Of a stretch of 42,494 nucleotides of DNA, positions 1 through 42,494 are shown one piece after another (positions within the stretch are counted from its first letter, which is position 1; each line of letters starts with the position of its first letter). The stretch is from Acidimicrobiales bacterium. GTDB taxonomy: Bacteria > Actinomycetota > Acidimicrobiia > Acidimicrobiales > Acidimicrobilacustridaceae. The notes beneath the pieces are model-generated. The model saw nothing but the letters and a program-made list of their open reading frames with translations, was not told the DNA's origin and made no database searches. The DNA lies in the NCBI GenBank assembly GCA_020439175.1, contig JAGQTE010000485.1, positions 1-42,494 on the forward strand, written 5' to 3'. The position numbers and the translations under genes are program-made.

Positions 1-3000
1 GTACCTGCGGCGCCGGAGGAGGCCGGCGTGCCGCTGCGCGGCGCGGCCGCACGCATCGTCGCCAACATGGAGGCGAGCCTCGCCGTCCCCACGGCCACCA
101 GCTTCCGCGAGGTGCCGGCCAAGCTCCTCGAGGTCAACCGGGAGACGATCAACGACTACCTGGCCCGCAGCCGCGGCGGGAAGATCAGCTTCACCCACCT
201 CATCGGCTACGCCGTCGTGCGCGCCATCGCCGACGTGGTGCCCGCGCTCAACGCCACCTTCACCGCCGGCGACGACGGCACGCCACGCATCGTGCGCCAC
301 GAGCACGTCTCGCTCGGGTTGGCCGTCGACGTCGAGAAGGCCGACGGCTCGCGCACCCTGGTCGTGCCCGTCATCCGCGACGCCGACACGATGGACTTCG
401 CCGGCTTCTTCCACGCCTACGAGGAGCTGATCCGCAAGGTCCGGACCAACAAGCTGACCCCGGACGACTTCGCCGGCGCCACCGTCACCCTGACCAATCC
501 CGGCACGATCGGCACCGAGCGGTCGGTGCCGCGGCTCATGCCCGGCCAAGGCGCCATCATCGGCGTCGGGGCCATCGGGTACCCCACGGCGTTCGCCGGT
601 GCCGACCCGGCGACGCTGGCCGAGCTCGGGCTGTCGAAGGTCATCACGATCAGCTCGACCTACGACCACCGCATCATCCAGGGCGCCGAGTCCGGTCTGT
701 TCCTCAAGCGCGTGCACGAGCAGCTGGCGGGCGACGGCGACTTCTACGACGTGGTGTTCGCCAGCATGGGCATCCCCTACGAGCCGGTCGGGTGGGCCCG
801 TGACCGCTTCGGCGCCGACCACGAGGACGCCTTCGTCGTCAAGCAGACGCAGGTCGACCGCCTGATCAACATGCACCGGGTGCGCGGCCACCTGATCGCC
901 GACCTCGATCCGCTGGCGGCCGAGGAACCGCACCTGCACTCCGAGCTCGACCCCGCCACCTACGGCCTCACCATCTGGGACCTCGACCGCGAGTTCCTCA
1001 GCCACGGGGTCAACAACACCGACACGATGCGGTTGCGCGACCTGCTCAAGGTGGTGCGCGACGCCTACTGCCGCACGGTCGGCATCGAGTACATGCACAT
1101 CCAGGATCCGGAGGAGAAGCGCTGGATCCAGCAGCACGTCGAGGGCGTGACGACGACGCTGGACCTCGACGAGCAACGCCACATCCTCGGCCGCCTCAAC
1201 GCCGCCGAGGCGCTCGAGCGGTTCTTGAGCACCAAGTACCTGGGCCAGAAGCGATTCGGCATCGAGGGCGCGGAGAGCGCCATCCCGCTGCTCGATGCGC
1301 TGCTGAGCGCCGCCGCCGACCAGGGGCTGCCCATGGCGGTCATGGGCATGGCGCACCGGGGCCGCCTCAACGTGCTCGCCAACATCGTCGGCAAGTCGTA
1401 CGAACAGCTCTTCGCCGAGTTCGAGGGCTGGGTCGACCCCGAGTCCGTCCAGGGCTCGGGCGACGTGAAGTACCACCTGGGCCAGACGGGCGCGCTCACC
1501 AGTCGCAACGGCAACCGCATCGCCGTGCACCTGGCCGCCAACCCCAGCCACCTCGAGGCGGTCGATCCGGTGGTGGTCGGCATGGCCCGTGCCCACATGG
1601 ACACCATCGAGCCGCCGGGGAACTACCCGGTGCTGCCCGTGCTCATCCACGGCGACGCCGCCTTCGCAGGGCAGGGCGTGGTGGCGGAGACGCTGAACCT
1701 GTCCAACATCAAGGGCTACCGGGTCGGTGGCACGGTGCACGTCATCATCAACAACCAGCTCGGCTTCACGACGCCGCCGCATCGGGCGCGCAGCTCCGAG
1801 TACTGCACCGACATCGCCAAGATGGTGCAGGCGCCGATCTTCCACGTGAACGGCGACGACCCGGAGGCGTGCGTCCGCGTCGCCCGCCTGGCCTTCGCCT
1901 ACCGGGAGCGCTGGCACGGCGACGTGGTGATCGACATGGTCTGCTACCGCCGCCACGGGCACAACGAGGGTGACGACCCGTCCTACACGCAGCCGCTCAT
2001 GTACAAGCGGATCGACCAGCGGCGCAGCGTCCGGAAGATCTACACCGAGCTGCTCGTGCGGCGCGGCGACCTCACGCTCGAGGAGGCCGAGGCCGCGCTC
2101 GACGACTTCCACGCGCAGCTCCAGCGCGCCCTCGACGAGACCCGGTCCGCCAAGCCCGAGGAACCGGCGACGGTCCCGGTGCGCCCCCTCGTCGGCGTGC
2201 TGCCCCACGTCGAGACCGGCGTGCCGCGACCCGAGCTCGACGCCGTCTTCGCCATCGTGGACGCCATCCCCGATGGCTTCACCGTCCACCCGAAGCTGGC
2301 CAAGCAGCTCGACACCCGACGCGCCATGTACACCGACGAGGGCGAGGTCGACTGGGCGCTGGGTGAGGCCCTCGCCTTCGCCACCCTCGTGCACGAGGGC
2401 CACGACATCCGTGTGACCGGTGAGGACACGCGACGCGGCACCTTCTCGCAACGCCACGCCGTGCTCGTCGACTACGAGACCGAGCTCGAGCACTGCCCGA
2501 TCCGGTCCGCCGCCGCGCCCGGCGCGCACTTCTGGATCTACGACTCGTTGCTGTCCGAGTACGCCGCGCTCGGGTTCGAGTACGGCTACTCGGTCGCCAA
2601 CCAGGACGCCCTGGTCATCTGGGAGGGCCAGTTCGGCGACTTCATGAACGGCGCCCAGATCATCATCGACCAGTTCCTCACCACGGCCGAGGACAAGTGG
2701 TCGCAGACGTCGGGCCTGACGCTGCTGCTCCCCCATGGCTTCGAGGGCCAAGGCCCCGAGCACAGCTCCGGACGCATCGAACGGTTCCTGACCCTCGCCG
2801 CCGACGACAACATCCAGGTCTGCAACGCCACGACGGCAGCGCAGTACTTCCACCTGCTGCGCCGTCAGCTCGTGCGCGACGTGCGCAAGCCGCTGGTGGT
2901 GTTCACGCCCAAGTCCGGCTTGCGCGCCAAGGCCACGCGCTCACCGGTCGACGACCTCACCCACGGCTCGTTCGCCGAGTTGCTCGACGATCCGATGCTC

Positions 3001-3396
3001 GTCGCCACCGATCCGGGCGCCATCCGGCGGGTCGTGCTCGCCAGCGGCAAGGTGGCGATGGAGGCGATCGCCGAGCGCGACGCGCGCGGCGGCATCGGTG
3101 CGCTGCCCGTCGCCATCGTGCGGCTGGAGCAGCTCTACCCGTGGCCGGACCAGGCCCTCGACCACGTCCTCGCCCGGTACGCCAACGCCCGCGAGATCGT
3201 CTGGCTCCAGGAGGAGCCCGAGAACATGGGCGCGTGGAACTTCGTCAAGGGACGGCTGTACGAGCCCTACGGCGACACCCACGCCATCCGCCGCGTGAGC
3301 CGCGTCGAGTCGGCGAGCCCGGCGACCGGAGTGCACGCCATCCACGTCCAAGAGCAGCGCCAGCTCTTCGAGGACGCGTTCGCGGGGCTCAGCTGA
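1..3396 (+). CDS. kgd: Multifunctional 2-oxoglutarate metabolism enzyme Kgd (E2-E1 fusion), 5' end missing
   Basis: The reading frame is open from base 1, so the gene starts upstream; about 1131 residues are visible and roughly the first hundred or more are missing. Visible residues 1-235 form the E2 (succinyltransferase) catalytic domain with the active-site motif DHRIIQG (His near residue 223). The rest is a SucA-type E1 domain: HRGRLNVLAN, a thiamine diphosphate motif starting GD near 551 and ending NN near 584, then the transketolase-like and C-terminal domains (EGQFGDFMNGAQ). This E2-E1 fusion is the actinobacterial alternative to separate SucA and SucB. It decarboxylates 2-oxoglutarate in the TCA cycle and can act as the E1o part of the oxoglutarate dehydrogenase complex. 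The stop is at 3394-3396. Confidence 0.96.
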   Translation, partial: VPAAPEEAGVPLRGAAARIVANMEASLAVPTATSFREVPAKLLEVNRETINDYLARSRGGKISFTHLIGYAVVRAIADVVPALNATFTAGDDGTPRIVRHEHVSLGLAVDVEKADGSRTLVVPVIRDADTMDFAGFFHAYEELIRKVRTNKLTPDDFAGATVTLTNPGTIGTERSVPRLMPGQGAIIGVGAIGYPTAFAGADPATLAELGLSKVITISSTYDHRIIQGAESGLFLKRVHEQLAGDGDFYDVVFASMGIPYEPVGWARDRFGADHEDAFVVKQTQVDRLINMHRVRGHLIADLDPLAAEEPHLHSELDPATYGLTIWDLDREFLSHGVNNTDTMRLRDLLKVVRDAYCRTVGIEYMHIQDPEEKRWIQQHVEGVTTTLDLDEQRHILGRLNAAEALERFLSTKYLGQKRFGIEGAESAIPLLDALLSAAADQGLPMAVMGMAHRGRLNVLANIVGKSYEQLFAEFEGWVDPESVQGSGDVKYHLGQTGALTSRNGNRIAVHLAANPSHLEAVDPVVVGMARAHMDTIEPPGNYPVLPVLIHGDAAFAGQGVVAETLNLSNIKGYRVGGTVHVIINNQLGFTTPPHRARSSEYCTDIAKMVQAPIFHVNGDDPEACVRVARLAFAYRERWHGDVVIDMVCYRRHGHNEGDDPSYTQPLMYKRIDQRRSVRKIYTELLVRRGDLTLEEAEAALDDFHAQLQRALDETRSAKPEEPATVPVRPLVGVLPHVETGVPRPELDAVFAIVDAIPDGFTVHPKLAKQLDTRRAMYTDEGEVDWALGEALAFATLVHEGHDIRVTGEDTRRGTFSQRHAVLVDYETELEHCPIRSAAAPGAHFWIYDSLLSEYAALGFEYGYSVANQDALVIWEGQFGDFMNGAQIIIDQFLTTAEDKWSQTSGLTLLLPHGFEGQGPEHSSGRIERFLTLAADDNIQVCNATTAAQYFHLLRRQLVRDVRKPLVVFTPKSGLRAKATRSPVDDLTHGSFAELLDDPMLVATDPGAIRRVVLASGKVAMEAIAERDARGGIGALPVAIVRLEQLYPWPDQALDHVLARYANAREIVWLQEEPENMGAWNFVKGRLYEPYGDTHAIRRVSRVESASPATGVHAIHVQEQRQLFEDAFAGLS

Positions 3397-3437
3397 GCCG
3401 ATCGCATCCCGGCGCCGCCCGTCGGAGCGCTGCCGCC

Positions 3438-4619
3438 GTGCTGGCGGCCGCTGCGGTCGTCCTCATGGCGGTCGCCGCGGGACCCGGCAAGGCTGCGGCC
3501 GCGCCGATCGATGCCGACCCCGCCACCGTCGAGGTCCAGAGCGACCTGACCTACGCCACGCCCGATGGCACCGCCGTGCAGCTCGACGCCTACCTGCCGC
3601 CGGCCGGCACGGGCACGTCCACGGCTCGGCCGGCGGTCGTGCTCATCCACGGCGGCGGCTGGAAGGCCGGCGACAAGTCGGGCGTCGCCGCACTGGGGCG
3701 CGCCATCGCCGCCCACGGCTGGCCGGCCTTCGCCATCAACTACCGCATGACCACCGATCACCCGTGGCCCGACGAGCTGAACGACGTGCGGGCGGCGGTG
3801 CGGTGGGTGCAGGACAACGCCGACCGCTTCGGCGTCGACCCGTCCCGGATCGCGGCGTTCGGCGGTTCGGCCGGCGGCCACCTGGCCATGATGGCGGGGA
3901 CGAACGGCGTGGGCGACGGGCACGCGCCGCTCAAGGCCGTGGTGAGCTGGTCGGGACCGACCGACCTCCGCACCATCACGCCGCCCGACGTCCCACCGTC
4001 CGCCAGTCCCACCGTGCCCGGCACCCGTGCCCCGATCGATCCGGTCGGCTGCGGCACCGACACGCTGTGCGTCGGCTACCTCGACCCGAACCTCGTCCCC
4101 GACTTCATCGGGTGCGCCATCGACGTCTGCCCCGACGCGTACGCCTCGGCCTCTCCCGTCGTCCAGGTGACGAAGGCATCGCCACCGATGTTCCTCGCCA
4201 ACTCCGAGACCGAGCTCGTCCCGGTGTCCCAGCTCTACGAGATGGCCAACGCCCTCAACGCCGCAGGACGCAGCTCGACCCTGTTGGTCGTGCCCGGCGA
4301 CCGCCATGCCGATGCGTACGCCGACGTGGCGCTCGCACCGTCGATCGCCTTCCTCGACACCTTCCTCGCCGACGGCGCACAGGCGGGCATCACCCCGAAG
4401 TCGCCCCCGACGACGGCGGCCGGCTCGGCGGCGCTGCCGGAGCTCACCGACGGATGGCAGCTGCCCAACGCCGCCGCCGACCTGCCGCGCGACCTGCGCG
4501 GGACGGACCCGTGGTGGCAGCGTGCGCTGCCCTACGCCCTGGTGCTCGTCGCGGTGGCGATCCTCGTGGGGGCCATCGTCACGCGAGTGAGAAGCCGACG
4601 ATCGACGCCAGCTCCGTGA
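3438..4619 (+). CDS. Secreted alpha/beta hydrolase (esterase/lipase-like) with C-terminal membrane anchor
   Basis: An alpha/beta hydrolase of the BD-FAE/esterase type. HGGGW near residues 71-75 is the oxyanion-hole motif. GGSAGG contains the nucleophile Ser near 144, and RHAD near 290 is the likely catalytic His. The chain ends with a hydrophobic segment (about 357-380) followed by a basic tail, so the enzyme is probably exported and held at the membrane by its C terminus. The GTG at 3438 gives a hydrophobic start without basic residues. An in-frame CTG at 3393, overlapping the kgd stop, would add an Arg-rich n-region and give a better signal peptide, so the start is uncertain. It lies 41 bases behind kgd and its 3' end overlaps the opposing HAD gene by 41 bases. 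The substrate is unknown. Confidence 0.85.
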   Translation: MLAAAAVVLMAVAAGPGKAAAAPIDADPATVEVQSDLTYATPDGTAVQLDAYLPPAGTGTSTARPAVVLIHGGGWKAGDKSGVAALGRAIAAHGWPAFAINYRMTTDHPWPDELNDVRAAVRWVQDNADRFGVDPSRIAAFGGSAGGHLAMMAGTNGVGDGHAPLKAVVSWSGPTDLRTITPPDVPPSASPTVPGTRAPIDPVGCGTDTLCVGYLDPNLVPDFIGCAIDVCPDAYASASPVVQVTKASPPMFLANSETELVPVSQLYEMANALNAAGRSSTLLVVPGDRHADAYADVALAPSIAFLDTFLADGAQAGITPKSPPTTAAGSAALPELTDGWQLPNAAADLPRDLRGTDPWWQRALPYALVLVAVAILVGAIVTRVRSRRSTPAP

Positions 4620-5211
4620 TGGCGGCGTCGGGGTCCACCACCTTGATCGTGCGCATGCCCATGGCGGCCGCCGGCTTGAGGTTCACGCCGAGGTCGTCGA
4701 GGAACACCGCCTCGCTCGGCTCGATGGCCAAGGCGTCGCACGCCAGCTCGTAGAAGCGGGGCTCGGGCTTGCGCACACCGACGCGCGCCGACTCCACGAT
4801 GACGTCGAACTCCGCCAGCACGGCCGCGAAGGGCGACGGGGTGGCACCGTCGCCGGTGAGGAAGTTGTTGGTCAACAGGCCGGTGGCCAGGCGCTCGTGC
4901 ACGCGCGTCAGCGCCCGCACCATCGCCGGCCGCAGGTCGCCGGCGAGCAGCGCCAGCACGTCGGCCCCGGGCACCTCGTGCCCGAGCTCCGCCGACTCGG
5001 CGGCGAAGGCGGCGTCGAACGCCGCCGGGGAGAGCTCGGCACGCTCGAGGCGCGCCCAGGCGTTGTGATGATGGTTGCGGGCGTTGACCGACCGGATGAA
5101 GCCGGCGGGCAACGCATGCTCGGCCTCGTAGCGGGCGAACGCGTCGAACGGCGACGTGGTGAGCACGCCACCGAAGTCGAACAGCACGGCGCGCACCGCG
5201 GTGCCGCTCAC
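4579..5211 (-). CDS. HAD-superfamily hydrolase (ACAD10/epoxide hydrolase N-domain-like)
   Basis: A 210-residue protein with the four HAD motifs: LFDFGGVL at the N terminus (nucleophile Asp12), LLTNNF (motif II), the Lys of RKPEPRFYELA (motif III) and VFLDDLGVN (motif IV). The layout and the KPAAAMGMRTI ending match the phosphatase-like domain of ACAD10 and soluble epoxide hydrolases. The usual acid/base Asp two residues after the nucleophile is Gly here, so ordinary phosphatase activity should not be assumed. The GTG start at 5211 overlaps the M20 peptidase stop in a GTGA tetranucleotide, implying translational coupling. The 3' end overlaps the convergent hydrolase gene by 41 bases. The substrate cannot be told. 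Confidence 0.88.
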   Translation of the reverse strand: MSGTAVRAVLFDFGGVLTTSPFDAFARYEAEHALPAGFIRSVNARNHHHNAWARLERAELSPAAFDAAFAAESAELGHEVPGADVLALLAGDLRPAMVRALTRVHERLATGLLTNNFLTGDGATPSPFAAVLAEFDVIVESARVGVRKPEPRFYELACDALAIEPSEAVFLDDLGVNLKPAAAMGMRTIKVVDPDAAITELASIVGFSLA

Positions 5212-6551
5212 GCCAGCACGTCCCGCGCCACGGCCTCCCACAGATCGGTCGACAGCGCCAGCGACTCGATGTCGACCCGCTCGTCGTCGCCGTGGAACAT
5301 GGCACCGAAGTCCTCGAAGCGCATGCGTTCGCTGAACAACCCGAACCCGTAGCCGACGGCGCCGGCCCGCCGGAAGAAGCGTGCATCGGTGGCGCCGACC
5401 GACAGGTAGGGCACGGTCCGGCTGCCCGGGTACCACCGCTGCGTGGCGCGGGCCAGGGCGTCCCACATCGGCGTGTCCGTCGGCGAGGCCGTCGCCGGGT
5501 CCACCACCACCGGCTCGATCTCGACGTCCACGGCGAGATCGCCCAACGCCTCGACCAGCACGGCGTGCGCCTGCGACGGCGTCTGGCCGGGCAGCGTCCT
5601 GATGTCGACGTCGAGCTCGACGACGTCGGGGATGACGTTGGTCTTCACGCCGCCGTGCACGACGGTCGGCGCCATGGTGAGGTGCGTGCAGGCGTGCAGC
5701 TCGCGCGCCATGCCGACAGGGAGCGCACCCAGGGCGTCGCGCAGCCCGTCGGGTGTGCGCAGCTGCTGCCGCAGCTCGTCGGGCAGACCGAGGGCGTCGA
5801 CGAAGCGCTCGAAGGTGTCGTGGATCATCGTCTCCGGCACGTGGGCGTCGAGGCGGGCCACGACGGCGGCCGCCTTCACCAGCGCGTTGTCCGTCCGGTA
5901 CGGGCGCGAGCCGTGGCCCGGCGTGCCGCGCACCCTCAACCGGCACCAGTAGCACCCCTTCTCGCCGACGATCACCGGAAGGGCGATGCCGGCAGGCGTC
6001 GGGATCGGGATGCCGCCGGACTCGGTGAGCACGTAGTCACCGGCGACCGCCTCCCATTCGTGCGACACGAGGTGGTCGGCGCCGTAGGTGCCGGCCGCCT
6101 CCTCGTCGGCGACGCCGACGAACACCAGCGAGCCCCGTGGGGCGAAGCCACCGTCGGCCAGCCGCTTGAACGCCACCGCCATCGACGCCGTGAGGTTCAA
6201 CATGTCGACGGCGCCGCGGCCCCACACCTCGCCGTCGATCAGCTCACCGCCGAACGGGTCATGACGCCACCGGTCGGCGTTCACCGGAACGACGTCCGTG
6301 TGCGCCAGCCAGACCATCGTCGGTGCCGACGGGTCCGAGCCCTCGATGCGCGCCACGAGGCTCTCGCGCCCGGGCGCCGGCTCGAAGCGATCGGCGTCGA
6401 GCCCCCGCACGCCGAGGTAGTCGGCGAGCAGCGCGGCGCTGCGTGCTTCGTGGCCCGACCCGACCGTGCCGTCGTTCACGCAGGCGTTGCGGATCAGGTG
6501 CTGCAACAGCTCGACGGTCTCCGCCGGATCGCTCGTGTCGCCGTCGCTCAT
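5208..6551 (-). CDS. M20-family metallopeptidase / amidohydrolase
   Basis: A 447-residue M20/ArgE/DapE/CPG2-type enzyme. The two-zinc site is visible: HTD (His84, Asp86), Asp116 in GRGAVDML, the Glu pair in ADEEAAG (150-151), a later acidic ligand in TESGG, and a C-terminal His in AMFHGDDE. A dimerisation (lid) domain with RGTPGHGS lies in the middle. The family hydrolyses N-acyl amino acids or small peptides; the exact substrate cannot be read from sequence. I chose the ATG at 6551 because it begins the conserved domain and a TACGCT -10 box lies seven bases upstream, which suggests a leaderless mRNA. Longer upstream reading has no family similarity. The downstream HAD gene is coupled by GTGA. 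Confidence 0.93.
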   Translation of the reverse strand: MSDGDTSDPAETVELLQHLIRNACVNDGTVGSGHEARSAALLADYLGVRGLDADRFEPAPGRESLVARIEGSDPSAPTMVWLAHTDVVPVNADRWRHDPFGGELIDGEVWGRGAVDMLNLTASMAVAFKRLADGGFAPRGSLVFVGVADEEAAGTYGADHLVSHEWEAVAGDYVLTESGGIPIPTPAGIALPVIVGEKGCYWCRLRVRGTPGHGSRPYRTDNALVKAAAVVARLDAHVPETMIHDTFERFVDALGLPDELRQQLRTPDGLRDALGALPVGMARELHACTHLTMAPTVVHGGVKTNVIPDVVELDVDIRTLPGQTPSQAHAVLVEALGDLAVDVEIEPVVVDPATASPTDTPMWDALARATQRWYPGSRTVPYLSVGATDARFFRRAGAVGYGFGLFSERMRFEDFGAMFHGDDERVDIESLALSTDLWEAVARDVLA

Positions 6552-6558
6552 CGCCGGC

Positions 6559-6564
6559 AGCGTA
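6559..6564 (-). promoter_or_regulatory. -10 element of a leaderless promoter for the M20 peptidase gene
   Basis: On the minus strand TACGCT (TANNNT) is followed by seven bases and then the ATG at 6551. There is no Shine-Dalgarno sequence between them, so transcription probably starts at or next to the ATG. Confidence 0.55.
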
Positions 6565-6696
6565 GGCTGGCCCGGCCATCGGTGTCGCGCCTCGTGTGCC
6601 ACCGCTCGGTCCCGGTCCCCGGAGCGCATCGAGAACGCTCGGCGACGAGATCGGCGGCGTGCGAACGGCGTCGGCACCTCGAACCAAGGATCTTCC

Positions 6697-7905
6697 ATGC
6701 CGACGAAGCTCTCCCACGTGGTCGTGGACGGCTCGAACATCGCGACCGAGGGGCGCAGCCTGCCCAGCCTGGCCCAACTCGACGAGGCGGTCACGACCTT
6801 CAGCAAGGAGTACGAGGTCGAGACCCTGGTCGTGGTGGTCGACGCCACCTTCGGTCACCGCATCGACGAGTCCGAACGGGCGGCGTTCGACGAGGCGATC
6901 TCCCACGGGGAGATCGTCACGCCGCCGGCGGGCATCATCGGGCGCGGCGATGCCTTCGTGCTCGAGATCGCCGAGCGGTCCGGCGCCACCGTGCTCTCGA
7001 ACGACTCCTTCCAGGAGTTCCACGGCACCGCCACCTGGTTGTTCGACAGCGGCCGGCTGATCGGCGGCAAGCCCGTGCCCGGCATCGGGTGGGTGTTCGT
7101 CGACCGGGTGCCCGTGCGCGGGCCCGTCAGCCGACGCGCCGTCAAGGACGCCAAGGACGGCAAGACGTCCGGCACCGGTGGGGCGCGGCCGAACCGGCGC
7201 CGCGAGCGGTCGAAGGGCAAGCGCGACGACACGCCGGCGAAGGACAAGGGCAAGGACAACGCCAAGTCCAAGGCCAAGGGCGGCAACGCCGGGCGCTCGG
7301 CCGGAGACGGCTCGGGCGGGGGTCGCAAGCGTCGCAGCCGCGGCGGTCCGACCGACTACATCAACGACGCCCTGCCGTTCATCGAGTTCGTCGGCGCGCA
7401 TCCGGTGGGCAGCGAGGTCGACGGCGAGGTCATCGAGTTCTCGAGCCACGGCGCGTACGTGCTCGCCGCCGGTGCACGCTGCTACCTCCCCCTCCGCTCG
7501 ATGGGTGATCCACCGCCGCGCTCGGCGCGCGACGTGTTGTCGTTGGGAGAGACGAAGACCTTCGTCGTCGACGGCATCGACACACCGCGGCGCGGCATCG
7601 ACGTGGCGCTGCCGGTTGCCGAGCAGCAGCGCGACGGGAAAGCCGACATCCGCTCCCGTGTCACTGATACAACAGTGCAACCAGATACGTCCGCCGAGGA
7701 GGCGCCGGTGACACCAGCAAAGAAGGCAACGAAGAAGGCCGCCAAGAAGGCACCCGCGAAGAAGGCCGCCAAGAAGGCACCCGCGAAGAAGGCCGCCAAG
7801 AAGGCACCGGCCAAGAAGGCCGCCAAGAAGGCACCCGCGAAGAAGGCCGCCAAGAAGGCACCCGCCAAGAAGGCACCGGCCAAGAAGGCTGCCAAGAAGC
7901 GCTGA
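6697..7905 (+). CDS. NYN (Regnase/Zc3h12a-like) nuclease domain - S1 domain - histone H1-like lysine tail protein
   Basis: A 402-residue protein in three parts. Residues 5-135 are a NYN/PIN-like fold resembling the Zc3h12a (Regnase-1) RNase: VVVDGSN (Asp11), VVVVDA (Asp49), [12 protein letters not shown] (Asp85) and [10 protein letters not shown] (Asp103) supply the acidic metal-binding residues. Residues 140-220 are a basic low-complexity linker. Residues 237-306 look like an S1/OB RNA-binding domain ([18 protein letters not shown]). Residues 341-402 are a histone H1-like tail built from KKAAKKAPA repeats. The likely role is RNA cleavage or processing with strong nucleic acid binding; this is inference. 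The ATG at 6697 has AAGGA six bases upstream. A GC-rich hairpin separates it from ettA downstream. Confidence 0.88.
7732..7866 (+). repeat. Five tandem 27-base repeats encoding KKAAKKAPA
   Basis: Five near-identical 27-base units, each beginning AAGAAGGCCGCC, run head to tail from 7732, 7759, 7786, 7813 and 7840. They encode the nine-residue repeat of the lysine tail; a shortened unit follows to 7902. Differences between units are silent (CCCGCG, CCGGCC, CCCGCC), so slippage may vary copy number while selection keeps the protein repeat. Confidence 0.9.
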
Positions 7906-7944
7906 CGCTTCCCGGCCGATTCCTCGGCCGGCCGAGATGCACAC

Positions 7945-7970
7945 GGGGCCCCCGCTCAGGCGGGGGCCCC
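7945..7970 (+). terminator. GC-rich hairpin after the NYN-S1 gene
   Basis: GGGGCCCCCG at 7945-7954 pairs perfectly with 7961-7970 across a six-base loop, 40 bases after the stop codon. No T-run follows, so it is a terminator-like hairpin of the kind common in GC-rich actinobacteria rather than a classical intrinsic terminator. Confidence 0.55.
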
Positions 7971-7978
7971 GGCGCGTC

Positions 7979-7984
7979 TAACCT
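7979..7984 (+). promoter_or_regulatory. -10 element for ettA
   Basis: TAACCT lies nine bases before the ATG at 7994, and no Shine-Dalgarno sequence is present in between. This fits a leaderless or nearly leaderless transcript that starts just after the upstream hairpin. Confidence 0.45.
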
Positions 7985-7993
7985 CGCCGCCCT

Positions 7994-9742
<1,749 letters not shown>

Positions 9743-10023
9743 TCGTCGGCTCGATCCGAGACTCCAACGGCATGGCCGTGACCTTCGGGTTGGCCACGGC
9801 GGTGGCGGTCCTGTTCCTGATCGTGCTCACCGCCGTCGTCGGTCCGGACGCCTTCCGGCGCGGCGCCGACGACTCGGCACCCCCGGCGCGGGCCGACGAT
9901 GCGGTCGCCGCCGACGTCGAGGCGCGCATCGAGGCGCTCGCGGCGGAGGGGACCGACGAGACGGCGCTGCGCAAGCTGGTGGCGCGCGCCGTCGAGCTCG
10001 GCCGCTCCGAGCGCTGACCGCGC

Positions 10024-10638
10024 TCAGCCGGCGTCGAGGTGGGCGACCACCACGGCTGCTTGCGCCGCGGGATCACCGACGTCGGGCGTGAGGCGCAGCT
10101 CGGGTGCCTCGGGGGCCTCGTACGGGTCGTCGATGCCGGTGAAGCCACGCAGCTCACCGGCGCGCGCCTTGGCGTAGAGGCCCTTGGGGTCGCGCTGCTC
10201 GCAGAGCTCGATCGGCGTGTCGACGAAGACCTCGACGAACCCCAGGCCGGCCGCGTCGTGCACGGCGCGGGCCCGTGCCCGCCCGGCGCGGTACGGGCTG
10301 ATCAACGGCACGAGTGCGATCACGCCGGCATCGGCGAACAACCGCGCCACCTCCGCCACGCGCCGCACGTTCTCGTTGCGGTCCTCGGCGGAGAAGCCGA
10401 GGTCGCCGTTCAGCCCGTGCCGCAGGTTGTCGCCGTCGAGCAGGTAGGCGGCGCGACCGGCGGCCAGCAGCTGGCGTTCCACCTCGACCGCCACCGACGA
10501 CTTGCCCGAACCCGACAGCCCGGTGAACCAGACGGTGACGCCCCCGAGGCGGTCGGCGCGCCAGCGCTCGTCCCGTCCGATGGCACCGGGGTGCCAGACG
10601 ACGTTCGGGCTGCGCCCCGCGGCCTCGGCGTCGCTCAC
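10024..10638 (-). CDS. cysC: Adenylylsulfate (APS) kinase
   Basis: A 204-residue APS kinase, which phosphorylates adenylylsulfate to PAPS with ATP. The P-loop GLSGSGKSS is at residues 40-48. [10 protein letters not shown], the conserved [18 protein letters not shown] and [11 protein letters not shown] follow in the family order. The GTG start overlaps the cysN stop in GTGA, so it is the last gene of cysD-cysN-cysC. In mycobacteria CysN and CysC are fused into one chain; here they are separate but translationally coupled. About 25 residues precede the kinase core, including the [11 protein letters not shown] segment common in stand-alone CysC. Confidence 0.95.
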
Positions 10639-11891
10639 TGGGACGCGCCGAGGATCATCCCGGCGGCGACGGTGGTGTTGGTGGTCTCGTCGATGAGGAT
10701 GAAGCTGCCCGTGTCGCGGTTGCGGCGGTAGTCGTCGAAGAACAGCGGCGCCGTCGTGCGCAGCGTGACCCGACCGATCTCGTTGAGCCCGAGCGCCGGG
10801 ACGTCGTGGTCGCGGTGCAGCGTGTTGACGTCGAGCCGGTAGTGCATGCCCTGCACCATGGCGCGCGCCGAGCGGGTGGTGTGCTTGATGGTGTACTTCG
10901 CCCGCGGCGTGAGCTGCGTCTGCTCGCTCATCCAGCACACCATCGCCTCGATGTCCTGACCGGACTGCGGGCGGTTGTGCGGGCGGCTGATCATGTCGCC
11001 CCGGCTGATGTCGATCTCGTCCGCCAGCCGCACCGTGACCGCCATCGGCGCGAACGCCTCGTCCACGGGGCCGTCGGCGGTGTCGATCGCCTCGATGGTC
11101 GACGAGAACCCCGACGGCAGCACGACGACCTCGTCGCCGGGCTTGAGCACACCGCCCGCCATCGTGCCGGCGTAGCCGCGGTAGTCGTGGTGGTCGCCAC
11201 TCATCGGGCGGATGACGTACTGCACCGGGAACCGGGCGTCGATGAGGTTGCGGTCCGACGCGATGAAGACCTCTTCGAGGTGGTGCAGCAGCGGCGGGCC
11301 CTCGTACCACCCCATGTTCGCCGAGCGGTGCACGACGTTGTCGCCCTGCAGCGCCGAGATGGGGATGAAGGTGAGGTCCGTGATGTCGAGCTTCGTCGCC
11401 CAGCCGCGGAACTCTTCCTTGATGGCCTCGAAGGTGGCCTGGTCCCAATCGACGAGGTCCATCTTGTTGACGCACACCACGAGGTGCGGCACGCGCAGCA
11501 GCGACGCGATGAAGGCGTGCCGCCGTGACTGCTCGACGATGCCGTTGCGGGCGTCGACGAGCACCAGGGCCAGGTCGGCGGTGGAGCAGCCGGTGACCAT
11601 GTTGCGCGTGTACTGGATGTGCCCCGGGGTGTCGGCGATGATGAATTTCCGCTTCGGGGTGGCGAAGTACCGGTAGGCGACGTCGATCGTGATGCCCTGC
11701 TCCCGCTCGGCCCGGAGGCCGTCGGTGAGCAGCGCCAGGTTCGTGTACTCGTCGCCGCGGTCGCGCGACGTGCGCTCGATCGACTCGAGCTGGTCCTCGA
11801 AGATGCCCTTCGAGTCGTAGAGCAGCCGACCGATGAGGGTCGACTTGCCGTCGTCGACCGAGCCGGCCGTGGCGAAGCGCAGCAGCTCCAT
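10635..11891 (-). CDS. cysN: Sulfate adenylyltransferase subunit 1 (GTPase)
   Basis: A 418-residue EF-Tu-like GTPase that drives APS formation by CysD. G1 is GSVDDGKST near residues 10-18, followed by [21 protein letters not shown]3 DTPGH, G4 NKMDLVD and G5 SAL, then the beta-barrel domains ([15 protein letters not shown]). There is no fused kinase domain. The ATG at 11891 shares its A with the cysD stop (TGATG), and its own stop overlaps the cysC GTG, so the three genes form one tightly coupled operon. Confidence 0.96.
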
Positions 11892-12796
11892 CAGAAGTAC
11901 CCCTCCCGCTTGCGGTCCTCCATGCCTGCTTCGGAGATCCGATCGTCGGCACGGGTGGCGCCGCGCTCGGTGATGCGCGTCGCCGCCGTCTCGGCGATCA
12001 CCTGCTCGATCGTCGATGCCGACGACTCGACGGCCCCGGTGCAGGTGGCGTCGCCGATGGTGCGGAACCGCACGGTCGTCGTGAACAGCTCCTCGTCGTC
12101 GAGCAGCTCGATGAACGGCGTGAGCGCCAGCAGCATGCCGTCACGCCGGAACACCTCGCGCTCGTGGGCGTAGTAGATGTGCGGCAGCAGCACCTGCTCG
12201 GTCTCGATGTACTGCCAGATGTCGAGCTCGGTCCAGTTCGACAGCGGGAAGACCCGGATGTGCTCGCCCTTGCGATGGCGGCCGTTGTAGAGGCTCCACA
12301 GCTCCGGACGCTGGTTCTTGGGATCCCACTGGCCGAACTCGTCGCGGAACGAGTACACCCGCTCCTTGGCGCGGGCCTTCTCCTCGTCGCGACGGGCGCC
12401 GCCGAACACGGCGTCGAAGCCGTGCTCCTCGATGGCGTCGAGCAGGGTCACCGTCTGGAGCCGGTTGCGACTGGCGCGCGGCCCGGTCTCTTCCACCACA
12501 CGCCCAGCATCGATGCTCTCTTGGACGCTGGCGACGATGAGCCGCACCCCGAGCCGGTCGACGGTCTGGTCGCGGAAGGCGATCACCTCGTCGAAGTTGT
12601 GGCCCGTGTCGACGTGCATGATCGGGAAGGGCGGCTTGGCCGGCCAGAAGGCCTTCATGGCCACGTGCAGCATCACGCACGAGTCCTTGCCGCCGCTGAA
12701 CAGGAGGCAGGGCCGCTCGAACTCGGCCGCGACCTCTCGGATGATGTGGATGGCCTCAGCCTCCAGCATCTTCAGATGGGAGAGTTCGTAGTCCAT
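11891..12796 (-). CDS. cysD: Sulfate adenylyltransferase subunit 2
   Basis: A 301-residue PAPS reductase/ATP sulfurylase-type protein. With CysN it makes adenylylsulfate from ATP and sulfate. The PP-loop SGGKDS is at residues 34-39; [38 protein letters not shown] and the C-terminal [11 protein letters not shown] are classic CysD signatures. The ATG at 12796 starts the conserved [22 protein letters not shown] longer frame from 12901 would run into the divergent cysQ gene and adds nothing conserved. No Shine-Dalgarno is visible, but TACGCT lies ten bases upstream, suggesting a nearly leaderless transcript. Confidence 0.96.
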
Positions 12797-12882
12797 GGGT
12801 CGGCACAGCGTAGGGTACGGACGACCGGGACCCGAAATCCTGACCGAGTTGGTCGGCATTCGGTCCCCGTCACGGACCCACC
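12797..12882. promoter_or_regulatory. Divergent promoter region between cysD and cysQ
   Basis: The 86 bases between the two start codons carry TANNNT boxes in both directions within a few bases: TACGCT (12812 to 12807) and TACCCT (12817 to 12812) toward cysD, and TAGGGT (12811-12816) toward cysQ. The two genes may therefore be co-regulated from one point. I see no clear operator. Confidence 0.4.
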
Positions 12883-13674
12883 ATGGCCGACACCACCGCA
12901 CCGGGCCTGGCGCCCGCCGAACCCGCCGACCACGCGCTCGCCACCGAGCTGGCCACCGCCGCCGGCGAGCTGCTCGTCGACCTGCGGGTCCGGCGCACCA
13001 CCGAGGGCGTCACCGGGTCGATGCTCAAGGACGAGGGCGATCGCGCCAGCCACGAGTACCTGATGGAGCGCTTCGCCGAGCGGCTGGCCGCCGGCGACGC
13101 CGTGCTGTCCGAGGAGGGGCGAGACGATCCGCGTCGCCTCGAGGTCGACCGGGTGTGGATCGTCGATCCGCTCGACGGGACGCGGGAGTTCGGCGAGCCG
13201 CCCCGGACCGACTGGGCGGTGCATGTCGCGCTCACGGTCGACGGCGTGCCGGCCGCGGGTGCCGTCGCCCTGCCGGCGCTGGGGATCACGCTCGGCACCT
13301 CGCCCGCGCCGCCGATGCCGGGGTCGATCCCGTTCAAGCCGCGTGTGATCGTGTCGCGCTCGCGCCCGCCGGCCGCGGCGACGCACGTGGCGGAGGCACT
13401 CGGCGCCGACCTCGTCGAGCTCGGCTCCGCCGGGGCCAAGGCCATGGCGATCCTGCGGGGCGAAGCCGACGTCTACGTGCACGCAGGCGGGCAGTACGAA
13501 TGGGACTCCTGTGCCCCCGTCGCGGTGGCGCTCGCCGCCGGGCTGCACTGCAGCCGCATCGACGGATCGCCGCTGCGGTACAACCGCGTCGACGCCTACC
13601 TCCCCGACCTGCTGATCTGCCGACCGGAGCTGGCATCGCCGTGCCTGGCGGCGCTGGCCGACGCCCCGAGCTGA
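12883..13674 (+). CDS. cysQ: 3'(2'),5'-bisphosphate nucleotidase CysQ-like
   Basis: A 263-residue member of the inositol monophosphatase/CysQ family. Metal-binding motifs are in the right order: SEEG (76-79), DPLDGT (95-100) and the C-terminal WDSCAP. The family removes the 3' phosphate from PAP (or PAPS), the by-product of sulfation and PAPS reduction. Divergence from cysDNC across 86 bases supports that role over an inositol phosphatase. The ATG at 12883 follows no strong ribosome binding site. The crotonase gene follows after 11 bases, probably in the same transcript. Confidence 0.9.
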   Translation: MADTTAPGLAPAEPADHALATELATAAGELLVDLRVRRTTEGVTGSMLKDEGDRASHEYLMERFAERLAAGDAVLSEEGRDDPRRLEVDRVWIVDPLDGTREFGEPPRTDWAVHVALTVDGVPAAGAVALPALGITLGTSPAPPMPGSIPFKPRVIVSRSRPPAAATHVAEALGADLVELGSAGAKAMAILRGEADVYVHAGGQYEWDSCAPVAVALAAGLHCSRIDGSPLRYNRVDAYLPDLLICRPELASPCLAALADAPS

Positions 13675-13685
13675 GCGGCCGACCC

Positions 13686-14498
13686 ATGGAGCTCAAGACG
13701 GTCCGGTGGGAGGTGGTCGACCGCGTCGGGACGCTCACGCTCGACCGCCCGCACCGTCTCAACGCCTGGACCGGCCGGATGCACACGGAGGTCCGGTCAG
13801 TGCTCGAGCAGGCCGAGGCCGACCCCGACGTGCGCGTCGTGATCATCACCGGTGCCGGCCGCGGCTTCTGCGCCGGGGCGGACGCCGCCGCGCTCGACGG
13901 CCACGTGGCCCAGGGCGCCTACGACCCTGGCGTCGGACCGGAGCTGGCCATGCCGGGGTACGGCGTGCGCCCCGAGTTCGATCACAACTTCGCCTTCCTG
14001 TTCGGGTTGACGACCCCGGTGATCGCCGCCGTCAACGGCCCGGCCGCCGGTGTGGGGTTCGTGCTGGCCTGCTACTGCGACCTGCGCTTCGCCGCGGCGG
14101 GCGCCAAGCTCACGACGTCGCACGGCCGGCTGCACCTGCCGGCCGAGTACGGCCTGTCCTGGCTGCTGCCCCGCCTCATCGGCTCGGGCCGGGCGATGGA
14201 CCTGCTGCTGTCGAGCCGCGTGGTGCTGGCCGAGGAGGCCGAAGCCATGGGCCTGGTCAACCGGGTCGTCCCGGGCGAGGCGCTGCTCGACGAGGTGCGG
14301 GACTACGCCCGCGTCCTGGCACACGAGATCTCCCCCGGCTCGCTCGCCGCCACCAAGCGCCAGGTCTACGTCGACTGGCACCGTGACGTCGGGTCGGCGG
14401 TCGCCGAAGCGGAGGAGCGGATGGAACGGATGATGACCGAGGCGCCGTTCGCCGAGGGCGTCGCCGCGCTCAACGACAAGCGCCCACCGGCGTTCTAG
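13686..14498 (+). CDS. Enoyl-CoA hydratase/isomerase family protein (crotonase)
   Basis: A 270-residue crotonase. The oxyanion-hole segments are RGFCAGAD (residues 59-66) and the NGPAAGVGF loop; LPAEYGLSWLLPRLIG holds the catalytic-type Glu near 159. The family hydrates enoyl-CoAs or acts as isomerase or dehalogenase on acyl-CoAs; the exact reaction cannot be deduced. It follows cysQ by 11 bases and its TAG stop shares the tetranucleotide CTAG with the stop of the convergent CoA-transferase gene. Confidence 0.9.
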   Translation: MELKTVRWEVVDRVGTLTLDRPHRLNAWTGRMHTEVRSVLEQAEADPDVRVVIITGAGRGFCAGADAAALDGHVAQGAYDPGVGPELAMPGYGVRPEFDHNFAFLFGLTTPVIAAVNGPAAGVGFVLACYCDLRFAAAGAKLTTSHGRLHLPAEYGLSWLLPRLIGSGRAMDLLLSSRVVLAEEAEAMGLVNRVVPGEALLDEVRDYARVLAHEISPGSLAATKRQVYVDWHRDVGSAVAEAEERMERMMTEAPFAEGVAALNDKRPPAF

Positions 14499-15661
14499 GC
14501 GTCGTCGCCGTCGCCGAGCTCGGCGAGGACCTCGGCGGTGTGCTCCCCCACCGCCGGCACCGGCCCGGGCGGCGGGAGGGTCGGCCCGCGAAACGTGACC
14601 GGGCTGGCGACGGCTCGGTGCGCCGGCCCCCATGCCCCTGCGGGCACGTCGACGAAGGCACCCGCCGCCTCGGCCTGCGGGTCCTCCCACACCTCGGCGG
14701 GGTCGTTGACCGGTGCCCACCAGACGTCGTGAGCGTCGAGCCGGTCGACGAGGTCGGCGAAGTCGTGCGTGGCGAACGCCGCGTCCAGTGCCGCCACGAC
14801 GTCGGCGCTGGCCTTGCGCCGGCCCCGGGCGGTGGCGAAGCGGTCGTCGTCGAGCCACTCCGCATGACCCAGGGCGCGGGCCAGGTTGGGGAAGTGCCGA
14901 TCGGACTCGACGCCGAGCAGCCAGAACCACTGCCCGTCGCGGGCGACGTAGCAGTTGACCATGGGGTTGATCTCGTCCTGGCGCGGCACGGCGGGCAGCA
15001 GCTTGCCGAACCGCGCCTGGATGCCGAGGTCCCACCCGAGGCAGTAGATGCCGGTCCGCAGCAGCGACGTCTCGACGACGCAACCCTCGCCGGTGCGCTC
15101 GCGCTCGAGCAGCGCCCCCAGGATGCCGGCGAGCGTGGTCACCCCGGTGACGTGGTCGCCGAAGCCGCCTCGGATCGCCGGCGGCGGCGAACCCGGTGGC
15201 GCGAGCGTCGCCGCCACACCGGAACGGGCCCAGAAGCCGCCGACGTCGTAGCCGGCTCGATGCGCGTCGGGCCCCGTGGTGCCGTACCCGGTGACCTGCG
15301 CGTAGACCAGCCGGGGGTGGCGGGCCCGGACCTCGTCGGCACCGAGCCCGAGGCGCGCCACCGCTTCGGGCCGGAGGTTGGTCAAGAACACGTCCGCCGA
15401 CGCCACGAGGCGCGCCATCGTCGCCCGGCCCTCGTCGGTGCCCAGGTCGAGCGCCACCGAGCGCTTGGCCCGGTTGTCGAGGTCGAACGGCGGCGACTCG
15501 GGCTGGCCGTGGCCGGCGATGAGGTGGAACACGCGCCGCATCGGGTCGCCGTCCGGCGCCTCGACCTTGATCACGTCGGCGCCCCAGTCGGCGAGGATCC
15601 CTCCGGCGCTCGGGCCGGCGACCCACAGCCCGAGCTCCACGACGCGGATGTCATCGAGCAC
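14495..15661 (-). CDS. CaiB/BaiF-type family III CoA-transferase (or alpha-methylacyl-CoA racemase-like)
   Basis: A 388-residue family III CoA-transferase. The N-terminal Rossmann part carries VVELGLWVAGPSAGGILADWGADVIKVE and LDNRAKRSVALDL; GGFGDHVTG contains the expected catalytic Asp. The family moves CoA between acyl-CoAs and acids or racemises 2-methylacyl-CoAs. A role in carnitine- or steroid-like acid metabolism is possible but not shown. The start is GTG at 15661, six bases after a TAGGGT -10 box, so the mRNA is probably leaderless. The stop is on the shared CTAG at 14495-14498, convergent with the crotonase. Confidence 0.92.
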   Translation of the reverse strand: MLDDIRVVELGLWVAGPSAGGILADWGADVIKVEAPDGDPMRRVFHLIAGHGQPESPPFDLDNRAKRSVALDLGTDEGRATMARLVASADVFLTNLRPEAVARLGLGADEVRARHPRLVYAQVTGYGTTGPDAHRAGYDVGGFWARSGVAATLAPPGSPPPAIRGGFGDHVTGVTTLAGILGALLERERTGEGCVVETSLLRTGIYCLGWDLGIQARFGKLLPAVPRQDEINPMVNCYVARDGQWFWLLGVESDRHFPNLARALGHAEWLDDDRFATARGRRKASADVVAALDAAFATHDFADLVDRLDAHDVWWAPVNDPAEVWEDPQAEAAGAFVDVPAGAWGPAHRAVASPVTFRGPTLPPPGPVPAVGEHTAEVLAELGDGDDA

Positions 15662-15667
15662 GGCGCC

Positions 15668-15677
15668 ACCCTAGGGT
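15668..15677. promoter_or_regulatory. Palindromic shared -10 element of two divergent leaderless genes
   Basis: The ten-base palindrome ACCCTAGGGT contains TAGGGT on both strands. Exactly six bases separate each TAGGGT from the GTG of the CoA-transferase (15661, minus) and the ATG of the lipoprotein hydrolase (15684, plus). The two -10 boxes overlap by the central TA, so only one polymerase can open this site at a time. Confidence 0.6.
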
Positions 15678-15683
15678 GCACGC

Positions 15684-16658
15684 ATGCGCGGGGTCGGGAG
15701 CAGCCGTCGGATCGTCGCCCTGGCGGTGCTGCTCGCCGTCTCGGTGCTCGGCATCGCCTGCAGCGCGGGCGATCCGCCGACGGCGTCAGCCGACGCCCCG
15801 AGCGGCACCACGGCGCCGGGCACCACCGTCGAACGCACCTACCAGTTCCGCACCTGGGACGAGACCTACGTCGACACCAGCCGGCCCACCCCCGCCGGTG
15901 CGGGCACGCCGGAGCTGCCCGAACGCACGTTGGTCACCACCATCCGCCTCCCCCAGGGCGAGCAGCCGTTCCCGCTCATCGTGTTCAGCCACGGGCTCGT
16001 CGGCCACCCGCGGGTCTTCTCGGAGCTGTTCGACCGGTGGGCGGCCGCCGGCTACGCCGTCGCCGCACCGACGTTCCCGCTCACCAATCGCGACGCCCCC
16101 GGCGCCGTCGCCAACTGGTCCGATCTCGCCAACCAGCCCGGCGACGTGTCGTTCGTGCTCGATCAGCTGCTCGCCGCCAACGACGACCCGTCGAGCCCGC
16201 TGTTCGGGCGGATCGACGCCGACCGCCTCGGCGCCGCCGGCCTGTCGCTCGGCGGCGCCACCACCTACGGCGTCGTGTTCAACGACTGCTGCCGGGACGA
16301 GCGCTTCACCTCGGCCATGGTGCTGGCGGGCGCCACCCTGGCGGTGTCCGGCGACCCGCTGCGTCTCGACGGCCATGTCCCCCTGCTGATCGTGCACGGC
16401 ACCGACGACGCCTCGCTCCCGTTCGCCGGCGCTCACGACACCTTCGTCGCCGCCGACCCGCCGGTGTGGTTCGTGTCGGTCATCGGCGGCAGCCACGCTC
16501 CCCCCTTCGAGGACGACGACACCCCCTACGACGCAACGGTCGAGCGGTTCACCACCGCATGGTGGGACGCCACGCTCGGCAACGTCCCCGACGGGTTCGA
16601 GCGGTTCGCCGATGCGGCGACGGTCGACGGGCTCACCGAGGTCGAGGTGAAGGCGTGA
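15684..16658 (+). CDS. Alpha/beta hydrolase lipoprotein
   Basis: A 324-residue exported protein. A basic n-region and hydrophobic core (residues 8-25) lead to a lipobox ending LGIAC, so it is probably lipid-anchored outside the membrane; a Thr/Ala/Pro-rich linker follows. The hydrolase core has IVFSHGLVG, the nucleophile elbow GLSLGGA, an acidic residue in HGTDDASLP and the catalytic-type His in GGSHAPP. It resembles platelet-activating-factor acetylhydrolase/dienelactone hydrolase-type esterases; the substrate is unknown. The ATG at 15684 lies six bases after the shared -10 box, with no leader. Confidence 0.88.
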   Translation: MRGVGSSRRIVALAVLLAVSVLGIACSAGDPPTASADAPSGTTAPGTTVERTYQFRTWDETYVDTSRPTPAGAGTPELPERTLVTTIRLPQGEQPFPLIVFSHGLVGHPRVFSELFDRWAAAGYAVAAPTFPLTNRDAPGAVANWSDLANQPGDVSFVLDQLLAANDDPSSPLFGRIDADRLGAAGLSLGGATTYGVVFNDCCRDERFTSAMVLAGATLAVSGDPLRLDGHVPLLIVHGTDDASLPFAGAHDTFVAADPPVWFVSVIGGSHAPPFEDDDTPYDATVERFTTAWWDATLGNVPDGFERFADAATVDGLTEVEVKA

Positions 16659-16670
16659 ACGACGGACCTC

Positions 16671-16676
16671 TATCCT
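16671..16676 (+). promoter_or_regulatory. -10 element for the AarF-like gene
   Basis: TATCCT lies 34 bases upstream of the ATG at 16711. The short leader then carries the ribosome binding site GGGGGA at 16701-16706. The -35 region is not clear. Confidence 0.35.
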
Positions 16677-16710
16677 TGACCGGGCAGTCAACAAGCTGTT
16701 GGGGGACGCG

Positions 16711-18366
16711 ATGACGACGGTGGATGAGCTCGCCGAGCAGGCCGACGGCGGGGAGCACCCCGCCGACCTCGTCTACGGGTCCTTCACCGACGATCCGCCG
16801 TGGTTGGTCGATCCCGCCACCATGGTGTGGCGCGAGGGTGTCGACGCCCTGCGGGCGCGGAACCAGGCCGAGGTCCCGGAGCTGGTGCGCCGCACCACCT
16901 TCCCTCCGGGCGTGCGCATCGTGCGGGTGACCCGCTCGCTGGGGACGGCCGTCGGGTTGTGGGCCGTCGGCGCCCGGCGCAAGGGCGGCAGCGCCTCCCG
17001 GGCCGACATCTCGCGCCGGGTGCGCATCGCCGCCGAGCGGCTCGGGCCCACGTACATCAAGCTGGCCCAGATCGTCTCGTCGGGCGAAGGCCTGTTCCCC
17101 GAGGAGCTGGTGTCGGAGTTCAAGAAGTGCCGAGACAGCGTGCCGCCCGAGCCGTTCGCCTCGGTGCGTGCCGTCATCGAGGCCGACTTCGACCGGCCGC
17201 TCGAGGCGGTCTTCGCCACGTTCGACCGCACGCCGTTGGCGGCGGCGTCGATCGCCCAGGTCCACGCCGCCACCCTGCGCACGGGCGAGCGCGTGGTCGT
17301 CAAGGTCCAGCGACCGACCGTGGCCAAGCTGGTCAAGGACGACATCCGGATCATGGCGTGGCTGGCACCCTTCCTCGTCGGTCGCATCCCCGTGGCGGCG
17401 CTCGCCAACCCACCGGCGCTCGTCGACCTGTTCGCCGAGACCATCTCCGAGGAGCTCGACTTCCGGCTCGAGGCGCAGAACATGCTCGACGTGGCGAAGG
17501 CCTTCGCCGACGTCGGCCAGCGCGGCTATGCCATCCCCCGCCCCCACCCCGAGCTCGTCACGCCGCGCGTGCTGGTGATGGAGCGCTTCGACGGCTATGC
17601 CTTCTCCGACGTCGTCGGCATGCAGGAGGGCGGCGTCGACACCGAGGCCGTCGTGCGCGCCGGCATGATCGGGTTCATGGAAGGGTGCATGATCCACGGC
17701 ATCTTCCACGGCGACCTGCACGGCGGGAACCTGATCGTGCTGCCCGACGGCCGGGTCGGGCTGTTGGACTTCGGCATCACCGGGCGCATGAACGAGTTCA
17801 AGCGGATGGCGTTCCTCCGGATGCTCGTCGGCGCGTCGATGAACGACGTCCGGTCACAGGTCGAGGCCTTCCGCGACCTCGGCGCGCTGCCGCTCGACGT
17901 CGACGTCGACGCCATCATCCGCGACCTCAACCTCGACGGGCCGCCGATCGATCCCACCCAGCTCAGCCAGGAGCAGATGCTCGAGGAGATCCAGAAGGCG
18001 GTGAAGGGCCTCCTCGAGTACGGCGCCCGGCTCCCGAAGGAGCTCATGCTCTTCATCAAGAACATGATGTTCCTCGACGGCGCCATCGCCACGCTGGCGC
18101 CGAACCTCGACCTGTTCACCGAGATCGCCAACATCTCGATGTACTTCGCCGAGACCCACGGCGAGCGCATCGCCGCCGACCTCGGCATGGAGGCCGAGGC
18201 GTGGGAGATGGACCTCACCGGGGTCAAGGCCAGCTTCGGCGTGAACCCCGACGAGACCTCATCGCTCACCTATCAGGACCTCCAGGAGCGCCGAGCGCAG
18301 ATCCGTGAGCGCTGGGAGTCCGGCGTCAAGCGCAAGCGCCGGCGCAGCCTCCGCAAGAAGGGTTGA
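16711..18366 (+). CDS. AarF/UbiB/ABC1-family atypical kinase
   Basis: A 551-residue ABC1/UbiB protein. It has the family N-terminal extension with GPTYIKLAQIVSSGEGLFPEE (the KxGQ-like motif reads KLAQ), the nucleotide-binding Ala-rich AAASIAQVHAA, VVVKVQRP (Lys near 197), HGDLHGGN near 333 and LLDFGITG near 353. Such proteins are unusual kinase-fold ATPases tied to quinone or lipid metabolism; in actinobacteria, which use menaquinone, the role is unclear. The ATG at 16711 has GGGGGA at good spacing; a TTG at 16699 is less likely. The next gene starts two bases after the stop, so the two are co-transcribed. Confidence 0.9.
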   Translation: MTTVDELAEQADGGEHPADLVYGSFTDDPPWLVDPATMVWREGVDALRARNQAEVPELVRRTTFPPGVRIVRVTRSLGTAVGLWAVGARRKGGSASRADISRRVRIAAERLGPTYIKLAQIVSSGEGLFPEELVSEFKKCRDSVPPEPFASVRAVIEADFDRPLEAVFATFDRTPLAAASIAQVHAATLRTGERVVVKVQRPTVAKLVKDDIRIMAWLAPFLVGRIPVAALANPPALVDLFAETISEELDFRLEAQNMLDVAKAFADVGQRGYAIPRPHPELVTPRVLVMERFDGYAFSDVVGMQEGGVDTEAVVRAGMIGFMEGCMIHGIFHGDLHGGNLIVLPDGRVGLLDFGITGRMNEFKRMAFLRMLVGASMNDVRSQVEAFRDLGALPLDVDVDAIIRDLNLDGPPIDPTQLSQEQMLEEIQKAVKGLLEYGARLPKELMLFIKNMMFLDGAIATLAPNLDLFTEIANISMYFAETHGERIAADLGMEAEAWEMDLTGVKASFGVNPDETSSLTYQDLQERRAQIRERWESGVKRKRRRSLRKKG

Positions 18367-18368
18367 CC

Positions 18369-19502
18369 ATGGCATCGCTCGACACCACCCCGGCCACCGA
18401 CATCGTGGTGGTCGCCGACGACCGAGGCTGGCTCGACGCCCTGGTGGCGGCGCAGCGCTGGAACCACCGCGTGCGCGGCGCCGACTCGATCGCCCTCGCC
18501 GTCGAGACGTCGGCCGACCGGCCCACGCTGATCGTGGTGCGGCCGTCCGACCCCGCCGCCGCCATCGACACGCTGCGGGGCCTCGGGCTCGATCAGCCGA
18601 CGCTGTCGGTCGTGCTGGTGGCCCGCGACGTGACCGTCGACCTGCTGCGATCGGCCATGCTCGTCGGCGTCGGGGACGTGCTCACCGACGGGGCTCCCGA
18701 CGACACCCGCCTGTGGCAGGAGGTGCTCGACGCAGCGCAGCGCCTCGCCGACCAGACGGCGCCCGTCGGTGACGAGCCCGGCAAGATCGTGCTGTGCACG
18801 TCGGCCGTGGGCGCCGAGGGCGCCACGTCGGTGGCCTGCAACCTGGCCGTGTCGCTGGCACGGTCGAGCCGCCGGGTCGTCCTGGTCGAGGGCGACCACC
18901 GCTTCGGCGACGTGCGCGAGACGATGGGCCTGCTCGGCGCCACCACCGGCGGCAAGACCACCGACCGGCGGTTCTCGTCGACCTGGCTCGGGCCGTACCT
19001 GCACCGCCACATGGCGTCGGGCGTCACGGTGATGCTCCCGCCGCACGAGCTGACGACGATCGAGGACTTCCCCTCCCGCACCGTCGTCGAGGCCCTCGGG
19101 GTGCTCCAGACCCGGGCCGAGATCATCGTCGTCGACGCGCCGTTCTGGGTGACCGAGACCCACCGTCTGCCCGCCTTCGCCGATCTGACCCTGCTCATCA
19201 GCAAGGACGCGCCGCGCCACCTCGCCAAGGCGCGGACCGCTGCCCGGGTCCTCAAGCCGTACGCACCGACGACCCGGCTCGTGATCTCGAACTACCTCGA
19301 CGGCCGCACCCCCAAGCGCAAGGACCTGGCCATCGCGCTGGGCCTGGAGACGATCGCCCGCCTGCCGGACACGGCGGGCCTCGACGCCTTCGCTGCCGAA
19401 GGCACGCCGATCGTCGTGGCCGAGCCCACCTCGGGTTACGCCGGCGCCGTCGGCGAGCTCGCCGAGTCGGTGCTCGCCTGGTCGGCACCCGAACAGGCCT
19501 GA
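18369..19502 (+). CDS. CpaE/TadZ/Ssd-like protein with degenerate P-loop
   Basis: A 377-residue protein of CpaE/TadZ type. Residues 10-125 resemble a receiver-like domain and residues 138-375 a ParA/MinD-like domain. The deviant Walker A expected as KGGVGKTT reads VGAEGATS, so both lysines are lost, as in atypical TadZ and Ssd proteins. VVLVEGDHRFGDVRETMGL matches the CpaE switch region and IIVVDAPFW the later Asp motif. CpaE/TadZ localise Tad pilus machinery and Ssd is linked to septum regulation. No tad genes occur here, so a positioning or division role is inferred only. It sits two bases after the AarF gene and 75 bases before an AAA ATPase. Confidence 0.82.
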   Translation: MASLDTTPATDIVVVADDRGWLDALVAAQRWNHRVRGADSIALAVETSADRPTLIVVRPSDPAAAIDTLRGLGLDQPTLSVVLVARDVTVDLLRSAMLVGVGDVLTDGAPDDTRLWQEVLDAAQRLADQTAPVGDEPGKIVLCTSAVGAEGATSVACNLAVSLARSSRRVVLVEGDHRFGDVRETMGLLGATTGGKTTDRRFSSTWLGPYLHRHMASGVTVMLPPHELTTIEDFPSRTVVEALGVLQTRAEIIVVDAPFWVTETHRLPAFADLTLLISKDAPRHLAKARTAARVLKPYAPTTRLVISNYLDGRTPKRKDLAIALGLETIARLPDTAGLDAFAAEGTPIVVAEPTSGYAGAVGELAESVLAWSAPEQA

Positions 19503-19577
19503 ACGCCCCGCGCGAAATCGGGTCGAACCCGCGGGCGTCGAACTGACACCATCGGCACCCCCCAGGGGACACGACCG

Positions 19578-20666
19578 ATGGAAACCACTACCGCACCGAA
19601 CGACACCTTGCCCTTCGCCGCGGCGGTGGACGACACGACCGGGCCGGCCGGCATCATCGACCAGCTCGCCCTCGCGCCGTTCATCAGCGGCGAGCAGCCG
19701 TGCACCCGCTCGATCAACCTCGAACGGGTGCGGGAGGGCGCGCGCCTGCTCCCGGAGGGCGTGGAGCCGGTGCGTCGGGTCCGGCTCGATCGCGCCACCG
19801 TGTCGTTGGCCGTCGGTGAGGGGTGGACCCTGCTGGTCTGGCACCACCGCGACGCCACGGCCCAGGTCACCGTCGTGGGCCGGACCGACCTGCTGGTCGA
19901 CGAGGTCCTGCTCGCCGCCACCGACGGGGCGGTCGAGCCCGAGACGGCGGACGAGCGTGAGGTCGCCCTCGGCTTCTGGCGCCTGGGCCAGCACGGGCCG
20001 CGGCGCTCCGCCCGCACGATCGACGCGCCGGCGTGGGCCGAGGTGCGCACCAACTACACCGGCCCGGCGGCCGAGGCGCTCGATCAGCTGATGCGCCTCG
20101 ATCCGCTCGGGCTGTCGGGGCGGCTCGTGCTGCTGCACGGCCCGCCAGGCACCGGCAAGACCACGGCACTGCGTGCCCTGGCCCGGGCGTGGTCGGACTG
20201 GTGCGCCGTCAGCTACGTCGTCGACCCGGAGGCGCTGCTGGGCAACCCCGCCTACCTGCTCGAGATCCTGCTCGACGACCACGACGAGGCCAAGCGCTGG
20301 CAGCTGCTCATCCTCGAGGACTGCGACGAGCTGCTGCGCTCCGACGCCAAGGCGGAGACCGGCCAGGGGCTCGCCCGGTTGCTGAACGTCACCGACGGTC
20401 TGCTCGGCCAGGGGACGCAGACCCTGGTGTGCCTGACCACCAACGAGGCCCTGGCCCGCCTGCACCCGGCGATCGTGCGCCCGGGTCGCTGCCTGGCCTC
20501 GATCTATGTGGACCGCCTCACGCGCGCGGAGGCCGTGGCCTGGCTGGGCCGCCGCGACGGCATCGGGCCGAACGGCGCCACGCTCGCCGAGCTGTGCGCA
20601 CTGCGCGGCGACCTGCACACGGTCGCCGCCGACGAGCCGCCGGCGCCGACGGGCCAGTACCTCTGA
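19578..20666 (+). CDS. AAA-family ATPase with an actinobacterial N-terminal domain (DUF5925-like)
   Basis: A 362-residue protein. Residues 1-150 form an alpha/beta domain that I believe corresponds to DUF5925, seen ahead of AAA modules in actinobacteria; this is from memory. Residues 160-345 are a AAA module: Walker A GPPGTGKTT (near 188), Walker B LLILEDCDE (near 244), a sensor-1-like TTNE and the Arg-containing RPGR. It probably works as an oligomeric remodelling ATPase; the client is unknown. The ATG at 19578 has AGGGGA eight bases upstream. It follows the CpaE-like gene in the same direction and converges on nucS. Confidence 0.82.
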   Translation: METTTAPNDTLPFAAAVDDTTGPAGIIDQLALAPFISGEQPCTRSINLERVREGARLLPEGVEPVRRVRLDRATVSLAVGEGWTLLVWHHRDATAQVTVVGRTDLLVDEVLLAATDGAVEPETADEREVALGFWRLGQHGPRRSARTIDAPAWAEVRTNYTGPAAEALDQLMRLDPLGLSGRLVLLHGPPGTGKTTALRALARAWSDWCAVSYVVDPEALLGNPAYLLEILLDDHDEAKRWQLLILEDCDELLRSDAKAETGQGLARLLNVTDGLLGQGTQTLVCLTTNEALARLHPAIVRPGRCLASIYVDRLTRAEAVAWLGRRDGIGPNGATLAELCALRGDLHTVAADEPPAPTGQYL

Positions 20667-20694
20667 GCCAGCACCCGATCTGCGCCCGCCGGCG

Positions 20695-21354
20695 TCAGAA
20701 CAGGCGCAGCTCGTTGGACTCGATGCCGCGCAGCTCGTCGTAGTCGACCTCGACCCAGCGCAGACCGCGCGCCTCGGCGAGCACGCGGGCCTGCGGCTTG
20801 ACCACCTGTGCCACGAAGATGCCTTGCACCGGTCGCAGCGTCGGGTCGCGGTCCATGCGCTCGAGGTAGCGCACCAGCTGCTCGACGCCGTCGATCTCGC
20901 CGCGGCGCTTCACCTCGATGGCCACCGCAACGCCGTCGGCGTCACGGCACAGCAGGTCCACCGGGCCGATATCGGTCGGGAACTCCCGACGCACCAACGT
21001 CAGTCCGTCGGCGATGGCCTCGGGGTTGGCGGCGAGCAGCTCCTGCAGGTGCGCCTCGACGCCGTCCTTGACCAGCCCCGGGTCGACGCCGAGCTCGTGC
21101 GCCGAGTCCGACACGACCTCTTCCAGGGTGATCGTCAACGTCTCACCCTTGGGGTTGCGCACCACCCAACGCCCATCCTCCTCGACGAGGGTGTTGGGCG
21201 CGTTCATCCAGTTGAGCGGCTTGTAGGCACCGCCGTCGGCGTGGATGGCGACGCAACCGTCGGCCTTGACCATGATCAGCCGCACGGCCGACGGCAGGTG
21301 CGCCGCGAGGCGCCCCGCGTAGTCGACCGAGCAGCGAGCGATGACGAGCCGCAC
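20695..21354 (-). CDS. nucS: Mismatch-specific endonuclease NucS/EndoMS
   Basis: A 219-residue protein that I recognise along its length as actinobacterial Nuc[38 protein letters not shown], and the PD-(D/E)XK nuclease core with Asp133 in GPVDLLC and Glu147/Lys149 in AIEVKRR. NucS cuts both strands at mismatches and replaces MutS/MutL in most actinobacteria, with the beta clamp as partner. A C-terminal clamp-binding tail is plausible at ESNELRLF. The GTG at 21354 matches the usual N terminus. It starts nine bases after the MaoC gene, so it appears to be the last gene of the SDR-MaoC operon, an unusual context. Confidence 0.96.
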
Positions 21355-21363
21355 CGTGGCGGC

Positions 21364-22209
21364 TCAGGCGAACGTGGCGCGCCCGGCGTCGAGGACGATG
21401 CGTCCGTCGCCGCCGGCGGTCTGGAACACGGCCTCGCCGTCGCCGGTGCGCCAGATCGAGATCGTCAGCGCCTCACCGGGCATGACGGGCGAGCTGAAGC
21501 GCCCCTCCATGCCCGTGAACCGCGCCGGGTCCCCGTCGCAGAGCTCGGCGAGCAGCGCCCGACCGGTGAAGCCGTACGTGCACAGCCCGTGGAGGATCGG
21601 ACGGTCGAAGCCGCCGAGCGCGGCGAACGCCGGGTCGGAGTGCAGCGGGTTGCGGTCTCCGCTGAGGCGGTAGATCAGCGCCTGGTCGTCGCGCGTCTGG
21701 TAGGTGATCGACGCGTCGGGATCGCGCTCGGGCGGCACGTTGCGCGGCCCGGAGGGACCGCGGTCCCCGCCCCAGCCGCCCTCGCCCCGGATGAACGCCG
21801 ACATCACGTTCTTGAAGATGGGCTGGCCGGTCTCGGCCAGCACCGAGGTGGCGGTGACCTCGACGACGGCGCCCTTGCCCTTGTCGTAGATGCCGGTGAT
21901 CTCGCCGGTCGTCGTCACCGTGCCCTCGACGGGGATCTCGCCGTAGAGCTCGATGGCCTGCTCGCCGTGCACGAGCATCGCCGGGTTGAACGTGCCGATC
22001 TTGGCGAACGCACCGAAGGTGCCCGTCCCGAGCACGACCGCCATCGTCGGCAGGACCCGCTGGGGCGTGTCCATCGTGTTCTCGGTGGTGAAGGTCAGGT
22101 CGCCGGTGCCGCAGCCGACACCGAGGGCGTAGAGGATGGCGTCCTTGGAGTCCCACGAGTGGTCCATGGGGTCGCCCTTGGCGCCGAGGGCGGTGGGGTC
22201 GATGGGCAT
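21364..22209 (-). CDS. MaoC-family (R)-enoyl-CoA hydratase 2, double hot-dog
   Basis: A 281-residue double hot-dog protein resembling the hydratase-2 part of peroxisomal MFE-2. The catalytic motif is SGDRNPLHSDP near residues 183-193, after DQALIYRL; the N-terminal hot-dog (LGVGCG) lacks it. It should hydrate trans-2-enoyl-CoA to (R)-3-hydroxyacyl-CoA. The ATG at 22209 has AGGAGG five bases upstream, and that site overlaps the stop of the SDR gene, so the two are coupled. Together they supply both reactions of MFE-2, probably in beta-oxidation of long, branched or steroid-derived acyl-CoAs (inferred). Confidence 0.93.
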   Translation of the reverse strand: MPIDPTALGAKGDPMDHSWDSKDAILYALGVGCGTGDLTFTTENTMDTPQRVLPTMAVVLGTGTFGAFAKIGTFNPAMLVHGEQAIELYGEIPVEGTVTTTGEITGIYDKGKGAVVEVTATSVLAETGQPIFKNVMSAFIRGEGGWGGDRGPSGPRNVPPERDPDASITYQTRDDQALIYRLSGDRNPLHSDPAFAALGGFDRPILHGLCTYGFTGRALLAELCDGDPARFTGMEGRFSSPVMPGEALTISIWRTGDGEAVFQTAGGDGRIVLDAGRATFA

Positions 22210-22219
22210 CGGGTCCTCC

Positions 22220-23122
22220 TCAGGCCTCGTCCATGCCGCGCATGTCGGCGTTGGGGCGGGCGGTGGCCAACAGCTCCTCGACGAGCGGACCCATGCGGGT
22301 CGGGTCGTCGACCGGGTCGGTGCTGGGGCCGATGTGCCAGCTCTCGGCCACGCCGAGGCGCATGCCGGTGACGTCGAAGACCCGCCCGGTGACGCCGGCG
22401 GACTCCTCCGAGGCCAGCCACGTGACGATCGGCGCGATCCAGCGCGGCGACATCTTCTCCTTGATCTCCTCCGGCGCGGCGCCCATGCCGAGGTTCTCGG
22501 TCATGCGGGTCAGCGCCGCAGGGGCGATGGCGTTCACCGTGACGCCGTAGCGCGCCAACTCCTTGGCGGCGATGATCGTGAAGGCGGCGATGCCGGCCTT
22601 GGCGGCGCCGTAGTTGGTCTGGCCGACGTTGCCGTAGATGCCCGACGGCGACGACGTGTTGATGATGCGCGCCGCCACCTCCTCGCCGGCCTTGGAGCGC
22701 TCACGCCAGTGGGCGGCCGCGAAGTGCGAGGGACCGGCCGTGCCCTTGAGATGCACCTGGATCACGGCGTCCCACTCGGCCTCGGACATGTTGACGAGCA
22801 TCTTGTCGCGCAGGATGCCGGCGTTGTTGACCAGCACGTCGAGCTTGCCGAAGGCGTCGACCGCCTGCGCCACCAGGCGCTCGGCGCCCGCCCACGTCGA
22901 GATGTCGTCGGTGTTGGCGACCGCCTCCCCGCCGGCGGCGACGATCTCGTCGGCCACCTCCTGGGCGGGCCCGGCTTCGGAGCCTTCGCCCGACATGGAT
23001 CCGCCGAGGTCGTTCACGACGACCTTGGCGCCGTGCTCCGCCAGCATCAGCGAGTGCTCTCGCCCGATGCCGCGCCCGGCGCCGGTCACGATGCAGACGC
23101 GCCCCTCACACAGACCTGCCAT
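22220..23122 (-). CDS. SDR-family (R)-3-hydroxyacyl-CoA dehydrogenase (HSD17B4 N-domain-like)
   Basis: A 300-residue short-chain dehydrogenase: TGAGRGIG cofactor loop, VVVNDLGG after strand 2 (typical of MFE-2/HSD17B4), NNAGILRDK, catalytic Ser in NTSSPSG and YGAAK, then AIAPAALTRMT. It probably oxidises the (R)-3-hydroxyacyl-CoA made by the adjacent MaoC hydratase with NAD+. I chose ATG 23122, which starts the domain and has AAGGGGG eight bases upstream; upstream reading to 23260 is not family-like and overlaps the divergent VanW gene. A TAGCCT box at 23165-23160 could be its -10 element. Confidence 0.93.
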   Translation of the reverse strand: MAGLCEGRVCIVTGAGRGIGREHSLMLAEHGAKVVVNDLGGSMSGEGSEAGPAQEVADEIVAAGGEAVANTDDISTWAGAERLVAQAVDAFGKLDVLVNNAGILRDKMLVNMSEAEWDAVIQVHLKGTAGPSHFAAAHWRERSKAGEEVAARIINTSSPSGIYGNVGQTNYGAAKAGIAAFTIIAAKELARYGVTVNAIAPAALTRMTENLGMGAAPEEIKEKMSPRWIAPIVTWLASEESAGVTGRVFDVTGMRLGVAESWHIGPSTDPVDDPTRMGPLVEELLATARPNADMRGMDEA

Positions 23123-23244
23123 GGTTCGGTCCCCCTTGTTCGACCGCAGGATCGGCGGAAGGCTACCGGTGCGGACGCCGGGGCCGGAACTCCGCGTCGC
23201 GGGGTGCCACCACCCAGGCCGTCGAGACTGGTGAACTAGACGAC

Positions 23245-24888
23245 GTGCGTCCCCGATCACGCCGACGGCGCGTCATCGCCCTCACCGCCTGCGCCGCAGT
23301 CCTCGTGCTGGTCGTCGCCGGCTTCGCCATCGACCAGGCGCGCCACGACGGCACGGTCGCCCGCAACGTCGCCCTCGACGGGACCCTGATCGGCGGGGCC
23401 ACCGACGCCGAGCTGCAGAAGGCGGTCCACGACACGGCCGAGGCGTGGGCGTCGGTGCCCGTCACGGTCGAGACGCCCGCCGGACCGTTCGACACGACGC
23501 TCGGCGACCTGGGCGTGGCCCTCGACGAGGAGGCGGTCGCCGCCGCCGCACGGTCCGAAGGCCGAGACGGCGGCTGGCTGGCGGAGCTGTGGTCCTGGCT
23601 GCGCTCCCCGCTGGGCCACCGCGAGGTGGCGCTGACCTTCGACGCCGACACGGCGTCGGCCGCCGCTGCCCTCGCCTCCGCCGAGGCGGCCAACCATCGC
23701 GACCCGACCGAGCCCACGCTCGCCCCGGGCGCAGACGCCATCACGGTCGTGCCCGGGGCCGACGGCGCCACCCTCGACACCGGCGCCGTGGCGCAGCAGG
23801 CACTCGACGCCGCCCGCCGCGGCGAGCGCACGATCACGATCGCCGCCGCCACCGTGCCCCTGCCGCCCGACGTGTCCGAGGCCCGGGCCGCCGAGCTGGC
23901 GACCGAAGCGAACGCGTTGGCCGACCAGCCGCTCGGCATCTACCTCGACAACAAGTCCGGTCGCTTCGACGCCGACATGATCCGCTCCTGGTTCCGCCCG
24001 GCGATCGTCGACGGCGCGCTCGAGGTGACGATCGACCCGGCGGCCGCACGCGACGACATCACCGGCGTGCTGGGTCAGGTCGGGGTGGCGCCGCAGCAGC
24101 TGCGCTTCGAGGTCGACCCGGAGGGCAAGGTGGTGATCGTCGACGGCGTCGCCGGCACCGAGTGCTGCACACCCGAGTCTCTGCAGGGCATCGTCAGCGC
24201 GCTGGAGGCCGGAGACGAACGGGTCGACCTGACCTTGGCCTCGGTGGCGCCCGATCACGACCGGGCGTGGGCGGAGCAACTGGGCATCACGACGCCCATC
24301 GCCACGTTCACCACGCAGCACCCGTGCTGCGCGCCGCGCGTGGAGAACATCCACCGGTTCGCCGACCTGATCCGGGGCACGGTCATCCTCCCCGACGAGA
24401 CGATGAGCGCCAACGACACCGTCGGGCAACGCACCAAGGAGCGCGGCTTCGTCGAGGCGCCGGTGATCGTGGACGGCGAGTTCGCCGAGGACGTCGGCGG
24501 TGGGGTCAGCCAGTTCGCCGTGACCCTGTTCAACGCCGCATTCTACGGCGGCCTCGACATCCCCGAGTACCAGTCGCACAGCATCTACATCGATCGCTAC
24601 CCGTACGGGGTCGAATCGACGATCTCGTGGGGTGGCCCCGACCTGAAGATCCACAACAACACGCCGACCGGCGTGCTGATCTGGCCGACCTACGACGACA
24701 CGTCGATCACGGTCACCCTCTACGGCACCCCGTGGATGGCGGGCACGGTCAAGAGCCAATCGGAGTCGCCCGACGGCGAGTGCACCCGGGTCCACACGGT
24801 GCGCGAGCGGACCCTGCTGGGCAACAACCAGACCTCGACCGACGACTTCTACGCCCTCTACCAACCCTCCGAGGGCGTCACCTGCTGA
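23245..24888 (+). CDS. VanW-family protein with peptidoglycan-binding-like domains
   Basis: A 547-residue exported or membrane-anchored protein. An Arg-rich start and one hydrophobic helix (residues 9-27) anchor it; the middle (about 60-310) resembles the repeated putative peptidoglycan-binding domains of YoaR/VanW proteins, with the LALGDLG-like turn TLGDLGVALDEE; the C-terminal VanW domain (about 345-480) has NIHRFADLIRGTVILPDE, NDTVGQRTKERGF and GGGVSQFAVTLFNAAF. The molecular role of VanW is unknown; a cell-wall function is likely. It starts with GTG at 23245, divergent from the SDR gene, and the WS/DGAT gene follows. Confidence 0.9.
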   Translation: MRPRSRRRRVIALTACAAVLVLVVAGFAIDQARHDGTVARNVALDGTLIGGATDAELQKAVHDTAEAWASVPVTVETPAGPFDTTLGDLGVALDEEAVAAAARSEGRDGGWLAELWSWLRSPLGHREVALTFDADTASAAAALASAEAANHRDPTEPTLAPGADAITVVPGADGATLDTGAVAQQALDAARRGERTITIAAATVPLPPDVSEARAAELATEANALADQPLGIYLDNKSGRFDADMIRSWFRPAIVDGALEVTIDPAAARDDITGVLGQVGVAPQQLRFEVDPEGKVVIVDGVAGTECCTPESLQGIVSALEAGDERVDLTLASVAPDHDRAWAEQLGITTPIATFTTQHPCCAPRVENIHRFADLIRGTVILPDETMSANDTVGQRTKERGFVEAPVIVDGEFAEDVGGGVSQFAVTLFNAAFYGGLDIPEYQSHSIYIDRYPYGVESTISWGGPDLKIHNNTPTGVLIWPTYDDTSITVTLYGTPWMAGTVKSQSESPDGECTRVHTVRERTLLGNNQTSTDDFYALYQPSEGVTC

Positions 24889-24895
24889 GGACCGG

Positions 24896-24901
24896 TACCC
24901 T
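24896..24901 (+). promoter_or_regulatory. -10 element of a leaderless promoter for the WS/DGAT gene
   Basis: TACCCT lies eight bases before the ATG at 24910, only a few bases after the VanW stop, and no ribosome binding site is present. The wax synthase therefore probably has its own promoter despite the tight spacing. Confidence 0.5.
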
Positions 24902-24909
24902 CGGCGCCC

Positions 24910-26316
24910 ATGGACCTCGAGACCACCGAGTTTCAGTACGAGCCGCGCATGAGCGACGCCGACGCGCTCATGTGGTCGATCGAGAAGGACCCCCAGCTGC
25001 GATCGACGATCGTGTGGGTGTCGATCCTCGATCGCACGCCTGACCGCGAGCGCTTCGAGCGGGTGATGGAGCGCGCCACGCGCGTCGTGCCGCGCCTACG
25101 CCAGCGCGTGCTGGGCCACCCCTACTCGATCGCGCCGCCACGCTGGGAGGTCGACCCCAACTTCGACCTCGACTACCACCTGCGCTGGATGAAGGTGATC
25201 GGCGCCGGCACCGAGCGCGAGGTGTTCGATCTCGCCGCGCCGATCGCCATGCAGGGCTTCGACCGTGCCCGGCCGCTGTGGGAGATGACGGTCGTCGAAG
25301 GCCTCGAGGGTGATCGCGCCGCCATCATCGGCAAGGTCCACCACGCCATCACCGACGGCGTGGGCGGTGTGCGCCTGCAGATGGAGATGCTCGACCTCGA
25401 GCGCCAACCGGCGACCGAGAAGCCGATGCCGCCCGCACCCGAGCCCGAACCGGTGACCGAACGCCGCCGGATCGTCGACGCCATGAACTACGAAGCGGGT
25501 CGCCAGGCCGGCCGCCTGCGCGACCTGGTGCACAGCGCCGCGACGTCCGCCGGCAAGCTGGTCAGCGACCCGATCGGCGTCATCGACGAGAGCCTCCAGA
25601 CGGCGGCGTCCCTCGGTCGCCTGGTCGCCCCGGTGACCGAGCCCCTCAGCCCGCTGATGCGCGACCGCAGCCTCAGCGTGCACTTCGACACCATCGCCAT
25701 CCCGCTCGACGAGCTCAAGGCCCCGTCACGCGTCGTCGCCGGTCGGCTCAACGACGCCTTCGTGGCGGGCGTGGCGGGCGGGCTGCGCCGCTACCACGCC
25801 GAGCACGGCGTGGAGGTCGATGCCCTGCGCATGACGATGCCGATCAACGTGCGCACCGAGGCCAACGCCCGCACCGCCGGCAACGCGTTCGTGCCGGCTC
25901 GCTTCGCCGTGCCCGTCGGCATCGTCGACCCGCTCCAGCGCATGGACGCCATCCGCAAGCTCGTGGCCCACCAGCGAGCGGAGCCGGCGCTGGCGCTCAC
26001 CGACTCGGTCGCGGCGCTGCTGAACCGCCTGCCGACGACGGCGACGACCGCCGTGTTCGGGTCGATGCTCAAAGGCATCGACTTCATCACGTCGAACGTC
26101 CCGGGGGCGCCGGTGCCGGTGTACGTCGCCGGGGCGAAGGTGCAGGCCCAGGTGGCGCTGGCGCCGATGACCGGCTCGGCCGCCAACGTGACGCTCCTGA
26201 GCCACGAGGCCACGTGCCACATCGGCATCAACGTCGACCCGGCAGCCGTGACCGACCCGGCGCTGTTCACCGCCTGCCTGCGCGAGAGCTTCGTCGAAAT
26301 CTGCAAGGTCGGCTGA
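24910..26316 (+). CDS. Wax ester synthase/diacylglycerol acyltransferase (WS/DGAT)
   Basis: A 468-residue WS/DGAT enzyme of the mycobacterial Tgs type. The active-site HHxxxDG reads HHAITDG at residues 144-150; PLWEMTVVEGL precedes it, and the C-terminal WS/DGAT domain has TMPINVRTEANARTAGNAF and FITSNVPGAPVPVYVAGAKV. It transfers fatty acyl groups from acyl-CoA to diacylglycerol or alcohols, making storage triacylglycerol or wax ester at the membrane. It stands alone behind VanW, converging on the MFS gene with 22 bases between. Its presence agrees with the lipid-oriented gene content of the window. Confidence 0.94.
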   Translation: MDLETTEFQYEPRMSDADALMWSIEKDPQLRSTIVWVSILDRTPDRERFERVMERATRVVPRLRQRVLGHPYSIAPPRWEVDPNFDLDYHLRWMKVIGAGTEREVFDLAAPIAMQGFDRARPLWEMTVVEGLEGDRAAIIGKVHHAITDGVGGVRLQMEMLDLERQPATEKPMPPAPEPEPVTERRRIVDAMNYEAGRQAGRLRDLVHSAATSAGKLVSDPIGVIDESLQTAASLGRLVAPVTEPLSPLMRDRSLSVHFDTIAIPLDELKAPSRVVAGRLNDAFVAGVAGGLRRYHAEHGVEVDALRMTMPINVRTEANARTAGNAFVPARFAVPVGIVDPLQRMDAIRKLVAHQRAEPALALTDSVAALLNRLPTTATTAVFGSMLKGIDFITSNVPGAPVPVYVAGAKVQAQVALAPMTGSAANVTLLSHEATCHIGINVDPAAVTDPALFTACLRESFVEICKVG

Positions 26317-26338
26317 CGGCGCTGCCCGGGCCGCCTGC

Positions 26339-27643
26339 TCAGTCGGCGGTCGCGACGTCGGCGTCGACGACACCGTGACGCGACAGCCGCCACGCCCCCA
26401 TCGCCGGCATGAGCTTCGCCACCACGCCGACACCGGCCATGCAGGCCAACCCGCCGGTGATGACGGACGCGACCGGCGACGTCAGCGCCGCCACCACGCC
26501 GGCCTCGACATCGCCGAGACGCGGGCCACCGGTCACGACAGCGATGTGCACCGCCGACAGGCGGCCACGCAACCGGTCGGGGACGGTCAGCTGCAGGATC
26601 GAGTTGCGGAACACCGCGCTGACGACGTCCGCTGCGCCCGCCACCGCCAGGAAGGCCAGCGCCAGCGGCAACAACACCTCGGCCGACGGCAGCGCCGCCA
26701 CCACGCCGAACCCGGCGATGGCCCCGCCCCAGGCCAGCACCGACCACAGCACCGCCCGTCCCTGAGCGTCGATCCGGCCGAGCCAACCCGAGAACAGCGC
26801 GCCGGCGAACGCGCCGGCAGCCGGGGCGGCGTAGAGCGGGCCGATGGCGTCCTCGCCTCCGAACACCTGCACCGCCAGGGCGGGGAACAGGGCGCGGGGC
26901 ATGCCGAACACCATGGCGTTGATGTCGATGACGAACGTGCCCTGCAACGCCTGGCGTCCCTTGAGGAAGTGCACGCCCGCCAGGATCGACGCTCGCCCCG
27001 CACGCTCGGCGCTGCCCTCGGGGATGATCGGGCGCATGGCCAACAGGGCACCGATGGACGCGGCATAGGTGGCGACGTCGAGCCAGTAGGTCGCCGCCAG
27101 CGACACCTGCGCGATCAGCAGCCCGGCGACGAGCGGGCCCACGATCAGCCCCAGCTGCCACATCAGCTGGTTCAGCGCCAGCGCCGCCGGCAGCGACCGG
27201 CGCTCCACGAGCACCGGCACCGACGACGAGCGCGTCGGGTGGTCGATGCCCGAGAACCCGGCGGCCAGGCCGCTGAGCACGTAGATCGCCCACAGGCGCG
27301 GCTCGCCGATGACCGTGTTCAACGCCAACCCGACCGTCGTGGCGACGAGGAGCAGCTGCGCCACCAGGAGCACCTTGCGGCGGTCGTAGGTGTCGGCCAG
27401 CGAGCCGCCGAGGAGCGAGCCCACGATCAGCAGGGGCAGCTGCACGAGACCGAGCAGGCCGACCGCCAGGGACGATCCGGTGAGTTGATACACCTGCACC
27501 GGCGCCGCCACCGCCGTCATCTGCGTGCCGAGGTACGAGATGGTCTGGCCGATGTAGAGCAGCCGGAACTGGCGCGAGGCGCGCAGGGGCGTCAGATCGA
27601 CGAGCAGGCGGGTGCGCTCGTGGCGCGTGGAGCGGGCGATCAG
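26339..27643 (-). CDS. MFS transporter (EntS-like), start codon lost by an apparent one-base deletion
   Basis: A major facilitator protein of the enterobactin-exporter (EntS/MFS_3) type, with about 12 hydrophobic segments, the motif GGSLADTYDRRKVLL between helices 2 and 3, and DHPTRSSSVPVLV. The first ATG is at 27520, but the frame upstream still encodes family-like sequence (VDLTPLRASRQFRLLYIGQTIS) back to a TAG at 27650-27652 without any ATG, GTG or TTG; CTG 27643 is the only near start. The crotonase stop carries an ATGA overlap (ATG at 27666), and adding one C to the CC at 27643-27644 would join that ATG to this frame. So either a one-base deletion or sequencing error, or a non-standard start. 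The exported compound is unknown. Confidence 0.75.
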   Translation of the reverse strand: MIARSTRHERTRLLVDLTPLRASRQFRLLYIGQTISYLGTQMTAVAAPVQVYQLTGSSLAVGLLGLVQLPLLIVGSLLGGSLADTYDRRKVLLVAQLLLVATTVGLALNTVIGEPRLWAIYVLSGLAAGFSGIDHPTRSSSVPVLVERRSLPAALALNQLMWQLGLIVGPLVAGLLIAQVSLAATYWLDVATYAASIGALLAMRPIIPEGSAERAGRASILAGVHFLKGRQALQGTFVIDINAMVFGMPRALFPALAVQVFGGEDAIGPLYAAPAAGAFAGALFSGWLGRIDAQGRAVLWSVLAWGGAIAGFGVVAALPSAEVLLPLALAFLAVAGAADVVSAVFRNSILQLTVPDRLRGRLSAVHIAVVTGGPRLGDVEAGVVAALTSPVASVITGGLACMAGVGVVAKLMPAMGAWRLSRHGVVDADVATAD

Positions 27644-27662
27644 GTCACGCTAGATGCGTCGC

Positions 27663-28490
27663 TCATCGCGCCTGCCAGTTCGGGGGGCGCTTGTCGGCGA
27701 ACGCCTTGGGGCCCTCCTTGGCGTCGTCGGTGGCGAAGATGCGCTGCGACAGCTCCTGCTCGATGTCGTAGGCCTCGGCGAGCGTCGTGGACAGCCCGCG
27801 GATCACCGACTCCTTGGTGGCCTGCACGGCCAGCGGAGCGTTCACGGCGATGCGCCGCGCCCAGTCGAAGGCCCGCTCGAGCAGCTCGTCCTCGGGCACG
27901 ATCTCGTTGATCAGGCCCATCCGCAGCGCGTCCTCGGCCGGGAACGCCTCCGCCGTCAGCAGGAACGCCATCGCGGCCGGGAACGGGATCTGCCGGGGCA
28001 GGCGTGCCGTCGTCCCACCGCCGGCGAACAGGCCCCGCTTGGGCTCCATCACCCCGAAGCTGGCGTGCTCGGTGGCGACCCGGATGTCGACGCCGCCGAG
28101 CATCTCCATGCCACCGGCCACGCACGGCCCGTTGATGGCGGCGACGATCGGCTTGTAGAGCTTCACGTCGCGCAGGACCGCCCGTTGACCGTCGGAGAGC
28201 TTGCACCCGTCGATCTCGGTGACCTCGCCCTTGGCGATCTCCTGGTAGAGCGCCGTGACCTGGGGCATGTAGTCCTTGAGGTCGGCACCGGACATGAAGT
28301 TCCGCTCGACGCCGGTGATGACCGCCACCCACGCGTCGTCGTCGAACCGGAACGTCTTCCACGCCTGCGTCAGGTCACGGAAGTGGTACATGTCCAGCGC
28401 GTTGCGCCGCTCGGGTCGGTCGATGGTGATGAGCACGACGTGCTCGAGCCCGTCGGCGCCGCCGGGGTGCTTGTCGTAGTGGATGGGCAT
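27663..28490 (-). CDS. Enoyl-CoA hydratase/isomerase family protein
   Basis: A 275-residue crotonase: LITIDRPERRNALDMY, the oxyanion segment ERNFMSGADLKDY and NGPCVAGGMEMLGGVDIRVATEHASFG, ending FADKRPPNW, as in many acyl-CoA hydratases. It should act on enoyl-CoA intermediates; specificity is unknown. The ATG at 28490 has AGGAG four bases upstream, inside the stop region of the SDR gene, so SDR-crotonase-MFS form one operon under the operator near 29257-29280. The stop codon overlaps an ATG (ATGA at 27663-27666), the probable original start of the MFS gene. Confidence 0.92.
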   Translation of the reverse strand: MPIHYDKHPGGADGLEHVVLITIDRPERRNALDMYHFRDLTQAWKTFRFDDDAWVAVITGVERNFMSGADLKDYMPQVTALYQEIAKGEVTEIDGCKLSDGQRAVLRDVKLYKPIVAAINGPCVAGGMEMLGGVDIRVATEHASFGVMEPKRGLFAGGGTTARLPRQIPFPAAMAFLLTAEAFPAEDALRMGLINEIVPEDELLERAFDWARRIAVNAPLAVQATKESVIRGLSTTLAEAYDIEQELSQRIFATDDAKEGPKAFADKRPPNWQAR

Positions 28491-28498
28491 GGGGCTCC

Positions 28499-29251
28499 TC
28501 AGGACGTGACGTTGAGCCGGGCGAACAGGTCGAGCTCCGCCGGCACCTCGGCCGCCGCCAGCCAGGCCACCAGGGCATCGGCGACCACCTCGGCCTCGAC
28601 GGGCGTGACCCCGTCGAAGTAGCCCTCGCCGAACCACCGGTCGAAGTACGCCGCCGACAGCTCGGGATCCCACGCCGCCGCCGCCTCGGTGACGGTGGGA
28701 CCGACGACGATGCGCGTGAGCGCCAGCTCGGGATGGTCGAGTCGCCACAGGTCGAGCGCCAGATCGAGACCGGCCTTCGACGCCAGGTAGGCGCCGAGTC
28801 CGGGCATCGGCGCTCCCACGGCGTTCGACGAGCAGCAGCCGACCCGGCCGTCGGGCGCCAGCGACGGCACGAGCGCCCGCACCACGGCGTGCGGGCCGAC
28901 GAGGTTCGTGTCGAGGATCCGACGCAACGCCTCCGGCTCGAGGTCACGCATGGGCGCCAGGTGCGTGACGCCGACCGTGACGAGGAGGGCGTCGATCCCC
29001 TCGGGTGCCGCCGCATCGACGGCGGCGGCGAACGCATCGACCGACGCCTGGTCGGTCACGTCGCACGCGACCGCCACGATGCGCCCCGGTTCGGGCGCCT
29101 GCGCCGCGAGCGCCTCGAGCTGGGCGATGGAACGGGCGCCGGTGATGACCGTGGCCCCGGCGGCGCTGGCGGCACGGGCGGTCGCGGCACCGACCCCCGC
29201 CGAGGCGCCGACGATCACCACGCAGCGACCGTCGAGCGCTCCCCCAGGCAT
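28499..29251 (-). CDS. Short-chain dehydrogenase/reductase
   Basis: A 250-residue classical SDR: cofactor loop VGASAGVGAA, CDVTD after strand 3, catalytic Ser in CCSSNAVG and the YLASK motif (Tyr and Lys). The usual NNAG reads VTVGVTH, a departure at the structural motif. Its substrate is unknown; its operon with a crotonase suggests oxidation of a hydroxyacyl-CoA or steroid-like alcohol. The ATG at 29251 is six bases after a CATACT -10 box that lies inside the operator, so the transcript is probably leaderless and repressor-controlled. The operon also includes the MFS gene. Confidence 0.88.
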   Translation of the reverse strand: MPGGALDGRCVVIVGASAGVGAATARAASAAGATVITGARSIAQLEALAAQAPEPGRIVAVACDVTDQASVDAFAAAVDAAAPEGIDALLVTVGVTHLAPMRDLEPEALRRILDTNLVGPHAVVRALVPSLAPDGRVGCCSSNAVGAPMPGLGAYLASKAGLDLALDLWRLDHPELALTRIVVGPTVTEAAAAWDPELSAAYFDRWFGEGYFDGVTPVEAEVVADALVAWLAAAEVPAELDLFARLNVTS

Positions 29252-29256
29252 CTCAC

Positions 29257-29280
29257 TAGTATGACGCACACGTCAGGTTT
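29257..29280. promoter_or_regulatory. Acyl-CoA regulon operator, site A, over the SDR promoter
   Basis: On the minus strand the core is TGACGTGTGCGTCA (29275 to 29262), preceded by AAACC. The SDR -10 box CATACT (29263 to 29258) overlaps its end, so a bound repressor would block transcription of SDR-crotonase-MFS. The site is 46 bases before the divergent PQQ-protein gene and could affect it as well. Confidence 0.6.
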
Positions 29281-29325
29281 CGTCGGCTGCCGGGCTGCGG
29301 CACCGGCGCCCGTGGGGGGATCCGC

Positions 29326-31296
29326 ATGTCGGGAGCGAACGCGTCGAGGCGGCGCGCCATCGTGGCGTGGGCGACGATGGCCGCATGCGGGCTCGTCGCG
29401 ACCGCGTGCGGCGCCGACGCCGCGCTTCCGAACGCCGACGGGGCCGGAGCCGGCGACTCGGCCGCGGTCGATGACGGCGGCTGCTCGTGGCTCCAGGCCG
29501 GGGCCGGACCCGAGCGCACCTACACGTCGACCTGCGCCAGCCGCATCGACGCCACGACCGCCGGCGACCTGATGGTCGACTGGTTCTTCCCCACCGCCGA
29601 CGCCGCCACGGCGAGCCCGGTCGTGCACGAGGGCACGATGTACCTCGGCGACTGGTCGGGGCTGTTCTACGCCGTCGACACCGCCACCGGCACCGAACGC
29701 TGGCGCTTCCAGGCCGACACGAACCCCGCGGTGTACGCCGGGCAGATCACCGCCAGCGCCGCGCTCGGCACGGTCGGCGGTGTCGACACCGTCTACTTCC
29801 CCAGCGGCAAGACGGTGCACGCCCTGCGCACCGACGACGGCACCGAGCGCTGGTCCGTCGACATCGGCGTCGGCTCCGACACCGAGCCGACCGAGATCGA
29901 AGGTGCACCCCTGCTCGTCGAGGACCTCGTGATCATCGGTGTCGACGTGCACAACAACCCCGGCTTCCGCGCCGGCGTCGTCGCCCTCGACGCCGCCACC
30001 GGCGAGGTGCGCTGGCGTTGGGACGGCGACGCCGGAGCCGAACCATCGGGCTGTGTCGACGTGTGGGGCACGGCCAGCGCCGATGTGGAGCGGCGGATGG
30101 TGTTCTTCGGTACCGGCAACTGCCCGTCGGCGCCCGAGGTCTGGCGGCCGGCGACCGAGGCCGTCGTCGCCGTCGACCTCGACACCGGTGCCGAACGGTG
30201 GATCTACCAACCGCACGAACCGAACAACGACGACCTCGACTTCGCCTCGGCCCCCAACCTGTTCAGCGCCGGCGGGCGCGACCTGGTCGGCATCGGCAAC
30301 AAGGACGGCGACTACTACGCCCTCGACCGCACCAGCGGCGCGCTGGTGTGGCGGGCAGATGCCACCGAGCCCGGCCTGGAGGAGCCGGGTGGGAACTTCT
30401 CGACCGGCGGGTTCATCGGTGCCGCCGCCGTGGTCGGCGACACCATCGTCGGCGGCACGGCCGTCGGACCGGCGCCCTACCTCCACGGCATCGCCACGGT
30501 CGACGGTGCCCTGACGTGGCAGCAGGCGAAGGCGCAGGCCATCTACTCGCCGCCCGGCGCCGTGCACGACGTGGCGTTCATCGGCGGCACGGACTTCACG
30601 CTGCGGGGCGTGCGCACGACCGACGGGGCCGTCGTCTTCGAGCATCCCGTCGACGCCGTGATCGCCGCCGGTCCCGCCGTGGTCGGCGATGCCGTCTATG
30701 CCCCGATCGGCTTCAAGGAGCCGGGCACCTCGGCGCCGATCGCCAACGGCGGGGTGCAGAAGCTGCGCCTGCCCCGGCCCGGGGAGACCACCACGTCCAC
30801 CACGGCGGCACCGACCACCACCGCCGCGCCCGGCGTCACCGGCGTGGACCTGACCAACGCCGGCGGTGCCTGCATCGGCACCCCCTGCCCGCTGCCGTTC
30901 GCGCTCAAGCCCACGCCCGCCGACGCCACGCCGTCCGGGACGATCGTGGTGCGGACCACGCCGTTCTCGATGACCGTCGAGGTCGCCGGGCTGGGCGAGC
31001 CCGCCGGGTGGTTGTCGCCGGGGTCCGACGCCGCAGCTGCGGGTGCCACGACGTACGCCGTCTACCTGTCGGAAGGTGACGACAACCCGGTCGGGGGGCT
31101 GGTCTGCGTGCTCGAAGGCGACCCGGCCGGCAGCGGCGGCTCGTGCACGGGCGACGCCCTCCCCCGCCGCACCACGTACAACCGCATGACGATCCTGGCC
31201 GTCAACGAGGCCGCCACCCTTCCGGCGCCGGCCGAGGGCCTGGCCCGGCTGGTCACCACCGTCGCCTTCGACCCGCCGTTGACGCCTGCACCATGA
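29326..31296 (+). CDS. PQQ-type beta-propeller lipoprotein (polyvinyl-alcohol-dehydrogenase-like)
   Basis: A 656-residue exported protein. Its N terminus has a basic start, a hydrophobic stretch and a lipobox ending VATAC, so it is likely a surface lipoprotein. Residues about 75-490 contain PQQ-type propeller blades with repeated patterns such as LYAVDTATGTERWRF, VVALDAATGEVRWRW and VVAVDLDTGAERWIY. A Thr/Ala linker (near 490-505) leads to a C-terminal domain of about 150 residues with four Cys that I do not recognise. It could be a quinoprotein-like alcohol dehydrogenase or a scaffold; PQQ binding is not shown. The ATG at 29326 has GGGGGGA six bases upstream. A second propeller lipoprotein follows after 31 bases. 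Confidence 0.83.
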   Translation: MSGANASRRRAIVAWATMAACGLVATACGADAALPNADGAGAGDSAAVDDGGCSWLQAGAGPERTYTSTCASRIDATTAGDLMVDWFFPTADAATASPVVHEGTMYLGDWSGLFYAVDTATGTERWRFQADTNPAVYAGQITASAALGTVGGVDTVYFPSGKTVHALRTDDGTERWSVDIGVGSDTEPTEIEGAPLLVEDLVIIGVDVHNNPGFRAGVVALDAATGEVRWRWDGDAGAEPSGCVDVWGTASADVERRMVFFGTGNCPSAPEVWRPATEAVVAVDLDTGAERWIYQPHEPNNDDLDFASAPNLFSAGGRDLVGIGNKDGDYYALDRTSGALVWRADATEPGLEEPGGNFSTGGFIGAAAVVGDTIVGGTAVGPAPYLHGIATVDGALTWQQAKAQAIYSPPGAVHDVAFIGGTDFTLRGVRTTDGAVVFEHPVDAVIAAGPAVVGDAVYAPIGFKEPGTSAPIANGGVQKLRLPRPGETTTSTTAAPTTTAAPGVTGVDLTNAGGACIGTPCPLPFALKPTPADATPSGTIVVRTTPFSMTVEVAGLGEPAGWLSPGSDAAAAGATTYAVYLSEGDDNPVGGLVCVLEGDPAGSGGSCTGDALPRRTTYNRMTILAVNEAATLPAPAEGLARLVTTVAFDPPLTPAP

Positions 31297-31327
31297 CCTG
31301 TCCCCACGAGCTCGATCCGAGGTCACC

Positions 31328-32563
31328 ATGACCATCCGCCGCCATCTCGCCGTCCGACTCGTGCCGCTGCTCGCCGCCGGCGCCCTGCTGGTCGGCGCCT
31401 GCAGCTCGACGTCGGACAGCACATCGTCCGGCTCCACCCCCGGCACCACCGGCTCCACTGCCGGCACGACCGGCACGACCGGCACGACCGGCACCACTGC
31501 CGGGGGCGCCGGCGACTACCTCGTCTTCAACGGCCAGGGCAACAACCTCGACGCCTACGACCCGTCGCCGCCGTTCGAGAGCCAGCAGGTCATCACCAAT
31601 GCCGCCGACGACCCGGACGGCCTCGACATCAACGCCCAGATCTGCTTCTTCCCGGACCAGCCGAACCGCTTCATCGCCGGCGAGGACACGGGCCAGGGCA
31701 CGGGCGACCTGCAGGGCTGGGGCATCTTCGACCTCAGCGGTGACGCCCTCGGCGACCTCGAGGCGACCCAGGTCGGCAAGCTGGTGCCGACCTATCAAGG
31801 CTCGGCGGACAACGCCGAGAACTACGGCTGCGGGTTCCTCGCCGACGGCAGGCTGTTGACGACCGACGTCGGCAACCAGGCGCTCGGACCGGCCGACGGT
31901 CAGCTCATCGTGTGGTTCGGTCCGTACGACCGCACCGAGGTGCCCTACTGCAAGCTCGACATCAACATCGCCACCGCCCAGTCGATCTGGGTCGGCGAGG
32001 ACGACCGGGTGTACGTGGCCTCGGCACGGCCCTCGGACGAGGCCGGCGCCACGGCGGGCGGCGTGTACGTGTACGACGGTCCCTTCCCGACGGGCCCGGA
32101 CGCCGCCGGCGGCTGCGGGGGCACCGACAGCACCGGGGCGCCGCTGGCCGAGATGACCGGCACGAAGCTGATCGCCTCGGGCGACCACGGGTTGCTGAGC
32201 CCGTCGGGACTCGCCGCCGCGCCCGACGGCAACCTCTACGTCTCGTCGGTGTTCACGGGTGTGATCAACGAGTACACGACCGACGGGACCTTCGTGCGCA
32301 CGATCCTGCAACCGCCTGCCGGCGAGACGCTCGGTGCCGCGCCGTTCTCGACCGGCACGCCCCTCGGCCTGGCGACGGGTCCCGACGGCAGCCTCTTCTA
32401 CGCCGACATCGGCCTGGTGCTCGAGGCCGGCCAGTCGCCCGGCCCCGGCGACGGCACCGGGACGCTGCGCCGCATCACCTTCGTCGACGGCGAGCCCCAG
32501 GCGCCCGAGACCATGGCCGACGGCCTCGCCTTCCCCGACGGCGTCGGCATCTACGTCCCCTGA
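31328..32563 (+). CDS. SMP-30/NHL-type beta-propeller lipoprotein
   Basis: A 411-residue exported protein with a lipobox ending LVGAC and a Ser/Thr/Gly linker (TTGTTGTTG repeats). The rest is a six-bladed propeller of SMP-30/gluconolactonase or NHL type, with blades such as LSPSGLAAAPDGNLYVSSVFTGVI and GLATGPDGSLFYADIGLVLEAG. Several Cys in the middle may form disulfides. The function is unknown; a sugar-lactonase role is possible but not shown. The ATG at 31328 has GAGG five bases upstream and lies 31 bases after the PQQ-type gene, so the two surface propellers are probably one operon. A Thr-Gly coding nonanucleotide repeat spans about 31442-31505. Confidence 0.82.
   Translation: MTIRRHLAVRLVPLLAAGALLVGACSSTSDSTSSGSTPGTTGSTAGTTGTTGTTGTTAGGAGDYLVFNGQGNNLDAYDPSPPFESQQVITNAADDPDGLDINAQICFFPDQPNRFIAGEDTGQGTGDLQGWGIFDLSGDALGDLEATQVGKLVPTYQGSADNAENYGCGFLADGRLLTTDVGNQALGPADGQLIVWFGPYDRTEVPYCKLDINIATAQSIWVGEDDRVYVASARPSDEAGATAGGVYVYDGPFPTGPDAAGGCGGTDSTGAPLAEMTGTKLIASGDHGLLSPSGLAAAPDGNLYVSSVFTGVINEYTTDGTFVRTILQPPAGETLGAAPFSTGTPLGLATGPDGSLFYADIGLVLEAGQSPGPGDGTGTLRRITFVDGEPQAPETMADGLAFPDGVGIYVP
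31442..31505 (+). repeat. Tandem nine-base repeat in the propeller lipoprotein linker
   Basis: Units close to GGCACGACC repeat about seven times and encode Gly-Thr-Thr linker repeats just after the lipobox. The central units are identical, so copy number may change by slippage. Confidence 0.7.
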
Positions 32564-32606
32564 CGCCGCTCAGCCTCCCGCCGAGCTGCTGAGCACCTGA
32601 CGTTGA

Positions 32607-32628
32607 TATCGCACGGAATCTGCGCCGG
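32607..32628 (+). repeat. Half copy of the palindromic repeat
   Basis: TATCGCACGGAATCTGCGCC resembles the right half of the copy at 33770-33816 (TATCGCACCGAATCTGCCGG), with one substitution and an inserted GC. It lacks the left arm. Confidence 0.55.
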
Positions 32629-32655
32629 ACGTATCTGACACGACCGTGACGAATT

Positions 32656-32701
32656 CGACCCGGCAGATTCGGTCACCTATGCACCAGATCTGCCGACTCG
32701 A
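32656..32701 (+). repeat. Palindromic REP-like repeat, left copy
   Basis: Begins CGACCCGGCAGAT; arms CGGCAGAT (32661-32668) and ATCTGCCG (32688-32695) enclose a 19-base loop. It matches the copy at 33770-33816 in orientation, arm sequence and loop length, with 11 of 19 loop bases identical. Confidence 0.75.
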
Positions 32702-32818
32702 CGCGCCTCACCCGGCGGCGGCGAAATGCGCGTGTACGGTCGTCAGCGCGTCGCCACACTGGTCGACCATCGCTCGGGCATCCGAGCCTCACCGTTCCCC
32801 ACCGCTCCGGGAGCACCG

Positions 32819-33748
32819 ATGGCTCAACCCGACGCCGACCAGACCATCGCCTCGATGGCAGCAGACCAGGACGGGGTGTTCAGCGACCTCCACGCCGCTT
32901 CGGCCGGGGCGACCCCGGCCATGGTGCGTCGTCGCATCCAACGTGGCCAGTGGCTGCGCCTTGCGCCGGGCGTGCTGGCCATCGCCGGCGCTCCACTGAC
33001 CTTCCAGGCGCGTTGTCGGGCCGCCACGTTGGCGCTGCCCGGCAGCGCCCTCGCCGGGTTGGCCGCCGCCGAGCTCCACGAGCTCCGGTCGTTCACCCCG
33101 CCGCGACCGGAGCTGGTGGTGCCTGCCGGCGGCAACCACCGGAGCCGCCTGGCGGTCGTGCGCGAGCGGTCCCGCTTCCGGCGCACCCGCCTCCGGGGCA
33201 TGCCCATCGGCACGATCGATCAGACCATCGTCGACCTGGCAGCGCTCGTGCCGGCGGCGGTGCTCGAGCGAACGGTCGATGATGCCCTCGTGCAGCACCG
33301 GCTCCACCTGTCGCACCTCGAGGACCGGCTCGTCGAGTGCAGCGCCGACCGGGCACGGGGCACACGGGCGTTGCGGTCGGTCGTCGAGGCGCGCACGGAC
33401 GGAACTGCGCCCACCGAGAGCCAGCTCGAACGACACCTGCACCGAGTGCTGGCGCACCCGGGCCTGCCCCCGTCCACCCTCCGGCCGTCGCTGCCATGGC
33501 GACCATCGCAAACCGGTCGCGTCGATGCCGTCATCTGGAGGTGGCGCCTGAGCGTCGAGGCGGACGGCCGGCGCTGGCACGCCCGCTGGCGAGACTTCGA
33601 GGTCGATCGACGGCGCGACGCCGAGGCGCTGGCGGCGGGCTTCCGCGCCCTTCGGTTGACCTGGGCCATGCTGACCGTCGACCTGCGCTCGACGATCGAC
33701 CTGCTGTTCCGCATCGGAGCCGCCGGGTCCGACAGCGCCCGCCCGTGA
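32819..33748 (+). CDS. AbiEi-like N-domain / DUF559 (Vsr-like endonuclease fold) protein
   Basis: A 309-residue protein of a type frequent in actinobacteria. Residues 5-60 form the AbiEi-antitoxin-like winged helix (DLHAASAGATPAMVRRRI, then QWLRLAPGVLAIAGAP). The C terminus (about 235-300) is a DUF559 domain: GRVDAVIW, SVEADGRRWH and FEVDRRRDAEALAAGFRALRLTW give the Asp and Glu-x-Asp pattern of a Vsr/PD-(D/E)XK fold. A partner toxin AbiEii is absent. DNA binding or nicking is plausible but unproven. The ATG at 32819 has GGGAG upstream; a longer start at 32726 has no support. The gene stands alone and is bracketed by palindromic repeats at 32656 and 33770. Confidence 0.83.
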   Translation: MAQPDADQTIASMAADQDGVFSDLHAASAGATPAMVRRRIQRGQWLRLAPGVLAIAGAPLTFQARCRAATLALPGSALAGLAAAELHELRSFTPPRPELVVPAGGNHRSRLAVVRERSRFRRTRLRGMPIGTIDQTIVDLAALVPAAVLERTVDDALVQHRLHLSHLEDRLVECSADRARGTRALRSVVEARTDGTAPTESQLERHLHRVLAHPGLPPSTLRPSLPWRPSQTGRVDAVIWRWRLSVEADGRRWHARWRDFEVDRRRDAEALAAGFRALRLTWAMLTVDLRSTIDLLFRIGAAGSDSARP

Positions 33749-33769
33749 CCCATATGGCCACTTCACGAA

Positions 33770-33816
33770 CGACCCGGCAGATCGCGTCACTATCGCACCG
33801 AATCTGCCGGCTCGAT
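33770..33816 (+). repeat. Palindromic REP-like repeat, right copy
   Basis: Begins CGACCCGGCAGAT; arms CGGCAGAT (33775-33782) and ATCTGCCG (33802-33809) enclose 19 bases. It is a direct-orientation relative of the copy at 32656-32701 and lies 22 bases after the AbiEi/DUF559 stop. A further GCCGGC-rich inverted sequence follows to 33850 and may end both convergent transcripts. Confidence 0.75.
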
Positions 33817-33858
33817 GCCGGCGGCGGCGCCGGCGGGCGGCGCCGGCGGCCGGGTGCG

Positions 33859-36132
33859 TCAGGCGGCGGGGTCGGTGGCGGCGAGATCGAGGCGGCGGGT
33901 GAAGTCGGCGTCGGACTCGGGCTCGGACAACAAGAAGCCCTGCGCGCGGGTGCACCCCATCGCCACGAGCGCGTCACGCTGGCGCAGGTCCTCGACCCCC
34001 TCGGCGGTGATCGACACGCCCAGGGCCGAGGCCAGCTCGACCGTCGAGCCGACGATCGCCCGGTCCCGCGTGTCGTCGGGCAGGCCCATCACGAAGGCCC
34101 GGTCCACCTTGATCGAGGTGAGCGGCAGCCGCTTCAGGTACAGCATCGAGCTGAAGCCCGTGCCGAAGTCGTCGATGGCCAGCCCGACGCCCAGGGCACG
34201 CAGCTCCTCGAGCACCGCCACCGACCGCTCGGGATCGGCGAGCAGCGTGCTCTCGGTCAGCTCCACGCAGAGCGCATCGGCGGGCACGTGCGCCTCGCGC
34301 AGCACCGCCTGGAGCCGGGCGACCAACCCGTCCCGTCGCAGCTGCAGCGCCGACACGTTGACCCGCAGGACGAAGTCGTCGGCCAGTCCGGCGGCGCGCC
34401 AGCGACCGAGCGCGGCGCAGGCGTCCTCGAGGACACGCTCGCCCAACGGCACGACCACACCGCACTCCTCGGCCATGGGGATGAACTCCCCGGCGGCCAG
34501 CAGCCCGTCGACCGGGTGCTCCCAGCGCGCCAACGCCTCGGCGCCGATGATGCGCCCGCTGAGGAGGTCCCACTCCGCCTGGTAGTGCACCACGAGACCG
34601 TCGCCCTCGACGGCGGCGCGCAGCTCCGCCTCGCGTCGCAGGCGCTGCGACACCGACGCCCTGGCCGCCTCGTCGTCGATCTCGAGCTGGTCGCCGCCGC
34701 GCTCCTTGGCCCGGTACATGGCCAGGTGCGCCCGGCGCAGCAGCTCCTCCGGATCGGCGACGAACCCGGCAGCGTCCCCGGCGCCGGAGTGCACCACGCC
34801 GGCGCTGGCGGTGAGGGCGACCGGATGCCCACCGACCTCGAACGGCGGCTCGAGCGCCGCGAGCACCTCCCGGGTGGCGGCGACGGCGTCATCGAGGGTC
34901 GCCGCGACCGGATGCAGGAGCAGCAGCTCGTCACCGCCCAGCCGGGCGATCATCGACTCGGGTGGCACGGCGCCCGCCAGCCGCGTGGCGATGTCGCCCA
35001 GCAGGCGATCGCCGGCGCCGTGGCCGAGGGCGTCGTTGACCATCTTGAACCGGTCGATGTCGACCATCGCCACGCCGACGCCCGGCGACCGCAGCGACGC
35101 CACGTCCTCGGTGGCCGACGCCAGCGCGTCGGCGAACGCCCACCGATTCGGCAGCCCGGTCAGGACGTCGCTGCGCGCCCGCCGCGCCAACTCGACCTCG
35201 ACGTCGTGGCGCACGAGGGCCGCCGACACGATGTTGGCCGCCGCTCGCAGGGCGACGATCTGCCCGGCGCCCAGGCCCCCGCCGGCGAAGGTCGACTCGG
35301 CCATCACCAACCCGTTGAACGCCCCGGCGCGGTACATGGGGACGGCGAGCACGCTGTGCACGCCCCAGGACCCGAACAGCTCGCGCTCCATGGCGCAGTC
35401 GTCGGGCAGGTGGTCGACCGAGGCGATGTGCACCTCTTCGAGCTGGGCCAGGCGCCGCATCATCCAGCTGGACTCGAGGCGCACCGACGCCGACAGCTCG
35501 CCGCCGGGTTGGTTGACCGCCGCCTCCCAGGACGCCAGCAGCACGACCCGCAGCGGTTCCGATCGCCAGATGGACAGGCGGGTCACCCACTCGAGGCCCG
35601 ACAGCAGGACCAGCGCCTCGTCGAGCGCGTCGTCGAACCCGTCGGCATCGACCGCGGCGAAGATCGAGGCCAGCTCGACGATCCGCTCCTCGCCGACCAG
35701 CCGCTGCAGGGCGTCGGCGCGCTGCGCGTACACGGCGCTGTCTTCGCGCAGGGTGATGATGATCGACCCCAACGGCTCGGCCGCGGCGCCGGTGACCGTG
35801 TCGTAGCGCAGCGGCACCCAGTCGCCGCCGGCGTTGCGCACCCGCTGAACCTGCCCCCGCGGCGCCCCCGGTCGGCCCGCCCAGCGGAGCAGCGACTCGA
35901 GCAGCTCCTCGACCTCGTCCGGGTGCAGGAAGTCGACCAGGCTGCGACCGACGACCGCCTCGGGGTCGTAGCCGAGCATCGGTCGGACCGACGGGCTGGC
36001 GAAGGTGATGGCCCAGTCCGCGTCGCACGCCACGACCGCCTCGTCGACGTGCGCGAGCACTCGACCGAGTGCCGTCCGATCCAGTTCGTAACGGGGCCCG
36101 CCGCCCGGCGCCGGCCCATCGGCGTTCGCCAT
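33859..36132 (-). CDS. PAS-GAF-GGDEF-EAL cyclic-di-GMP signalling protein
   Basis: A 757-residue cytoplasmic protein without membrane segments. Domains in order: PAS (about 20-130, with FASPSVRPMLGYDPEAVVGRS), GAF (145-310), GGDEF (320-480, active site RLGGDELLLL, normally GGDEF or GGEEF) and EAL (495-745). The EAL domain keeps EALARWE, NVSALQL, ELTEST, IDDFGTGFSS, the Lys of SIKVDRAF and TAEGVE, so it looks active as a c-di-GMP phosphodiesterase; the GGDEL site keeps its metal and catalytic residues. Which activity dominates cannot be told. I chose ATG 36132 (GTG 36135 is just before it); GGAGG lies four bases upstream. Confidence 0.93.
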   Translation of the reverse strand: MANADGPAPGGGPRYELDRTALGRVLAHVDEAVVACDADWAITFASPSVRPMLGYDPEAVVGRSLVDFLHPDEVEELLESLLRWAGRPGAPRGQVQRVRNAGGDWVPLRYDTVTGAAAEPLGSIIITLREDSAVYAQRADALQRLVGEERIVELASIFAAVDADGFDDALDEALVLLSGLEWVTRLSIWRSEPLRVVLLASWEAAVNQPGGELSASVRLESSWMMRRLAQLEEVHIASVDHLPDDCAMERELFGSWGVHSVLAVPMYRAGAFNGLVMAESTFAGGGLGAGQIVALRAAANIVSAALVRHDVEVELARRARSDVLTGLPNRWAFADALASATEDVASLRSPGVGVAMVDIDRFKMVNDALGHGAGDRLLGDIATRLAGAVPPESMIARLGGDELLLLHPVAATLDDAVAATREVLAALEPPFEVGGHPVALTASAGVVHSGAGDAAGFVADPEELLRRAHLAMYRAKERGGDQLEIDDEAARASVSQRLRREAELRAAVEGDGLVVHYQAEWDLLSGRIIGAEALARWEHPVDGLLAAGEFIPMAEECGVVVPLGERVLEDACAALGRWRAAGLADDFVLRVNVSALQLRRDGLVARLQAVLREAHVPADALCVELTESTLLADPERSVAVLEELRALGVGLAIDDFGTGFSSMLYLKRLPLTSIKVDRAFVMGLPDDTRDRAIVGSTVELASALGVSITAEGVEDLRQRDALVAMGCTRAQGFLLSEPESDADFTRRLDLAATDPAA

Positions 36133-36160
36133 CACGCCTCCGTTCCGCCCGACGCAGCGC

Positions 36161-36166
36161 AGCGTA
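36161..36166 (-). promoter_or_regulatory. -10 element for the GGDEF-EAL gene
   Basis: TACGCT on the minus strand lies 28 bases before the start at 36132, leaving a short leader with the ribosome binding site GGAGG. It sits within a GTAGGCCCTAC inverted repeat. Confidence 0.4.
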
Positions 36167-36224
36167 GGCCCTACGTCGCGGCCGTGCGCCGGGAAGGCGC
36201 GGCGCAGGGCCGGAGCACGCCGCG

Positions 36225-37730
36225 TCAGAACAGCGAGTCGCCGGTGGCGATCACCACCGTCTTCGATTCGAGGAAGGCGTCGATGCCTTCTCGACCGCCC
36301 TCACGCCCCACGCCGGAGGTCTTCATGCCGCCGAACGGGGCGTTGGGCATGACCGTGTAGCCGTTGACCCCGAAGGTGCCGCTGCGCACCGCCTGGGCCA
36401 CCCGGATCGCCCGCTTCACGTCGCTCGTCTGCACCGAGGCGCCGAGGCCGTAGTCGGTGGCGTTGGCGAGGCGGATGGCCTCGTCCTCGTCGTGGAACGG
36501 GATCATGGCGAGCACCGGTCCGAAGATCTCCTCCCGGGCGATCGTCATGGCGTTGTCCACGTCGGCGAAGAGCGTCGGGTTGACGAAGTTGCCGGCCGCC
36601 AGATCACCGCCGGGCCGGTCGCCACCGACGACGAGGCGCGCCCCTTCGTCGCGGCCGCCGGCGATGAGCCCTTCGACGCGCGCCAGCTGTCGCCCGTTGA
36701 TGATCGGCCCCGACGTCGTCCCGGGGTCGAACGGGTCCCCGAGGACGGACATGGCCGCCATGGCGGCGCAGGCGTCGATCATCTCGTCGTAGACGGTGTC
36801 CTGCACGAGCGCTCGGGTGTGGCACACGCAGCCCTGCCCGGACAGCCCCATCGACACCATGCCCATCAGCGCCGCCGCGGTCCCGCCCACGTCGACGTCG
36901 TCGAACACGATGTTCGGGCTCTTGCCACCCAGCTCGAGCGAGACGCGGGCGATCCGTTCGGCGGCGGCGGCCATGACCCGAGACCCGACGGCACGAGAAC
37001 CGGTGAAGGTCACCTTGTCGACACCGGAGTGGGTGATGATGGCTTCGCCGACCTCGGGGCCGGTGCCGAGCACGAGGTTGACGACCCCCGGCGGCACCCC
37101 GGCCTCCACCAGCAGCTCGGTCATGCGCACCGCCGTCAAGCTGGCGTACTCGGAGGGCTTGACCACGACGGTGCAGCCGGCAGCCAGCGCCGGCGCCACC
37201 TTCTGGGCGAAGAGCATCAGCGGTGCGTTCCACGGGATGATCGCCCCCACGACGCCGACCGGCTCGCGCAGCGTGAGGAACAGGCCGTCGCCGCCGGTGT
37301 AGGTGGGGAGGGTGTCGCCGGTGATCTTGTCGACCCATCCGGCGTGGTGGTCGAAGGCGTCGGCGGCGAACTGGCTCGACACCTGGTAGATCGCCGAGAA
37401 CGACACGGGCATGCCGTTGTCGAGCGTCTGCAGCCGGTTGAGCTCGTCGCCGTGCGCCTCGAGCAGCGCCGCGCACCGCTGCAGCAGCAGCCGCCGGTCG
37501 CGGGCCTTCCAGCGCGGCCAGTCCGTCTCGTCGAAGGCACGACGGGCGGCGGCGACCGCCCGGTCGACGTCCGATGCCGTGCCGAGCGAGAAGGACGTGA
37601 CCACCTCGTTCGTCGCCGGGTGGACGTGATCCCACCGCTCGCCGGTGGCTTCGGACCAGGCGCCGTCGATGAGCTGGCGAGCCCCCGACACCCCCAGCGC
37701 GTCACGATGCGGAAGCACGGTCATCGTCAT
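36225..37730 (-). CDS. NAD(P)-dependent aldehyde dehydrogenase
   Basis: A 501-residue aldehyde dehydrogenase: IIPWNAP (Asn of the active site), the VKPSEYASL and FTGSRAVG cofactor loops, the general base Glu in LELGGKSP, the nucleophile Cys in GQGCVC, and EEIFGPVLAMIPF. It oxidises an aldehyde to the acid; the substrate is unknown, but the shared operator suggests an intermediate of the same acyl-CoA pathway. The ATG at 37730 lies eight bases after a TAGGTT -10 box that is part of the operator, so the mRNA is probably leaderless. Reading farther upstream (to 37934) runs through an inverted repeat and is not family-like. Confidence 0.94.
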   Translation of the reverse strand: MTMTVLPHRDALGVSGARQLIDGAWSEATGERWDHVHPATNEVVTSFSLGTASDVDRAVAAARRAFDETDWPRWKARDRRLLLQRCAALLEAHGDELNRLQTLDNGMPVSFSAIYQVSSQFAADAFDHHAGWVDKITGDTLPTYTGGDGLFLTLREPVGVVGAIIPWNAPLMLFAQKVAPALAAGCTVVVKPSEYASLTAVRMTELLVEAGVPPGVVNLVLGTGPEVGEAIITHSGVDKVTFTGSRAVGSRVMAAAAERIARVSLELGGKSPNIVFDDVDVGGTAAALMGMVSMGLSGQGCVCHTRALVQDTVYDEMIDACAAMAAMSVLGDPFDPGTTSGPIINGRQLARVEGLIAGGRDEGARLVVGGDRPGGDLAAGNFVNPTLFADVDNAMTIAREEIFGPVLAMIPFHDEDEAIRLANATDYGLGASVQTSDVKRAIRVAQAVRSGTFGVNGYTVMPNAPFGGMKTSGVGREGGREGIDAFLESKTVVIATGDSLF

Positions 37731-37737
37731 GGGCGCG

Positions 37738-37761
37738 AAACCTAACACGCGTGTCAGGTTT
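37738..37761. promoter_or_regulatory. Acyl-CoA regulon operator, site B, over the ALDH promoter
   Basis: A 24-base palindrome with one mismatched pair: left half AAACCTAACACG, right half CGTGTCAGGTTT. It is the best-formed site of the set. The minus-strand -10 box TAGGTT (37744 to 37739) is its left end, so binding would occlude the promoter. Confidence 0.65.
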
Positions 37762-37804
37762 TTGGTCGGGCCGCCCGGCTGGCTCGGCGCTCCCGCAGCC
37801 GAGA

Positions 37805-37867
37805 ACGGCTGGTGCCGGGCGCTTGCTTCGAGCGCCCGGCACCAGCCGTCTGCGGCCGAGGCCGCAG
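37805..37867 (-). terminator. Double hairpin between MaoC and ALDH genes
   Basis: A 19-base-pair perfect stem (37805-37823 with 37831-37849, seven-base loop) is followed directly by CTGCGGCC (37850-37857) pairing with 37860-37867. It starts 21 bases after the end of the MaoC gene in its direction of transcription, so a terminator is the simplest reading; there is no long T-run. Confidence 0.6.
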
Positions 37868-37887
37868 ATCCCCCATCTCCCGCGAGC

Positions 37888-38301
37888 TCAGGTGGCGGCC
37901 GCCACCGCCGTTCCCTCGACCTTGACCTCGCCATCGGCGTTGGCCAGGCGCACGGTCAGCTCGACCACCTGCTCCCCGTCGTCGGCCCGCTTGTCGGCGA
38001 CGACGACCGAGGTGGTCAGCTCCTCCCCCGGCCAGGTCTGCTTGGTGAATCGCACCTGGTAGGAGCGGAGGTTCTCGATGCCGACGTAGTCGGTGATCGC
38101 CTTGCCCAGCAGACCCATCGACAACATGCCGTGCCCGAACACGCTCGGCAGTCCCGCCGCCTGGGCGGCCACCTCGTCGTGGTGCATGGGGTTGAAGTCG
38201 CCCGAGGCACCGGCGTACTTGACGAGGTCGGTGCGTGTCAGCGCATGCGTGATCGACGGTGCCTCGTCGCCCACCTGCACGTCGTCGTACTGCAGTGCCA
38301 T
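37888..38301 (-). CDS. MaoC-family dehydratase, single hot-dog
   Basis: A 137-residue single hot-dog MaoC protein with the hydratase motif ASGDFNPMHHDEVAAQ near residues 34-49, GHGMLSMGLLGKAI, and a C-terminal strand pattern typical of (R)-hydratases. It should hydrate enoyl-CoA or enoyl-thioesters; in mycobacteria such small subunits may pair with a partner, and none is adjacent. ATG 38301 has CGAGG upstream; an in-frame ATG at 38340 is unlikely because it lies within the TACCAT -10 box. It is a single-gene unit between the operator (38347-38370) and the double hairpin. Confidence 0.9.
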   Translation of the reverse strand: MALQYDDVQVGDEAPSITHALTRTDLVKYAGASGDFNPMHHDEVAAQAAGLPSVFGHGMLSMGLLGKAITDYVGIENLRSYQVRFTKQTWPGEELTTSVVVADKRADDGEQVVELTVRLANADGEVKVEGTAVAAAT

Positions 38302-38346
38302 GTCGCCTCGCCGTCGGTCGTCGATCGGTGCGCCGGGCATGGTATC

Positions 38347-38370
38347 CCACCTGACACGCGCGTCAACTTT
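38347..38370. promoter_or_regulatory. Acyl-CoA regulon operator, site C, upstream of MaoC
   Basis: The core TGACACGCGCGTCA (38352-38365) lies within a longer match ending AACTTT. The minus-strand -10 box TACCAT (38344 to 38339) starts two bases beyond the operator edge, so the repressor would overlap the -10/-35 spacer. Confidence 0.55.
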
Positions 38371-38435
38371 GGCGGGGCCCCGGACCGCAGCCCCCCGGCC
38401 CTCGAGCCGACGTGACCGATGCGACGTCGCGGGAC

Positions 38436-38465
38436 CTGACCCGACGCCGGCCACGTCCCTACACT
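38436..38465 (+). promoter_or_regulatory. Promoter of the adenylate cyclase gene
   Basis: CTGACC at 38436-38441 and TACACT at 38460-38465 are 18 bases apart and form a plausible -35/-10 pair. The ATG at 38475 follows nine bases after the -10 box without a ribosome binding site, suggesting a leaderless or nearly leaderless message. Confidence 0.5.
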
Positions 38466-38474
38466 CGGCGGTCG

Positions 38475-40031
38475 ATGGGTGACGGCGCCGTCGAACGGTA
38501 CCCCCGGCCGCTGCAGGCACGCGCCGCGGTGCGTGGGGTGATCCTGTTGGATCTGCTGGCGAACGCCGCCGGCGCCGCCGTGGTCGTCGTGTACCTGAAG
38601 CTGGTGGCGCCATCGGAGCTGGCGGACGAGCAGCAGCTCGGCTTGAACCTGGCGGTGTTCGCGCTGTTCGTGGCCGTCACCGTCGCAGTGGCGGCGCCGA
38701 TCAACGCGCACCTCCTCCACAAGGCGCTGGAGTGGGTCCGGGAGGGACGGGCGCCCACGACCCAGGAGCGCATCGACACGGTCGGCCAGCCGCTCAAGCA
38801 GACCTTCTCGGCCTTCATCGGGTGGATGGGCGCGGCGGTGGTGTTCGGCGCGCTCAACGACGACGTGTGGCGCATCGCCGTCGGCATCGCCCTCGCCGGC
38901 CTCGTCACCTGCGCGCTGCTCTACGCCTTGCTGGAGCGCCACTTCCGCCCGATCGTGGCCCTCGCCCTCGCCGGCGCCACGCTGCCCCGGTGGCGGCGCG
39001 AGATCACGACGCGCATCATGCTGGCGTGGTGGATCGGCTCGGCGGTGCCGCTGCTCGCCGTCGGCCTGGCCCCGTGGACCATCGAGGACGCGTCCACCGA
39101 CACCGGCCGCCGCCTGAGCCTGGTGGTGATCGGCTGCGTCTTCGCCGGCGGCATCGTCATGCGGGCCGCCGCCGGCGCCGTCTCGGCCCCGGTCACCGAG
39201 GTGGCGTTGGCCCTCGAGCAGGTCGAGGACGGGAACCTCGACGTGTCGGTCGACATCACCAACGTCGGCGAGCTCGGGCGCCTGCAGGTGGGGTTCAACA
39301 ACATGGTCGACGGCCTGCGCGAGCGGGCGCGCCTCGCCGACCTGTTCGGCCGCCAGGTCGGCATCGACGTCGCCCAGCGCGCGCTCGAGGCCGGGGCCGT
39401 CGAGCTCGGTGGGTCCGAGCGCGAGATCACCGCCCTGTTCGTCGACCTGGAGGGCTTCACCGCCTTCACCGAGCAGCACTCGCCCAGCGAGGTCGTCGCC
39501 GAGCTGAACGCCTTCTTCGAGGTCGTGATCCGTGTGGTGATGGCCGAGGGCGGTTGGGTGAACAAGTTCGAGGGCGACGCCGCGCTGTGCATCTTCGGTG
39601 CGCCGGTCCCGCTGGACGCCCACGCCGCGCACGCCCTGCGCGCCGCCGCCGCCATCCCCGCCGAGGTGGCGAAGCTGCCCGAGGCGCCGAGCGTCGGCAT
39701 CGGCGTGGCCACGGGTCGGGTGGTCGCCGGCAACGTCGGCACGACCGATCGCTACGAGTACACGGTCGTCGGCGACGCCGTGAACGTGGCGTCTCGCCTC
39801 ACCGAGATGGCCAAGGGCCGGGCGACGTCGGTGCTGACGTCGGAGGACACCATCCGCATCGCCGGCGACGGCGCCGTCGGATGGCGTCCGGCCGGCACGG
39901 TCAAGGTCCGCGGCCGCGCCCGGCCGATCCGGATCTTCGAGCCCGAGACCGACGGCGCGCCGGCGACGATCGAGTCGGCGCGCTCAGCCGAGGAGGAGCC
40001 CGGCGAGGCGGTCGTGGTGCCAGGTGGCTGA
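38475..40031 (+). CDS. Membrane-bound class III adenylate cyclase (6 TM - HAMP - cyclase)
   Basis: A 518-residue protein built like mycobacterial Rv1318c-Rv1320c/Rv3645: about six membrane helices in residues 20-235, a HAMP domain near 240-290 (ALALEQVEDGNLDVSVDI) and a class III cyclase domain. Metal-binding Asp residues are in ALFVDLEGFT (near 322) and KFEGDAALCIFG (near 366); the Lys before FEGD and the Asp in VVGDAVNVASR are the ATP-specifying pair, and Asn/Arg in the latter stabilise the transition state. It should make cyclic AMP from ATP. The ATG at 38475 follows a TACACT box. Its last 48 bases overlap the convergent acyl-CoA dehydrogenase gene. Confidence 0.93.
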   Translation: MGDGAVERYPRPLQARAAVRGVILLDLLANAAGAAVVVVYLKLVAPSELADEQQLGLNLAVFALFVAVTVAVAAPINAHLLHKALEWVREGRAPTTQERIDTVGQPLKQTFSAFIGWMGAAVVFGALNDDVWRIAVGIALAGLVTCALLYALLERHFRPIVALALAGATLPRWRREITTRIMLAWWIGSAVPLLAVGLAPWTIEDASTDTGRRLSLVVIGCVFAGGIVMRAAAGAVSAPVTEVALALEQVEDGNLDVSVDITNVGELGRLQVGFNNMVDGLRERARLADLFGRQVGIDVAQRALEAGAVELGGSEREITALFVDLEGFTAFTEQHSPSEVVAELNAFFEVVIRVVMAEGGWVNKFEGDAALCIFGAPVPLDAHAAHALRAAAAIPAEVAKLPEAPSVGIGVATGRVVAGNVGTTDRYEYTVVGDAVNVASRLTEMAKGRATSVLTSEDTIRIAGDGAVGWRPAGTVKVRGRARPIRIFEPETDGAPATIESARSAEEEPGEAVVVPGG

Positions 40032-41027
40032 GCCCAGCAGGTAGTCGCCGGCGTAGGCCCGCCGCAGGTACAGGTGCAGGTCGTGCTCCCACGTGTACCC
40101 GATGCCGCCGTGCACCTGGAGCCCGTCCCGGGCGGCGTGGCGGGCGGCGCGCCCGGCCGCCGCCTTGGCCACGTGCACCAGGCGATGGCGCTCGGGAACC
40201 TCGGCGTCCGACGCCATGGCGGCGGCGTACACGGCGGCCGTGGCGCGCTCGACGTCGAGCGCCATGTCGACCAGCTTGAACTGCAGGCCCTGGAAGGCAC
40301 CGATCGGTCGGTCGAACTGGACGCGCTCGCCGGCGTAGGCGACCGACGTGTCGAGCAGCCACCGGGCCACGCCGACCAGTTCGGCGGCGACGACCACCGT
40401 GGCGCGCTCGATGACGCGCTGCACCGCCGTGCGCGACACCTCGGCGACCGGGTGGCCCCCGGAGAAGGCGTCGTCGGGCACCGCGACCTCGAACGCCCGA
40501 CGGGTCGTGTCGAGGGTCTCGACCAGTCGCGGCTCGAGGGCCGACGCGTCGACGAGGGCGATGCGCGCCGAGTCCGGCCCGTCGGCGGCGACGATCGCCA
40601 CGGTGTCCACACGGTCCGCCTCCAGGACCCAGGTCCGCAACGGACCGTCGACCAGGCGCCCGGCATCCCACACGCCGTCACCGCCGGCCAGCGCCACCGT
40701 GCCGGACCGGCTCCCTGCGCCGACGGCGGAGGCGACGTCGGCCCAGGGCGCACCGACCTCGTCCACCAACGGTGCGAACAGCGCCGCCGTCGGCACGAAG
40801 ACGCCGGGGGCGAGGACCCGGCCCAATTCCTCGGCGAACAGCGCCAGGTCCACCAGCGACCCGCTGCCGAGCGCCACCCAGTCGCGCAGGTGCGCCCGCC
40901 ACAGGGCATCGGCGACGGAGGGATCGTCGGCGTGCGCCCGCACCAGCGCCGGCGGGCACTCCTTGGTGGCCAGCGCCCGCGCCGTGTCGCGCAGCAGCTC
41001 CTGCTCGTCGGTCAGCGTGAAGTCCAT
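39984..41027 (-). CDS. Acyl-CoA dehydrogenase, small subunit-like partner
   Basis: A 347-residue acyl-CoA dehydrogenase-fold protein: N-terminal FTLTDEQELLRDTARALATKE, later FDRPIGAFQGLQFKLVDMALDVE and the C-terminal QVHGGIGYTWEHDLHLYLRRAY. The usual SEPxAGSD-type FAD/substrate loop in the middle is missing and the chain is short, as in one half of the mycobacterial heterotetrameric FadE/ChsE steroid dehydrogenases. It starts ten bases after the larger dehydrogenase gene (GGGAG upstream of ATG 41027), so the two very likely make an alpha2-beta2 enzyme. Its 3' end overlaps the cyclase gene by 48 bases. Confidence 0.92.
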   Translation of the reverse strand: MDFTLTDEQELLRDTARALATKECPPALVRAHADDPSVADALWRAHLRDWVALGSGSLVDLALFAEELGRVLAPGVFVPTAALFAPLVDEVGAPWADVASAVGAGSRSGTVALAGGDGVWDAGRLVDGPLRTWVLEADRVDTVAIVAADGPDSARIALVDASALEPRLVETLDTTRRAFEVAVPDDAFSGGHPVAEVSRTAVQRVIERATVVVAAELVGVARWLLDTSVAYAGERVQFDRPIGAFQGLQFKLVDMALDVERATAAVYAAAMASDAEVPERHRLVHVAKAAAGRAARHAARDGLQVHGGIGYTWEHDLHLYLRRAYAGDYLLGSATWHHDRLAGLLLG

Positions 41028-41037
41028 GGCTGCTCCC

Positions 41038-42207
41038 TCACGCCCGCGGCAGGCCCAGCACGCGGGTCGCCACGACGTTGCGTTGGATCTCCGAGGTGCC
41101 CCCGCCGATGGTGCCGGCCAAGGCCACGAAGAACCCCTTCCACCACCTGCCGTCCTCTTCGGCACGTGCCGGGTCGACCACGGCGCCGGCGGGGCCGCAC
41201 AGGTCCATCCCCAACTCGAAGAGCTGCTTGCGCAGCTCCGACGTGGCGAGCTTCATGAACGAGTGCTCCGGCGCGGACGAGCCTTGCGCGAACCCGGCGA
41301 AGCCCTTGTAGCCGAGCGAGCGCAGGGAGCTGACCTGCTCGTAGGCCTCTCCCAACCGGCGTCGCACGACCGGGTCGGCGTCGAGGCCACGCCGCCGGGC
41401 CAAGGCGATGAGCCCGTCGAGGGCCCGGTGGGCGCCGAACACGCCCTCGACCCACAGCCCGCCGCGCTCGTGCGCCAGCGAGCCCATCGTGATGCGCCAA
41501 CCGTTGTTGCGCTCCCCGACCAGGTTGGCCTTGGGCACGACGACGTCGTCGAAGAACACCTCGGCGAACTCGACGGCGCCCGTGATGTGGCGCAGCGGTC
41601 GCACCTCGATGCCGGGGCTCGCCATGTCGATCAGCAGCACGGAGATGCCCTTGTGCTTGGGCGCCTCGGGATCGGTGCGCACGTAGCAGAAGCACATGTC
41701 GGCGAACGGCGCGTACGACGTCCACACCTTCTGCCCGGTCACCACGAAGCTGTCGCCGTCGTCGACGGCGCGGGTGGCCAACGCCGCCAGATCGGACCCG
41801 GCGTCGGGCTCGGACATCCCGACGCACCAGACCGTGTCGCCGCGGATGGCGGCGGGTGCCAGCGCCCGCTGCGCCTCGTCGCCGAACTCGAGCAGCGACG
41901 GCCCGACGATGGCGTAGCCGCCGAAGTGGACCGACCGGACGATGCCCTGATCGGCGAGCTCTTCGAGGTACAGCAGCGTCTGGGTGGGCGTGGCGTGGCG
42001 TCCGCCCAGCTCCGGTGGGTAGGCCGGGATCATCCACCCGTGATCGAACAACGTCGCCTGCCAGGCGCGGGCCCAGTCCGGCACCCCGTCCACGCCCTCG
42101 CCCATGAAGTCCTTGCCCCGCCGCGCCTCGGGCGGGCAGTGCTCGTCCAGGAAGGCCCGCAGATCGCGGCGGAACGCCTCGTCCTCGTCGCTCCAGCTCA
42201 GCTGCAC
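41038..42207 (-). CDS. Acyl-CoA dehydrogenase, large catalytic subunit-like
   Basis: A 389-residue acyl-CoA dehydrogenase: WCVGMSEPDAGSDLA (FAD loop), VTGQKVWTSYA, SLAHERGG with the Glu that may be the catalytic base in this subgroup, and GGTSEIQRNVVATRVLGLPR at the C terminus. It introduces the alpha-beta double bond into an acyl-CoA. Its pairing with the shorter dehydrogenase suggests a ChsE-like heteromer for steroid side chains or other bulky acyl-CoAs (inferred). The GTG at 42207 has AGGGGAG about ten bases upstream. The operator at 42229-42252 lies just upstream and is shared with the divergent crotonase. Confidence 0.93.
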   Translation of the reverse strand: MQLSWSDEDEAFRRDLRAFLDEHCPPEARRGKDFMGEGVDGVPDWARAWQATLFDHGWMIPAYPPELGGRHATPTQTLLYLEELADQGIVRSVHFGGYAIVGPSLLEFGDEAQRALAPAAIRGDTVWCVGMSEPDAGSDLAALATRAVDDGDSFVVTGQKVWTSYAPFADMCFCYVRTDPEAPKHKGISVLLIDMASPGIEVRPLRHITGAVEFAEVFFDDVVVPKANLVGERNNGWRITMGSLAHERGGLWVEGVFGAHRALDGLIALARRRGLDADPVVRRRLGEAYEQVSSLRSLGYKGFAGFAQGSSAPEHSFMKLATSELRKQLFELGMDLCGPAGAVVDPARAEEDGRWWKGFFVALAGTIGGGTSEIQRNVVATRVLGLPRA

Positions 42208-42228
42208 CGCTCGGTCGCTCCCCTCCGC

Positions 42229-42252
42229 AAACCTGACGTGAGCGTCACCTTA
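42229..42252. promoter_or_regulatory. Acyl-CoA regulon operator, site D, between ACAD and crotonase genes
   Basis: The core TGACGTGAGCGTCA (42234-42247) is preceded by AAACC, nearly identical to site A. Toward the plus strand, TATGGT (42256-42261) follows as a -10 box; toward the minus strand TAAGGT precedes it. It can therefore control both divergent transcripts. Confidence 0.6.
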
Positions 42253-42255
42253 CGG

Positions 42256-42294
42256 TATGGTCCCGCGCCGCCGCCACCGACCAGGAGGACCGTC
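42256..42294 (+). promoter_or_regulatory. Promoter and leader of the last crotonase gene
   Basis: TATGGT at 42256-42261 is the likely -10 box, just after the operator. The leader carries a perfect AGGAGG (42283-42288) six bases before the ATG at 42295, in contrast to the leaderless genes nearby. Confidence 0.5.
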
Positions 42295-42494
42295 ATGGCC
42301 GAGGACCGCCCCATCGCCCCGGTGACCGAACGGGTGACCTACACCGTCGACGGCGGCGTGGCCCACATCACCATCGCCGCGCCCGAGCAGGGCAACTCGC
42401 TGGCTTGGGACATGCGCGACCGCATCGGCGACCTGCTCGAGGAGGCGTCGGCCGACCTGGCCGTCCGCGCCGTCGTGCTGCGCGGCGCCGGCGA
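42295..42494 (+). CDS. Enoyl-CoA hydratase/isomerase family protein, 3' end beyond window
   Basis: The first 66 complete codons of a crotonase: VTYTVDGGVAHITIAAPEQG, NSLAWDMRDRI, then VRAVVLRGAG leading to the expected oxyanion loop, at which point the window ends. The fold is clear but the reaction is not. The start is ATG 42295 with AGGAGG six bases upstream. It is divergent from the acyl-CoA dehydrogenase pair and shares their operator, so it probably supplies the hydration step after dehydrogenation. Confidence 0.85.
   Translation, partial: MAEDRPIAPVTERVTYTVDGGVAHITIAAPEQGNSLAWDMRDRIGDLLEEASADLAVRAVVLRGAG

Follow-up and report, generated by a model that had tools for sequence, protein, structure and literature searches.

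KstR is an autoregulated TetR-family repressor that binds the short palindrome TnnAACnnGTTnnA. It has 31 sites in M. smegmatis, which often lie between divergent lipid-catabolism genes and overlap the -10 region (PMC1995591). KstR2 is a TetR repressor whose 14-bp inverted palindrome, AnCAAGnnCTTGnT, occurs at three sites near the regulator, in divergent promoters of acyl-CoA enzyme genes (PMC3068626). BkaR is an autoregulated TetR protein with a 24-bp palindromic operator, GTTA(N)T(N4)A(N)TAAC, at few sites; it controls branched-chain keto-acid genes, and in M. tuberculosis its gene is a neighbor of one for an acyl-CoA ligase (PMC3920632). MftR binds T-N2-GGCA-N5-TGCC-N2-A, controls the mycofactocin cluster, and responds to long-chain acyl-CoA (PMC8728441).

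The window analyzed here is a 42,494-nucleotide stretch of an Acidimicrobiales genome (contig C366 of a 3.83-Mb, 562-contig assembly) that contains four copies of a palindromic sequence family written as ACCTGACRYNNRYGTCAGGT. These copies are probably operators under the direct control of a TetR-family repressor encoded elsewhere in the genome (probability roughly 0.85), and this repressor is very probably undescribed so far. The principal candidate, TetR-A, is a 222-aa TetR protein encoded on contig C447.

The candidate system works like KstR without being KstR. With KstR it shares putative autoregulated repression, a short palindrome, and sites between divergent lipid-catabolism genes; with KstR2, a 14-bp inverted palindrome, divergent promoters, and acyl-CoA enzymes; with BkaR, autoregulation, a 24-bp palindrome, and a neighboring acyl-CoA ligase gene; and with MftR, a predicted response to acyl-CoA. 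However, the ACCTGACRYNNRYGTCAGGT family does not match the operator of KstR, KstR2, BkaR, or MftR, and it comprises about 36–40 dispersed sites in contrast to the three of KstR2. TetR-A scores 27 bits against NF033703 (cut-off 280), a likeness to KstR at the general TetR level only, and 41.6 bits against the MftR model TIGR03968 (cut-off 224.9). In favor of KstR or KstR2 operators for cholesterol genes, the targets include a steroid 3-ketoacyl-CoA thiolase, ChsH2-type OB domains, and a ligase that resembles CasI but scores under the cut-off of that model. The genome also encodes a separate KstR-like protein (contig C256, 154 bits), whose gene has a KstR-type site, TGTAACGAGTTCCA, just upstream and no copy of the ACCTGACRYNNRYGTCAGGT-type operator. 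Thus, both systems coexist in this genome, and with both published motifs different, a KstR or KstR2 identity, which the earlier note had already set aside, is extremely improbable.

The four window operators and their genes

The earlier note had proposed four operator copies and no others in the window. All four lie exactly where it had placed them, as a position check in the window sequence confirmed:

29257..29280, operator 1, 22.3 bits; minus-strand reading AAACCTGACGTGTGCGTCATACTA; between the SDR-crotonase-MFS genes (downstream) and a divergent PQQ-type beta-propeller gene
37738..37761, operator 2, 29.8 bits; near-perfect palindrome AAACCTAACACGCGTGTCAGGTTT; centre 20 bp upstream of the ALDH start
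38347..38370, operator 3, 20.5 bits; upstream of MaoC and also of a divergent HAMP-cyclase gene
42229..42252, operator 4, AAACCTGACGTGAGCGTCACCTTA, 22.5 bits; between the acyl-CoA dehydrogenase (ACAD) pair (minus strand) and a crotonase (plus strand)

To obtain these scores, a position matrix was built from 27 sites, all of them outside the window. Because the matrix ranks exactly these four sites first, the absence of further window copies holds: the fifth-best match, at 32631, reaches 10.1 bits, below the maximum of 15.8 bits in 300 Markov-simulated windows. The reversed matrix gave nothing above 3 bits across the window, and an Rfam search of the window returned no match. The described palindromy is near-perfect at operator 2 alone, where 22 of 24 positions are self-palindromic; the other three copies have 12–14. 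The 24-mer of operator 2 recurs identically beside a TetR orthologue in another genome (G061, locus L079).

An origin as chance palindromes in GC-rich DNA fits the bare 14-bp core first proposed, which has 83 matches in the window at three mismatches against 103 expected. With the outer arms and strict TGAC/GTCA added, 7 are found against 0.26 expected; it is this addition that lifts the family above chance. ACCTGACRYNNRYGTCAGGT is the better form of the site.

The genes and candidate promoters around the operators are as follows:

26339..27520, minus strand, MFS transporter; third gene behind operator 1 (Pfam MFS_3)
27663..28490, minus strand, crotonase/enoyl-CoA hydratase; second gene behind operator 1 (gene call and sequence inspection)
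28499..29251, minus strand, SDR oxidoreductase; first gene behind operator 1 (Pfam adh_short)
29326..31296, plus strand, PQQ-type beta-propeller protein; divergent from operator 1 (Pfam PQQ; same arrangement in the relative G095)
36225..37730, minus strand, aldehyde dehydrogenase (ALDH); behind operator 2 (NCBIfam ALDH models, none above cut-off)
37888..38301, minus strand, MaoC-like hydratase; behind operator 3 (Pfam MaoC_dehydratas)
38339..38366, minus strand, candidate MaoC promoter TTGACG-16-TACCAT; crossed by operator 3 (consensus inspection only)
38475..40031, plus strand, HAMP-adenylate/guanylate cyclase; divergent from MaoC, 116 bp from operator 3 (Pfam Guanylate_cyc, HAMP)
39984..41027, minus strand, acyl-CoA dehydrogenase 2, IpdE2-like; in the operon of acyl-CoA dehydrogenase 1 (NF050027, 116 bits, under the cut-off of 450; Pfam Acyl-CoA_dh_1)
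41038..42207, minus strand, acyl-CoA dehydrogenase 1, PimC-like; behind operator 4 (NCBIfam TIGR03204, 224 bits, under the cut-off of 624)
42233..42261, plus strand, candidate crotonase promoter CTGACG-17-TATGGT; -35 inside the left half-site of operator 4 (consensus inspection only)
42295..42494, plus strand, crotonase truncated by the contig edge; divergent from the ACAD pair (enoyl-CoA hydratase models)

Read from the sequence, the SDR start is most likely the ATG at 29251, 18 bp from the centre of operator 1, and the MFS gene, separated by a 143-bp gap, is probably co-transcribed with SDR and crotonase. The PQQ-type gene is a possible second target of operator 1, and the HAMP-cyclase gene a possible but unproven target of operator 3. 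The suggestion that every copy sits on or next to a -10 box is plausible by consensus only: the candidate crotonase and MaoC promoters overlap their operators, and sequence inspection finds a TAGGTT box overlapping the ALDH operator.

The site family and its target genes across the genome

The regulon had been described as local, a view that the genome scan overturns. ACCTGACRYNNRYGTCAGGT occurs at 30 places with at most two mismatches (0 for a reversed control) and at 46 with at most three (2 for the control), so that the regulon is genome-wide. Some of the three-mismatch matches (L070, L073, L074, L075) fall inside genes, have matrix scores of 5–11, and look like chance; genuine sites are estimated at 36–40.

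The sites lie at promoters and are not scattered at random through coding DNA. All 30 strong sites are intergenic (intergenic share of the fetched DNA 7%; p about 4e-35), and for 28 of them a gene start, as assigned by a simple codon-usage gene caller, follows no more than 120 bp downstream (9% expected; p about 2e-27). This location at promoters alone, together with reversed controls near zero everywhere, makes an origin as chance palindromes vanishingly improbable. Site centres are concentrated 18–58 bp from the start codon. TAnnnT boxes overlap the sites or sit just downstream and often leave only 6–8 nt to the ATG, which suggests that transcripts from operator-bearing promoters may be leaderless.

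Target families were named by profile match or otherwise assigned by sequence inspection. Acyl-CoA enzymes predominate, which bears out the proposed role in acyl-CoA catabolism. Acyl-CoA dehydrogenase genes lie behind about nine operator-bearing promoters, and other targets include several AMP-forming acyl-CoA ligases and one NDP-forming ligase, lipid-transfer-type thiolases paired with ChsH2-type OB-fold proteins, MaoC-type hydratases, crotonases, SDRs, Amidohydro_2 proteins, and a type III CoA-transferase. The steroid 3-ketoacyl-CoA thiolase exceeds its curated cut-off (555 versus 515 bits); the site at a FadA5-like thiolase is kept in G095 only. A minority of targets (sulfatase, lipoyl-ligase-like, hydantoinase B) appear to be non-lipid. 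Control of a complete sterol pathway by this operator is not supported, since KshA-like Rieske genes are present (contigs C110 and C274) but lack a nearby copy.

Candidate TetR regulators and their distribution

The TetR-A gene lies between a gene for an ABC-type solute-binding protein (SBP), which is downstream of it, and one for a divergent FadD17/CasI-like acyl-CoA ligase (CasI-like match under its model cut-off). Its N-terminal TetR_N domain (PF00440) scores 61.6 bits against a cut-off of 24. The earlier note had predicted a TetR-type regulator acting in trans and had proposed searching for a TetR-type gene with its own operator copy; the TetR-A gene is flanked by three (C447:9346, 10050, and 10099), the last two within its own promoter.

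TetR-B is a paralogue on contig C478, 53% identical to TetR-A and encoded near an operator-preceded SDR-crotonase operon. The DNA-binding helices of the two proteins are nearly identical, so TetR-B may be the main reader of the window sites, or the two paralogues may share them as part of regulons that overlap. Operator 4, AAACCTGACGTGAGCGTCACCTTA, is two positions off AAACCTGACGTCGGCGTCACCTTA, a site upstream of a TetR-B-linked SDR gene (L182), and in three genomes (G028, G078, G114) a TetR paralogue lies about 70–140 bp from the orthologue of the window ACAD. However, own-promoter operator copies in this genome belong to TetR-A only, and the region upstream of the TetR-B gene has no matrix match of 8 bits or more. 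That TetR-B reads the window sites, mainly or jointly with TetR-A, is less likely than not.

Across relatives, site number follows TetR presence. Among 197 other genomes of the order, 37 have a TetR match at E ≤ 1e-25; at least five sites occur in 11 of these 37 and in none of the 160 TetR-negative genomes (Fisher p = 2.6e-9, kinship ignored). Within the family to which the window belongs, the counts are 30 and 13 sites for the two TetR-positive genomes and 0–2 for the four that are TetR-negative. Five TetR-positive genomes (G033, G043, G083, G124, G137) have no site at two mismatches or fewer; some members of the subfamily therefore recognize another operator or have few sites. In the phylum scan, the only motif-rich genome outside the order is G429, with 6 sites in 7.8 Mb.

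The TetR genes themselves are associated with the motif. Eighty TetR loci were drawn from GTDB genomes, nearly all from Acidimicrobiia or unplaced Actinomycetota. They hold 105 matrix matches of at least 18 bits (0 with the reversed matrix), and a copy adjoins the TetR gene in 41 of the 80 (0 in the reversed control). Loci were first labelled by neighboring genes, and the labels were then found to cluster on the TetR tree. Clade A (support 98/92), which includes Candidatus Microthrix and IMCC26207, has a conserved SBP-TetR-ligase-ACAD block with flanking sites. The TetR-B group has SDR and crotonase neighbors, with an operator 24–68 bp upstream of SDR in 15 loci, and a third group, C, adjoins MaoC-SDR genes; neither B nor C forms one single clean clade.

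TGAC-N6-GTCA spacing also fits CRP/FNR-type sites. A regulator of CRP/FNR or MarR type could therefore bind the palindrome, with the TetR genes mere regulon members, and the gene ending at one site (L061) encodes, by domain search, a MarR protein and not a TetR protein. Such an arrangement is improbable given that site number tracks TetR presence in the 197 genomes and that half of the 80 TetR loci, in three gene contexts, have a site beside TetR. Direct TetR control remains the preferred reading.

Conservation at the orthologues of the window genes, which the earlier note had made a test of its proposal, is found at MaoC, SDR, and crotonase/ACAD and fails at ALDH. With the own genome counted, an upstream site is present at MaoC orthologues in 10 of 20 genomes with the TetR gene and in 0 of 10 without it (p = 0.006, kinship again ignored). 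At ACAD orthologues one is present in 9 of 28 TetR-positive genomes (only two TetR-negative genomes for comparison, too few for a meaningful test). G095 has a syntenic cluster in which the positions of the SDR, MaoC, and crotonase/ACAD sites match those of the window; the counterpart of operator 1 lies at the SDR start. The ALDH site is missing in G095 and is not conserved at the ALDH orthologues examined.

Predicted fold, proposed mechanism, and significance

The predicted fold, from an AlphaFold2 model of a 71%-identical relative (L106, pLDDT 92.6), is an all-helical TetR fold with a C-terminal ligand domain. The nearest solved folds by Foldseek are FasR of M. tuberculosis (6o6o, 6o6p, 6o6n), Bacillus FadR (3whb, 3whc), including its stearoyl-CoA complex, and EthR. 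FasR and FadR have an acyl-CoA-binding C-terminal domain; however, identity is 20–23%, a shared operator is without support, and FasR is named an activator by NCBIfam. TetR folds are common to regulators of many ligands, so the fold itself is weak ligand evidence. Taken together, the nearest folds and the target genes make an acyl-CoA or related CoA thioester the best guess, held with modest preference.

ACCTGACRYNNRYGTCAGGT would be the operator recognized by a subfamily of TetR-family repressors in Acidimicrobiales, represented in this genome by TetR-A and TetR-B. A TetR dimer on an operator overlapping the -35/-10 or start region would block transcription of the dispersed regulon of about 36–40 sites, whose role would be acyl-CoA activation and beta-oxidation, with several steroid-side-chain-like enzymes. 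Operators that overlap likely promoters, including the regulator's own, fit repression. On accumulation, a substrate acyl-CoA (or a CoA thioester of the pathway) may bind the C-terminal helical domain, and the ligand-bound repressor would then leave the operator, by analogy with KstR, FasR, and Bacillus FadR. TetR-A and TetR-B may divide this labour between them.

Searches of the literature yielded no relevant paper on a TetR regulon in Acidimicrobiia. A broader reading, nearly balanced but leaning against, is that an unnamed TetR subfamily of at least three paralogous clades (ABC-SBP/ligase/ACAD, SDR/crotonase, and MaoC/SDR) keeps one operator and forms a main catabolic network of Acidimicrobiales for acyl-CoA, possibly sterol-like side-chain, substrates, alongside a KstR-like system; in this network, a single set of operators may serve several repressors that differ in ligand.

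Acidimicrobiales are widespread and mostly uncultivated, and they carry many acyl-CoA genes of unknown substrate. With the matrix and a candidate repressor, these genes can be grouped by co-regulation, and paralogous dehydrogenases, ligases, and thiolases can be assigned to one network. The ligand can be tested in vitro without growing the organism. One operator common to several paralogous TetR groups is the less usual, and testable, part of this system.

KshA-type and KstR-like genes in the window's genome

The operator matrix gives a fifth, weak match in the window, within the background range. The genome also carries two KshA_C-type Rieske oxygenase genes (loci L276/L277), and no operator was found near either of them (n = 2).

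Window 32631-32654: fifth matrix match (10.1 bits), with the gene at 32726/32819 lying downstream of it
C110:4811: KshA_C-type Rieske oxygenase gene
C274:681: KshA_C-type Rieske oxygenase gene
C256:10383-10931 (L311): KstR-like TetR gene, 154 bits, under the cut-off of 280 bits

A KstR-type palindrome, TGTAACGAGTTCCA, lies about 13 bp upstream of the start of this TetR gene, which suggests that Acidimicrobiales possess a KstR-like system.

Possible operator and TetR variation among genomes

Sites in genome G102 partly read ACTTGAC...GTCAAGT instead of ACCTGAC...GTCAGGT, possibly an operator variant that tracks a diverged TetR. Loci L133, L154, L171, and L176 are titled Bifidobacterium breve; near-identical counterparts of their TetR proteins occur in records of Acidimicrobiia or of other actinobacteria (e.g., L179 for L176 and L136 for L133), and the records so titled look like mislabelled MAGs.

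Tandem TetR matches

Five genomes contain two TetR matches in tandem inside one long reported open frame of 440-702 codons:

G005, contig C9
G023, contig C10
G111, contig C78
G143, contig C133
G194, contig C4

Because the matches share a single reported frame, they suggest double-TetR fusion proteins, and these candidates are reminiscent of Mce3R.
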